From Gelatoporia subvermispora B (taxonomy: Eukaryota > Basidiomycota > Agaricomycetes > Polyporales > Gelatoporiaceae): 64,000 nt of DNA. Under the pieces are notes generated by a model, which searched no databases, had not been told where the DNA came from, and worked only from the letters and a program-made list of their open reading frames with translations. The DNA lies in contig KB445792.1 of NCBI GenBank assembly GCA_000320605.2, positions 2,237,581-2,301,580 on the forward strand, in the 5' to 3' direction. Shown in pieces: positions 1 to 64,000 of this stretch. Position numbers and translations under genes: made by a program. The stretch's first letter is position 1. Each line of letters starts with the position of its first letter.

Positions 1-866
1 AGTTGCCAACCAGCGATTCATTCCCTCCAGGTACCACGCTTTGCCGCCTCGGTCTATCTCAGCGGCCAGAGCACGTCCTACCCTGCCAGCTGCGCGTTTG
101 CCCCACCCCCCGACCCCGCTCGTCTCTGTTGGCTTCGTCATCGCTTTCTCGTTACCGCATGATCTGCACTCCGCACATAGTATCTATATTCTCGAGCACT
201 TTGATGGTGATGACTAACCCCGTACTCTGCGGCCCACCGAGCCAGCCGGCCCACCGATACCCTCGAGCCGACTCCAGTCGCTCACACATTACACGAGACT
301 ACCCATGGACGGAGGATCCCACGTTCTCGGAAAACTCCTGCGCAAGATGTATCACTGCGCGGGTGCTGTTGACAGGGTGCTGCTGAACGGAAGTATTCGA
401 AATGCCTGTTTTTGGGCCGGTGTCACGGGGCGTAGTAAGATCGTAGATTGAGCTGGCAGATGCCTGCAGATGCTCAGACCCCAAATATCTTCTCTTCGGC
501 AGTTGCAATTGTCCTGTCGTGGTAGTCTGCGAAATCCTATGCATTCAAGTACTGTAATGGATATTTCTGGACACTCCGCTGTGCCGAGATGTCGATGCAT
601 TGAAACAGCCACCAGAAGTGCGAGATCGAAGGCAGGGGTAAACCATGCAACAGAAACCCCTATGCCATCAGCCCAACGAAACGCTCAGCCCAGGTCTTCC
701 GTACTCCGCATCGACCCGCTTGTGGCGCGTCAGAACGCGCTTTTGGCTCGCTGTTCCACCGGAAGCAATTGACGTACATCGTCTCGAGTCTGCTCTCAAT
801 TCCATCACACGTTGAAAAATCCTAATGCGTACACAGCGGAAGCGGAATGCGGGTGTCCATGCCAAT
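1..866. other. No gene recognised
   Basis: Short open frames occur on both strands, but none shows a known domain or a convincing chain of exons. The right end probably carries the 3' untranslated region of the proteasome gene that begins at 867 on the minus strand. Confidence 0.5.
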
Positions 867-1856
867 CTACATTGCGAGGTAGTCTCGTACCTCCTCTTCC
901 GTTAGTTTCCTAAATGTGGCCTTTGCCCGACCGGTACCCTCGATCTTGCCCGCGTCCAGGTCTGCCTGACTAGGCACTGTAATGACACCGATCTCGATAG
1001 TCTTCTCGGTCATGAGTCCCTCGAAACCCTCCTTGAGCGTCAGGAGTGCTGTGTGAATCGCATCCTCCAAACTAATGTCGTCGTTGTACCTGCCGCGACG
1101 TCAGCGTCTTCGTTTCATGTGAAAGGAGTAGCGGGCACACACACCTCTTCTCGAGGAAGGTCTTCGCATTGACCATGTTCTTGCCAATTGCACTCGCCTT
1201 CCACGCCCAATATGATCCAGACGGGTCGACCTGGTACAGGCTCGGGCCGCGATTGACGTCCCATCCAGCCACTAGAAGCGAGACCCCATATGGCCGAACA
1301 CCTCTGTGTGACAGCGGCGGCGACAGTTAGGATTCTACCGAGCACTGCATGCGCCGCAGAATTAACGCACCCAGAGTGAGTAGCCTGCTGCATGATAGTT
1401 GCAATCTCCTGCGTCAGGACTTTGGTTGGGGGATACTCGTTGTATATCTTCCAGTACGCCTGGGCACTCTTCCGGGCCTTCGCCACGAGGATGCGGAAGT
1501 CAGGTCCCAGGCCGGAGTACACAATGCCGATGTTGGGGCAGATGGTCGCCACCTTCTCGATCATGGAGTCGTCGATGAGGATAGAGGAGGACTTCTTCTC
1601 CGTCGCGATTACGATACCATTCGATGCTGCGCACGCGTCTCAGCCGCCGGGTCACATCTCGGATGCACACAAAAGCTCACCTTTGATGCCCAAGCTCGTC
1701 GTCCCCTGGGATACTGCCGCGAGAGCATGCTCGATCTGAACAAGCTTCCCGCTTGGCGAGAAGACAGTCAAGGAATAGCTGCTCTGGGGTTAGGGCGGGA
1801 CACGACGGATCAGATGCAGGTACGTGCCTGTACGCGCCGCCGTCTGCACTGGCCAT
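867..1856 (-). CDS. PRE8: 20S proteasome subunit alpha type-2
   Basis: Structural subunit of the outer alpha ring of the 20S proteasome, which gates entry of ubiquitinated substrates. Five exons join cleanly. Exon 1 (1856-1824) encodes [11 protein letters not shown] and exon 2 (1783-1681) carries the alpha-type N-terminal signature [20 protein letters not shown]. Later exons give the PSMA2 landmarks [46 protein letters not shown] and [18 protein letters not shown], and the protein ends [10 protein letters not shown]. Introns are 40-70 nt with GT-AG ends. Length and order match the roughly 235-250 residue family. The start is set by the first ATG that joins in frame to the signature exon. Nothing is odd about the gene. 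Confidence 0.95.
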
Positions 1857-2634
1857 GATGGTGAAGTAATAGAGATGAGGGTCTGCGGTGTGAACTTACA
1901 GCGGAGGAACGGGTGAAGTGGATGGACGGTGTACGCGCGTCGTGGAACGCCACCAGTATTAGGATCTTGATCTGAAATGGGGAAGCACGTGGGGCAACCG
2001 TGGGAGGCCTCGCATGGGAGTCGCGTGGCCTGCGCATGGCATCCTCCGCCACCTGGCTGCCACGAGCAGACAGATCATCATCGTACCCGCCTCAAGCCGT
2101 TTCCGGCCCTGTCCACATTCACATAACACTATTCAGACATTTCTCCATGCATTCGTACAATCCAACAAACTGAGTGCAGTGCCTCCATTGCAAAGCCGCT
2201 CAGCCAGCCCTTGATCGTGATGCTGCGGAAATCCTGTGCAATACTCTCTTGCCTACCGTGCGGCCTCTTCGGACACTTGCATAATCATTCAGTAGCCTCA
2301 TGCACACCAGGGACACGGCTTGTGCTCTACCGTCGTCTGCACCCTCTCCAGGAACTGATTCACCACCACGGACTCCTCGGCGCTCTATGACGAAGCCAGC
2401 ATCTCCCTACGTATTCTGCGACTCGTGACATCCGAACCCAGAGCTGACACAGCGCGAATGCGTTCACTCGAGGCACACATCACGGCGCTCCACAACGAGC
2501 TCGCTATGCAGTCGGCCTGGTGGGGTCACTGCTGATGACATCGAATATTCATAATCGCCTCGTAACATCACAGCTGCATATGATACACGTTTCCTGGACC
2601 TCTGCCTGCTTCCCTTCTGAGTCTAGCTCGATGC
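1857..2634. other. Intergenic, with coding-like plus-strand pieces
   Basis: Lies between two minus-strand genes. On the plus strand, about 2357-2536 stays open for some 55 codons with plausible residue use (contains MRSLEAHITALHNELAM) and ends in TGA. Further open pieces lie at about 2035-2110 and 2190-2280. They may be exons of a small unrecognised gene, but no splice set joins them convincingly. Confidence 0.25.
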
Positions 2635-3716
2635 CTAGTCTACCTTGAGGGGCGTGGTACGCAAGTACGGTTGCTACATGGCGCAAGTGAGCCCACTTCG
2701 TGATTTGCGTGATTATCCATCGCGGACAGCATACCTTGTGGAATTTCACCTCGGGGAACAGCGTCTTGGCTTCGTCGTTGTTGACCGCCGGATGGACGAT
2801 GACATCGTCGCCCTTCTTCCAGTTGACCGGAGTTGTCACCTTGTACTTGTCACCGATCTGCAGAGCTATGACAGGGTTTCAGCTTGACATCACGCATTGA
2901 AAAGACCTCCGATGGGACATACAGTCAATCACCCTTGGAAGTGTATATCGTAAGCACGTGATAGATGCGCAGGAGGTCGGCTAAGACTTACCGGATGATT
3001 TCGTCGAAGTTGCGACCGGTCGACGCAGGATACGCAATTGTGAGACGGATGGTTTTCTTGGGGTCAATGACAAAGACGGTGCGGATCTAATCGTGAAGGG
3101 AGTGGAGTTGAGTGTGGCTGTACGAAACTGATTCGCGAGTGATTCACTCACAGTGAATGGGAGGCCCTTCGCGTCGCGGTTGGTAGCATCCTGCTCGTCT
3201 AGCATGTCGTACAAAGTAGAGATCTTCCTGTCCTCATCCGCAATCTGTACTTGCATCAGCTCGGGTGAAGTCAGTCGCCGGAGCCAAGCAACTCACGATG
3301 GGGAACTCGACGTTCGTAGGCCCGAACTGGGCACCCCAGTCGGCGATGTCCAGCTCCCACTTCTTGTGGTCCTGCAAGCCGTTCGCGGAGATGCCGATGA
3401 CCTTGACGTTACGCTTCTTGAAGTCCTCGGCCCTAAAACAGTCTATCAGCACCTGCACATTGAGACAGCGACGATCATGCATACCTCCGAGCGACCTCCG
3501 CAAGCTCAGTCGTGCAGACGGGGGTAAAGTCGCCCGGGTGCGAGAACAGGACCGCCTGTGTGCAAATCACCGGTGCTCAGCTGCTGCGTCTCATTGACCA
3601 TGCGTAAGATTCGGGCATACCCATGAGTCTCCGATCCACTCATGAAACTTGATCGGGCCCTGGGTGGTCTCTGCTTCGAAATCCGGAGCAGTGTTTCCAA
3701 GTCGGAGGCCAGGCAT
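2635..3716 (-). CDS. 1-Cys peroxiredoxin (Prx6 type)
   Basis: Thiol peroxidase that reduces hydrogen peroxide and organic hydroperoxides with one peroxidatic cysteine. The first exon encodes [20 protein letters not shown]. The active-site block [18 protein letters not shown], with the peroxidatic Cys in T-P-V-C-T-T-E, follows after a short intron. Next come [35 protein letters not shown], and the typical C-terminal extension with [16 protein letters not shown]. The last exon, joined through an intron from about 2742, gives [11 protein letters not shown] and a TAG at 2635-2637. Length (about 220 residues) and the long C-terminal arm separate it from 2-Cys enzymes. No convincing mitochondrial presequence is seen, so a cytosolic place is inferred. 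Confidence 0.93.
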
Positions 3717-4554
3717 GATGTTAAGGATTACGGCGGGGTGTCGGGCGGTGATAGTGTTATCAAGACGAGTATCGCTGTTCCCCTTGTCGCGGGCGTTCCG
3801 TTCATGTCTTTATAGCACTGGACGGCCAAGCCGCGATCCCATGCATCCGACGCCATCCCCCTTTGCCAGCCTCTGTCATTATTACGCCTTATCTTCTCAC
3901 GCCTGCTAATAACTCTAATAGACTTCAGTGGCAAGACCCTAACGCTGCGTCGGGGGTGCTACGGGCCAGCGGCTCCTTTCGCTGTGCCGGATGTATATGT
4001 ACGCGTTGACACCAGTTACAAGGTCGATTGCGCATTATTCCAAACCATTCATCGAGCTAAATGACAGCAACCCCTGGTTTCAGATGTGGCGAATGCTGAG
4101 TCGATCAACCTCCGAGATATGCCAATTAAGCCAGTACTCTACATGATTGTTGGTCAACGACACTAGAACACTACCGTACACTCGAACCAATAATGCAATG
4201 GTAACACATGACACCGTGATGATCCACAGATAGCGAGCACAGCAAGGCGAATACCCTCTAGAGCGAGCATGACGCCAGGAAACGCAATCATCTCGTAGGC
4301 GCGTGGCGCGTGATGTTATCGACTGTTCCCGCGAAGTGCATGACCGGGTCAATGCTTCGCCATGCGGGCAAGACTTTGACGAGTCTTCTAGCTTCGTCGG
4401 AAGAATGTATCGATGACGGATGGGCATAGCGGCGCCATTGTTGGGCAGTTAGGGTACCGATGTAGCAATGAAGGTCTCCCTACCGTGCGCGCGACCGAAC
4501 AGGCAAGAAAAAAGTCCAGGGACTGGTACGTTGCTTGGCCCCGTACCTGACGCG
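3717..4554. other. Intergenic, no gene recognised
   Basis: Contains a 115-codon minus-strand open frame (4080-4427) with no recognisable domain. The left part is the upstream region of the peroxiredoxin gene and the right part the 3' side of the Ssu72 gene. Confidence 0.5.
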
Positions 4555-5827
4555 TCAATAGTACGCCACAGCGTGAAGTAAACTGTGAGGATGCTTCTCC
4601 TGGTGTGCCTGGAGAATTTTGCCCATATCCTCGTCAATATCGCTGGACGACTCAATCTGATGCAGCTAGATGAGCTCTGATTGTGGAGTTCACTTTTGTG
4701 ACTACTTACGGCAGCTGCTAGGTCCACAATTGCCTTTCCAGCGATATGTGCCTCTTCATGATTATCTTTGATCTCAATATTGATGATATGCACAGGCTTG
4801 TTGTATTCACCGCCTCTCGCGAGTAAGTCTGCAGAGTGCGAATCGATGAGAACAGGTGATAGCTCTAAAGCCGTTCCAACACACTCACCGTCACACACCG
4901 TATCGAAACATCGCTCTTCACAAGTGATTACGACATCCGCGACGGTCTTGCTTTCCTGCCAGCGCTCAGGAGCGAGCTTCAAACGTCGGTTACGATCGAG
5001 CATCTGCAGGAGACCATTCGCCGTGTATCTATGATCACACGTCAGACTAGTTCAGACGTTCACACATAATGGAACGCACAGCCTGTGATCCTGCGCCTGA
5101 AGCTCTTCGTAGATGGCATTGTACGGCGTGCCGAACGGGTAGATGTTAGGCTTGTCTATCGCCGGTCCGGGCAACCGCACCGCCGATCCTGTGCCGGAGG
5201 AGACAACACGGAAGCCTGCTTTCCTAGAGGTATGCCATCTCAAGCCGGGTACACTGTACTGGCGGAATTGAAGACGTACGACAATACATAATGACCTTCC
5301 ATTGAACGATTCTGATACCTTGTGTCAGCAGGGAGACAGATGATCAACAAAAGCCGGCGTACCTGGTTGCTGGCACATACTACGCAGAACAGCGGGCGTG
5401 GCTTGTACGAATTGCTCGACGAAGGCTGTGTTTGTTGAGGTTGCTGAGGGATACTAGAAGCGCCCTGTGCTTCTGCAGCAAGTTGCTGATTGGATATTGC
5501 TGCTCCTGGGTATTGCTGCGGGGTCGCTGTGGGATATGGTGGGACAGTACTCGGGATTTGCTGAGGACCAGATGGAGGAAAGCCAGGGACGTTATTCGGA
5601 ACCTGAGGTGGTGCTCCAGGAAAACCTGGTATGTTATTCGGACCTGGTTGTGGCGCCTGGCCAGGGTATCCAGGCGCATTGTTCTGGAAGTGCGGAGGGG
5701 CTTGCGAGGGAAACGAGACAGGGGTGTGGCCTTGGGGAGGTGGCGGATGTGGCGGGGTGCCTGACTGTGAACGCAGACGGGGGTCTACACGCGCAAGACG
5801 AGGATCGCGTGCTCTTCTGGGATCCAT
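4555..5827 (-). CDS. SSU72: RNA polymerase II CTD phosphatase Ssu72 with Pro-rich N-terminus
   Basis: Low-molecular-weight-type phosphatase that removes Ser5/Ser7 phosphates from the Pol II CTD and belongs to the cleavage-polyadenylation factor. After the first intron the catalytic loop reads C-A-S-N-Q-N-R-S, the Cx5R motif, with Cys near residue 151. Downstream exons match the family: [84 protein letters not shown] and [10 protein letters not shown], ending HAVAYY and TGA at 4555-4557. The ATG at 5825-5827 adds about 145 residues rich in Pro, Gly, Gln and Asn before the phosphatase core. Yeast and human Ssu72 have no such extension. It has no upstream alternative in frame, so I keep it, but its start is less sure than the core. 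Confidence 0.92.
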
Positions 5828-6138
5828 ACTTCAGAGACAGCAATTTCAATGGGCTTAGGAGTACAATCCAACACTAAGGAGTAAATCGTATCAGTTTCAT
5901 TCTGAAGACCGCAACAGCGTTGAGAATGCAAAGCCTCAGCAGTATCTAGAACATTCCAAGTCTCCTTTTCGACCCAGCCGCGTTCTGTGCGCACTTTGGC
6001 GGGTCGATTGAGCTTCCACTCTGAATCATCTCTGGCATAACTAACTGGGACGAGTCCGTACCTTGGATGAGGGCGAGGAGAGGGTAGCGCGACGTCAAAC
6101 GGTGACTCGGCTGAGGATGGACTCGAACGGGCGCTCAA
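5785..6138 (-). other. Open frame upstream of and overlapping Ssu72, unassigned
   Basis: A 117-codon frame without an ATG. It overlaps the first 43 nt of the Ssu72 coding region in another frame. The middle (WKLNRPAKVRTERGWVEKE) looks protein-like. A second frame just upstream, from an ATG near 6200, is also open for about 35 codons. The two do not join through a clear intron. It could be an unrecognised small gene, a 5' leader with upstream frames, or chance. Confidence 0.2.
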
Positions 6139-6290
6139 TATTGCAAAACGTCACGGGACCCGTATCATGGGCGCCAAACCCACATCCGTCGGCGTCCATG
6201 GTGTCGCCTCATCATCCACTACGATGTGCATCGACTTGACGTTCTCTTCCGTCTCCGCTCGCTGATAGATTTACTGCACGTCCGCCCTCG

Positions 6291-7937
6291 ATGTCTGAAC
6301 TGACTCAGGAGGAGATTTTGGCGGCTCACCACGATATCCGAGAGCATGAAGCCATTGTCGATGCCCTCGAAGCACGGATCCGCGCTCTCTCGACGGAGAT
6401 CCAGGAGCTCCGCAAAGAGCAACAGCGACACAGAAAGAGCATCAACCAATGCAGGGGCGCAATATCTGTCGTGCGTCGTATCCCCGAGGACGTCCTCATC
6501 CAGATCTTCGAGCACTGTCTCCATATCAACTGGACACTTGCGCCGCTCGTCGTGTCGAGCGTGTGCCGCGCATGGAGAAAGGCTGCCCGCGCCCCGCGGG
6601 TTTGGTCACACGTCTATGTCGACTTTGATTCGCCGACAGTCTTGTGGAGGGTGCGTTCTTGGCTGGCCAACGCCCGCCAAGCCCCGCTACATATCACCTT
6701 GACCGAGTCCCGGAATGCGCATGGGCCGCTGTTGCACGAGGTCATGGACATGCTCCTTGGGCACGTTTCGCAATGGTGCACCCTCTCCATCCAATCGCGG
6801 ACGATGAATCATGCAAATGCATTACTCTCATACTTGACGAAAGAGGCGGTGAACCTGCGTGAGGTCGATATCACGACGGAACTACACTTCCAAGCAGACT
6901 TAGACGGAGAGCAAAACGATGTTGTTTCCCTACGAGACGCACTCAAACCTGAGCATACCCCCAATTTATATCAGCTCCGCTATACATGCAACGTCTTGCC
7001 TGCGACTGACATCTTCCCTCCGCATATCCGGGACCTTCAGCTCAAAGTCACAGAAAGTCCCACCTCTCGTCCCCTCTCTGCTTCGTCCATCATATCGCTC
7101 CTCGAGAGCCTCCCATCTCTCCGCGCCTTATCGTTCACAATGCCCCTGCTCTACGAGCAACCGTTCGAACCAGAGCCTGAGCAGTCGCGCACGGTCATGC
7201 TCCCTGAGCTTGAATCCCTCACTATCTATGGTCCTACAGATCTCAATGAAATACTTTATCACATGCGATGTCCAGCCGTGCGCCATCTCCATCTCCGTTC
7301 GCTCGAGGACATGGGCTATCGCCAACAACCTATCGGACCGAGCCTTCAAGCCTTCATTGAGGGCTCCTTGCCACCTCTCGAGCTTCTCGAACTACACGAC
7401 ATTGACCTCTCGCCTGAGGCATTCGCCGCCGTGTTTTCCGCGCTGCCCACTCTACGTGAGCTGCGTCTACACGAGTCGTCCATCTCTGATGGAACATTGC
7501 AGCTCCTGAGCGCGCCACATGGACTCTGCCCGCGACTCACACGCCTAGACCTCCGCTGGTGCGGGCTCATGAGCGGGCGCGCGCTTGTCGAACTTGTGCG
7601 TAGCCGGAACATTGTCGATCTAGAGCACGGCGCAGCGCCGAGCGCCATCGCGGACCCTATAGCTGAAATTGGGGTGATCAACTGTTGCTTCGTACGAGAG
7701 CGAGACGTCCTTGATCTCGCCGGACTCACTGTATGTCGTGTCGTAATGCGTGAAACAGACGACTATTGCCGTGAGTCGTCCTCTTCCTCTGTCCCTTGTC
7801 AGATGAAACACGGGACTGAAACTCTCGCAGGCTCTTGTGATTGTTGCGGCAATAAACGGTATAGAACTCGTTTCCGCCTTCGACACATGACAAATCTCTC
7901 TCTAGAGGAAGCTGCGAATATTCGGCTCATCGTCTGA
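6291..7937 (+). CDS. F-box protein with leucine-rich C-terminal half
   Basis: Predicted substrate receptor for an SCF ubiquitin ligase. Residues 1-50 are an alpha-helical, probably coiled-coil segment (ALEARIRALSTEIQELRKEQ). An F-box-like block follows at about 60-105 with the core RRIPEDVLIQIFEHCL and VCRAWRKAARAPRVW. The remainder has irregular leucine-rich stretches such as LPPLELLELHDIDLSP and LPTLRELRLHESSI, as in the expanded F-box families of Agaricomycetes. The frame is open for 548 codons. Near the 3' end a GTGAGT...GCAG segment (about 7774-7830) could be a small intron read through here, so the last 40 residues are uncertain. The specific target is unknown. Confidence 0.8.
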   Translation: MSELTQEEILAAHHDIREHEAIVDALEARIRALSTEIQELRKEQQRHRKSINQCRGAISVVRRIPEDVLIQIFEHCLHINWTLAPLVVSSVCRAWRKAARAPRVWSHVYVDFDSPTVLWRVRSWLANARQAPLHITLTESRNAHGPLLHEVMDMLLGHVSQWCTLSIQSRTMNHANALLSYLTKEAVNLREVDITTELHFQADLDGEQNDVVSLRDALKPEHTPNLYQLRYTCNVLPATDIFPPHIRDLQLKVTESPTSRPLSASSIISLLESLPSLRALSFTMPLLYEQPFEPEPEQSRTVMLPELESLTIYGPTDLNEILYHMRCPAVRHLHLRSLEDMGYRQQPIGPSLQAFIEGSLPPLELLELHDIDLSPEAFAAVFSALPTLRELRLHESSISDGTLQLLSAPHGLCPRLTRLDLRWCGLMSGRALVELVRSRNIVDLEHGAAPSAIADPIAEIGVINCCFVRERDVLDLAGLTVCRVVMRETDDYCRESSSSSVPCQMKHGTETLAGSCDCCGNKRYRTRFRLRHMTNLSLEEAANIRLIV

Positions 7938-8255
7938 CAGTAAATGAGCCGACAGGTTCTTCATTTAGCGGTTATACTCAATGTCATCATATCCCACCTC
8001 ATTGTCGCAATTAGTGATTCCTGTAGATTCAGTTTCGTTACCCGACAGGCCACAAAATCACCCTATCATTATAGCGGAATCAGGCCGCAATGCTGATGAT
8101 TTCTTCGGCTCTTCAAGTTAGACTGTGACTTTCTTGCCTTCCATGGCCTCGTTGGAAATAACATCAGACATTGTTACACGGTATATTACATACGCATCAT
8201 ACACAAATTGCTTTCACAGGCGTCCGGCGGCGATCACACCGCCGAATTCGCAGTA
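7938..8255. other. Convergent 3' intergenic region
   Basis: Lies between the ends of the F-box gene and the dehydrogenase gene. No coding signal seen. Confidence 0.6.
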
Positions 8256-9433
8256 TCACCGTAACTCCTCCCCGAGCAGCTCTGCAGTGAAATTGGCACA
8301 CAACTCCCACCAATTGTCTGCCAGTCGTTCATCCTGGGCCTGGCTGGTCTCCTTCCCGGGCTCTCCATAGGCCTCATTGTAGTAACGGCCCTTCGGAATA
8401 GTCAGTATCACTCCACTGCATCACCCTGCCCCACTTACTTGAAAATCTTTCCAGTTTCCTTCGAAAATGTCTGTGCTTGTCGCCGCCCACAAACTAGCCT
8501 CGGCACCTTCCGGCGCACTCTTACCCATTTTGCGTGTTATTACCTCGAGCACTTTACCAAGCGCGCCATAGCTCTCGGCCCATTGCTTCTGAATGTCGGT
8601 GTCAACCGCCCCTGGGTGTACTGATAATGCCAGAATTGGTCTGTCTGGGGGCAAGTCTGCGAACTTGCGCTTCGCAAGCTCTCGCGCAAAATAGATGAGA
8701 CCGAGTTTGGTCCGCCCATACCTAACGCAGGCACCAGGGTCAAATGCCGTCATATACCGGAAGATTCGTGCTTACAATTGTGACCCGTCACCATCTTGAT
8801 TGATCTCATCCTTTGACAGAAATCTGGTGCTGCTTGGGGCGACGCGGTGCATCTCCGAACTCTGCATGACAATGCGCACCGACGTCGGCGGTGCAGCCTC
8901 GACCGTCTTCTTCATCACTGGGAGGAGCCGCAGCACGAGCACGTAATGTGCGAGATTGTTCACCTGTATTGATGCGTCAGCGAATGCACACGGATGACAC
9001 TGACGACACAGCCCACCTCGAAATGGCGCTCCAAACCGTCAGCAGTCAACCCAAACGGTGACTGCCCGATGCCCGCGTTACAAATCAGGATGTCCAGCCT
9101 TTCCAAGCTCCCCGCCAGCTGCTTTGCAAGGGCATCCACGTCTTTGAGTCTTTCGAAGTCACAGGCGTACCACTTGACCGATCCGATGGAATCGCTCTCC
9201 TGCAATGCCTGGTTCAGCTCCGCTTCCGCCGACGCGCCATGTTCAACGTTTGCCGAGATGATGATGACGTGTGCATTCGCTTTTGCGAGGTAAAGTGCAT
9301 CGAAGTAGCCTATTCCGGTTGACCCGCCAGACACTATGGCTACACGGCCGGAGAGGTCAGGAATGTTCTCTGGTCTGAAGCGGCGACTCGTGAGGGTCGC
9401 TGGATTCAGTGTGTCTGGTAGTAATGAAGTCAT
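8256..9433 (-). CDS. Short-chain dehydrogenase/reductase
   Basis: NAD(P)-dependent oxidoreductase of the classical SDR superfamily, nearest in pattern to retinol-dehydrogenase-like fungal enzymes. The Rossmann motif reads VAIVSGGSTGIGYFDALYLA (near residues 31-50), followed by LDILICNAGIG and NNLAHYVLVL. The catalytic tyrosine and lysine are in YGRTKLGLIYFA, and the usual SVHPGAVDTDIQ follows. After a GTAAGT intron the C-terminus runs GRYYNEAYGEPGKE to TGA at 8256-8258. The ATG at 9431-9433 has a good context (ACAATGA). The open frame continues upstream, but only from a GTG. Substrate cannot be told from the sequence. There are no linked biosynthetic genes. Confidence 0.9.
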
Positions 9434-9752
9434 TGTCTGCGAGGGAATTGGTGAGGAGAGTATCAACAATTGTTGAGATGTAAGATGCACGAAATGCTAG
9501 CTATATATTTGTCGAGGAGGTGAGGGAGTTGGCGGAGAGAGCGTCACCACCAACATCTCAAATGACGTAGTCGCGGCGCAGACGTCATTGAGTCCAATTT
9601 GGCCTCCCACCTGCCGATTTAAGATATTCGATCACAATTTTACGCCTGCTCCCGCACAACTTCGGTGTTCGACAACAAGTGTCGAGTTCCCCTTTACACA
9701 AACCCAGAATCCTATCAAGTTCGATGTACATGTGCACTGTCTGGAAACCACT
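9434..9752. promoter_or_regulatory. SDR upstream region with TATA-like box
   Basis: A TATATA stretch at about 9500-9507 lies roughly 70 nt upstream of the dehydrogenase ATG on the minus strand, a normal distance for a fungal core promoter. The right side is the 3' flank of paralogue A. No coding signal. Confidence 0.35.
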
Positions 9753-10857
9753 TTACACCGCTACGAATCGTTTGAAGAAATAGGTCTCGAGAGCCGCACG
9801 AACGCGGCGGAACTCGTATGCCGATAGCGCCATATCCTTGTTCAGAAATAGCTCGCGCTCTCCTACTGGGAGCTCGAGAAGTCCACAAAAATCATCCTCG
9901 CAACGAACACCTTTTGTCACGAAACGTGAATGCAATGCAGTCAAGTTCGGACTGAGGGTCCCGAGGAACTTCTCGAATTTGTCCACAGAAGTGGCTTCGC
10001 TGACGCTGTGAGTCTGAAGTGCGACTGTCGATGCAGGCTCCACGTGCTTGTTGGGCGCAGGAGGCGGGGTGATTGTGCTATGCTCTGTTTCTGTTTCAAC
10101 GGCATCGCCGAGGCCCCGCTTGGTCTACAGCGGTGCGAAGCACGTCAGCCGATGTGCCACCATGGTTGCGATCCCGGTCCCTTACCAACATATGCCTAGC
10201 CTTCGATGTTGTAGCTTTTGACGTGAAGTTTGCATGTGGAGTGTGTCCCCCTACGACTGTCTGCGTAGATCCAGGTGTGAGATTGACACTGTAATGTCAC
10301 AGTCGCGGGTCCTAGACGTACCTGAGCTGCATTCTGAGAAAGACCTTGACGAAATCCCGGAGACAGGCGTAGTCCTCGGTGATCGAGCTTAGGATGAGCA
10401 GTTGCATCCATGACTTCATTTTGTTTCCTCCAGCTGCCATGCTTCTTGGGCAACCAGTTTCGCCTTACATAGTATATGATTGGCCAGGTACTTGGTTCAT
10501 AATGCAGCTCGAAAAAATCGGTTCTTCTAAGAACCTGTGCCGCACCATTGAAACCAATAGCACATCGACCAGAACTGACTCACCCTCTTGAGATATCGCT
10601 CTATGATATCGTCGTTTACTAGTTGGGCCCAGGACTTTGAGCCGTCAATGAGTCCCCTCATGCAGACCCTAAGGAAGCTCTGCAACACAGTATGATCACG
10701 TACAATGTATGACAATCGAGCACCATGTACAAACCGTTAATTGAGCGAAAGTGTACTTATCAATCCTCATCGCCTCTTGAAGTGAACTTAGTTGACGCGG
10801 CTGGGGAATTTTTTTATCGGGACCCGCGTTCATTTGAGCGACTTGAGACGTGTGCAT
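9753..10857 (-). CDS. Paralogue A of an unrecognised two-domain gene family
   Basis: Member of the eight-gene family in this window; function unknown. Five exons join with all phases agreeing: 10857-10735, 10679-10584, 10534-10322, 10260-10186 and 10124-9753, giving about 292 residues. Exon 2 (32 codons) holds LRVCMRGLIDGSKSWAQL. Exon 3 holds the W-P-I-I-Y-Y variant of the family W-P-A motif followed by VRRNWLPKK. A Pro/Thr-rich linker precedes the C-terminal helical domain, which begins FLGTLSPNL and includes DDFCGLLELPVGERELF and YEFRRVRAALETY. The start could also be the ATG at 10833. The C-terminal domain is almost the same as in B, pointing to a recent duplication. Splice sites and the long open last exon suggest a working gene. 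Confidence 0.7.
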
Positions 10858-12754
10858 TTCCGTAGGCTCCACAAAGTACGGATACTCGAGACAGCACACA
10901 CAAATGCTTTGATGGTCCCTAAATAGTGTAGGAGGGCGTGAATGCGCCGTTTTCCCGGGATTGCCACGTATCACAAGGCCGACAGTGTCAGGCATTCCCC
11001 GGAGCATGATGCGTGAATTTCGAATGTATAGATAGATCGTAACTCCGAAAATCTCCCCGGATGCAGATGCAAAAGAAGAATCTAGACTAACCGCTACGCA
11101 TCAGGGTATGTCGCATCCGTCTATCGTTATCTATCATCCTCTATCATCCTCTATCATCCTCTATCACCCTCTATCACCCTCCATCGTCCTCTGCCGTCCT
11201 CTGTCGTCCTCTATCATTCATCGGTCGTCTCGGCCCCACCCATTCGTGCTATTCGGCGCCCGCAGGTCAGAGACCGAAGTTTCCCTGCACCAAGAGGAGG
11301 GTACGGTGCGCTATGTCGAGCCCTCCATCGCGGAAATACACTGTACGCCACTTTGCTCGTTACTGACTGGCATAGGTCTTTCACTCGTGCACACATTTGT
11401 CGCAAAAAATGGTAGATTATTTTGCAGCAATGCGAAAATGAGTCCCAGAAGCTCGCCAAGGCACAAACAGTCCATAGCTAGAAACAGACAGATCACTACC
11501 GCCGGGAGTTGTTAGGTTCACAAAGAAGTCGTTGTTAAATTACCCAGAAGCATAAGAGGCATTGTAGTCTCGTCCCAGTGAAGATGTTGCCCGGATCCTT
11601 CTTGACGCAGTCATCCTGAGGCCATCCGCTGGCGACCATGCATGCTACGAGATATCAATAAACCAACCAGTCTTGTCGCTATCATTTGCGCCTGCCACTA
11701 GTTCGGCCGAAGTTGACCTTCCGTACGGCTTCTTACGAGTCGAGCGAGCACTCGCTGCTACTCCGAAGACTTGTCTGTTCATGAATAAGACATGAGCTTC
11801 CTATCGCTAATGTGAGATAGGCGTACTTTGTAGTGTCTCGCGAGACCATCGGCTACTTTTTACGACGCTTACCAAGTATTCAGAGGATTACTCTCTATCG
11901 AAAATTTCTGTTATGCGCCCCGATTCACCTCCGACGGGCTATCTGGTTTGGGGGATCCATTGGGATGTCGTTCTCTTCCTAGGTATAACGTGTAATTCGG
12001 GTGCATTGCTTCCCGCGTCGCAGAAGCGTCCGTACTCCGCCCCTCAGAGGCAGAGTGGTTTCGAGCCTCACTCTGAGCATGAGGCTCCAACGCTCGTACA
12101 GCTGAAGACACGTTACCATGCACACATACTTCCCGTCCCTCCTTTTGCACTTATCGCTCCTCACGACTTTCATTTGTGCATTCGGATTTCTTTAATCTCC
12201 TTGCGGCGCTGCTACCACATCGATCCGCACTGCTCTCTTCTTAGCTTGAGTGACGTCTTCAGAATGTTCGAAGACGGTACTGAGTAGATCGTTCAAACAT
12301 GCAGCAAATAAAGCAGAGACTGTATGCAAATATAGCGATGGTGACGTTGGAAGTAGTGAGATGCGAGACGCACTTATCGTCGGTCGTTCCAGCTCCGCTT
12401 TTGAACGGGCATCGCGTCGCGGTCAGGTGACTCGCCTTGCATGACCTCTCGGAAGTCTCAACTTTTCTCTATGAGTGCCGTGAGATTTCCATGTGTTTTG
12501 AGAATGTATATCATTCGAACAATAGATATAATGAAAGAAGGTCATATGAAAATTCTTGAGAAATTCCATTAAAGCGGATGATGGACTCGATGAGTACATA
12601 AGATCTCGAGGGCTATGGTGAACCGCAATACAGACTATGAGTGCATTCTAGCAATTAATCGTCGGTGCTTGGGAGACGCACCACAGATATTCTCATTCTA
12701 CTCCCCCGGACTTCTGCATATTCAGCCGCACATGTGTACACCAACGACGACATT
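10858..12754. other. Intergenic between paralogues A and B
   Basis: Nearly 1.9 kb without a supported gene. It holds the 10-bp minisatellite at 11121-11215. Small open frames on both strands show no known domain and no copy of the A-H exons was found. Confidence 0.5.
11121..11215. repeat. 10-bp minisatellite
   Basis: About nine head-to-tail copies of CTATCATCCT. The first copies are almost exact and the later ones drift (CTATCACCCT, CTGCCGTCCT, CTGTCGTCCT). The same decamer core returns in the 27-bp repeat at 15054-15134. The plus-strand open frame through it is a by-product of the repeat. Confidence 0.9.
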
Positions 12755-13809
12755 CTATGTGGTCGAGAATCGATTCAAGAAATAGCTCTCAAGAGCCGTA
12801 CGGACACGGCGAAACTCATACAAAGACAGTGCCATGTCTTTGTTGAAGAAAAGCTCACGCTCCCCCACGGGGAGCTCAAGGAGCCCACAGAAGTCCTCTT
12901 CGTTACGGACTCCCGTCAGTACGAAGCGCGAATGTAGCGCGATCAAATTAGGGCTGAGTGTCCCGAGGAACTGCCGAAATTCGTCCAGCGAGAGAGGCTT
13001 GCTGGAGACGGGTGTTGATTTTGACGGGCAACGAGGTATCTGCGTACTAGGCAGAGGTGATAGGGAGACATCTTGACTTTCCGTCTTTAAGATCCGGTGA
13101 AAGCCTCGCCTAGTCTGTGAGATCTGCTGCGAAGTACTTCAGCCGAGATGTGATACGATATATAATGCTAGAGTACTATACCGTAGTCTTGAGTCTTGTC
13201 GGAGTTTTGTTGCGTACGTGCATAGTCGACTGCGACGATAGAGTGTTAGCATCCATGATAGTGATAATCGTTACAGGTATCGAGACATACGTTACGTCTA
13301 TGAGAAGGACCCGAGTGGATTATCGAAGATGAACGCGGTTTGCTCTCGGCGTAAGCCTGAGAGCAGGAAGACTGAGACTGCCGCCTCAGGACCAAGTTTC
13401 GGGTGGGCAACCAAGATTTCCTCAGATAGTGCAGAATCGGCCAGTCGCTAGGCGTGTACATATGCTCGAAGAAATTTGTTTGACTGTGTACCTGCAGAGC
13501 ACGATCGATAGAAGTATCACGCTTGCGAACAGGCTGCATACGTTGTCCAACAAACGCCCTATCATAACTGGATCTTGTTGACGCCAGGGCTTGGACTCAT
13601 CCACAAAGTTCGGAATACATTCCCTGAGAAAGCGCTGAGGGATCATACACTTCAGCGCCGTCTGCACAGACTCAACTTAGGACAGTACATACCGTCACTT
13701 TACTGAAGTTTTGACTGTCCAGCATCATAGCGGCCTTGAGGGACTTGTTCATAGTCTTTGGCTTGGCGATCTTGCCACCGTTGGCAGAAGTTGTTACAGA
13801 TGCAGACAT
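12755..13809 (-). CDS. Paralogue B of the two-domain family
   Basis: Closest relative of paralogue A; unknown function. Exon 1 (13809-13693) encodes MSASVTTSANGGKIAKP through NFSKVT. Exon 2 (13661-13542, 40 codons) is longer than the family norm and holds RFLRECIPNFVDESKPWRQQ. Exon 3, from 13491, has the SDWPILHYLRKSWLP block, again W-P-I rather than W-P-A. The linker splicing between about 13300 and 13090 is unresolved. The last exon gives SLDEFRQFLGTLSPNL and the helical domain EEDFCGLLELPVGERELFF with YEFRRVRTALESY, stop at 12755. In the 68-residue core I count 57 identities with A. The unresolved linker leaves open that B is partly decayed. Confidence 0.65.
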
Positions 13810-14280
13810 TTTCAAATAGGATAAGTCCGAGCTAAAGGTTCGACAGTATGATGGATGGTTGTATCTCCAATCGCACTTGAGAAGTGGGAGGCGGCCTTTT
13901 AAGTGTCGCACGTCCAGAGAGCTGGTGTCATCAATCGCTGAAATTGGGTACGGTTGGGCACTAATTCATTGGCATCGACAAAAGTATGTACGGAGCTGCA
14001 TTTTATGACGGAGATCGATTCGAAAAGTGCTAAACTTGGGTCGTGAAATGACCATGGCATTCGTGCGCGGCATGTGATAGCTCATTCGGCCCGCATATGA
14101 CAGCTTTGCTCGAATCGGAGAACTTGGAAGATGGATCCTCTGAATCAATTCAAGAACAAGTTCAGTACGTCTAGCTCTGCTAATGGAGTCATCTATTTCG
14201 TCAAAGCACATGGGTCAAATACCGTAATTTGGCAGCTCTAAGCAGAATACCAGATCCCAGGTGCCAATGTGAGAACACTG

Positions 14281-14334
14281 GCACCGATGCGAGAAGTGCT
14301 ACGTGGTATCACGTAGCACTTCTCGCACCGGTGC
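14281..14334. repeat. Long near-perfect hairpin
   Basis: Two 25-nt arms (14281-14305 and 14310-14334) pair around a GTAT loop with one mismatch. The inner 17 nt, GCGAGAAGTGCTACGTG and its complement, pair perfectly. It stands alone in a gene-free stretch. It could be the relic of a short inverted-repeat element or the source of a small RNA; the sequence alone cannot tell. Confidence 0.85.
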
Positions 14335-15053
14335 GAAGATTGCCACACCAGACTCCTGGGTATGTTGGTCCTCATCTTTAGGCGCGAAGTATCCAATGTG
14401 TATCATACATGAAGATGCTCTGACTACAAGCAGAATGTATCCACGCAAAAGGTCTTGTCACACGGTTTGGTCTATCACCGTTTGAGAAGGGGCACCACGG
14501 GTGGCTTCTGCGACACGAGTCGAAACTGAACGAGCATCCTCGTAACATGCCGCAGAATGCCCGTTCTATCATGTGCCGCGGCTGTGCTGCGGATCGAGAG
14601 CTCCTCGAGTGTCGGGCAACGGCGAGGTCTCACACGAATCTATGGATCTGGTATGCTTAGATGCTATTGAAGGTTAGTCATGTTTACTGTCAGGGGACAT
14701 ACCTATATGTAATGCCGCAAACACTATTCATTACGGCGTAGTCGTATTCGTGCTCGAAAGCGTATCACATACTGTACCATTGAGCACGAAAACGATTACT
14801 ATGCTGCGACCCGGCTTTTCTTGCTTTTATCCGTCGACGGGAATGTGAAGCAGTCAAACCGTCATGAGTCATAACGCATATCTAGCCATGATCTCGCCCA
14901 CACGGAGGACGGCGCACGAAAAAAGGGTGCTTACATGAAGCCGGTGTGAACAATAGAAGGAAAATCAGCCAAGATCACCGACTCAGCACACTACCTCATC
15001 ACCGCGTTTGCCTGATGCACGTGATCGTGTCGACGGACGGAGCACATTAGTTT

Positions 15054-15134
15054 CTGCATCCTCTATCATCCTGTCTGCTTCTGCATTCTCTATCATCCTG
15101 TCTGCTTCTGCATCCTCTATCATCCTGTCTGCTT
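15054..15134. repeat. 27-bp tandem repeat, three copies
   Basis: Three head-to-tail copies (15054-15080, 15081-15107, 15108-15134), with one C-to-T difference in the second. Each copy contains the CTATCATCCT core that forms the minisatellite at 11121-11215. Confidence 0.9.
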
Positions 15135-15619
15135 CTAGTTGTTCCAAGTCTCAGCCGCATGCTGTTCAGGCTAGTCCCTTCTGATTACACGGCATCAGAA
15201 TGCACATTTCCCTTGAATTCATCATTATGTGATCCCCGTCTAGAAACTGGCGGCGACTCACGCATTAATGCGAATTGGTTCAAACTGTTCTTCTCCTGAC
15301 CTAAGTTATCGACGATGAACCGTCGGTAACTCTCATTGTCGTGTCTCAATTGACATTTCACTGTTACAACCGAACACACGGCGATCTTTGGGTTCCGATA
15401 TTCCATTGCCCTGACGGGGGACCGAGGATTCACACGGCACTACCTAGAGAGATCATTCAGCCGACACGAGAAGGACACGATTCAAATATTGCGGGCACTG
15501 TTACAGGTCAAGGACTGCCATACATCGCAAGCTAGTTCTGAGGCCGAGTGAACGTGCTCATGAATGTCATAGGAATCCTAGGATATCTGAAGTGTACCAT
15601 TGAACATCATGAATGGCCT

Positions 15620-16679
15620 CTAGAGCATCTCTGTCGTGCTGTTCTTTTCTTCTAAGGCGTATCCAAGTAGCACGTTGACTTCCCTTGATTCGAACGGGTC
15701 TAGTTGCACATCCTCTTGGAGGAATGCCGAACGTTCGGACACTGGCCACTCTGCCATGCGTCTAATGTGCGCACACGTGGTGACACCAGCAACCTCGAGT
15801 TTCCTCTTGAGTTCATCTTGTAATGATTCCCAGACGGCGGAGACAGATATTTGTGCATGCCGACTCGGTGCAAAAGACTGAGGCCTCTCGACGCTGGCGC
15901 CAGACGCTGATGCGATGGAAGACCGAGTAATGGAGCGTCGCTTGGATTTCGCTTGGGAGATGGATAGAGGCGAGAATTGTGGCGTTTCTTGCTCGATATC
16001 TGAGGGCTACAACATCGTTCAGTTTCGTGTTTGCCTTAGACTACTGTACAACGACTTACCGAATTGCGAGTCTCATACGAGCCATTCTCTCCTAGCTGAC
16101 ACTTGACTTCAAGTTCTTCCTGATGCGCTGTGAACACATTTCCACGCGCAAGCCAGTGCCTGACGTACCGAGACAGAATCTCGCAGTAGCTCATCAACCT
16201 CGTCGTTCCGTTTCTGTCCATTGTTTGCCTTGCGGAGATGAGACCTGACGGACCCAATCCAGTTCTGTACATAGACTAGGGCTGGCCAACCATTCTCGTA
16301 GTTTTCGAGTAAGGGGTAACTCTTGATGGCCTGAAGAGAGATGAGTAATGAGCGATTAGATCGACGGAAGACGAACTGCGGCTCGAAAGTCCTCCATAAC
16401 AAATGGATCCTGGTCCCTAAAGCAGATCGAGACATCCAGCATTTCCTTCGCGAGCTTGCGCATATGTTTCTGTGTCCCTGTCAGTGGTCACACTGTCGGT
16501 GGTACACTGGTATATACCGTGAAGTGCTTGAACTGAGGATCCTTGTTTCTCAATTGCATTGACTTCTGCAACGATGCATGGGCAACCCGAGGACGGCGTA
16601 TAAGGTTGCGACCCATGATGGCTCTGTCTGAAGAGACGGGGACGCGAGCGCAATGTGGAGGCGGAGAATCAGGTGCCAT
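15620..16679 (-). CDS. Paralogue C of the two-domain family
   Basis: Unknown function; intact by reading. Exon 1 (16679-16518) starts MAPDSPPPHCARVPVSS and ends QFKHFT. Exon 2 (16469-16377, 31 codons) reads KHMRKLAKEMLDVSICFRDQ then DPFVMEDFRAA. Exon 3 (16330-16169) has SYPLLENYENGWPALVYVQN. A short exon with EELEVKCQLGENGSYETRNS and a Ser/Arg-rich exon follow. The C-terminal domain contains LKRKLEVAGVTTCAHIRRMA, EWPVSERSAFLQEDVQL and FESREVNVLL, ending in TAG at 15620-15622. All introns are phase 0 and 40-90 nt up to the last linker. An ATG at 16616 is an alternative start. Closest in pattern to paralogue E (both have the P-x-L-x-N-Y-E and I-G-S signatures in exon 3). Confidence 0.75.
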
Positions 16680-17283
16680 GTATGCGATGTGCTCCCATAA
16701 GACACATAGCATGAGGTACTTTCGGCAAACATAGTCAGAAGCCACATTCAGCCGTGCACCCCGGCAACGGTTGTCTGAGAAAGGGAAAACCATTTCATTC
16801 GCCGCTATTCGTCCCGTGTGACCTCGCTGGTCCAGGTCGGTGGCGTGTGCAAGCCTCGAGGCAGATCAGGGTGATGAGACCCGAGCACACTGAATTGCCT
16901 CTCGCCTGACACAACAATGTCAAAAATCACCAAGTTTACGAAGCCAACTTCCCGCCGCTCCGGGAAATCGGTGCACATTAACCCATCACCACATTCGGCG
17001 GTTAGGTCCATGCGTACCGTACCGCGACATTCTATTTCGATCGAATTCGAATTGTGATCACGTTTGTCGGCGAACACAAAGGGATTTACTGACATCTTGC
17101 TCGCAGCGTCTAGTTTCTCCACATGTTACTGCCTCTGTTTATTGACGTTAATACAAACAACCACTTCACTCGGTCTCAGCGTCACAATCTTCTGGAAGAT
17201 CGACTATGGTCCCTGCTCGAGGATCCGAATGAGTACTATGTACGCATTGAGGATGGAAGGAGGATGGACTAAATTGCCATTTG
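16680..17283. other. Gap between C and D with a 105-codon open frame
   Basis: The minus-strand frame 16805-17122 starts with ATG (MEKLDAASKMSVNPFVFADK) and has balanced residue use, including VGFVNLVIFDIVVSGERQF. No domain or homologue is recognised and no splice context supports it. It may be a small gene or chance. Confidence 0.25.
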
Positions 17284-18192
17284 TCATAAGACAGCACATT
17301 TTTTGCGGGTTTCCTGGCTCCCTAACGCGCTATTGACCATTCGGGATTCGAGCATCGTGAGCTCCACATCGCACTGAAGAAACCGAATTCGCTCATCCTC
17401 CGGCCACTTCTTCAAACTCAAGAGACAGTCGAGATCTTGTATTCCGGCGGCGGTGAATCTCGGAAGAAGATCGGACAATGTCACCGATGACAAGAACGTT
17501 GCCATGTTCTCAGAATCGCTAGATGATGCAACAGATGGCGAGGGGACGAGTGTCGCCCCGGAAGATGGCATGATGCTACCATGCAACCTTACAACACGTT
17601 CTTCACGAAATGCAGCGCCCTGCAACAAGAGCGTCAGTGTATGTGTCAGTGGTGTGAGGGATCAATGCTCACATGTCTACCAACTTGGGATAATCCATCA
17701 TCGCCCCGCTTCCTTTCAGGGCTCCGCGCACCATACGAGTACTCAATCTGCGTTGTTCTGCGTTCTTCAGCCACAATGCGTTGACGGCGATGCTCGTGAT
17801 TGGCGGCCCATAGATATTGTCTCGCATATAGCGTCGCCGGCCACGCTCGGTCGTATCGACGCAATAATGGAAACATCTCGAGAGCCTCAGAGATGTATAA
17901 TCAGATTACTCGAGTCACCAAGTCAGGGGCAGCAGGGAACTCACAGCAAGTCTGAATTGCTCCACTTTGGCTGGGTCCTGGTCTGCGAAAGGGACTATCG
18001 TGTCTAGTATCTCCTTAATTAGTTTTCGAAGCTGCGCCTACGTCCATTGTCAAAATGCGGCTGTAAAACTATCATACTCTACTGGCAGCGCACCTTAAAC
18101 TGGCGGTTTCCCGCAAGCACGGGCAACACCTGTGCCAATCTGTGTTGTCGAGAAGAATATGGCTCCGGAATGATTTTGGTCCTAGCTTGCAT
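17284..18192 (-). CDS. Paralogue D of the two-domain family
   Basis: Unknown function. Exon 1 (18192-18094) encodes MQARTKIIPEPYSSRQHRLA to NRQFK. Exon 2, using the acceptor that gives 31 codons, reads AQLRKLIKEILDTIVPFADQ then DPAKVEQFRLA. Exon 3 has MFPLLRRYDRAWPATLYARQ followed by YLWAANHEHRR. The last exon carries a Ser-rich stretch and the C-terminal domain with FLSSVTLSDLLPRFTAAGIQ, KWPEDERIRFLQCDVEL and LESRMVNSAL, stop at 17284. It pairs with paralogue F across the kinase gene: both share the QYLW...NH...RR ending of exon 3 and WPED in the last domain. The first two exons are too short to stand out as open frames; family alignment finds them. Confidence 0.72.
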
Positions 18193-19637
18193 GGGTGTTC
18201 TGAGTTTGACTCTCAAAACCGCCCAACGTACCCTTTTCACTAACAGCCGGTACCGCGGGACTGCTTAGGAGATTTCATGACGCAACCCCACTAGAACGAG
18301 GTATAGCACACGTTCTTGCCACGGCGAAACCGTCCCATTGCCAGGAATTTCGCAATGGCATCATTGGGAAGATGCGATGTTTGATTTGACCTTTCAACGC
18401 CGGACACGTTCCGACACCAATGAGTGTGACTGACATTTCATGCATTAGCGAACCTCGCCGTGTCCTCGCGTCCATACCACTTTGAACGCGACCCGACGGG
18501 GAAATATCATTATTACGGCACCATGGCCGCATCAGAATTCTGCGTTCCAGAGGAGATGCACGGTTGAGAAACAGAAGACAATAAGTCAGACACGGTGAGG
18601 TTCTCTGGTCATCAGTAGACAGGTTCTGGCTAGACGGGTCGAGCGGGGGCCCAGTTTGAACGTTTGAACTTCGCCGTGTCGCTTACGCCTGTGCCACACG
18701 TGATCGCGTTCCCGATGTGGCGCAGAGATCGGCCATTCCTTCGTCAAGCAAAATTATGGGTCGAGGACTCGACGGCAACCTGAATCAATGTCGGTGTGGG
18801 GCACGTACTTGCGATGTTGCACGCAGAACACACAATCTCCCCAAATGAGCAGATCTAGACGACCACGTATGCGTCGCATCGCACATATCACCAGTCTTTG
18901 GAGAGAACGAATTCGAAGAGCAGTCGAAATCCGTGTTGTGTCCTTTGCAAGGTGTCATCACATACTTTATCCACTCACGGCAACACGTCACCGCTCCCTT
19001 GCTCACCCATCCCTGACAAACCGAATCTGAGAAAAGGGCGAATGCTGATAATACACACAAACAAGACGAAAACATGCGACGCATGTGGGCGCGCAAATAT
19101 AAAACAGTTACGTAGGTTTACAGGCATGCAGACAACATTTGGCATCGCGAGACCCGACACAGGTGGGAAGTGATTGAGGCAGTGCGACGGCCCAGCCCAA
19201 TGTCCTCGACCAGGATCCCAAGTGGGGGCAAGGCAAAGAATGCGGCAGGCCGAATGCGTGAATGGTCCGGCGTGCGCGAATACAATCTTGGATACGCAAG
19301 CATGAATGCCCCCCCACAACGTGAACAGCGGGGCGTATATTCGTGCGCATGTGGAAGGCCGGTACTGGTGTGGACGTGGGCATAGGCGGATGCCGATGCG
19401 GACAAGGATGGGAATGAGGAGGGACGGGGGAATGGGCGGAGGTTATCAATGGTGTGTGACACGAGACACGAAGGGGAAAACTGCAGGCGGACAGAGACAG
19501 CGCGACGGGCTACAGGCAACAAATAGAGGAGTCGAGGGACAATGGACGAGGGGCGGCGGAGTGGTGCGAGATGTGTAGAGTGCGTGCGAGGGACTCAATA
19601 AGATAGGATCCTGGTCTAGGGACGGCTCGCGTCCGGG
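18193..19637. other. Intergenic, no gene recognised
   Basis: About 1.4 kb between paralogue D and the kinase 3' end. Several overlapping open frames on both strands at 18785-19580 reflect biased base composition and show no domain. Part is likely the 3' untranslated region of the kinase. Confidence 0.5.
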
Positions 19638-22154
19638 CTAGTCCACCCTCATCGGGCTCATCGGCACCTCCATCTCCTGGTGCGCGGGCCCGTCCGCCAG
19701 CGGGCTGCCCACAGCCGTGCCGACGACACCGCCATCAACCCCGCGGCGATGTCTTCTCCCAAGCAACGTCGCACCATCCAGGTCGAGCTCAAAAGGCACA
19801 TTGCCCTTCCGCCTTCCCCGATCACGCTGGCCCGCCCGCCCATCGTACCCTGCAGGATCCCGCACCGCACGCTTCGCAGTGGCTTTCGCACCCGCACCGA
19901 CAGGTGCATTCTGCGCTTGCTGCTGCATCTGCACCTGGTCCTGCTTCCTCCGCGCCTCCCGGAGCTTCGCATGGTCGACTTCATCCTCCGCGTCCTCCAT
20001 ATCTTCGTCACTCTCGTTGAGGCCCTGCAAGAACCCACGATTCGCTCCGCCACGTGCAGCACGCCGACGCGCGCCCTCTTCTTCCATGCGGTGAACGGCA
20101 TAGGTGACATCGAATGCCTCCTTGAGCGAAGCGAGGCCCGGCGAGCGGATGCCGTGGGGCCCGGCGAGAAGTGGCGAGTCGAGCGCTCGTGTTGGTGTCG
20201 GGAGCGCTGGCACTGGCGGTGCAGGTGCAGCAGTGCACCACGGATGTGCGAGGAACTCGTCAATCGTGAATCGTTGTGCGGGATCAACGCAGAGTAGGTG
20301 CGTAATCAGGTCCTTTGCTGATATGAAATCCCGTAAGTGGTTTTATACTTCATTTGAGTCGAGAGATACCCACCAGTAGCGCTTATCGAGTCCCACCACG
20401 GACTCAGGAACGTGTAATATCCGCGAGCAACCTTCTCGGTGAGAACGTTTATGCTTTCGTCGTAGAATGGAGGGAAGCCGCACAGGAGTGTGTATAACAC
20501 ACATCCTAGTGCCCACATGTCCACGCTCTTGCTATAGCGCTCATCCTTGACGATCTCGGGAGCAGTGTATCCGACGGTACCGCAGGGCGTTTGTGTATGC
20601 TCGTCCCAAACAACCTTGCTAAGCCCGAAGTCGGCGATCTTGACGCGGCCGATCCCTCCTCCACCGACGCCTGGGATGAACTCGCCCTCGTCCTCCTTGT
20701 CCTCTTCGAACATTTTCGTAGGCGCGTTCTTGCTCGGGATAATCGGAATGCGCTCAAAGAGGAGGTTTTCGGGCTTTATATCACGGTGGACAACGCCCCG
20801 CTCTTCGTGCAGATATCTGATACCCTCCGCGACCTGCATAATGACATGGCGCGCGAGATTCTCGCTAAAATATGTCAATTTCACGATCTGATGAAATAGC
20901 TCGCCGCCTTCTAGGACTGTAACGGATACGGGCATCAGCGAATGCGTACTCAACTACAGATCGGCAGGGCGTACGTTCTAGGACAAGGAAATAGTGCTCT
21001 GGGGATTCCGAGAACGAGTAAAGCTCCACGATTGACGGGTGGTTGATACCGCGCATAATCTGCACCTCTGATAACAGGGTCAGATGTCAGCGATTGGCAT
21101 ACGAGGGTGGATCTGCTCACCTTTGAGGATGTTCGCACGCTAAGGATAGGCAGGACCATGTCAGCTAGGCTTGACATGAAGTAGTAAAGGCAGTAGCACC
21201 TCCGTCACACGCGGTTTTTTCTTAAACTCGCGGTTCAGGTGCTTGTCACCGGCCTGGGGACGCGGCGCAGAAAAAGAGCGAAACATGGATGATGAATAGT
21301 GGGAAAGAATGGGGAGAAACTGATACTAACCTGTGAGGCACTGAGCTCGTACTTGCGCACGACCTTGACTAAAGCGCGGAGCGATGCGATCAGCGTTGGG
21401 CCGGGCGCAATTAAGGCAACTACAGCGCGGCGGCGTACCTGCGACCTTCTGGCCTGTGGACAGATCGATGGCCTTGTAGACGTTGGAGAAGGCACCACTG
21501 ATGGACAGCGGAGTCAGTGCCCTGTTCGAGCGTGGGCTGACATATTGCGCATGCAGCGCGCTCGAAGGTGGCGCGAGTCATGATGACGCGCGATGGCGAC
21601 CGACACCAGAACATGGAACCCTTGGGATAGCAAGGGAGCCGTGTTCTGGATGGATCGCCGGATCGGAGGGGAGGAAGGGATTTTGTGTATTGCATTCCGA
21701 GAAGGCCGGAGCCGTAGCGGCTGGCAGCCCGGCGGGGGCAATGAGTAATATGAAACGGCCACTCACTCGCCCATCTTGTCGATAAGTTTGTAATCTTCGA
21801 GGCCCACGTAGGTGGGCATCTTGCCCTTGGCCTCGCGCTCCTCCTGCACGATTTGCTCGAGGTGCTCCTTGTACTTGGAGGAGGACTGGCTGGTAGATTG
21901 GGGGCTAGCCTGCTTCTGTGTTTGTTGCTGTTGCTGCGGAGGTGTTTCACGCTGCTGCCGCGTGTGCTGCTGCTGCTGCAGTGCCGGAACATGCGGCTGC
22001 TTCGCAGACTGCTCGTCTTGTCTGACGGTGTGGTGGTTCTTCCCATGTCGGATGAGATCTGTGAACCGGAAGGTGGTGAGTGCGAGAACTGAGGGGAGAA
22101 GGGGAAAGTATACGAACTCTTGAACGCGTCGACGACGCCTGAACCCGACGGCAT
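19638..22154 (-). CDS. SRK1: Srk1/Rck2-type MAPK-activated protein kinase
   Basis: Serine/threonine kinase of the CaMK group, like fission yeast Srk1 and budding yeast Rck2, which are activated by the Sty1/Hog1 stress MAPK and restrain translation or cell-cycle entry. The N-terminus MPSGSGVVDAFKS is followed by a Gln-rich low-complexity segment. The kinase domain has the glycine loop GDGAFSNVYKA, the VKVV lysine, GGELFHQIVKLTYFSENLAR, HRDIKPENLL, IADFGLSKVVWD and YTAPEIVKDERYSKSVDMWA. The family-typical insert EDEGEFIPGVGGGGIGRVK lies between HRD and DFG. The long C-tail is rich in Arg, Gln and Gly. One intron near 21502-21775 is about 270 nt, long for this window. It sits between the minus-strand and plus-strand halves of the A-H array. 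Signalling role is from the family, not shown here. Confidence 0.92.
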
Positions 22155-24036
22155 GATAGTCGAACGTAGGGGTGGTATCGGAGGTATGTTATGGAACGGA
22201 AGGAGGGGATAGTCGTGGTAGCAAAGACAGACCAGCCGCGCAAAAAAGGACGAGGCAATGGCAGAGGAGCGCCGCTGGGCGCCGCTAACCCATGCTTGCC
22301 TTTGGCCGGTCACACACATAACGTCATCAGCCTCATACGTCACCTGCCTTTTTTGGCAACTACCAGACGCCCACTCCGGACCTGCCCAGCTCCCGTGTCA
22401 CGTTCACAGCTCTCTCTTATATTACTCTGTAATTATCAGCCACTCCCTGTTGAGTTTTGCCCAAAATCACAGAAGAATATGGTGCGCTACCTAGTGGGCC
22501 GTCGCTCAGACGACAAGTTTGGCCGGACACTAGCTGGTACGGTTGCCAATATTATTGGCGGGACAGGGTGCGCCCGGCCCCAGGGTCGCGGTCGTCGTCA
22601 TACTCCGACCTTTCTCGCCCCGCCATCAATTATCAGTCTGTGGAGTGTCTCTTTCAACGCTGCAGATATGACTCCTTCTGCGGGCCAGTCCTGCCTTGCT
22701 CGGGCCTCGGCATCCTCGTCATACTGTGTGGGTCCAGCCCCCCACGATCGACCGTCATCCCGCAATACTTCTCCAGTTCTCTAGCGCGGAACCTGGCGCG
22801 TCGGAGCTGCACCCACGAGCGGCGTGCGTATATCCTCCGTTGCGGGGCTGATCACGATAGCACAGTACCGAACAACGCATCAATTCTCATCGTACAATCA
22901 TCGAGATCGTTGCTCCAGTCTACGGACTGCATGCACCCACACGATCCTCTCGCTAAAGTCACCAGTGTGTGTTACTGGATGACTTCCCGTAAGGAATCTA
23001 GGGCCAGTTTTCCTAGATTTTGTGTCCCAGATGGCCTAAGCGAACGGCCGAGCGTGACATTTTCAAACTCCGACGGGCATCCTAAATGCTCCCAGACGAC
23101 GAAGTTGGGTCGAGGGGGGTACCCCCTCTCCCAGAGCTTTCCAAAGTTCGCTTACGGCCGCTTATGTCGCTTGAGGTGCACAAACATATCTCCGTCTCCT
23201 ACGACGACCGACGCCTGCCGTTTATGGCCATTCGTCGAGCTTGATGATGTCATCGCTGGGTGCACTCAACTTCGCGATGCTGCTCCTTGCAATCTACATT
23301 GCAGAATTGCAAGGGGCCCGAGAGTAATTGCGTGTCATCATCGGAGAAGTGTCATCATCTGAGAAGGACATCTTTCCTCCATAGGGAGAGCACATCAGAA
23401 CACGCGTAGACAGGACAGAGGTGTCGCAGATTTAGGGAAACTGGCCCTAGACATAGCCGTTTGGGACGCTGCACGTGCTTACGGTTTGGAGCCAGTTTCG
23501 GCAAGGGGCGCCGGTCACACTTTTTGCGAGTCCGCAATCTAGGGAAACTGGCCCTAAATTCTTACGGGAAGTCATCCACTGACTTTCGAACATCTGCATC
23601 TCCGAGTATGGCGGTGTCGCCAGGCGCCACTCGGTCGATCATCCCGGCGCTTGGAACGAGCCGCCCTTCCAAATACGGCACTAAGCCTTCAGGCTTTCCA
23701 AGTTTCTTTCGTGTATTATTGTATATCCTCCACTCCGCTTCAGCACTCCTAGAGCTGGTTTACAAACCTAGAAAATCGCATCATGTATACCTGCATGGCG
23801 CATGTCCGGATCAAGCGGTAACGCGGCCTTTTCAACCCGAGAACCCGCCCAAGCTCCCACGCCGCATCAGCCGAATGCTGCTAATCCTCTAAGTTGCTCT
23901 GTAGGTGTTCGTGTAGCGTGTTCCATGCTAGAACGACAATCTGATCACGCCGCTTACGACATCAGTTTATGGGTACATATGAGGCGGATCGTAGCTGCAT
24001 GGTATAATTCGGCTGCATCACTGTCGGCCGTCACCA
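22155..24036. other. Intergenic with inverted-repeat element
   Basis: Upstream region of the kinase and of paralogue E. It holds the putative element at 22976-23578. The 301-codon plus-strand frame at 22457-23362 overlaps that element, is rich in Cys, Arg and Ser, and has no domain, so it is not called a gene. Confidence 0.5.
22976..23578. mobile_element. Putative non-autonomous terminal-inverted-repeat element
   Basis: The ends 22976-23019 and 23536-23578 are inverted copies of one another over about 43 nt with few mismatches. The outer part reads TGGATGACTTCCCGTAAG and the inner part includes GGGCCAGTTT and CCTAGATT. A third copy of the inner part lies at 23429-23451 in the orientation of the right end. 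No transposase frame is present, so it would be MITE-like. No clear target-site duplication is visible, which leaves a simple inverted duplication possible. Confidence 0.5.
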
Positions 24037-25259
24037 ATGTGTTCACGTCTCATACCATGCCCTCCGGCCTCCAAGGACAGGTCCCTGCGCAGAATGATGG
24101 ATCTTGATCAGACACACTTCCGCATCTTTACGGTACGTTGCCACTCAAGACGTAGTAGGTCCTGGACTACACGTGCTAACGCCATTCTAGGGTGAGATGC
24201 GCAGGCTGATATACGAGGTGCTGAAACTGGACAAAAGGATGTGGCAACAGAATCCGAAAGCTGTCGATGAGTACAGGCGCAGGGTATGTGGACCAGCAAC
24301 ATGACCCTGTTGCGCGCGCCTGACTGGACTGTGTAAGGCAATCGAGGCATGGCCAGATCTAACCAACTATGAGAAGGCCTGGCCGGCTATCCAATACGCA
24401 AAGACCCACATTGGGTCGATGTTAAAGCCCTCCGCTCGGGACAGCGGTGCTACGCCGGAGGCCCACAAGTGGAAAATTTTGGCAGCTCATCAGCGAGCGC
24501 TCAAACTTGAGGTTTGCAATCATCCACATGAGACGCGCGCCCATTCTCATTAACGACAGGGCTGCATCGTTCAGGACGAGGACAAGGGCGAAGAATGGAG
24601 CGGACTATCCAATACAGTAAGTGTGAAGCACTAATTCTGCGTTCGCCACAGCTCACGTCGAGCAGGTCTACAGTGACCCGCCGCCGCCGCCCCAGCCCCC
24701 CGTGCAAAAGAACATCTCAGCCCTGCCCTCGCAGCCCTCACAAGGAGCCTTGTCAGTCTCTCCGAAGTGGTCGCCTTCCTCTGCCTCGACCTTCACCCTT
24801 GTCTCCCCGCCATCTCCTCCTCGTGCTCCCAGGCTGCCCTTACCCCGCCGTCGCCCGCCTCCTCTACCCCGCAACCTCCACAAACCCCCTTTCACACAGT
24901 CTTTCTCCCGCGAGCCCTCCGTCCTCCCGCCTGACACCGACACTTGCACCTCCACCTTTGCCTACGCCTGCACAGACCCCGGCCCCGACACCACCATTAC
25001 CACTACTGCCGCCGGCGCTCACACCATACTTGACATCAAACCGAAAACATCTTTACAAGCCTTCCTCGCCTCACTCTCCCCGCCGTTGCACCACCTGCAC
25101 GCGAAGCTCGCCGCTGCGGGCCTCGCGACGCGCGAGGACCTTGCGAGCATGGCCGACTGGAGCGAGCGCGAGCGCTGCGCATTCCTGCGCGAGAGCGTGG
25201 AGCTCAGCGCGTTTGATGCTATCCGAGTGAATAGGGTGTTAGCCAATCTCGGCGCGTGA
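24037..25259 (+). CDS. Paralogue E of the two-domain family
   Basis: First of the four plus-strand members; unknown function. Exon 1 (24037-24132) encodes MCSRLIPCPPASKDRSLRRM to THFRIFT. Exon 2 begins at 24191 and has 31 codons, GEMRRLIYEVLKLDKRMWQQ then NPKAVDEYRRR. Exon 3 gives AWPDLTNYEKAWPAIQYAKT and HIGSML. The last exon has a long Pro/Ser-rich linker of about 110 residues, then the C-terminal domain with LQAFLASLSPPLHHLHAKLA, WSERERCAFLRESVEL and FDAIRVNRVLANL, ending TGA at 25257-25259. It has the longest linker of the family and unusually high GC in that part. The closest exon-3 match is paralogue C. Confidence 0.75.
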
Positions 25260-26376
25260 GGTAAGGGGCACAGGACGGCGCAAGCTGATACGCCGCGTGG
25301 GTCACGGCAGAGGCGTGTTGTGCCAAGGTCCTGGACCGTTTCCCGTATATTCAATACCGCGCTATCGAATTGCCCATTTTGAAAAATTGTGCAATACGTA
25401 TTCCATTGTGTAAAATCCCCCTGTCGAGTTTCGGAGTGAATGATGCTCACTGGGAAAGGGAGTGCCGGGGACCTCCCCGATGTGACATGACGCCAATCCA
25501 GGTCTAGCCGTCCCCGTCGATTCATTATGCACAACTTCATCAGAATATACGTGCGCAGCCTCGCCTCGCACGGCCGTGCGCCCACAAACTCCGCTTGTGC
25601 CGCGCTAGCGCGCCCCCCTCGACACGATCACGTGTCCGGGGTTCGACGCGAGCGGCGAAGTGGGCGACGGCGAACAGCGGCGAACTCGCTCACGCTTCCT
25701 CTTGTGCGTCAGCCCGCTGGCCGCTGACGGCGTCGACGAGGTACCCGAACACGCGTTTTCCGCAACTTGTGTTCTGGGGACATGGTCGAGTGTTAGTGGA
25801 ATGTGCTCGCTTACTCTGTCTCTCGGTGACGAGTTTCTGCCGCATGGTCCGACGCGTCAAGTTGGCATCCTAGGGTATCCTAACCTTTTGGAGTGTCTTG
25901 CCGGAGATTTGTGTTCTGGTGCTCCTCGCATTTCTGATATTCTTTCGGGGAAAACGGACAGTTGATGCTTCGGGTAAACGCTTCGGTGGTCACCGTGTAT
26001 GGACAACGTATCGCCGCTTCGCTATCGGCGAGCACGAGCGGACAGTGCCGTAGGGAAGATGCATACGAGACATGGGACCTGAGTCTACCATATCTCTCGT
26101 GTGCGTCTCGGTACCGACAGCGAGGTCAGTCTTGACATAGCCTCCGCATCAGGAAAACGTTGCATTTACATTGGCGCCACTTTTCTTGCTTTGGGCTATC
26201 AAAGCGGGAAAAGCGGAAAAATACAAGTCCAGGGTGACTGAGATTTTCCGACTTTTGCCACTTTCAGGGTGCTTATCGCCCGGGAAAAGACGTAAAAGTG
26301 GCCAAAGTGAAAGTGAGATTTTGCTGATGCGGTATCTGAACACGCCATCCAACGCCTCGAGAAAGAGAAAGAGGAT
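25260..26376. other. Intergenic between paralogues E and F
   Basis: About 1.1 kb with no supported gene. A weak imperfect inverted repeat based on AAAGTGGC/GCCACTTT lies around 26249-26310. Open frames near 25527-25965 show no domain. Confidence 0.5.
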
Positions 26377-27408
26377 ATGGGTTTGATACCACAGCCGCAT
26401 CGTGCTCTTACAACCCTCAAAGACACCGCGAGGCTTCGTGATGAGGAGTCAATCGGAATAAGAGTCAGTTCTCTGAGTAGTTTTGGTTTTGCCAATTTTT
26501 ACCTCAAGGTACTGCTCATTCTCCCAGAAACACCTACGCAAACTCATACAGGATATACTCGACCCTACGATCTGCCTCAAGTTGCAGGACAAAGCTAAAG
26601 TACAGCGATACCGCTGCCTCGTAAGTTGTCTGAAAGACCTGATCGGATCTACTCATAACCCTCACAACGCTCAGGCGTTGAAGACGTGCCCGCCCTTACG
26701 AAAGTACGAGCACGGCTGGCCGGCAATGGCCTACGCGAAACAATACTTGTGGAAAGTCAACCACGATATCCGGCGAGGGCAGGGCCGTCAAAAAGGGTGG
26801 TGCAGGAATACAAAAGACGTCGGGATGAGGGTGGGTGAGCACCTGGCAGGCGAACCTACTCTTTCGGTGAAGCACAGACACGAAAGCAAGGGGGGTACAG
26901 TGATGCAGGCTCGTCTTAGAAACCAGCGCTGCTCGAAAGGACGAGCACGGCCAACAACCGTTGTGCGATCCACTCCTTCGAGTTGGCACTCCAAGGCTGG
27001 CCTTCTCGCTACGGTCAGTCTCTTTAAATATTCCGTGGTCGCGCACTGATCACTGCCTCATAACAGGATTCAAACAATGTCGATCCCTCAGCTCTCGAAG
27101 AACGTCACACAGTCGAACTGCCACTGCCTTCGAATTGCTCCTCGATAACGCTCCGCGAAACCGAGGGTCAGGAATCACTCTCTTCCTTCCTCGCAGCAAC
27201 GAAGTTGTCACACATGCGCCCGAATCTTGTCACGGCAGGAGTCGATAGCTTGGCCTTGTTTCTGATCATGTTGGATTGGCCGGAGGACAGGCGCATGTCG
27301 TTCCTGCGCGTCAAGCTGGGTTTGACGATGCTCCAGTGCCGTGTGGTAAACGGAACATTGGGAAGTCTGGGTATTTGCGCTCCATGCACGTCTGGTGGTA
27401 GTTTGTAA
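26377..27408 (+). CDS. Paralogue F of the two-domain family
   Basis: Unknown function. Exon 1 (26377-26463) encodes MGLIPQPHRALTTLKDTARL to SIGIR, using the GTCAGT donor. Exon 2 has 31 codons, KHLRKLIQDILDPTICLKLQ then DKAKVQRYRCL. Exon 3 reads CPPLRKYEHGWPAMAYAKQY then LWKVNHDIRR. After a linker whose small exons are not fixed, the last exon from about 27068 carries the C-terminal domain with LATKLSHMRPNLVTAGV-like residues, DWPEDRRMSFLRVKLGL and CRVVNGTLGSL, stop at 27408. It is the counterpart of D. An alternative first splice would leave an intron of only 19 nt, which is why the GTCAGT donor was chosen. Confidence 0.7.
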
Positions 27409-27883
27409 GTTTGACGTCTGTCCGCCCACGTTCAGAACCATGCGTGGTGCCTTAACGTTATTTGGATGATACAATTTTGCCGCGCGGGAGCACCACTTTC
27501 GGCAATCTTCGAACCGAACCCATCCGGTCCGTGTTAACGCCAACGGAATATGTTATAATAAAGGTTGAGTGCTAGGATCTTTTGCGGTCGATTGAATAAT
27601 GACAAATGTGAACGGCCATGACTACGGCGTTTCGAAGCTCATCACGTCAGGAAGAGACAATGTAGATGTATCCTTCGCCCCAGAAGAGATTGTGGCGGGC
27701 TCATCCGGACTCAAAGACATTTGCGAATTCACCAAAAATTACGTTCAGAATGGATCAACGTGGCTGTATCATCACATGAGGTTTTGCCGTATTCACCCCG
27801 CTACAATCACGTCCCGACCAAGATCGACCGTGGGGTCGCTCTCAAATACTCGAATGCGATTTTCTAGAGTGTGAAAGATCGGG
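27409..27883. other. Short intergenic gap F-G
   Basis: A 91-codon plus-strand frame (27599-27874) has no recognisable content. Probably the 3' flank of F and the promoter of G. Confidence 0.5.
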
Positions 27884-29006
27884 ATGTACCTCTCACCGGA
27901 AAGCAAGATTCGCCTTATTCCTCGACCATCGGTCTGTAGCAAGCAGGCCTTCTCGCAGCTCATGGACCTTCCTGAGAGGTGTCATCGAATTGTCCATATG
28001 CAGGTGAGGGTGCTGTACTATACATGTTCACACCGCCTTGTTACTCACCGAATCTTAGACTCACCTGCGGCAGCTCATAAGGAAGATGCTAGATATGAAT
28101 ATCCCATATGCGTTGCAAGATCCCGACGAGGTTGAAGAATATCGATTTGCAGTACGCTTCCTCTGTTGCATGTCATCTGACTTCCTATCATCCTCGCTCT
28201 ATCAGGCCCTAGAGACTTATCCTTTCCTGAAGAAATTCGAGGATGGTTGGCCCGCAATAGTCTATCTGCAGCGGCACTTAGTCAACTTTCAGAAGCTGCC
28301 GGAACAACGCCTTGCTCGTGGCCAGGCTCCTAGAAGGCGCCAAAGTCTTCCTGTAAAGCTGCGGGGCGTGGCAAAACGCTGCCGCATATCCCCAGAGTCC
28401 GATTCACTTGCAAGAGACGAACGGGCCGACACTGATGACTGTTCTGACGCGGAGGAGAGCTTCTCGCTGGGGGTAGATTCGGTGAGGCCTCAGATAACGA
28501 CGGTATATGAGATACTGATAGTGAACAGGAGAACACAATGATTGTGCATCCAAATCTGCTCAAGCAAATGAATAAACAAGATTGTCATCTTGTGAGATCC
28601 TTTGACATTCAACGTCGACTTTACTGATATATTAGCTCAGAATCCGAAACACGTCGGAGTTCGGTCAGAAACCCTAGACACGCCTATGGCGATGGGCATA
28701 CACTGCGAGTCCTCGTCGGATGGATTCGAGTCGTCTACTGAGGTGGAGGAGGCCTTGCAGTTACGTGCATCTCCCCAGATCGACACAACCAGCACCAGGC
28801 GAACGACATTCTTGGAGCGCCTAGCTTTGGACATGCCTGACCTCTATGCTAAGCTCTCTGCAGCTGGGTTAGACAACCTGGAGTACTTGGATGGTTTGGC
28901 GCGGTGGACGGCAGGGGACCGTGAGATGTTCTACCGGGAAGAGATGGATCTTAGCCTTGAGGAGTGTAATCGCCTGAATGTAGCACTGAGAGAGATGTTG
29001 GCTTGA
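27884..29006 (+). CDS. Paralogue G of the two-domain family
   Basis: Unknown function. Exon 1 starts MYLSPESKIRLIPRPSVCSK and ends HRIVHMQ. Exon 2 has 31 codons, THLRQLIRKMLDMNIPYALQ then DPDEVEEYRFA. Exon 3 reads TYPFLKKFEDGWPAIVYLQR and continues into a basic, then acidic Ser-rich linker. The last exon gives the C-terminal domain TTFLERLALDMPDLYAKLSA, WTAGDREMFYREEMDLSL and ECNRLNVALREML, stop at 29006. The linker between about 28480 and 28640 has one intron whose ends are not certain. The order of motifs and intron phases is the same as in the other members. Confidence 0.72.
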
Positions 29007-29770
29007 GATACGAGACCGATGCAGACTGAATCGTTTCTGTACTGTGACAATCTCGATCCTCTTGTGGTGCCTCCGTTTCCTCTTCATTGGAGCTAGACAG
29101 CCACCGAACTTTCCGAAAGAATTTCTGTTGTACTGCAAACCGAGGATTCCACCGCTTGGAGCTTTGATTGACTGGACAAGCAATATCGGATAGTAGGCAC
29201 TGCACGACTAAAACAGTGACACATACTACGAGATGCGAGACGACTAGACTCGCTTCAGTGACATTAGAGGATGCCTTAGAGGACCTCGGGTCCTCAGCCA
29301 CATGTCGCGGGCGAGTTCCAGAAGATGCATTGTGCCTTCTGATCAGCGGGTAAGATAAAGCCAGAACATTCGCAACATACCATGGGTCGCCGTGCTTGGC
29401 TCAGGGTAGAACTGTACTCGGGGAACTGTGTGTGGATGAGGCTGGGACTTGCCGTGGCACCACTACCGAGATCGAGCATGAGTCGGCGCCAAGATCAAGT
29501 GAACCCGCTTGCTAGCCTCAGCGCCCCGTTGTGTAGCCCTTCCCCTCGTTCATGTTGTCGTACACGACGCAATGCTGTCACAACGTATTAATACCTCATT
29601 GTTCGTCATGGGGCCTGTGTATGGCCCCGTGGTTTGGTATTACCGCTCACAGAACTTCGGCTGTGCAAGTTGAACACCTTCAACTGGCTATAAGAGACGT
29701 TAAACTTCTGACGTGTACCTTGAGCGAAGGGCATTGATCGGAACGGTCTCAAACTTTCCTCAATATCGCA
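29007..29770. other. Intergenic between paralogues G and H
   Basis: About 760 bp without a supported gene or family exon. Short open frames only. Confidence 0.5.
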
Positions 29771-30861
29771 ATGAAGCCTTCAGAGGAAGGTGCATCTGGC
29801 TCTCATGAGAGCCAACCCGATCTTGTACCCGAACCAAGAACCGCAAATGGCTCCCTCCGCCGCAGCATGAATGTCGACGAAGCCACGTTTAAGGACGTCT
29901 GTGTAAGTGGATCAGCATCGGAAAATCGTATGTAACACCATGCTACGACTGATGATCCGTAGACCATTCTGAGAAACTGCGCGAGTACATATCTCGACGA
30001 CTCCAAACCGTTCCGTGCACAGGAACAAGCTCGAGTCGAGACTTATCGTCAGGAGGTGAGTTTTCTCGTGTATGTAGACTAAGAATAGTCGGTGACCACA
30101 GTGCGTAGGCTGCGAAGCGGTGTACGGTGCTCAGTGGATACCGCAACGCATGGCCAGCTATACACTATGTTCGTCGCAACTTCCCGAGACGTCTGAATCG
30201 AGCCTCGCACCAGAAAAACGCCAAAGATCGCTCTCGTGCGACGTCCCCAGAAGTGCGCGTAAGTAGAACCATGTCGTCACTGGCGTCGATCATAGCTCAG
30301 ATCTTTCCCATAGTCTGCGCCTTCGGTCCCCGTCAAACGTGAATCAAAGGCCAAGGCAGTCGTCTCGGCCATTCAGACCAGAAGTCAAAGGGTGAGACTG
30401 AAGTTATTTCCCGAGGTAGTAAGCTTAGAAATGTAACATAGAGGCACCAAGAGGCGTCTACATCAACAGCTGCAAGCACAGGAGACATCGTCGGCGTGGC
30501 CGCTACATCGAAAGATCAGTCAACTCAAGCAGTCATCACCCCGGACAACAGCATCTCCACGCAAGGTTCATCAAATTGCTTGAGCGGGCTAGTACTGCCT
30601 CCCCGCGCGACATGGGGCCAAAAATTGGCAACGTTGTCTTTTGAACTCTTCCTTGACTCCCTGAACCCGAGCATTCGGGATCTGCATGGAGCGCTTATTA
30701 AGAGCGGTGTCAATAACGCCGCGCAGTTCTGTATGTTGATGGACCTCCCCAGCAGCGAACGAGAGCTCCTGCTCAAACACGGCATAGGCATCAGTCTGTA
30801 CGATTATCATCGCGTACGGTCGGCGTTAGAAGCGCTTAGTATGAGGCTCTTGGGTTCCTAA
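29771..30861 (+). CDS. Paralogue H of the two-domain family
   Basis: Unknown function. Exon 1 starts MKPSEEGASGSHESQPDLVP and ends EATFKDVC. Exon 2 has 31 codons, TILRNCASTYLDDSKPFRAQ then EQARVETYRQE, and shares the D-x-S-K-P-F/W-R-x-Q motif with B. Exon 3 gives LSGYRNAWPAIHYVRRNFPR. A Ser/Thr-rich linker is followed by the C-terminal domain with LDSLNPSIRDLHGALIKSGV, LMDLPSSERELLLKHGI and YDYHRVRSALEAL, stop at 30861. By pattern it is nearest to A and B (L-P-x2-E-R-E-L and R-V-R-x-A-L-E), although it lies at the other end of the array. Confidence 0.72.
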
Positions 30862-31099
30862 GTGAGGTCTTGATCTCATATACTCTGCTAGTATTCGTGT
30901 GGAGTATGATGCACTCGTTTCGCTCCTCGAATAGACATTGCATTTTTCTTGCCGATATATATCTCGATCATGCAGACGCATTACAAGCGCAGATTCGAAA
31001 TACAGAGTCCTCAGTCCCTGATTGTCTCTTGCATCGTACAACCTCTTTTGATGATGCACCTCACTCATTTAATCCCTGGGTCATAACACGGGGCAGGCC

Positions 31100-32624
31100 T
31101 TACGAAAGAGAGGCGAAACCGACTGCGTTCTGGTCGAGCGAGAAGGCGGTGTAGACGTTCTTCATCCAGCTAGAGATTGAAATGAGTGAGCGATTTGTTC
31201 TACAAGTAACATTGACTGATCCCTACCTGTCGCCGAAGAGCCAAACGTTGTTGCCAAGGCCGACGTCCTGACCCGCAAGGGCGCCAATGCAATCGCTTGC
31301 GCCGTTCTCAGTCGGGCCAAGGTTGAAACTGTAACAACCACCCACCATCAGTCGCCGCATCAATCGGTCAATAGATCTAAGACTCACTTCTCAGAGGTCA
31401 TCTCCCACTGCTTGCCGCCCCAGCTGAACGCGACAGTAGGCGGGCTATCGCATGGGTATGAGTAGTATCCGTTCTCTGAGTCATAGACACGCGAGCCCGA
31501 GACTGCCGCGTAGAAGCTCTTGACAGCGCTGGGCGGGCCGTACATGATCGTGGTGCCGGAGTCGATGACGGTCTGGAAGCCGCTTTGGACGGTCTTCCCA
31601 TCGACGATCGCGCTGGCATCGCCGATCTGCCAGAAGCCGTCGGAAGACGAGAGCGAGTGGTACTCGATCGAGCCTGAGTAAAGCGAGGAGTCCGTACCAC
31701 CCAGGTAGAGCTCGGAGCCGGAGGACGCGAGCTTGAAGGCGAAGACGCCCTCGGAGACGGCGCCTTGGTCGTTCGCAGTCACAAAGAAAGGGTTCTAAGA
31801 GAATGTCAGTAAGGGAAAAGGGTAGAGCGACAGTGGATACATACGTGTCCGAGATTGGAGATGGCGGGGAAGGCAAGACCAATGAGACCATCTGCAGGGT
31901 CTTGAGAGAACTCGGACGACTCAGAAGTAACCGCCGACAAGTACTGGCCAGTGACCTCGACGCCAGCCATAGTGACTACAGAATCAAATGTAAGAACTAA
32001 GTCGAAGGTGCTATGAGCCATTGTTACTGACCAGTGTCGGTGTAGATGGGGCCGCTCGCAGTGGAGCCATCACCGTACTCAATTGTGAAGGTACCGCTCT
32101 CCTTCTTCGACGTGCTCGACGAGCTTGGGTTGTACGTGCGCTTGCCGGAGCAGCTGCGGCAGGAGGACGAGGGTATCCAAAGGTCACTCGAGCCAGTATC
32201 CATGTCGACGAGGAAGGTCTGTCCGGGAGTGCCGATGCTGAGGTCACCGGTCCACTCGGTATCGTCCTCCTCATCAGTGAGGGACTCTTCCTGCCGTCTC
32301 TCGAGACCAGCGGGAACGGTGGCGAGAGGGCGAATCTCCGCACCCTCGGGAAGGCTTCCCGTGTTCCGCTGGAGGTTGATCAAGTTCTGACGGTGCTTAC
32401 TGTTGCAAATTGTCGGATCAAATATCGGATACAGAATGGTGATATTCGTACTTTTGTGTCTTCACAGACTCGCGAATGGCCTTCGCATGGTCGAATACAC
32501 CATCCTCGCGAGTGACCGAGGTGCGCTTACGCAGGGGGATGCGGACGCCAGTCTCCGGCTCAATAGGAGAAGCTGCAGTGAGGAGAGCTAGTGCGACAAC
32601 AAGGAGGCTGGACTTGCAGAACAT
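31100..32624 (-). CDS. Secreted aspartic protease (polyporopepsin type) 1
   Basis: Pepsin-family A1 endopeptidase, predicted secreted. The first exon encodes a signal peptide MFCKSSLLVVALALLTAASP and a propeptide with dibasic sites (LRKRTSVTRED, later LERRQEESL) suited to Kex2-like processing. Both catalytic aspartates are present: VDMDTGSSDLWIPSSS and TVIDSGTTIMYGPP. The flap YGDGSTASG and ADGLIGLAFPAISNLG also fit. The final exons give NNVWLFGD and MKNVYTAFSLDQNAVGFASL, with stop TAA at 31100-31102. It has about seven exons and is close to the copy at 58 kb. It likely serves extracellular nitrogen acquisition; substrate specificity is not readable. Confidence 0.93.
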
Positions 32625-34624
32625 GGCGAGAGAGAGCACTGCACTAAGCGAATGATTGCCGCGGTGAGAAGAGGCGAGGACCTGGTCCATCCTGCAGCAG
32701 AATGTCGAGGTTAAATACGCCTCGTAGGCGCGAAGTACCATGCGAGGCGTTGGCCAGGCCATGTGCGAGATGGTCATCATGATGCTCGCCACCATGCAGC
32801 TCTAGTGCGCCGGACCAGATGGTACTGAGCGTTTGCTATGTGTTGCGGTGCGCTTCGCCACAGCTTCCCGCCGGGTCCTTGCTTCGCAAATGTTCTCGAT
32901 TGGTATCTTGGTGAGCCCAGAAGTAGATGTCGATGTGCGGTCGATGGATCCGTCGGGTCGCTTGCTTCTCCCGATGTCAGAGCTCCAGTGCAATCCGCGT
33001 GCGGCATGTGGGTGCGGGCAATGTGTCGGGCAGCGCTGTCCGAAGGAATTTGTGAGCAGCGTGGAGAGCTGATGATAACGTCGCCACAGAGCATACCGTC
33101 TCGGACAACGAGACGCGAGTTTCGGATGCAGCATGGCATGGAAGTGGAATTGTTGGACGTGGAGGCATCATGGTCATGTCGGTAGGGAAGGAGGAGCAAT
33201 CACATTTCCAGCCATCGCCTGTGTCCCACGTGGCCTCCCGATCACAAGATATCACCTCCGTGGTTCGCTCCGCACTCGGTTGATGATCACCCTAATGGCA
33301 CTACAACGCCTTGCTGCTCTGCTAATGGTTCTGACTTGAAGGGTTTGTTGGACATGTCCCATTGCATCTGCTCGTGAAACCCGCACCTCATGGCTACACG
33401 TGCGCCGATTGCCCTTCTCTACATTACAACATCAGCGGTGATTGGAACCAAGGAAGGTTCAAACAGACATGCTCTTCGAAGTATACCCTCTACCGCCCAC
33501 ATGTACCCCGCATGGTGATGCCCAACCTTCTTGCTCAGCGAAGCCCGGTCCAGCCCTTGCCGGGGGATCGCGCCACTGTGATAATGGTCCGGTGGAAATT
33601 AAAGCCTGTAGATCTCCGCGTGGCTTACCCTGGTCTACCCAAGGAAGTACTCTAAGCCTCGAAATTCGGATGGATGCTTAACTCCGTACACGCTATCAGG
33701 ACGTATGCAATTGTGTAACTACACCAGTGCCATAGAGCTCACATCTCTGACAATGTCCAATACATATAACACCATGCAGTAACTTGCTCACTTTGTCATT
33801 CATTCATGCGCAGTAGACGCTACACGGATTTGAACGGTGTGATATTCAGCGTTGCTCTGGCACCCGAAGTCGGGTATGCACATGCTCCAATGATCGATTT
33901 CTGGGCTATACCCTCGACATTTCCGTTCAGTTCCATCAGCATAGCCCTTATGCGTTTCAAGCAGTCATGACCCGTAGATAAGACCAATTAGATGGGCGCA
34001 TACAAACAAGGAAGCGAGGGAAGTACACCATTATTGAAATCGGCGAAGCGACAGAGATACGCTCCGCGACAACCATACCATACACTTTCTGGACGTCCCT
34101 AACTCGGAGTCCCAACGTGACCACCCACAAGTCCCATCCCGTGTGAATGGCATGTATATATGAGATATCAGAATGACCCAGGACTGACGTATGTGGCATA
34201 TACAACCGTCCTTGTCTGGCCCTGGGTAGATGATAGTGCATGCTTTCAAGTAGACTCAAGCCGTCGTGCTGGTCTCCTGTTCACTCCAGTGCGATTTGGA
34301 TGTAAGATGTCTGTCTCTGGCTTTTCAGAAATTGACGCCACTGCCAGCAGCATCCATCCTGACTGTAGCGGCTGCACAGAATCAACGACGCTTGCAGCTT
34401 GCTCGCGGTTCCCGCTCCCGGATACACGACGCGTCGAGATAACGTGACATGTGTTAATGTATCACGTGCAAACTTTTTGGCGGCGTCTAACGAACACGCC
34501 TGAAGCTTGAAGTGCACTGGCAGTGGCTGAGCTATTCAACTGCACTTCTGAACGCTGGACTATCGCCTCGAGCAAGTTGATATTTGCCTATTACTGAACT
34601 ACACTACTACGCTTCTCTGTCAAG
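32625..34624. other. Intergenic, no gene recognised
   Basis: Two kilobases between the divergent protease and Elp2 genes. Open frames at 32777-33199 (both strands) and 34031-34517 overlap one another and show no domain. Confidence 0.5.
32711..32717 (-). promoter_or_regulatory. TATA-like box of protease 1
   Basis: TATTTAA on the minus strand, about 90 nt upstream of the protease ATG, at a usual core-promoter distance. Positional inference only. Confidence 0.35.
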
Positions 34625-37600
34625 ATGAGCCGCGCAGAAGTGGCATACGTGGCGGCTTCCACCAATAGACACCCCCACGCCGCAGACGCCTCGGGCTCTT
34701 CGCTTGTGGCATTCGGATCCGGAAAACTGGTGTGCCTTTGGAAGGCTGAGGTGTGTATACGTTCCAAACAGGTGCTATTGTTTGTTTATCGGAATCATAT
34801 AGCACGAAACCGACCGCGGAGTCTATGAGACGCTACCCGGACACGAAGGACTCATTACTTGCGTGCGTTTCGTGCGGAACGACCATTTCTTGAGTGCGGA
34901 TGACAAGGGCTACGTGAGGTCGTGGAGATTGAAGGAGAACCAGGCATGCTTGCGAACCATGTATCTAGTGCCAGCTCAAATGACATGGAAGTTTGTAGTG
35001 GAACACAACATGTGCTGTTCAAGCGCACGAGAAGTCCATCTCCGCTCTTGCTGTGCATGGTAGGATGGTAATTACCGGCGCTTCTGACTCTACCATCAAA
35101 GTGTGGAAATGGTCTGAGCGCGGTGAGCAATCAGCGTGCCTACGGGCAGTGCCAGGATCGAATTTGACCAGGTTAGCAGGCGAGGCAGAGGGGCTGCAAG
35201 CGGAGCAGACACTGTCTCTGAAGGGCAAATATCCCCTGTCATTGGCTGTACATACCCTTCCGGGGGTGCACGGTGAGACATAACTCCTCACCTTTTAGCG
35301 ACTTGTAGATTGAAGTAGGTTCTGCCAGCGACTATCCTAGCGGTCGGGAGCACAGACAGAACAATCCAGGTCTGGACAAGATCTGAAGATACTGTAAGTG
35401 AATCGGATGTTGATAAGTTGTAGTACTGAATTTTCATTTCTCAGTTTGTATCTTCAGCTGTCCTCGCAGGCCATGAGGATTGGGTCCGCAGTCTCGCGTT
35501 CCGTGCATCGGAAAAGGATACCGATCCGCTGATTCTGGCATCTGGCTCGCAAGATGCCACGATACGCCTCTGGAACATCGAGTCGTATAACAAACGCACT
35601 CTAGAAATCGGGGCCTTGTCGCAGCAAGCAGAGCTCAGTGACGAACTCTTGGATGCATTCGAGGCGTCACTGGCGGACCTCGCTGACGCAGAAGAGGGGG
35701 GACGCCAAATCTCACTTAAAAGACATATTCTCACTGTTAAAACTGGAGAGCAAAGGTCTGTATTCTCCCCTTTGCATATTTCTTGAACCTCACGACCATT
35801 GCAGTTCGCAGCAGTTCTCGATTACCTTTGACGCGCTCCTTGTCGGCCACGAAGCCGGCATCACCTCCCTATCATGGCGTCCTCCAAGCCTCTCTACACC
35901 CGTCCCGACTCTGCTCTCCACGTCTACCGACTCTTCCCTCATCCTCTGGTCGCCGTCCACCATCCTTACCTCCGGACAGGACGGCGCGACGTCCATCTGG
36001 ATTAACCGCCAACGCTTCGGCGATGTTGGTGGGCAACGCCTCGGCGGCTTCGTCGGCGGGCTGTGGGCGCGGCGCGGGATGGAAGCATGCGCATGGGGCT
36101 GGAGCGGCGGCTGGCGGCGGTGGCGCTGCAGCGACGACCCGGACATGGCCGCGCAGGACCCGCAGCATGAGCTGTGGAATGAGGTCGGTGCGATCAGTGG
36201 CCACAATGGTCCTGTCAGAGGAATTTCGTGGAGCCCGCAAGGGAGTTTCTTACTTTCTGCGGGGTACGTCTCCGCAATATTCTCAGAATCCATGTGACTC
36301 ATGCGCATCCGTTAGCCTAGACCAGACCACGCGGATACATGGCGAGGTTCCGGGGCACGATGCGAATGGGGCCGCACTTCGTGTTTGGCATGAACTTGGT
36401 CGGCCGCAGGTACATGGATACGACTTGATGGGCGTAGAGTTTCTTGACAACTTGCGCTTCGTGAGCATTGCGGACGAGAAGGTCGCTCGCGTGTTCGAGG
36501 CGCCACGAGAATACGTGGAGACGGTCAAAAATCTCGGCGTGGCAGAATTCAATGAGGACGAGGTATGTCCAGATAACCTCCAAAGGACGGTGAGCCTGAA
36601 GCTTTTGGCCTGATAGACTACTCGACCCCGAGCTGCGACCGTGCCACCACTTGGTTTGTCTAACAAAGCCATCAATGAAGGTGCATTAGTTCACTTTCTG
36701 ACAGCCTCTGTTTGCACCAACGCAAGTGTCATCTATCAGGAACTGTAGAGAATTACACCTACGACATTGCCCGGGCAAACAGACGACCTTTTGAGGGAGA
36801 GCTTGCTGCGATGACACTTTGGCCCGAGACTGAGAAGATCTTCGGCCACGGATACGAGGTACATCTGATTCTTGATCATGAGTTTTTCTCTTTTAACTTC
36901 TTCCAGTCCATTACTCTCGCAGTTTCAGATTCGAAAAAGCTCGTCGCGACAGCTTGCAAGGCTACCAGTCCAGATCACGCAGTGGTTCGCGTGTACGATA
37001 CAGAGAAGTGGCAGCCGGTAGGGAAACCACTGCCTGGTCATGCATTGACCGTGACACAAGTGGCATTCAGCCCCGATGACAACCTGATCCTCTCTGTCTC
37101 TCGCGATCGCTCGTGGCGCCTGTTCCGCAGAGACGGTGGTAAGCCTTTCTCCTCACTACAATATTCACGACAATGAAATCTGGTCAGACGGCTTTGCTCC
37201 CGTTGCGGCCGACAAGTCGCATGGGCGAATCATCTGGGACTGTGCATGGGCACATGAAGGCGATGTCTTCGCTACCGCATCGCGAGACAAAACGGTACAG
37301 GGTTCACTGTGTTACACGAATAAGGCATGTCAGACTGATATGGCCGGCGCAGGTGAAAATTTGGCATCCGGTTGCAGCAGGCGACCTCAGTCGCTGGTCG
37401 GCAATCCAGACGATCAAAACGAGCGAAGCGGCCACGGCCGTGAGCTTCGCGCCCTCGGATGAGCGTGGCAGGTGTGTTGGCAGTCATTGCCATGCGATTT
37501 TGGCTTAGATTTGGTGTCCAGGCGAAGGCTTGCAGTTGGGCTCGAGTCCGGCGAGATCATTATCTACTCAACTGCACAGGCGGAATTGTCGGGGTGGTCG

Positions 37601-37806
37601 TCAGATCTCACCATACCTGCCGGGTAAATCCTGTTCACTCAGAGTTCAGCGTAACACGTACTCACACCTGGGGTAGGACTGCACATGTGGACCAAATACA
37701 TCATATAAGATGGCGACCGACTGAGAACGGGGCAGAGCAACTTGCAAGCTGCAGCGAAGATGGTACATTGAAGGTATTGACAATCCAGATTATGGGTACG
37801 GGATGA
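34625..37806 (+). CDS. ELP2: Elongator complex subunit 2 (WD40 protein)
   Basis: Double beta-propeller scaffold of the Elongator complex, which makes the cm5/mcm5 modification of wobble uridine in tRNAs. The start MSRAEVAYVAASTNR is followed by a chain of WD-repeat exons: GHEGLITCVRF, GRMVITGASDSTIKVWKWSE, LAGHEDWVRSLAF with ASGSQDATIRLWNIES, LLVGHEAGITSLSWRP, ISGHNGPVRGISWSPQGSFL, GHALTVTQVAFSPDDNLILS and DQIHHIRWRPTENGAEQLAS, ending DGTLKVLTIQIMGTG. The Elp2-specific block around DQTTRIHGEVPGHDANGAAL and WHELGRPQVHGYDLMGVEFL is diagnostic. About ten short introns. Full length is roughly 800 residues, normal for the family. Exact exon ends near 35300 and 36650-36780 are uncertain. Confidence 0.92.
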
Positions 37807-38049
37807 ATGGAGACAGAGTGCGAGGCGGTGAGTAGAAAGGCCAAGGAAAGCTATCAGTATACAGTGTAGGTATGGGATTAGACCCAAGAACTAGTAACGA
37901 GACATTCGGATAGTTGTGACGTTGGCCAAGGGTATAACACAGTAGAATGCGCGTAGCGACATTATAAATAACAACCAGCAGCATGAGACAAGACAGCTTG
38001 AAAGTACGTACAGAGCAGCGGTAGGGATACACATCGTCGGCGGACTGGA

Positions 38050-41000
38050 TTAAACAATGTCGCGGAGGCTCATCGGGACTTCAGGCTGAAGTGACAATTA
38101 ATTAGCGGTAATACCATGTGCTGAGGTGCAGACACTTACGCATTTGATCCTGTACAGCAACGAGCATTAGAAGGTGAGCACAAGACACAATAAGATCCAA
38201 GGACTGACTTATAGAAGCATTCAATGGAGCGCAGCATTTCGACGTCACCGCCGGTCGCGGTGACGAAGTTAACGATGACGCCAGCGCGAGAATAGCTGGG
38301 CGCAATCGCGGGTGCCACGCTGAATTACATTTAGCATATTGGACCTAACAAGGACAGCAGCCAGGTGAATACCCACCGGTGAGCGTACTCCTCAACAGCT
38401 TTGGGCAGGTCTGTACGAGTCTTACTGAGCGAATAGTTCCACAGTCCTTGATCAACACATACCATAATTGATGATAAGGGGTATCTGCGATACCTCCGGT
38501 GTCTTCACCTGTACGTCATAGACAACCAGAACCTTCGTTCTAGATTGACGTAACAGCCCGGCGGAGACGCCTCTGAACCTATTGAGAGCAGCCATCTTCG
38601 CTGCAGGGTTCATGTCACCGTGCTGGGCAGTTGTCATTAGACAGAATATCGCTGAGAGACACTTTCGCACTCACCAGTGGTACAGCATCTAGACCGCGGC
38701 TGGCAAGCTTGTAGACGACCGCGTCGAGCGATGTCATGCCCCCTACGTGAATGATCGCCTGGGGAACATGATCGAGATCATCGAAGAGATCTGCGAGAGC
38801 ATCAAGCTTCCATTCCCTCGCTTGCGCCGTTTCTGCATTTGATGCGCCTCGACCAGACCCTATGATGCCCAATCCACCAGGAGGCAGTGGCGCATCCGAG
38901 CGTCCACTGGCCGTGAATGCGAGATAGAGGTAGAACTGGCGCAAACCGCGAGCGCCCTGATTGGTGTCGGCATGAGTGACGTTGCCATCCCTGCGGACGA
39001 GCACTCGGATTGGCTCTCGCAGGTGGATAGTCTGCGCGAGGTTCAATACATCCTGGGGGACTGTGTTCGAGAAGAGAGCCGTCTGCCTCTCTACTTGCTG
39101 AGGAACCTCGCCGTTCACCATATCCGATGGCGGAGACGCGCCAATACTTGAGAAACGACGGCCGTTGGCCTGCAGAGGCGCGAACATGGGATTCGCGTTT
39201 GCAGTCTCAAAGAATGGCGGCTGGATGGGTCCTGGAACGGCCGAGGGCGTGGTAGTGCCGGGCGCGCGATTGCGAGGCGGAGGGAGGAGCTTGATGATGT
39301 TAAACACATACTCGTGCAAATTCCGTGCGATCAATTGGTCCACTTCATCGAGCACGAGGAAGCGAACTTCGCCGCCAGACAGACCGCCTGGAGAAGTGAA
39401 AAGGGCATGTAACTTCTGAGGCGTACCACATAAAACGTGCGGCATGTTCTGTTGCAAGAGTCGCAACTCCTGGCTTACATCACCGTTCACGGACGTGGCA
39501 CCCACTCCAAGGGCGGACTTCACACCAATAGGGCCACCCAGATCACGTATCATTCGTTGTGCCTGTGTCGCTTGATCAACAGTAGTCGATATCATCACGA
39601 CCAGAGGGCCGCGGAGGGCAGGACGCGAATTGGTGAGTGCAATATGGATAGCAGGTATAGCGTACGCCGCAATTCGCTCCTGCGTCGGGGGTGCCTGCGC
39701 AATGATGTCTGATCCACGAAGTAGGAAAGGCAAGGCCCTCTGCTGGATCTTGTTGGGTGGGCCAACACTAGAAGGCGCTCATTAGTGACCGCCGTCTCGG
39801 ATACTAAGACAGAACAGCAATGCCCACCCAAATGCAGTCAAAGAGCGCAACAGATCGGGAGCAAGCGCTAGCTGCTCCCACTTCGTAATCAAGGGGCCTC
39901 CGTCACGGGTTGACTGGCCGGAAAGACTCTCAGCCTAGACAGTACACGGTGAGATGAGTAAACGATAGCTGAGTCAGGTAACCTACCCCAGAGTCGCGCC
40001 TGAGCAATCCAGAGACTGAACGGCGCTTGTTGTCACGGAAGTCTTGACGAAGCGCACCATTCGGCGAGTCGGTGTTGCGCATGGGGAGCTCCAAATTGCC
40101 CGCTGACCACGTGCGCATCGGCGGGTTGGGAAGACGAGGTCCTGGCCTGTTCTCTGGGCGGCCAGGTAAACCCATTCCGAGTATGGAGTTCGAGGATATC
40201 ACAGAAGGGGGAGATATGCTGCCGCCATTGAGTTCGCTCTGGGGCAAAGATTGGGCAAGAATCTGCGACTCTCGCATAGCCGAGTTGGAATGGTATTGCT
40301 GCGTCTGCAGAGCGAGAAGCTGCCCGACAGACGTGGTGAGGGTATTCAAACGGGTTGAGATGCTGGTAATATCGTCCGAAGGTGGAGATTGGTTAGGTGC
40401 AACAGGACTTATTGATGCTCTAGAAGTATTGAGGCCGGGATGAAGCAATCCTTGGCTCGGCGGACTGGTGGCTGCGAACGGATCACGGAACTCTGGCGGT
40501 GTGGTGACACCAAGGCTCCGGTCCAACAGCATGTCGATCTTGCGATGCACTTCGCCGAGGTCGCGTTGCAGCTCCCGCGTCGTGTACTCACACCGCACGA
40601 GCCGATCTAAGATATCGTGAATGAATGGCGAAGCCTTGAGTTGCGCCTCAAAACTTGTCGAGAGTTCCATGCTAGAGGCGAAGTGACTACCGGAATCTAA
40701 GGATGAAGCTGGGGAGGATGAAACAAATGGTGCATGCATGAAGGATGACCTCGGTTGACCACCATCGATAGTGGCGACTGGGGGAGTGTTGAGACGATCT
40801 CTTCCTCGGCCGATGATGTTGCCGTAGAGGGACGCATGAGTCATCGCTGGGCCCGTTGATACCGATGCTGGGGTATCTTGAGACTCGGACGCACTATCGA
40901 TACTAGCTGACATGCTAGGCTCCCTGGTAAGAGGAAGGGGAGACCGCCCCTCCGAGTTGGCTGGTGGCTGTGTCGCGGGAGGGTGATGTGGTCCCTCGCT

Positions 41001-41261
41001 GAGCGGATCGAGAGGCCCTCCAGCTTCCACGATCCGATCGTGGTTCTCTTGAGGCGGACTAGGTGAAGACCTAAAGGAACGGAAGTCGGAAGGAGAGACC
41101 GACAGCGATGAGCTGGACGTGTTGGGATGCTGTCCTTGACGAGCGGTCAGACTGAATCCCAGGCCCGAGTTTCTCCCTACATCTTCACCGCCCTTCAGCG
41201 CACCGGGGAAAAACGGGGTCGACGTCGGGTTTAACGCAGCACTCCTCGACATCGTATCCAT
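38050..41261 (-). CDS. Catalytically dead eIF4A-like DEAD-box protein with long N-terminal extension
   Basis: An eIF4A-type two-RecA-domain protein in which most motifs needed for ATP-driven unwinding are changed. A long Ser/Pro-rich N-terminal region (about 430 residues, with a helical patch DILDRLVRCEYTTRELQRDL) precedes the core. The Q-motif region is kept (KWEQLALAPDLLRSLTAFG, NKIQQRALPFLLRGSDIIAQ), but the Walker A position reads AQAPPTQERIAAY instead of AxxGxGKT. Motif II is DEVD, motif III S-N-T, the motif V site reads VKTPEVSQ and the motif VI region HRVAPAIAPS lacks the arginines. HGDMNPAAKMAALNRFR is still recognisable. It ends MSLRDIV with TAA at 38050-38052. Start: ATG at 41261, with others at 41306 and 41252. 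A role in translation or RNA binding as a pseudoenzyme is inference. Confidence 0.82.
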
Positions 41262-41759
41262 GTCAGTTGTGAATGAATGAGCAACGATCAGACTGGGGGT
41301 CAACATCGCCGAATCCCGACGGTGAGCCGAGCGTAGTGAGATCACAGAGATAGGATAAGACCCACCTCTAAGCACAAGCCATCCAGGCGGTATGAAGGAA
41401 AAAAAGAGGAGATGGTGAGAAGAGGCACGAGAACGAGCCAGCTCAGGTTGGAGCTGTGGGCTGGAGTTGGCCAAACCAGACTCGCCAGCTGTTACCGGCT
41501 CTTGCGACAGGTTTGATTTGCGGCTTACGAAACATATCACTATCCAGGGTTAGAGCCGACTCTCTCACAAGCCAAACTTCCTGATGCGATCAATTTTCTG
41601 ATATTCAGCAATCCGGGGTTGCTACATAATACATGGGATATGGATATGGCATGATATGGCTAAGACATCGCGCAGCGTCAACAAGTGAGAGGAGATAAAT
41701 GTCAGTACGAGCCAGATATACGAAACTGTCAGGATTGGGCGGAAAGGGCTATGCTATCT
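41262..41759. other. Intergenic, no separate gene seen
   Basis: The pseudo-helicase open frame continues upstream to 41540, but lacks a better start. The remainder is the 3' flank of the RRM gene. Confidence 0.5.
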
Positions 41760-42837
41760 CTAAATCAAAGTCTTGGGGAAGGAGATACCCATCAGCCGAT
41801 GCTTTGACTGCGGCGGACGCACTCGAGGCGTCAAGCCCTCACCCGATGGGCCTGCCTCCGGCTGACGAGTAGACTCGCTGACATTTAGGTCAAGCATCTC
41901 GCTCGCCACGATTGTCCTGTTCACCGTGACCTTTCTAGTGCCACGTGTAAGTGTCATTGTGGCTGCTTCAGTCGCTGCCACTCACTTGGTATAATCCACC
42001 AGCACCTCCACCGTGGATTTCGGCACAGGCCGCGGTGCTGTTCCACGCTGTCTTTGTTCGTACGCGATACGGGTCTTTTGAACCTCAGGCAGGTCCGCAG
42101 CGCTGTAGCAGACCTGTTGAAAGATGGTGAATATTGGATCAACGCGACGAGCAGGCCGACAGTACCACGATCGTGAGATCACCCAGTTTGGCTCCATTCA
42201 ACTGGTCGACTGCTTTCTTGGGAGCGGACTGCTCGTAGAACTCGACTGAAGCATACTGCAAGACAGCCAACTTTGTCAGGACAAAAATTCGCAGGGCGCC
42301 AAGTACGGAGAACTCACGTAGCCTGCGCCCATACGCATCTGAACACGAGCGATGGTCCCACACCCCCTGAAGATATCGCGAATCATGGGCTCGGTAATCG
42401 AGGGGATGAGCTTATTTGAATCAAACCCGTCAGTTTAGACCCAAATCACGGCCACGAGGGATCAACTTACGCCGCCCACGAAAACGAAGGACCACAACCC
42501 CGGCTTCAGCCCTGAACGCCTTTTGACCTTGCCACGTTTAGCAGCCATCCTGACGCGTTCCCGCTGGATAGTAGGATCGGGACTAGTGGCGCGTGCCTTG
42601 CCCTTCCCTTTGTCTTTACTCGCCTTCCTGGAGGAAGGCCCCGGAGAAGGCGGCCGGGTTCGAGAGCTGGTACCAGCTTCAGGGCGCATAGTCATCTCGG
42701 CGAGGTGCTGGATGCATAGGGTCAATACCAGTAACACCAGAAGATGTTGCCACACGAACCCTAGACAGGTGGGGGTTTGGCGTCGGAGAAGGGGACCTGG
42801 GTGGCGGAGTAGAACTCGTGCAACGGTAACGGCCCAT
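41760..42837 (-). CDS. RRM-domain RNA-binding protein
   Basis: Protein with one RNA-recognition motif; partner unknown. Exon 1 (42837-42760) encodes MGRYRCTSSTPPPRSPSPTP to PHLSR and joins through a 52-nt intron, in phase, to HLAEMTMRPEAGTSSRTRPP. A basic Lys/Arg region follows. The RRM is spread over three exons: LWSFVFVGG, LIPSITEPMIRDIFRGCGTI with ARVQMRMGAG, then YASVEFYEQSAPKKAVDQLN. A C-terminal exon carries VCYSAADLPEVQKTRIAYEQ, and the last exon ends KHRLMGISFPKTLI. The RNP-1-like segment GAGYASVEF is fairly typical. An alternative reading without the 52-nt intron would start further upstream from a GTG. I cannot assign an orthologue. Confidence 0.7.
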
Positions 42838-44272
42838 GTTGTGTCTAGAGAACTTGCTGGACGACTACGAGGTATTCTTGCTCTTAAGGAATGACGATCC
42901 CGAAGTTTGATACGTTGAATAACCTTGCGCGTGGCCGGGTGCACGTCGGGGGCGAATGACGTCGAGAACTTACCTCGATTCTTGCTTAATGACCGAGAGA
43001 GCTCACCCGCGAGTCTTGAGGTAGCGGAGAGAATGTCGGGATGCTCAGACACAACTCACGGCCAATTTATATCTGCGGGCGAGCACCCTCGAACAGCTTA
43101 TGTCTGTGGTCCAAGCACTGTGGCTGCTAACCGTGACCGTGAGATATGCAAAGCATCAAGGTCAATAGCCACGAGTCGATAGGAAAAGCAGAAGCAAGCG
43201 CGCGCGGTTGCCCCTTTGGCGCGGGATCCGAAGCGCCACGTGCTCAGAGAAGTGTTGCGGCCACAGCGGCTCTGTGGCACACTCACACTAGCGACAGTCC
43301 ACAGCGTCATTCTCGTCGGGTTTCCGTCTCTTCATCCTGCTTGCCGTACCAGATGGCGTCCACAGTCCGCCTATATCGTTCTGTCGTCCGGGAATTGAAC
43401 AGATCCGTCTGTATTGCGTGCTTGTAAACCGGCTGCCAACACTGAGGATTACTGTTCCAGGCGATTGCGCCCCGGGAAACGAGAAACAAGGTTATAGCGT
43501 CACATTTCCGTAAAATCTTCGAGGACAGCCTCCAAGGAACCAAGTCAGATCGTTTTGAGAAAGAGGCTCGAGATGCGATTACCTTTTTGCGCTCACAACG
43601 CGTGTACAAAGTCAGTGATGGCACCCAATATCCGTGATTTTGCCTTGATTGCTTGCGTCACAACCAGGAGCTCTTGGATCGGTACAATCCACTTCATGAC
43701 CTGACGACAGAAGAAAGGATCAAAGCGACAGCCCGTCGAGTTGGACTTGACATGCCTTTGACGCCGGAGGGTGAAGAAGACAAGTGAAAATCGTCGGCCT
43801 TTTCCCATTACGTATGCAGTCGGTGCCCACGGCATCTGCACACCCAAGGCCAAACAGAGATATCCCTCAACTTTATCCTTGTCCCAGGCCTTGGGTCTCA
43901 CATTGTTCTGAAGAGGCCACAGCGACAGACTTGCATCAAGTCTGACGACGCGGTCGGAGGCCCGAGCCCTGGTTCTTCCCAGCTACACTCTCGCACACCG
44001 CAGCACCCATTTTGAATGGAGCTCCTTGAAAACTCATTTGTATACAGGTTACCTACATATGAAATACTACCAAGTTGAGTGTTACGGGGATGGCTATCTC
44101 CCGCCAGCTGGTTGCACGATGTTGGAGGTATTCTACATGTCGGTGTCGATATTGCGGTCGAGAGCATCTTAGATCTGGCTGGAATTTTGCGTGAGCACGA
44201 TCCCCAGTGGTTGAAATGTCGGAACGTCGTTTGCAGTGGTAGTGGTCGTGTGGGAAGCTTGAAGAAAATGGT
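42838..44272. other. Intergenic with an orphan coding-like segment
   Basis: About 1.4 kb between the RRM and SmF genes. On the minus strand, about 43990-43593 is open in one frame and reads like a protein interior, with DASLSLWPLQNNVRPKAWDK, GYLCLALGVQMPWAPTAYVM and RRFSLVFFTLRRQRHVKSN, ending in a TGA. No start or upstream exon is evident. It may be the remnant of a gene or of a transposon-borne protein; I do not recognise the family. Confidence 0.3.
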
Positions 44273-44762
44273 TTATTCCGGAGGGGCCTCCCTGTGAAAA
44301 CGGACAGAATGAGATTGAAGAACGACGGTGGCAAAAGAAATAGACTTATAATGTACAATACATTGTTACACCTGTTTGGAAAAGGGCCCAAAACTCTCGT
44401 CAGCTCAACGACCGCGGGCAAAATGCTACTCTTACTCACCGGATGAAGACCTCTCCAAGCGCGCCGTTCGACTTCCCATCCTGGAATTCCTCCGTGTTGG
44501 CCAGCTGTCCAACGTTCCCATACATATCAGAAAATGTAGATAGCGAACTAAGAGAGATCGCTTGTTACAGACCTGGAGGTTCATGTACCCATCTGTGCTG
44601 ACCAGGAAACCCTTGTACTCGAGGCCCCACTTCAGCCGAACGTAGACGGGCTTGCCCGTCAGCTCTTGGATGAAGGGCTTAGGGTTCACTGGATTGACCT
44701 ATACCATCGTCACGGCTCAGCAAGACTCGAGGAAGGCGAGTTAGAATACGAACCGCAGACAT
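44273..44762 (-). CDS. SMF1: Small nuclear ribonucleoprotein SmF
   Basis: Core Sm-ring protein of spliceosomal U1, U2, U4 and U5 snRNPs. Exon 1 encodes only MSA; a GT-AG intron joins it to [20 protein letters not shown]. The Sm1 motif reads [20 protein letters not shown]. The next exon gives [20 protein letters not shown], and the last has the Sm2 motif CNNVLYI. The expected Arg-Glu after CNNVLYI is not reached by a canonical splice: the frame runs through a TATAAGTC sequence, and the exon that would give REAPPE and TAA at 44273-44275 is one base out of phase with the GTC donor. The 3' end is therefore provisional. The rest matches the roughly 80-90 residue family well. Confidence 0.85.
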
Positions 44763-44817
44763 GGTGGATGGCAAGAGAACACGTGCGGACTTCAAAAGCG
44801 CGTACGCTGCTCGCGCA

Positions 44818-44823
44818 TATAAA
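44818..44823 (+). promoter_or_regulatory. TATA box in the SmF/NC2-beta divergent promoter
   Basis: TATAAA on the plus strand, 80 nt upstream of the NC2-beta ATG and 56 nt upstream of the SmF ATG in the opposite direction. The two genes are only 140 nt apart. Confidence 0.45.
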
Positions 44824-44902
44824 GCCGCCGCGTTCGGAAAGTACGGCGTCTCGCTTTCGGTGGCTCCCCGTTTTCTACATTCTCTACACACACAACACGA
44901 CT

Positions 44903-45569
44903 ATGTCAGATCGCGAGGGACACGCTGGCGGCCCACCAGGGGATGACGATTTGTCGCTCCCCAAGGCGACCGTCGCAAAAATGATCACAGGTGAGCTTGC
45001 CCCGTTCGTCACAGCCACTTGACATGTACGCAGGAATTGACTGCTAGAGCTACTGCCCAACGACATCACTTGCGCGAAGGAGACACGCGACCTTGTGATT
45101 GAGTGCTGTGTAGGTGAAGTCATTCCGAATCTGTTACATCTCGCACGCGCTCGCTAACCGACGCTCCGCCCAGAATTCATTCACTTGATCTCCTCGGAAG
45201 CGAACGAAATATGCGAGAAAGAGTCCAAGAAGACAATAGCGCCAGAGCACATTATAACAGCCCTGAAGGTACACAATGGTCACTCATAGGCTCCGGACAA
45301 CCACTTGACATAGTCGCTAGGGCCTTGGCTTCGATTCTTTTACTGAGGAAGTCCAAGACGTGCTGAAGGACCACAAACAACAGCAGAAGGTCTGCATTCC
45401 ATACTGCTGCTACCTGATGATGGTGCTCACAGGAACTCCATGTAATCAGGAACGAGAGAAGAAAGTCTCGAAATTCGAACAGTCCGGTCTCACGGAAGAA
45501 GAGCTTCTCCGAAAGCAGGAAGAGCTGTTCGCCGCAAGCCGGGCAAAGTTCCAGTCTGCTCAACAGTGA
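44903..45569 (+). CDS. NCB2: Negative cofactor 2 beta (Dr1), histone-fold TBP regulator
   Basis: Forms a heterodimer with NC2-alpha (Drap1/Bur6) that clamps TBP on promoter DNA and blocks TFIIB entry. The protein starts MSDREGHAGGPPGDDDLSLP. The histone fold continues in ATVAKMIT, ELLPNDITCAKETRDLVIEC, FIHLISSEANEICEKESKKT and PEHIITALK, spread over short exons. The C-terminal part with SFTEEVQDVLKDHKQQQK and GLTEEELLRKQEELFAASRA is typical of Dr1. Stop TGA at 45567-45569. Length of about 145 residues fits. It shares a 140-nt divergent promoter with SmF and converges on the Mak32-like gene. Confidence 0.93.
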
Positions 45570-45704
45570 TCGTTCCTGATCATTGGTTCCCCTTTGCGCG
45601 AAGTGAGAAGGACATTGAGCGAACGATTGTACATTTCTGTATGAGTATATTCTCGCAAGGGTGTGTTGACAGCACCCTTGTTGTAATCTCCCGTGAGTTG
45701 TGCT

Positions 45705-47122
45705 TTAGTCTGTAACCATCCCCAGGCGTTTCTGTAGCTCTTTAAGTCGTCTTCGTGGCGAATCTTCATTCCATTGCTCGTGCTCGGTCCCCGGTTCGTC
45801 GATGGTCCGCGTGAGGGTTGGCAATCCAAACTGTTCCACGACGAATGAGGCGGACACGGTCGCATATAACGTAGCTGCCAATATCATCAGATGATCAGAT
45901 CAAAGTTCAATGGTGAGTCACACATACCTTCGAATATATCTTCCCCCGTCATGAGCAAGCCCGCAGCGAGACCTCCGAGGAAGCTATTGCCAGCCCCTGA
46001 AATGCAATCTGAGGCTGCATGTCAAGAGTGACGGAACTGCAACGAACCAGTTACATCCACAACTTTTTCTGCATTTTGCTCGGTCCAGTAGGCATCTATC
46101 CATGCAGATCTCTCTCTATTCGCGACAAACGCACCCATATGCCCACTTCGGATGATAACATGGCCATGCCCATCGTCGCCCACTCCTAGGTCAAGGAATT
46201 TCCTGCATGCTTCCTCGATCGTGGACTTGGTGGGAGGCTGCGGCATCGATAGTAAAGACAAGGCCTCTTCAGCATTGGGACTGTAACCAGCAACGTGAGA
46301 TGCATCTCGAGCACAGCAAGATTGTTGGGACCTTAGAATGGATATCAACGGGAGAACTTTGATCAGAGCAGGCAGCTCTTTGGGAACGCATCTATCCTGG
46401 CTTCGCCGACTTCGTTATTTCTGTTCGATCCGAGGGGGCATGATCTCGACATACGGGTATAGGCTCATACACAGTGATAGGCTTCCAGTCTGAATCGGCC
46501 TGGACTTCCGACATGACAGCTGAGGCTCTGGAAGGAGAGCATATGAAATGCAACGTGGCGGGCCGCTCGAGGATCGTTCCTATAAGATCCTTCGGGGTGA
46601 TGCGTATACGGGGAGTCAGGTACTGGAAGCTGGGCGAAGATTGACGGATCTGTTGAGTAACTGTGATAATAATATGGTTTGGCCTTCCCCGGTCTCACCC
46701 TCGATGGTCTCCTCTATAGGAGTTGAGGGCCCGGGTGGTCTCAGTACCAGGGTTATTCCTGAACAACCACATTTCTTCTCCGAACGCATCCAGCTTCTCT
46801 TGTATAGCTGCTGGGAAGTCATCGCCTCTATCCACAATCATGCCGACCTTCTCCGCAGGCAGCCTATGATGGGCCGTTAAACACATTCAATCATTCTGTC
46901 ATACACACTAAGCACTTGCCATATCCGTGCTCCGATGCTGGCGTAGGTGCCCCCGCCCCCAATCTGACCGTGAGGAGACGGTGTCAGGCCGCAATGACGA
47001 ACAGATCAGCGTCCAGTGCTTGCCTGCGACGGCAGCGATCGTCCGATTGGGTTGCCGTCCTCGTCTTGGTATTCAAATGTGTCGATGATGAACATCCCGA
47101 GAGTTACGAGCTGAGGAGCCAT
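45705..47122 (-). CDS. PfkB-family carbohydrate kinase, Mak32-like
   Basis: Ribokinase-fold protein resembling fungal Mak32, first named for maintenance of killer dsRNA in yeast; its substrate is not known. The start MAPQLVTLGMFIIDTFEYQD precedes GGGGTYASIGARIWLPAEKV and GMIVDRGDDFPAAIQEKLDA. FRNNPGTETTRALNSYRGDH follows, then YSPNAEEALSLL and, in the C-terminal half, GHGHVIIRSGHMGAFVANRE. The usual PfkB GAGD-like exon region falls near 45960-46010 and ends VEQFGLPTLTRTIDEPG. Two introns need GC donors: one after codon 33 (donor at 47023-47022) and one inside Trp of ARIW (donor at 46919-46918). Both otherwise match the consensus GCAAG(C/T). Confidence 0.85.
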
Positions 47123-47572
47123 CGCAAATAGAAATTCTAGTCGCTATATATTGCTGTAGGACGGGTGCCTCAGAAGAGGTAGACGAGTGTATGTAAGAAA
47201 GGTTCCTTGGGCGATATCGATGTCAGAGTGCCCAAGTCAAGCAGCTCAGTAGACTACGGGAGGGAGGCGAGATGCTAATAATGTACTGTAAGCTTGATGA
47301 CTGCGGAGAACCGGCGGGAGTTGTGGAGAGCGGAGGACGTCAAGCGACTTGAGGCAATCAAAGTTGCATGTCGCGCGGGGGCGCGCTCAATTCGTTCCAT
47401 CACCATCTTCCATGGCAATCCAGTCTATCACCACAGCTGTGCACACAGTGACGAGACGAGTGCCCCGTAAGAACCGTGCAGGACCGGGATAGACGCGTAC
47501 TACTTCCGTTATAACTGCAAGCCCTCTCGGATCCCGGCGATTTACGTTCCAAACAATCCACACCTACGCAAG
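47123..47572. other. Divergent promoter region, Mak32-like and PPTase
   Basis: About 450 bp. Codons just upstream of the PPTase ATG also look weakly coding, so an earlier exon cannot be excluded. No other gene seen. Confidence 0.5.
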
Positions 47573-48634
47573 ATGCAAGTATGGGCAGTTACTATTGATG
47601 AGAGGACGATCGTGGAACTGGACAATGTACGCTTAGAGCATCTTGGTGGCTATCCAACTCTAAACTCTCGCAGGCATATGTTCGAGGTCTTGAGTTAGTC
47701 GACCCTAATTCGCGGCAGCGTTTACAACGGTTCTTTCGGCGGGAGGACAGGTTCAGTGAGTGGCCATACCCTGCACCATCGTCATGATCTCAAACTCGTG
47801 TGACACCGTGCAGGGGGCCTTGTGGGGCGACTGCTCCCTCGTATGCTTCTCAAGGAACGAGGGATCTCCCTAGATCGTATGACCTTTGGCACAACGGAGA
47901 CAGGCAAACCGTATATTGCGAGTATCAACGTTATTTGTGTGTTCTTGGCAATAACAGAAACTTGAAGTTAGACAACACATGGCGTCGATCCGCGGGTCGG
48001 TTACAATGTCACTCATGACAGAGGTCTCATCGCTATGGCCTACGCTAGTGGGGCCGATCTATACCCGGACCCTCCTGCGTATAGGATCGGAGTGGATGTG
48101 ATGCAAGTCCAACTTCCCGACCGGCACGCATTCTCCGAGTTCGTCGAGACTGTCGGCGAGCAGGTGAGCGTAAAGTATCGATGCTGCAATTACCATAGTG
48201 TTTGACGTATTTCGTATCAATAGCTCACCGACCTCGAGCGTAAGCTGCTAATTCCCGCTCTGGGCTCCCCCAAACTTCCGCAACCCGAAGCGCTGCGGCG
48301 TTTCTATCTGATTTGGACGCTGAAAGAGGCATATACCAAAGCTCTTGGACTAGGCCTCGGGTTCGACTTCCGGCGGATAGAGTACGATGTGACGCGCGAC
48401 GTTGTCCGCATCGATGGACAGGTTCCCAAAGGTTGGGAGTTTGTTCGCTTCCAAATCGCCAACCCTACCGAACCTGGTTCGGAAGAGACCTATGTTGGTG
48501 TGGCGGCGCGTTTCGTTGGTGAGCAAGCGGAGACGAAGCAAGAATGCGTGGTGGAATCTCGCGCCGCAGGTCCGTGGCTGAAAGTATGGGATGCGGTTGA
48601 CTTTGTGGAGAAAGCCGTCCGGGAGCTTCGTTGA
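47573..48634 (+). CDS. 4'-phosphopantetheinyl transferase (Sfp/Lys5 type)
   Basis: Moves the phosphopantetheine arm of coenzyme A onto carrier domains of aminoadipate reductase, polyketide synthases and peptide synthetases. It starts MQVWAVTIDERTIVELDN, followed after an intron by AYVRGLELVDPNSRQRLQRF. Motifs include TFGTTETGKPYI, the G-Y-N-V-T-H-D motif, the metal-binding YRIGVDVMQVQLP and the family signature WTLKEAYTKALGLGLGFDF. It ends FVEKAVRELR with TGA at 48632-48634. Four exons; size of about 300 residues agrees with fungal NpgA/Lys5-like enzymes. As a single enzyme it would serve lysine synthesis and any secondary metabolism encoded elsewhere. Confidence 0.92.
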
Positions 48635-49028
48635 TGCGATTATTTTCGGATACCCAGCATTATTCTATCCACGAATCATATCATAGTTGGGCTACAGCGA
48701 TCCCTGCGCGCAGTACGTAGCCGCAAATTACTCTCGAGATGCAGGTCGATTCAGTCACGGGTATGGAGGGCTCAAAGTAATTAGCTGGATGGAACTGCAG
48801 CCACTCCGTAGAATCTCGCTGGAAGATGCTCGGGTGCAATCTATCTACCTCGAGATTCGGGCCAGTAGCGGTGGGGTCACGTGGAGGGGACGGTGCGCCA
48901 TGCCTGCGGAGGAGCATAGCGGCCGCTGCAAGTGTACTGCATTCGTCGTGCCTGACACACTCGCTGCTGCGAAACTCTCCCTGAGACTCAGGATCTAGTA
49001 TCCTACTTCACCCACATCGCCTAAGGCC
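48635..49028. other. Intergenic PPTase-Ivy1
   Basis: About 390 bp in a tandem arrangement. A 103-codon plus-strand frame starts only at TTG and has no recognisable content. Confidence 0.5.
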
Positions 49029-50878
49029 ATGCCGCAACCACGTTCTCTTCGCTCCCAACCCCTGTCACCATACCGCGACATGTCGTCCCGGCCCCAGTCG
49101 CCAACCTTCACAGAAACCACCAATGCTTCGGTCCTTAACTTCGGCCCCGGCGGCCCAGAAAAGATCATCACTCGCGGAGACCTGCGGATAAGCGTGCAGG
49201 CATACGAAGATGTACGCCATTGCTACTTCGTCATCTCCGTGCGGTGTCTACAGTGCTGAGGCTTATCATGTAGTTACTGAACTCGTGCGCCTCGTATCGC
49301 TCCGCGCTGCTGAACATGTCGGATGCCACCGCAGGCTTTGCAGACGCAATGGGTACATGCTCGAGGTACGTCAGACTTGTGGATATTCCATTTCATCATG
49401 CTGATGAGTTACCTAGACTGAAAGGGCCCAACTACGAGTCCGGGACTAGGCTGCAGGCCGCATCTGGACTCCACCATCTCATGAGCAATCACTACCATGT
49501 CATAGTACGTTAGCTTGGTCGATGTACCCCGACCTCTTAATCGACAGAGTGCATTTCAGGCAGAAACTCTGGACAAGAAGTTCGAGAAGCCAATGCGCCA
49601 ACATCTTGAAAATTACAAAACTGTTGTGACGGTGCGTTCTAGAACCTCTATACTATTTGCCAATTTGCTCATCTGCATTAGGAGCGATCTGCGGCCTACG
49701 AGAAAGCACTTCGCGAGAAGAGTCTTCTCATCCGCGAGACCGAGGTAAGCAATCGGAGGAGGAAGGGACGAAGTACGTCAAAGCTCAGTTTCCTCGATGG
49801 TCGGCGCTGATCAATAGCATAGACCTACAAAACTTCCGCGAAACCCTACTCGAATTGCAGAGGATGGTCGACGAGCTCGAGGAAATGCGAGTGCAACATT
49901 ACCAGGAGATCGTCGAACACGAAGAAGAGATATGGGATTTTGTGCAGAGCAAGATATGTCTCGTCGTTCGCTCGACGATGGACGTATTTGACAGATTTAC
50001 GGCAAAAGCGTATGTAGCGTTCATATTCGACACGTTACAACGCATCTTACCCGTCTAATCCCCCTTGCAGCTCAGACCCGGTTATCGAACCCATGCTGCA
50101 ATGCATCCCCGATCCCTTCGATTCGTACGGCCCACAACCAGCCGAAGACCAGATCTTCACCATCCTCCCTCCACTCTCTGTAATTGCCAATGCGCCCTCC
50201 GCAGCCCCCAGCCCCCTCACCGCCTCGACGCCCGAGCTCGATGGGAGCAGCGACGGTAAAAACTCCTGGACTCATACAGGCGGGTTCTTTCCCGAGGCTA
50301 GCGCTGCCTGGGCTGAAGTTTCCTCACCAACGACCACCTTGACATCCCCTGTGCGCTCAGCGTCTCCCGCGCTGACCACATCTCCACCATCCGGATCGTC
50401 CCCGACACCCGCCTTGGCGTCCCCCGCGTCTACCGTCACGCGGCGGCACTCCCTGCCATCCGCATCCACGTCGTTCGCGCATCAGGCCCGGAAATCCGAG
50501 TCTAAGCTCCGTAGCGTGCTCTCCGTTATCGACGAGGGCCGTGCACGGCATAACGGCGACACTGAGGAGACGGTTACGCGCAGCGTGTCAGAGTCAGCGA
50601 GCTTGCGCTCGTCCTCCCCCACACTGAATGGGAGGGAGCGACATGCCTTACCTGAGCAAGGCATGTGGAACTCATTCTCGTTCGCGCTAGGGGAGGGCGA
50701 GCATGGTGGAGGGAATTCCGAAGACATTACACCGCGCAACTCCGCCGTGATCCGGTCCCCATCTTACTCTTCGCCATCATCCGGCAGTACACCGCATGCC
50801 GAGCGCAGTCGTAGCCCACACTCATCGCAGTCAGATGAGACGGCGACCATACCTCCCTCGATACCCTTAACGACATGA
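49029..50878 (+). CDS. IVY1: Ivy1-like BAR-domain protein
   Basis: Lipid-binding inverse-BAR-type protein; yeast Ivy1 acts at vacuole and endosome membranes with Ypt7 and Vps33. Residues from GDLRISVQAYED lead into the helical BAR region over several small exons: NMSDATAGFADAMGTCS, RLQAASGLHHLMSNHYHVI, ETLDKKFEKPMRQHLENYKT and NFRETLLELQRMVDELEEMR. The conserved IVEHEEEIWDFVQSKICLVV then RSTMDVFDRFTAKA follows. The family-typical PDPFDSYGPQPAEDQIFTIL leads to a long Ser/Pro/Thr-rich tail of about 230 residues with no domain. Stop TGA at 50876-50878. Exon ends near 49200-49300 were read by frame only. Confidence 0.9.
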
Positions 50879-51080
50879 CCTCTTGAGTTATCTCTGTTCT
50901 TGACGACGCCGCACGAGTTTAGATTGTAGTTTCAGGTTTCGGACGTTCCTCTCGGATGTACATCTCCTCGTCCATGTCCCCCATTCGTACTCACATTCTG
51001 GACGTATACCGCACCGAGGCTCCTGTATAATTTACCATTATGACGACTCTACATTGGGCTCTGTTGTATGTGAAGCAGGA

Positions 51081-53879
51081 TTACTGCTGTCGGACGCCGT
51101 ATTGCGCGAGCACGTCCGAGTCTGCTGGAGCTGGGCTCTTGAACAGCGGGTCGGCGCCATCCTTGGTCTTCGGGAAGGCAATTACATCACGGATAGACTC
51201 GGTCTTGCAGAGAATTGCCATCAGTCGGTCAAAACCTATGGACGTTGCTCAACTTAAAATCACTGAGAAGCCAGAAGCAATATAAGTATGACATACCGAA
51301 TGCGAAACCGCCATGCGGAGGTGCACCGCATCGCAGTGCTTGCAAGAGATGCTCAAAAGCAGACACTTCTTGTTCACCGAGCTTGATTATATGCGTGCCT
51401 TAGTGGGGTGTACACGTGAGTAACGGACAACACCCACCTGGAGAATCTCCTTGAAGATGTACTCTTGCATTGTGGCATCATGTACACGGACGGAGCCGCC
51501 ACCGATCTCGACACCATTTAGGACGAGGTCGTAGTGTTGTCCTCGCACCTACGACGGGAGACAGGTTAAAATAGTAGGGATCACAATGAGTATCATGACA
51601 CCTGCCTCGTGAATCTTGCTAGGTTGGTAGAGCTTTTCGATATCCTCCAGCATGGGTGCAGTGAAGGGATGGTGCGAGCTACTCCACCGTCCCTTCGCGA
51701 GGAACTCTTTGTCCTCGTCATGCGTAAATAGAGGGAACTCGGTGACCCAGAGGAACTTTGGTTCGTCGGAGAATGTCAAAGCGCCATGTCTCTGTGCAAT
51801 TTTCCCGACCTCTAGTCGCAGCTTTCCAAGTGCAGTGGAGCCTCCCTGGCCTCTCGGTTAGTAAATACTCAAACAGAGGTAGAAGCATGCAACACATACC
51901 TCAAGCTTGGACTGGCGCTTGACAAGCCAGACCATGCCGCCCTTCTCAAGTCCCGCGACGGATTTGACTTCACAATCCAGCATGGTGGCTGATGTCCCAG
52001 TGGAGTGAAGAAGTTCTTGTACTAACTTAGAACGTGACAGCCAGGCCTCTTGTTCTGACTCAGATACGTCGAGTTGCTCCTAAAGCCACCAACATTTTTT
52101 ATATTCAGAAAACCACAGGTCTGAGCTAGAGAACAGCCTCACAATATCGGAATCGAGGTCTAGTAACCCCAGCAGTTCAGACGCGTATGTAGTATTTGGA
52201 GAGACGTTGGGTAAAACGAGAGCTTCTAGTGTCTCCTTCCTATCTTGCAGGGCGCTTTGAATAGGTCGAGGAAGACATGGCGTTACGTCGAGAATCTGCC
52301 AAAACGACGATCAATCCGGTCTCCAGCATGGGATTATGGAGCACACGCACCTCGAGTCCAAACCTGAGGTCAGGCTTATCGCTACCGTAACGAGTCATAG
52401 CGTGGTGGTAGGTCATGACAGGGAATACCGGAGGTAGGTCGACTCGCTCGACCTGTGACCAAATCCTGCGAATCACGGATTCAACAACATCGCGGACCTC
52501 GTTGCCTCCGATTCTCCATTTGTCCGCAGGATACATAAGCCCCAACTGGGTCTCACTAGGGTTCGCGAATGTCGAGCTTGCGTCGGCAGAAGCTTCAGGT
52601 TCGCCCCAGCTGACCCACGCCATCTCGAGATCGACCTGAGTGAACTCGGGCTGGCGGTCCTTCCTGCCATCCTCATCGCGGAAACAACGAGCAAGCTGGT
52701 AGTAGCGGTCAACGGCACCGGAGATAACGAGCAACTGTTTGGGCTGCTGCGGTGATTGGGGGAGAGCATAGAACAGAGGTCGAGTAGAGTCTCTGAAGGG
52801 CTTTGCTTCAGCGTTTCTGGCAGCCGCCGGGGAGGAAGGATTCAGAGTGGATGAAAGCCGAGTCGGAACAAGAAACTCTCTTGCACCCTCGGGTGAGGAC
52901 TTGAGAAGAATTGGGGTTTCAACCTCAGTGAAATCTGTTACGCGGGGATGTGAGCCGGCGACTCGAGCACGCGAAGGAGAAAATGGGCCAGTGCACCTTG
53001 ATCATGAAGAACGGAACGAACAATTTGAGCAACTTCACTGCGTTTCTGTATATTTGACGTCAAGACGGACCGACGAAGGTCAAGATATCGATATCGCATG
53101 CGCAAATCTTCTTTCGGCTAGAAGAGTTATCGATGAGTGAATGAGCTAGGCTTCAGTGGTATTGGACAAGCAAACGCACCAAGTTATGAATATCCGAAGG
53201 GTAGAACGGTAGTCTTCGGTTGGCAGGATTCATCAGTGTGAATGATTCCACAGCTAACTCAATCTCTCCAGTAGGCTGGTCCTGACCTTGCACTATGAGT
53301 TCCAATTGACAGACCAGTGTAGATATTCAAAGCTTACAATCATCCTGTTCTTTTGCGGACGTAGCCTAACCTTACCCCTCACAAGGACAGCTGATTCCAC
53401 GGGAACCTCGCGCATACTATCCAGGACTGTCTGATACGAGTCTTTCGCATGAACGGCTAGTTGCGTCTCCCCATATTGATCCTTCAGAGTGAAGAAGGAG
53501 AATTTCTTCGCTACCTTACTACACTTCCAATGAGTTGGGTCTATAGTAGGTATATGTCCAACACACACCGTTCAGGCAAAAGCCAACCAACCAAGACGAC
53601 ATCACAATCGGCGTCAGATGCGCGTAGAGCGCCACAATTGTGTGTTCTACTTGGGAAACGACCTGTGGTGCTATCAGAAGGGTCGGAAGTAGTCCACTCG
53701 AATTACTCACCCTTGTGGGCTTCCAGTAGCTTCTCAGACGATGGAGGTGAGAGGTCGGTTAAGGCTCCGGGATGGCATCTTACGAGGTTTTGATGAAGAG
53801 AACGGCTTGCATATCTGTGTATTCGAGAACTACGTAACGAAGACAAGACTCGCCTTGACGAGCGAGCGACCACCTGCAT
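51081..53879 (-). CDS. MSD1: Aspartyl-tRNA synthetase, mitochondrial (bacterial type)
   Basis: Class II synthetase that charges mitochondrial tRNA-Asp. The first exon, from the ATG at 53879, is rich in Arg and Ser without acids ([20 protein letters not shown]), as expected for a mitochondrial presequence. The OB-fold follows: [40 protein letters not shown]. Motif 2 reads [35 protein letters not shown] and [18 protein letters not shown] belong to the bacterial-type catalytic insert. Motif 3 is followed by [20 protein letters not shown]. It ends YGVRQQ with TAA at 51081-51083. About ten exons and 650-700 residues, normal for this type; it lacks the basic N-terminus of the cytosolic enzyme. Confidence 0.93.
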
Positions 53880-54492
53880 GGGCTGACATCGCTGCACGTC
53901 GACCTTCTTGCCGGAAAAGCAGTCTGACGCGGTCACGTGGTCGCGGGCGCTTGAAGGGCGCTTGACCTTCGAGCACGCGGTACAGGTGACGCGAGCACCT
54001 CCTCTACAAGTCCTCTGCTGTGTCCTCTATGTAGCCCATCTATGTCCTAGTGGGATTTCGTGGAGCCACATGTTCTCATCGCGTACATGCTTCCGTGCTT
54101 CGGCGTAAAGCATATTTGAAATCTGCTACCATCTGTATGACATGCGGCAAGAACGAGTACTGTCGGCATCGACAGTAATCCCGACGAAGGTGAGACTGCG
54201 ACCTGTGTAACCTCGTCGTTGTGGACATGTATACCAAATGTCTGAGCTGATTTACCGACTTGTAAAGCACATATTCCAGGGGTATTCCGCCCGTGCTCAA
54301 ATTCCGGGTGAGGACGCCGCAAATCCAGATACCTAATGTTATCGCGACCGTATTCACACGAGTTCCAAAGTTGAAGGGTTCGCGCTTTCTAGAAGGAGTA
54401 GAAATTGAGTAAACAGACGGGGGGAAGATAAGAGTCAATTTTCAGAGTCATGCCAGTCCGGGATCGCGCACAGTCTAAAGGATCGCCAGGGC
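53880..54492. other. Divergent promoter region, AspRS and RecQ
   Basis: About 610 bp between two divergent genes. Overlapping minus-strand frames at 54047-54438 have no recognisable content. Confidence 0.5.
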
Positions 54493-57400
54493 ATGGAACA
54501 CGATAGTCAGGCGCATTCCACTCGACCTCCAATCCATCCTTCTCTCACAACACTATGGCTAACTTACAGATGGATCATCAAGAGCTAGAGACTGTGAGCA
54601 TTGTACCGCGGATTCGAATTGGAAGTATCTCACTTCTTTTCCATCCCAGTACTCCGACCATCGCCTGGCAGCATTGTTACGCCATAACAAAGACCTAAAG
54701 TCAACTATATCTCGCCTTCTGCATTTGTTCCCTGATGACGAGGAAGAGGCTCATGATACCATCCTATTACAAAAGTTCGAGTAAGTTCTATATCCCCTCT
54801 CAGCAGCGCCTGCCGCTTGTCTCATGCATTCATCACTCATCACAACCTAAGCACTTTCCTGGAAGAACGAATTTATGCCATTACTACCTTACGCGACAGG
54901 CACAAAATACGACAAGTGGCCGTGTCACCGCTCTTAGACGGTATTCCCGAACTTCCTCTGGATTCGTTAAACGATCTAGATGTAGTCGCCCGTCACCCGC
55001 TAGATAGTATCGATCACCGCGGGACCTTTGGCCATGTCTCAAGTCCAGCCGCGTTACCTATCGACCGGGGTGAACGTATTCTTTCTGTCCCGCCTCAAGA
55101 GCTTGAATCCGATACAACTTGGTTACACGAAGTGAAGCAAAAACTGACCGATGTATTCAAGCTCGAAAGCTTTCGTGAGAATCAGCTGGAGGCCATCACC
55201 GCCACAATGCGCAGGCAAGATGTCTTCGTCCTGATGCCGACGGGTGGAGGCAAAAGTTTATGCTTTCAACTCCCTGCGGTCTGCGATTTGGGTCGGACGA
55301 GAGGTGTCACGGTGGTCGTTGAGCCCCTGATATCTCTCATTGATGACCAAGTCCAGGCTTTACGGGAGAAAAACATCAGCGTGGAATCTCTCCACTCAGA
55401 GGTTCTCGAGAATGCGCATGGGATATTACACCGCCTATGTGATACTTCTCGTCAGCCGAGACTGCTCTACGTGACGCCGGAGACGATACGAACGAACGCC
55501 ATGAAAACCATCCTCGGGCACCTGGATCGGCAACGTGCACTGGCGCGATTTGTCGTCGACGAGGCACACTGTATATCAGAATGGGGCCGGGATTTCCGGC
55601 AAGCGGTGTGTAACTTTGCGTGTACTGTCTCATGTCACGATTCATTGCTGAAATTCAATGTTATAGTATCAGGCTCTTTGTGTCCTTCGTGAAACCTTCC
55701 CTGCTGTGCCCATTATGGCTCTGACGGGCACAGCAAGCAAGCGAGTTTCGGAGGACATCGTAACCTGCTTGGGAATCCCTGGCTGTGTTCGTCTCAGGCA
55801 GTCATTTAATCGACCCAACCTGAATTATGCAGTCGTAAGGCAAGAACGCGACAGCATTCACAAGATCGCCGAATCCATCCAAGAGAAGTATTCTGGAGAG
55901 ACCGGCATAATATACTGCAGATCCCGCAGCGAATGCGAAAAGGTTGCGAAGACACTAACCGAGAGGTACAACATCTCAACGGAGGCGTACCATGCCAGAG
56001 TGCCACAACTCGCGAAGCGCGACGTCCTGCAGGCATGGCAGAACGGTTCGTGCCAAGTTGTGGCGGCTACGGTAAGCCATCGTGTCTAAGTGTGTGCTCC
56101 TCAACTGACCTTGTTCTGTCAAGACCGCTTTCGGCATGGGCATCGATAAACCGGATGGTGCGCTACAAAATCCGAATGGTTGCATCTCGCTGAGTCTGTT
56201 GATTGTCATGCACAGTGCGATTTGTTATACATAACTGCGTACCGCGATCGCTTGAAGGGTAGGCATCTACTTGGAATTCTGATCTAGATGGCTCTATCTG
56301 ACAGTGACCTCAGATACTATCAAGAAACGGGTCGTGCTGGAAGAGATGGGAAACCCTCCGACTGCATCTTATGTGAGTAAGACTTTTTTGGCGTGGATTG
56401 ATCTAATATATGTATAGATTACCGGTATCGCGACGGGGAATCTTTATTTGCAGCCGTCCGCAATAAAGAAGGTCTTAGCACTGAAGGCAAGCGAGCCGCG
56501 CAAGAGGGAATACGCCAAGTGGTGGAGTACTGCCAGAATGTCACTGACTGTAGGCGCTGTCAGCTTCTCACTTATTTCGAGGAGATATTTGATTCGCGGG
56601 ACTGCAACGGCCACTGCGACAATTGTCGCGATTCCCGGAGCATAATATCTGAAGATGTCACAGAAGTGACCAGGTCAATTCTGTTAGTCATTTCCCGTAA
56701 AGTATTCCGAATCACCACGAGCCAGCTTGTGGACACGATCAAAGGAAGCATGAGGGCGAGTTTGACGAAGAAGAGTTTCCAAAGGCTTCCTATTCACGGC
56801 TTATGCAAGAACTGGAACGAACGTCGCCAGAGGCTCATCGAGCTTATGATCGCAAAGCAGCTTCTCACCATATATTCGATTACGAATGCAAAGAACTGGC
56901 CACAGACTTATCTGCAGGTGAGTAATATTCAACCAAGTATCCGCATGGACGGTGCATTGAAGGAGAAATCCACAGATCGGCCCCAAAGCTGTAGATTTCA
57001 TACTGACTGGATCCCGACTTACCCTTGATTCTCGTGAAACCGTGGCTCAAGACAGGGGCGCACAAAGACTCCGTAGGACCGGTCACAAGAAGCGCAGACG
57101 CTATGGCGCATCGGATGATGAAGACTTCGAACCAAACGAGTCGCGTCGGCAGGCCAAGAGAAGACGAGATTCATGCGACGCTGCAGACCTGGGCAATGCC
57201 CCAACTGCAGCGCGACCGCCGCGAAAAAGATGTGGAGTACGAGAGATTGGGCCTCAAGCCTCGCGTCATGTGGAGGATGAAGATGAGTCAGATTGCGAGA
57301 TCATCACGGCGTACCCGGCCTTCCCGAGCCGCGCAGACGAGGGCCAAGCATCGGTCGCCCAAGGGTCTCAAAGAATGATATGTGAGGTAGTCATCACGGA

Positions 57401-57602
57401 ACGCCCGGCTCACCTAATGCGCCGGGCGCAGTCTTCAAGGTCGGTGATTACCCCAGTAACCTCGAAAGACTCACTCGATCAGGACACGGATGACGCAGGT
57501 GCCAGCGACGAGCTCATTCTACCGATGTCTGACAGCGAAGTCACATTTCGCAGCGGCGAGTCCATCATAGCCCCGTTGCCTGTCCCTCGCGACCTGGAAT
57601 AG
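54493..57602 (+). CDS. RecQ-family DNA helicase
   Basis: ATP-dependent 3'-5' DNA helicase for recombination and replication-fork repair. A short first exon (MEHD) joined through a GTCAGG intron gives an N-terminal segment SNWKYLTSFPSQYSDHRLAA. The core has the RecQ zero motif FRENQLEAI, Walker A LMPTGGGKSLCFQLPAV, motif III ALTGTASKRV, IIYCRSRSECEKVA, AYHARVPQLAKRDV, TAFGMGIDKPD and motif VI YYQETGRAGRDGKPSD. A zinc-binding block with CRRCQLLTYFEEIF and CNGHCDNC follows. The aromatic-rich loop reads DEAHCISEWGRDFRQ, where the family consensus is DEAHCxSQWGHDFRP. The C-tail is basic then acidic, with no HRDC domain seen. The 5' end is uncertain. Placement in the Sgs1/BLM or another RecQ branch is not decided. 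Confidence 0.88.
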
Positions 57603-58030
57603 ACCTACAAGACTGTGAATTGGGACTGTGCCGAAGTCGTACAGTGGGGTTTAGAAAACTAATCTCTCCTAATCCCCCTTTCGGAGATAGCGCGTCCCTA
57701 CTGGAATCGCCACTTTCAAAGTGCAGAGATGTATGATATACTGTTCTTGCATCACTTTGCCGTCTGTGAGATTTGGATCCAGTTCTGATTCATACACCTC
57801 CAATATGACTGATCGGAATGATGGTATCGTTGATGCCCGATGTCTTGGTTGATGTACTGGTCTCAATGTTATATTACGAGTTTCTTGATGTGTTTGTTCG
57901 AACGTGGATGCAACAATTTGTAAGAACAAAATGAGATTGCAGAGGTATCATTGCAAGAAATGCGGATATCAACGAACGAGCTATACGACAGTACACGGAT
58001 GTCCTTGACTCCGAACGACAATGATATCAA
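57603..58030. other. Convergent intergenic region
   Basis: About 430 bp between the 3' ends of the RecQ and protease 2 genes. No coding signal. Confidence 0.55.
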
Positions 58031-59558
58031 TCAGGCCAATTGAGCAAAACCGACAGCATTTTGGTCAAAAGAGAACGCAGTGTACACGTTCTTCATCCAG
58101 CTGAAGAGATGTAGCTTGAGAAAAATCGCAACTGACACAAAGACAACGTATACATACCTGTCACCGAAGAGCCAGACATTGCTGCCGAGACCGAGGTCCT
58201 GACCGGCGAGAGCACCGACACACTGGCCTGAACCCTCAGCAGTCTCACCAAGGTTGAAGCTGTGACAACGTTGTCAGCAAACAATCCCGATTTTCTCAGT
58301 CGCTTTCATTTACTTAGCGGAGGTCATCGGCCATTGCTGGCCACCCCAGCTGAAAGCGACGGCAGGGGTCGAGTTGCATGGGTATGAGTAGTATCCACTG
58401 TTCTGGTCGAACACCGCCGAACCCGGGATAGCAGCATAGAAGGTCTGCACATCGCTGGGAGGACCGTACATGATGGTGGTACCAGAGTCAATGATAGTCT
58501 GGAAGCCAGACGTGACGGTGGTCCCGTTCACGATGGCGCTCGCACCGCCAATTTGCCAGAAACCATTCGAGGACGAAAGGGTGTGGTACTCAATGGAACC
58601 TTTGAAGAGAGAAGAATCGGTGCCTCCGAGGTAGAGCTCCGAACCACTCGATGCCAGCTTGAAGCCGAACTCAGATGAAGGGACGGCTTTCTCGTTTGAC
58701 GCCGTCACGAAGAAGGGGTTCTAAGTGTATACAACACATCAGGCCTGTTCACGAACGTAACGAGTCGTGGATGGCACACCTGTCTCAGGTTGGAGAGCGG
58801 AGGGAATGCAAGCCCAATTAGACCATCAGTCGGGTCTGCCTGGAACTCCTGGGATTCGGAGGTTACAGCCGAGAAGGTCTGGTTGGTAGCACTAATACCG
58901 GCAATGGTGACTAGGATACATATGAGATACAGTCTTGGCGTTATCTGATGCAGCTTACCGGTGTCGGTGTAGATGTTGCCCGACGCGGTCGACCCGTCGC
59001 CGTATTGAATCGTGAAATTGCCGCTCTGCTGGTGGCTCGTGGAGGACGAGGCGGCGTTGTAGGTGTGCTTACTGCCACAGCTGGTGCAGGAAGACGACGG
59101 CACCCAAAGATCGGAGGATCCAGTGTCCATATCGACGAGGAAAGTCTGCCCCGGAGTACCGATAGTCAGCTGACCCGCCCACTCCAAGTCACTGTCCTCG
59201 TCCGTCAGAGCCTCCTTCTGACGCTTGTTCAGGTGAATGGGGAGACTGGCGAGGGGAAGGATCTGTGAACCCTCCGCGAAGACAGACTCGCCGAGGTTAG
59301 TGGCGATGTTGATCAGGTTCTGGCGATGCTTGCTGTATAACCGCGCCATGAGCGCATATAGCGACCCTCGCGAGGGGCAACTCACTTCTTCGTCTTCACC
59401 GTCTCACGGAGCGCCTTCTCCAAGTTGAAAGAGCCATCGGACTTCGTCAACGAGCCACGCTTGTTCAGAGGGATTCGGATGCCGCTCTCAACGGTGATGG
59501 GACTGGCGGAAGCAATCAACGCCAGCGCGACTGTAACAAGGGAAGCTTTGCAGAACAT
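58031..59558 (-). CDS. Secreted aspartic protease (polyporopepsin type) 2
   Basis: Second copy of the A1-family protease, with the same exon plan as the one at 31 kb. Signal peptide MFCKASLVTVALALIASASP, then a propeptide with dibasic sites (LNKRGSLTKSDG and HLNKRQKEAL). Catalytic motifs are VDMDTGSSDLWVPSSS and IIDSGTTIMYGPP, with flap YGDGSTASG. The end reads SNVWLFGD, MKNVYTAFSFDQNAVGFAQL and TGA at 58031-58033. N-glycosylation sequons (NGT, NQT, NST) are more frequent than in copy 1. About 420 residues. Predicted extracellular and complete. Confidence 0.93.
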
Positions 59559-60404
59559 TATGAATAAAGGACAGGTACGGGGAAGGAGTGTCGGTGGCCT
59601 CGCTGGGTCGGAGGCGTAGCTGAAAGTCGGAGGCACGGATATGGTCAGTGAATCATCACAAGCCGACTATAAGTATACGTCGGAGGGGCGGGAGTCGGAA
59701 CAACAGTGCGAAGAAGGGCTGTTGCCGCGCTGACGGCTAATTGATTGTGTGCAGATGGAGGCTTTGCGTTTGGTGCGTCTGGTGCGGTTGGTGCCACCGC
59801 TTCTCGTCCGCTTCTACGGCTCTCTCATGCATCGGCTATGATTATGCTGGGCTCCCAAGTGTATATCTTGTGCACAGGCTTGCACGACACGTACTACGGA
59901 TGCGAAAGTTTTGTTATGTTAAGACAACGCATGAGTAAAGCATACGAACTGCTGAATGTTGGACAGTCTGATATCATCTTCGTCATTATTGAAGGGAACG
60001 TCCCGTAGCGACGAGATCGCGTGCAGATGGTTGCAATCTGCAACCAGGTCCCTGCAGGTACTTTTCACGGATACGGAACGGTCCTTTCGGGTTCGTCAGC
60101 TGACTCCGAACGGCTTCGAGCAGTGCATGGAAACAGCCAGCGTTATGAGGCGTAATGACAAGCATGAAGGGATGTGCCAACGAATCCGGGCGCCGGCGCT
60201 TGCCACTGTTCGCAGGAACAACGCCGCGTTAAAATCGCCGAGTCAAGAATATACATTTTCAGGCGCCCCTCCTCGGGGGTACAACAGCGACATGAGTACC
60301 GGATTGCGCCTGTGCGAATAGGAAGGCGTTCAAGCCTAAAGTATACACTGGATGAAGAAGAATACACTGTGCATGCAACATAGGCATATAGTCCTTTTTC
60401 TATA
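59559..60404. other. Intergenic, no gene recognised
   Basis: About 850 bp. A 121-codon plus-strand frame (59956-60321) starts with ATG but has no domain or splice support; it overlaps a minus-strand frame of similar length. Confidence 0.5.
59668..59677 (-). promoter_or_regulatory. TATA-like box of protease 2
   Basis: TATACTTATA on the minus strand, about 110 nt upstream of the protease ATG. Positional inference. Confidence 0.35.
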
Positions 60405-61297
60405 TTAAAGACCTCGTCCTCGTCCCCTGCGAGGTGCCGCGGGGCTCGTCAGTAAATGTCAAGACAGCTCGTAGCACCGAAACTCACCTGCCCCGTGCCC
60501 GGTAAGGAGCATACCCAAACGAACCTCTGTACCCACCACGGAACCCGCCGCGGTAGCCACCCCTCCCTCGTCCACGGTTGTACCCTGGTACGTTTGTCCG
60601 CTTTGCCGTCACCTATAGACGAATGAGCGCTACACTGGCGAGCATACAGCATAAGCCATACCTTGATCAGGCGACCCCGGAAGAGGGAGTTGTCCATGGC
60701 CGTTGCAGCATCTACATGCTCCGGTTCTGCGAACTCGACGTATGCATACCTGCGATGCGTAGCGTTGTAAGCGCAAAGCGTGGAACCAGATGCTAGATAT
60801 GACGTACCCCTTAGGGTGTCCGGTGAATTTGTCACATAGGATCGTCACTCGGTTGATCACTCCGCATGACTGGAAGTGAACTTGTATCTCTTCCGGTGTT
60901 GCTGAGTAGTCCACCTGAGAATACGTTCAGCCAAATTGGGAGACCGACTGAAAGTTATGCACGCACGTTCCCCACGAATATACTGCGGCTGTCTGCTGCT
61001 GCCTTGTCTTCCTCAGTCTCCATCGGCACACCGGTGTCTCCTGGCTCAGAACCGCTCCTCTCCGCCTTCTCCGCTGCTGCCTGGAGCTCCCGCAACTTGT
61101 TTGCCTCGCGCTCCATCTCCTCCACCCTCTGCTTCATGAGCTGAATTTCCTGATTATCCGACCGTCATCTCGTCAGTATCAGGCTTCTGTGAAAGTGAAA
61201 GGGTGTCCATGCGCACCTTGGACTCCTCCTCCTCATTCTCGTCCAGTATAGTTTCTGACTCGACATTGGTCGGAGTTGTCTCTACGACGTCGGCCAT
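60405..61297 (-). CDS. PAB2: Nuclear poly(A)-binding protein 2 (Pab2/PABPN1 type)
   Basis: Binds nuclear poly(A) tails, controls tail length and links to the exosome in fission yeast. The acidic N-terminus starts [21 protein letters not shown] coiled-coil follows ([20 protein letters not shown]), then a single RRM over three exons: RSIFVGN with [35 protein letters not shown] and [20 protein letters not shown]. After LFRGRLIKV comes [20 protein letters not shown] and an Arg/Gly/Tyr-rich tail, a likely site of arginine methylation. The last exon gives only GRGRGL and TAA at 60405-60407. Layout and size (about 200 residues) are exactly those of the family. Confidence 0.93.
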
Positions 61298-61523
61298 CTT
61301 GACGAGCGAATATGCGGTGGTGCACGAGCAGGAAAGTTTCGGCGGCAAGCCTCGTGTGACGAAGAGATCGTGACTTTGACATTTCCACGTGACCTCATTT
61401 TCGATCGCCAGGTTTGCCACAAACGCGTCGACGCGTTTTCTTCGCCGTTACCGGTTGCCTCATCGTTTGTGTGTCTCTTTCTCAAGACTCTCTTTCACGT
61501 TACCGCCGGAAGATTGTGAGAAA

Positions 61524-63029
61524 ATGAACAGACGCATGGGATGGGAAGCTATCGCCGGCGTGGGTGGAGGTGCCATCTCCAGGGAGGCACAGAAGAAGTG
61601 AGTGTGACTGTTAAACACGTCGCGGGACGCGCTCAGAATGGTTGGCATCACATTTTAATCAGCCTTGAGAAAGGAGAAGAGCTCTGCAGAAAACGGAAAC
61701 CAGATAAAGCTCTTCCATACTTGATGAAAGCCATGGAAGGAGGCAACAACTTAGATGCATGTGTGCAACTAGCTTTCCTCATGCCCAACGTAGACATGTC
61801 CATAGATCTGCTCAGGAATGCAGAGGCGAAAGGTATCCGTCTCTACATGCAGGCATAACTTCTCTCAGGTGCTCAGCACATGACATTCAGGTCGTGAGAA
61901 CCTCCTCCGCATTTTCGGTCCCAGGTGCTTCGACGACAGTGGCGATCACGTTGGACACTTCTGGGGCATCCTCGAGACGCGTCCGTACATGCGTGTTTTG
62001 CAGGCCAAAGTCCGCATCTACATCGAAGCGAAGCAATTTGCAAATGCTGCGTACGTGCCAACATAGTTCAGGCACCCATCTTTCTCAACTCTGATTGCGG
62101 GGTCCCATCTCAGCGAGACCATCATTGAGATGCTCCGTCTGTGCCCAGGCGACAATCTCGGCCAGCGCGACTCGCTAGGAAGCGTGCTCCTCAAGGCGGG
62201 CCGCCCGGCAGACGCGCTCTCCTTTATACAGACATGGCTCCAGCCCGAGACCATGCGGACAGGGGAGCCGCCCGAGCGCGGTGGGTGCGTCTTTAAGATC
62301 CCGTTCAAGACCCCTTTGTCGCCGGAGCGCGCAGAGGCGCTCGGAGAGTACTGCAAGGCCGACATGGCGTACTCGGGTGCACTCGCTGCGTACAAGCTAT
62401 GGGGCGACTGCGAACTCGCGCGTCAGTACCTGCGGGTCGGCGCGCGGCAGAACTCGTACGTCCTCGTCAAGGTCCTCGCCAAGGTCGAGCAGCCGCGTGA
62501 GTGCCAGGCGGACTTGTGTCCGTGCCGCCCGCCAAACTCTAACACCGTACGGACGTCCAGGGAATTTGAATAACACACCCCGGCAGCAGAATGGGCCAGA
62601 AGATGCGCATGACTACTTGTGGCTGGCACAGGACCTGTGGATGGCCCCGGACGTCTGGGCGTGGGCCGACGGCGATGCGGAGGCGAAGGCGTTCACGCTT
62701 AGAATATGCTGCCGCAAGAGCTGTGGCAAGCGCGAAGACAAGCCCGCACTCTTCAAACGCTGCGGCGGGTGTAAAGAGGCCATTTATTGCTCACAAGCCT
62801 GCCAGAAGTTGGACTGGCCCGCCCACAGACGAGGTAAGCACCGCGAATCTTGACCTTCCTCCGACACTCAGCACTCACGTGTGCACCTATTGCAGGCTGC
62901 AAAGAGTCCCAGCAGATGAAGGAGATCCAGCGCGCCATGTGGCTCGGCAAGCCGCTGCCCAAGACTGACATCCCTGTCGTGTCAGCAGAGTTCACTCCAA
63001 ACGGAATCGTTTCCACGTTTTACGACTGA
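61524..63029 (+). CDS. MYND zinc-finger protein
   Basis: Predicted protein with a C-terminal MYND finger, a protein-interaction module. It starts MNRRMGWEAIAGVGGGAISR. After a short intron it gives GWHHILISLEKGEELCRKRK and LPYLMKAMEGGNNLDACVQL, which look like helical (Sel1/TPR-like) repeats. A middle block has LGQRDSLGSVLLKAGRPADA and EYCKADMAYSGALAAYKLWG. The MYND finger begins CCRKSCGKREDKPALFKRC and continues GCKEAIYCSQACQKLDWPAH, then RRGC. The end is NGIVSTFYD with TGA at 63027-63029. Similar proteins are abundant in Agaricomycetes and mostly uncharacterised. The splice around 62505-62590 was chosen by frame. Confidence 0.82.
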
Positions 63030-63606
63030 GGATCGCCACGAGTCAAGTAGTCACACCAGGCGCGAAGGCCTTCTGGCATACACGTATTCGAAGTAGACCG
63101 GTTCCGTCTCGCTTCTCTTCTGTGCAGAAGTCCGGCCGCAGTAGCGACATTGCCCTAAATTGCCCTGATCTGCGCTCTCCGCAATCTTGAAAATTTCATC
63201 GCCGTCTTCTTGTTTCCTGGCAACTCGCTTGTAGATATAATGTAACAGTATGTAAATACGGAGACTGTAACTAAGTAATGACAACATCGGGTGTACGCTA
63301 GAGAATGACAGAACTTCGTGATGATACAATGCATGACTTCCGCGGCGGGGGGACGAACAGGGTGCGAGATAAGGGCGCGACGGGGAAGTCTGAACGATAG
63401 AGTGGCGAATAGCTTAGATAGCAACTAAGAAAGCGTGAGCGTGACGAGACATGAGCAAGGTAGACCTTTGCAATATACTTTTCTCCCACCACAGGGCAGG
63501 GCTATAATTGTCGGAGCTGTAGAGTGAAGGGCGAACGATTATTCGGTCGTGTGATTCTCTACTGTGGAGCCGCGGGCGGCCGCGGATAGCCGCATTTATG
63601 GGCTGT
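63030..63606. other. Convergent intergenic region
   Basis: About 580 bp between two converging genes. Minus-strand frames here have no recognisable content. Confidence 0.5.
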
Positions 63607-64000
63607 TCAGTATGACCATTCCAAGAATGCTTCATCGAAGTCGAACTCGCGTTGGTCAGGGTCAGGCTCAACCAGTCGAGGCGTGACCGGCGGGGAGACC
63701 CACTCCTTCTCGACGCACGCCGACTTGGAGCAAAACGAGGAGGGCGCCTTCGGGCGGTGCTCCCAGTGCATGCCGGAGAGCTCAAATGAGGCGAGGGCGG
63801 GGAGTGATGCGAGTGTTGCAGCAATGCGGGGGTAGAATGTCTGTGGGCGGGTGAGGTCAATTGGCACTGGAGCTATCACAAGGGATCAAAGGCACGCACC
63901 AAGTCAGGCGCGTCCCAGAACGCGCTCGTTGTCATCAAGCGCAGACACACCAGGTCCGAAAACGCACCGGCGAGGACCTCGAGCATCTGCGCGGGCGACG
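63607..64000 (-). CDS. 3' end of an unidentified gene, partial (possible F-box/LRR protein)
   Basis: The gene runs out of the window on its 5' side. Reading inward, an exon with AQMLEVLAGAFSDLVCLRLM ends near 63890 at a GTGCGT donor. The next exon gives PVPIDLTRPQTFYPRIAATL and ALASFELSGMHWEHRPKAP, then an acidic end with REFDFDEAFLEWSY and a stop at 63607. Leucine-spaced phrases such as LVCLRL and LASFEL recall the C-terminal halves of fungal F-box proteins. Identity stays open. Confidence 0.45.

Follow-up and report, generated by a model that had tools for sequence, protein, structure and literature searches.

The white-rot fungus Gelatoporia subvermispora B (assembly of 37.7 Mb in 52 contigs) carries an array of eight related genes, A to H, within the 64,000-nucleotide stretch of contig C2 analyzed here, hereafter the window (C2:2237581-2301580). 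The array extends from position 9753, the last base of the gene A stop codon, to position 30861, the last base of the gene H stop codon, and the original prediction had placed the eight genes correctly. Genes A-D lie on the minus strand to the left of a protein kinase gene, and genes E-H on the plus strand to its right. The kinase open frame between both arms (20309..20953, minus strand) covers most of a protein-kinase domain, the gene being longer than the frame, and matches Pkinase in Pfam (E 4.8e-40), so that the family does flank a kinase on both sides as first described. The solved structures nearest to this frame are CaMK1 and CaMKIV, followed by MAPKAPK2/3, and judged by these relatives the kinase appears to belong to the CaMK group; it may be an Rck2/Srk1-like stress kinase. 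No functional link between the kinase and the array was found. Beyond the array, Pfam identifies a short-chain dehydrogenase frame on the left and an aspartyl protease frame on the right.

All eight spliced models run from ATG to stop with no internal stop. On the minus strand, gene A (9753..10833; 284 aa) is made up of five exons (10833-10735, 10679-10584, 10534-10322, 10260-10186 and 10124-9753), as is its nearest paralog, gene B (12755..13809; 13809-13693, 13634-13542, 13491-13291, 13229-13182 and 13114-12755; 272 aa). Gene C (15620..16616; 266 aa) also has five (16616-16518, 16469-16377, 16330-16169, 16119-16060 and 16006-15620) and gene D (17284..18192; 246 aa) has four (18192-18094, 18037-17945, 17885-17673 and 17619-17284). 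The plus-strand genes each have five exons: gene E (24037..25259; 24037-24132, 24191-24283, 24338-24511, 24560-24616 and 24666-25259; 337 aa), gene F, whose nearest paralog is D (26377..27408; 26377-26463, 26528-26620, 26675-26830, 26909-27013 and 27067-27408; 260 aa), gene G, identical to the public model CERSUDRAFT_91779, hereafter P0001 (27884..29006; 27884-28003, 28059-28151, 28206-28481, 28529-28591 and 28641-29006; 305 aa), and gene H, which groups with A and B (29771..30861; 29771-29902, 29963-30055, 30109-30258, 30314-30391 and 30442-30861; 290 aa).

Our own models contain 30 introns (four each in A, B, C, E, F and H, three each in D and G), all of them GT-AG and in phase 0, including the first two in every gene, as had been proposed. 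The public model of G resolves a 159-nt third intron into two phase 0 introns around a 63-nt exon; with it there are 31 introns of 46-78 nt, again all GT-AG and phase 0. Splice sites were picked by eye to preserve the conserved frames and the uniform phase is partly a consequence of that choice, but P0001, which is independent, has the same boundaries wherever both models have them. The original exon plan missed a small exon 4 (48-105 nt), which is present in seven of the eight genes and absent from the model of D. Exon 2 has the expected 31 codons (93 nt) in seven models but 32 codons (96 nt) in A.

Evidence that these genes form one family comes from profiles trained without the tested copy, with both A and B left out when either was tested and with domain edges set by eye. 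Targets were the 1703 open reading frames of at least 25 aa in the window, and the control was the 1769 frames of the reversed window. The last exon was recovered in all eight genes at E-values from 2.4e-12 to 1.7e-18 (A 1.2e-17, B 4.6e-18, C 2.4e-12, D 7e-18, E 1.7e-18, F 3.5e-14, G 2.8e-12, H 4.2e-15), against a best control match of 0.27. Exon 3 was recovered in six (E 5.1e-7 to 3.7e-12), while A (0.16) and B (0.21) fell within the control, for which the best match was 0.33 in those runs and 0.072 over the eight runs. Exon 2 was also recovered in six at E-values of 7.8e-4 or better, with gene E reaching just 0.26 and gene A missed (E 70, rank 73). Membership of all eight is thus established by the last exon by itself, and in most copies the earlier exons agree. 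These results establish common descent of the eight genes, and the proposal of a real local family with two conserved parts holds; of the motifs said to be shared, that of the last exon is found throughout, but those of exons 2 and 3 are weak in A and B.

Members of the family also occur outside the array. A search of the genome with the last-exon consensus (E up to 10) gave 11 matches: the eight window copies, two on contig C4, and a chance-level match that contains a stop (E 3.3). The C4 copies, I and J (C4:864468 and C4:866509; E 1.8e-5 and 1.6e-8), have an exon 2 of 31 codons and an exon 3 with the W-P motif. Genome queries with exon 2, exon 3 and J revealed no further copy beyond the array and the C4 pair, and three of these further single-protein queries returned 6, 3 and 6 matches, each of which fell in the array or the pair; as the genome searches score the best candidates only, ten copies is a lower bound. 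A second public model, CERSUDRAFT_122492 (P0002), fuses I and J, retaining the first intron of J and missing its last exon. Its exon 2 and exon 3 boundaries for copy I agree with those we derived, but the last intron of copy I and an extra first intron are in phase 1, so that phase 0 throughout is a rule for A-H that some introns of the C4 pair break. Public protein models were met for the loci of two of the ten copies, namely P0001 (G) and the fused P0002 (the C4 pair).

Relatives outside this genome were sought in several ways. In Pfam, no scan with conserved blocks, full proteins, P0002 or consensus sequences produced a match below E 0.035. The eight full proteins matched only PP_M1, SAM_EPH and FMN_dh at E-values up to 10, each in one member (E 0.036-0.073). 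No Pfam SAM profile rose above its cut-off; SAM_EPH appeared in one of the eight proteins (E 0.055 and 0.038) and in none of the consensus sequences. A search of 5.8 billion proteins, in which shared five-residue words are needed, returned only P0001 and P0002, both from G. subvermispora B. The search that listed gene G first scored only the 7990 candidates richest in shared words, and the absence of A-F and H from its results says nothing on their annotation; the consensus with an X linker yielded 484 candidates and none at E up to 10. Since the family is very divergent even within one genome and the search is word-based, relatives elsewhere could be missed, and proteins with a similar end motif presumably exist in other mushrooms. 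Among open-licence papers, none was found on the CERSUDRAFT models or on tandem clusters of SAM-domain genes in basidiomycetes, and the available portions of such papers on the sterile alpha motif in Agaricomycetes hold nothing on this gene family. As the original prediction supposed, these genes fit no described family, judged by Pfam, and we regard them as a gene family not named before, with a SAM-like end.

The last exon is predicted with confidence to encode a five-helix, SAM-like domain. In the example of gene B (12755..12997, minus strand; the last 81 codons plus stop), an AlphaFold2 model from an 8-row alignment has a pLDDT of 89.0 and a pTM of 0.76, with predicted helices at residues 5-14, 20-28, 34-42, 45-55 and a long C-terminal helix at 60-78. 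The solved structures nearest to the last-exon model are mostly SAM domains, at scores below statistical significance. The last exon had been described as an unrecognised part, and it has indeed no family match in Pfam, but its predicted fold is SAM-like. A DNA-binding fold of the BAF/RAD51-N-terminal (helix-hairpin-helix) type in place of SAM is rather improbable, since 10 of the 14 top structure rows for the better model are SAM, the two best lead BAF by more than 1 Z, and most copies of the domain carry a net negative charge, as eight of ten do over the first 66 residues (F is +3 and J is 0).

Exons 1-3 encode a basic helical block. In gene G this N-terminal block spans the first two exons and the beginning of the third (27884..28283, plus strand; approximately residues 20-97), and four helices are predicted with pLDDT block means of 87-96 over residues 31-80. 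Comparison of the block with solved structures gave no clear match. The middle of the protein is predicted to be disordered, and the start of this linker is mostly basic.

How old are the copies? Between A and B, the proportion of changed silent sites (pS) is about 0.8 (0.80) in all three parts of the protein and is saturated, for which reason no ratio is given. The corresponding pN is lowest in the last 75 residues (0.136), higher in the first 100 (0.393) and highest in the linker between (0.524), a pattern of constraint on the C-terminal domain and a free linker. The array had been called fast-evolving, a description that the saturated silent sites and the little-changed C-terminal domain of A and B do not support. 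The copies are old and constrained, as seen in one pair from one strain, with selection at single sites possible. A strongly diverged array is not necessarily a fast-evolving one, and here the silent sites point to age.

Trees of the ten copies group A with B (100/99), A and B with H (97/95 and 97/96), and D with F (95/96, and 94/97 in the second tree, just under the mark of the tool), with I and J mutually nearest. The A+B+H and D+F groupings cross the kinase gene. A single clade was rejected for the left arm, ABCD (AU p 0.0003), and for the right arm, EFGH (AU p 0.0002), and the arms are therefore not two separate tandem expansions. Several terminal branches are long, and the tree leaves several placements of C, E and G acceptable (C+G p 0.385, C+E 0.38, E+G 0.336, D+E 0.096). 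Either an old block may have been duplicated in opposite orientation, or members may have moved between the arms; the two cross pairs that are resolved, and only these, are suggestive of a mirrored gene order. A recent inverted duplication around the kinase was rejected, as no repeat of at least 24 nt links both arms and even A and B, the closest pair, show saturation at silent sites.

What might such proteins do? SAM domains typically self-associate or pair. The reading that we favor, tentatively and at somewhat less than even chances, is that these are SAM-like oligomerising adaptors, most likely nuclear ones that regulate transcription or chromatin. The ten or more old paralogs would encode two-domain adaptor proteins, in which the basic helical block from exons 1-3 may bind a partner, either protein or nucleic acid, and a disordered linker, mostly basic at its start, would join this block to the SAM-like five-helix domain. 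The adaptor plan is suggested by the two ends and the disordered linker, the C-terminal end being a small interaction fold. The SAM-like domain would then mediate pairing with itself or with other paralogs, and the ten diverged yet retained copies suggest that this pairing is selective. The paralogs could thereby form homo- or hetero-oligomers of differing composition, which would exert this regulation in the nucleus. A more specific version, which we think unlikely, is that this undescribed fungal family combines a new N-terminal helical fold with a SAM-like oligomerisation domain, and that its ten or more old, constrained paralogs, some of them in two facing arms with members paired across a kinase gene, serve as a combinatorial set whose mixtures would give different nuclear assemblies.

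Distinctly less probable is that the array is a fast-evolving locus for self/non-self recognition, with selection favoring copies that differ from strain to strain. The local array, its strong divergence and its variable linker (A-B pN 0.524) would fit, and a SAM family is reported to occur N-terminally in fungal recognition proteins of the NLR type, according to the available part of that account (PMC9815663). However, the saturated silent sites and little-changed C-terminal domain of A and B indicate old copies under constraint, and no homeodomain, HET, NACHT or similar domain of mating-type or HET-type recognition proteins was found in the eight full proteins (Pfam, E up to 10). Alternatively, the array proteins could be RNA-binding regulators akin to Vts1/Smaug, whose SAM domain binds RNA, with help from the basic block and linker. 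The basic charge of the N-terminal block and linker start agrees with this, as does a weak match of the exon-2 region of copy J to the Dcp2 box A domain, which at E 0.049 and 14.3 bits stays below the cut-off of 28 bits; the net negative SAM-like domain in eight of ten copies speaks against it, and we give this reading an equally small chance.

Yeast Ste50 and the kinase Ste11 bind each other through their SAM domains, and the array proteins might be comparable adaptors of a stress pathway that includes the neighboring kinase. This, too, is a poor prospect, since the neighborhood is its one support and, among seven open frames from the flanks of the C4 copies, no protein kinase was seen beside them (the sole Pfam match is a thymidylate kinase); moreover, the Ste50 structure row is weak and no RA domain was found in the eight proteins. 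That the eight are decayed or chance open frames is hardly credible: a public protein model was met for only one of them in the word-based search, but the frames are intact across 30-31 GT-AG introns, the held-out profile matches lie far beyond the control, and A and B are under constraint.

On the reading of SAM-like oligomerising adaptors, the SAM-like end gives these proteins a first testable function, namely which copy pairs with which other. Ten or more genes in a sequenced wood-decay fungus that serves in lignin research are brought together as one unnamed family, the importance of which hinges on its spread in other mushrooms.

Among known systems, the SAM proteins SAMD5, p73, SLy1 and Polyhomeotic/Scm resemble the array proteins in the predicted five-helix bundle of approximately 65-75 residues with a long last helix, and in the presence of a single copy at one protein end together with disordered stretches. 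Unlike them, the array family has no above-threshold sequence match, its structural match is below significance, and it pairs the domain with a helical block that has no clear solved fold. Ste50 is likewise fungal and, in the available part of its description, combines a SAM domain (structure 1z1v), a disordered linker and an adaptor role (PMC9503583), but it joins SAM to a Ras-association domain that is absent from the array proteins (Pfam, E up to 10). In the plant transcription factor LEAFY, as far as the accessible part of that report goes, a SAM oligomerisation domain steers a nuclear regulator without touching DNA (PMC4844672). LEAFY differs in its plant origin, its N-terminal SAM and its known DNA-binding domain, and no homology is claimed; by analogy, it offers a model for a nuclear regulator shaped via SAM oligomerisation.

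A 565-aa long open frame at window positions 6240-7937 was judged by eye to resemble an F-box/leucine-rich-repeat protein. To the right of the array, the frame at 31387-31794 encodes an aspartyl protease (Pfam Asp, E = 6.7e-23), and a second frame at 58705-59403 is aspartyl-protease-like, a likeness again judged by eye.

Upstream of gene B, a member of the array, lies an inverted repeat (14268-14347) made up of two 38-nt arms that are 82% complementary and separated by a 4-nt spacer. It may be what is left of a small mobile element; alternatively, it could be a hairpin. Short tandem repeats are also present at 11130-11180 and 15052-15136, each within a gap separating array genes; they have periods of 10 nt and 27 nt and share the core CTCTATCATCCT.

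On contig C4, two further family genes (copies I and J) are merged in the public model CERSUDRAFT_122492 (positions 6436-9650 of the C4 stretch L022), which retains one intron and is missing the predicted SAM-like C-domain of the second gene. The exon 2 region of copy J (residues 411-444 of the model's protein, P0002) matched the Dcp2 box A domain below threshold, scoring 14.3 bits where the cut-off is 28 (E = 0.049).
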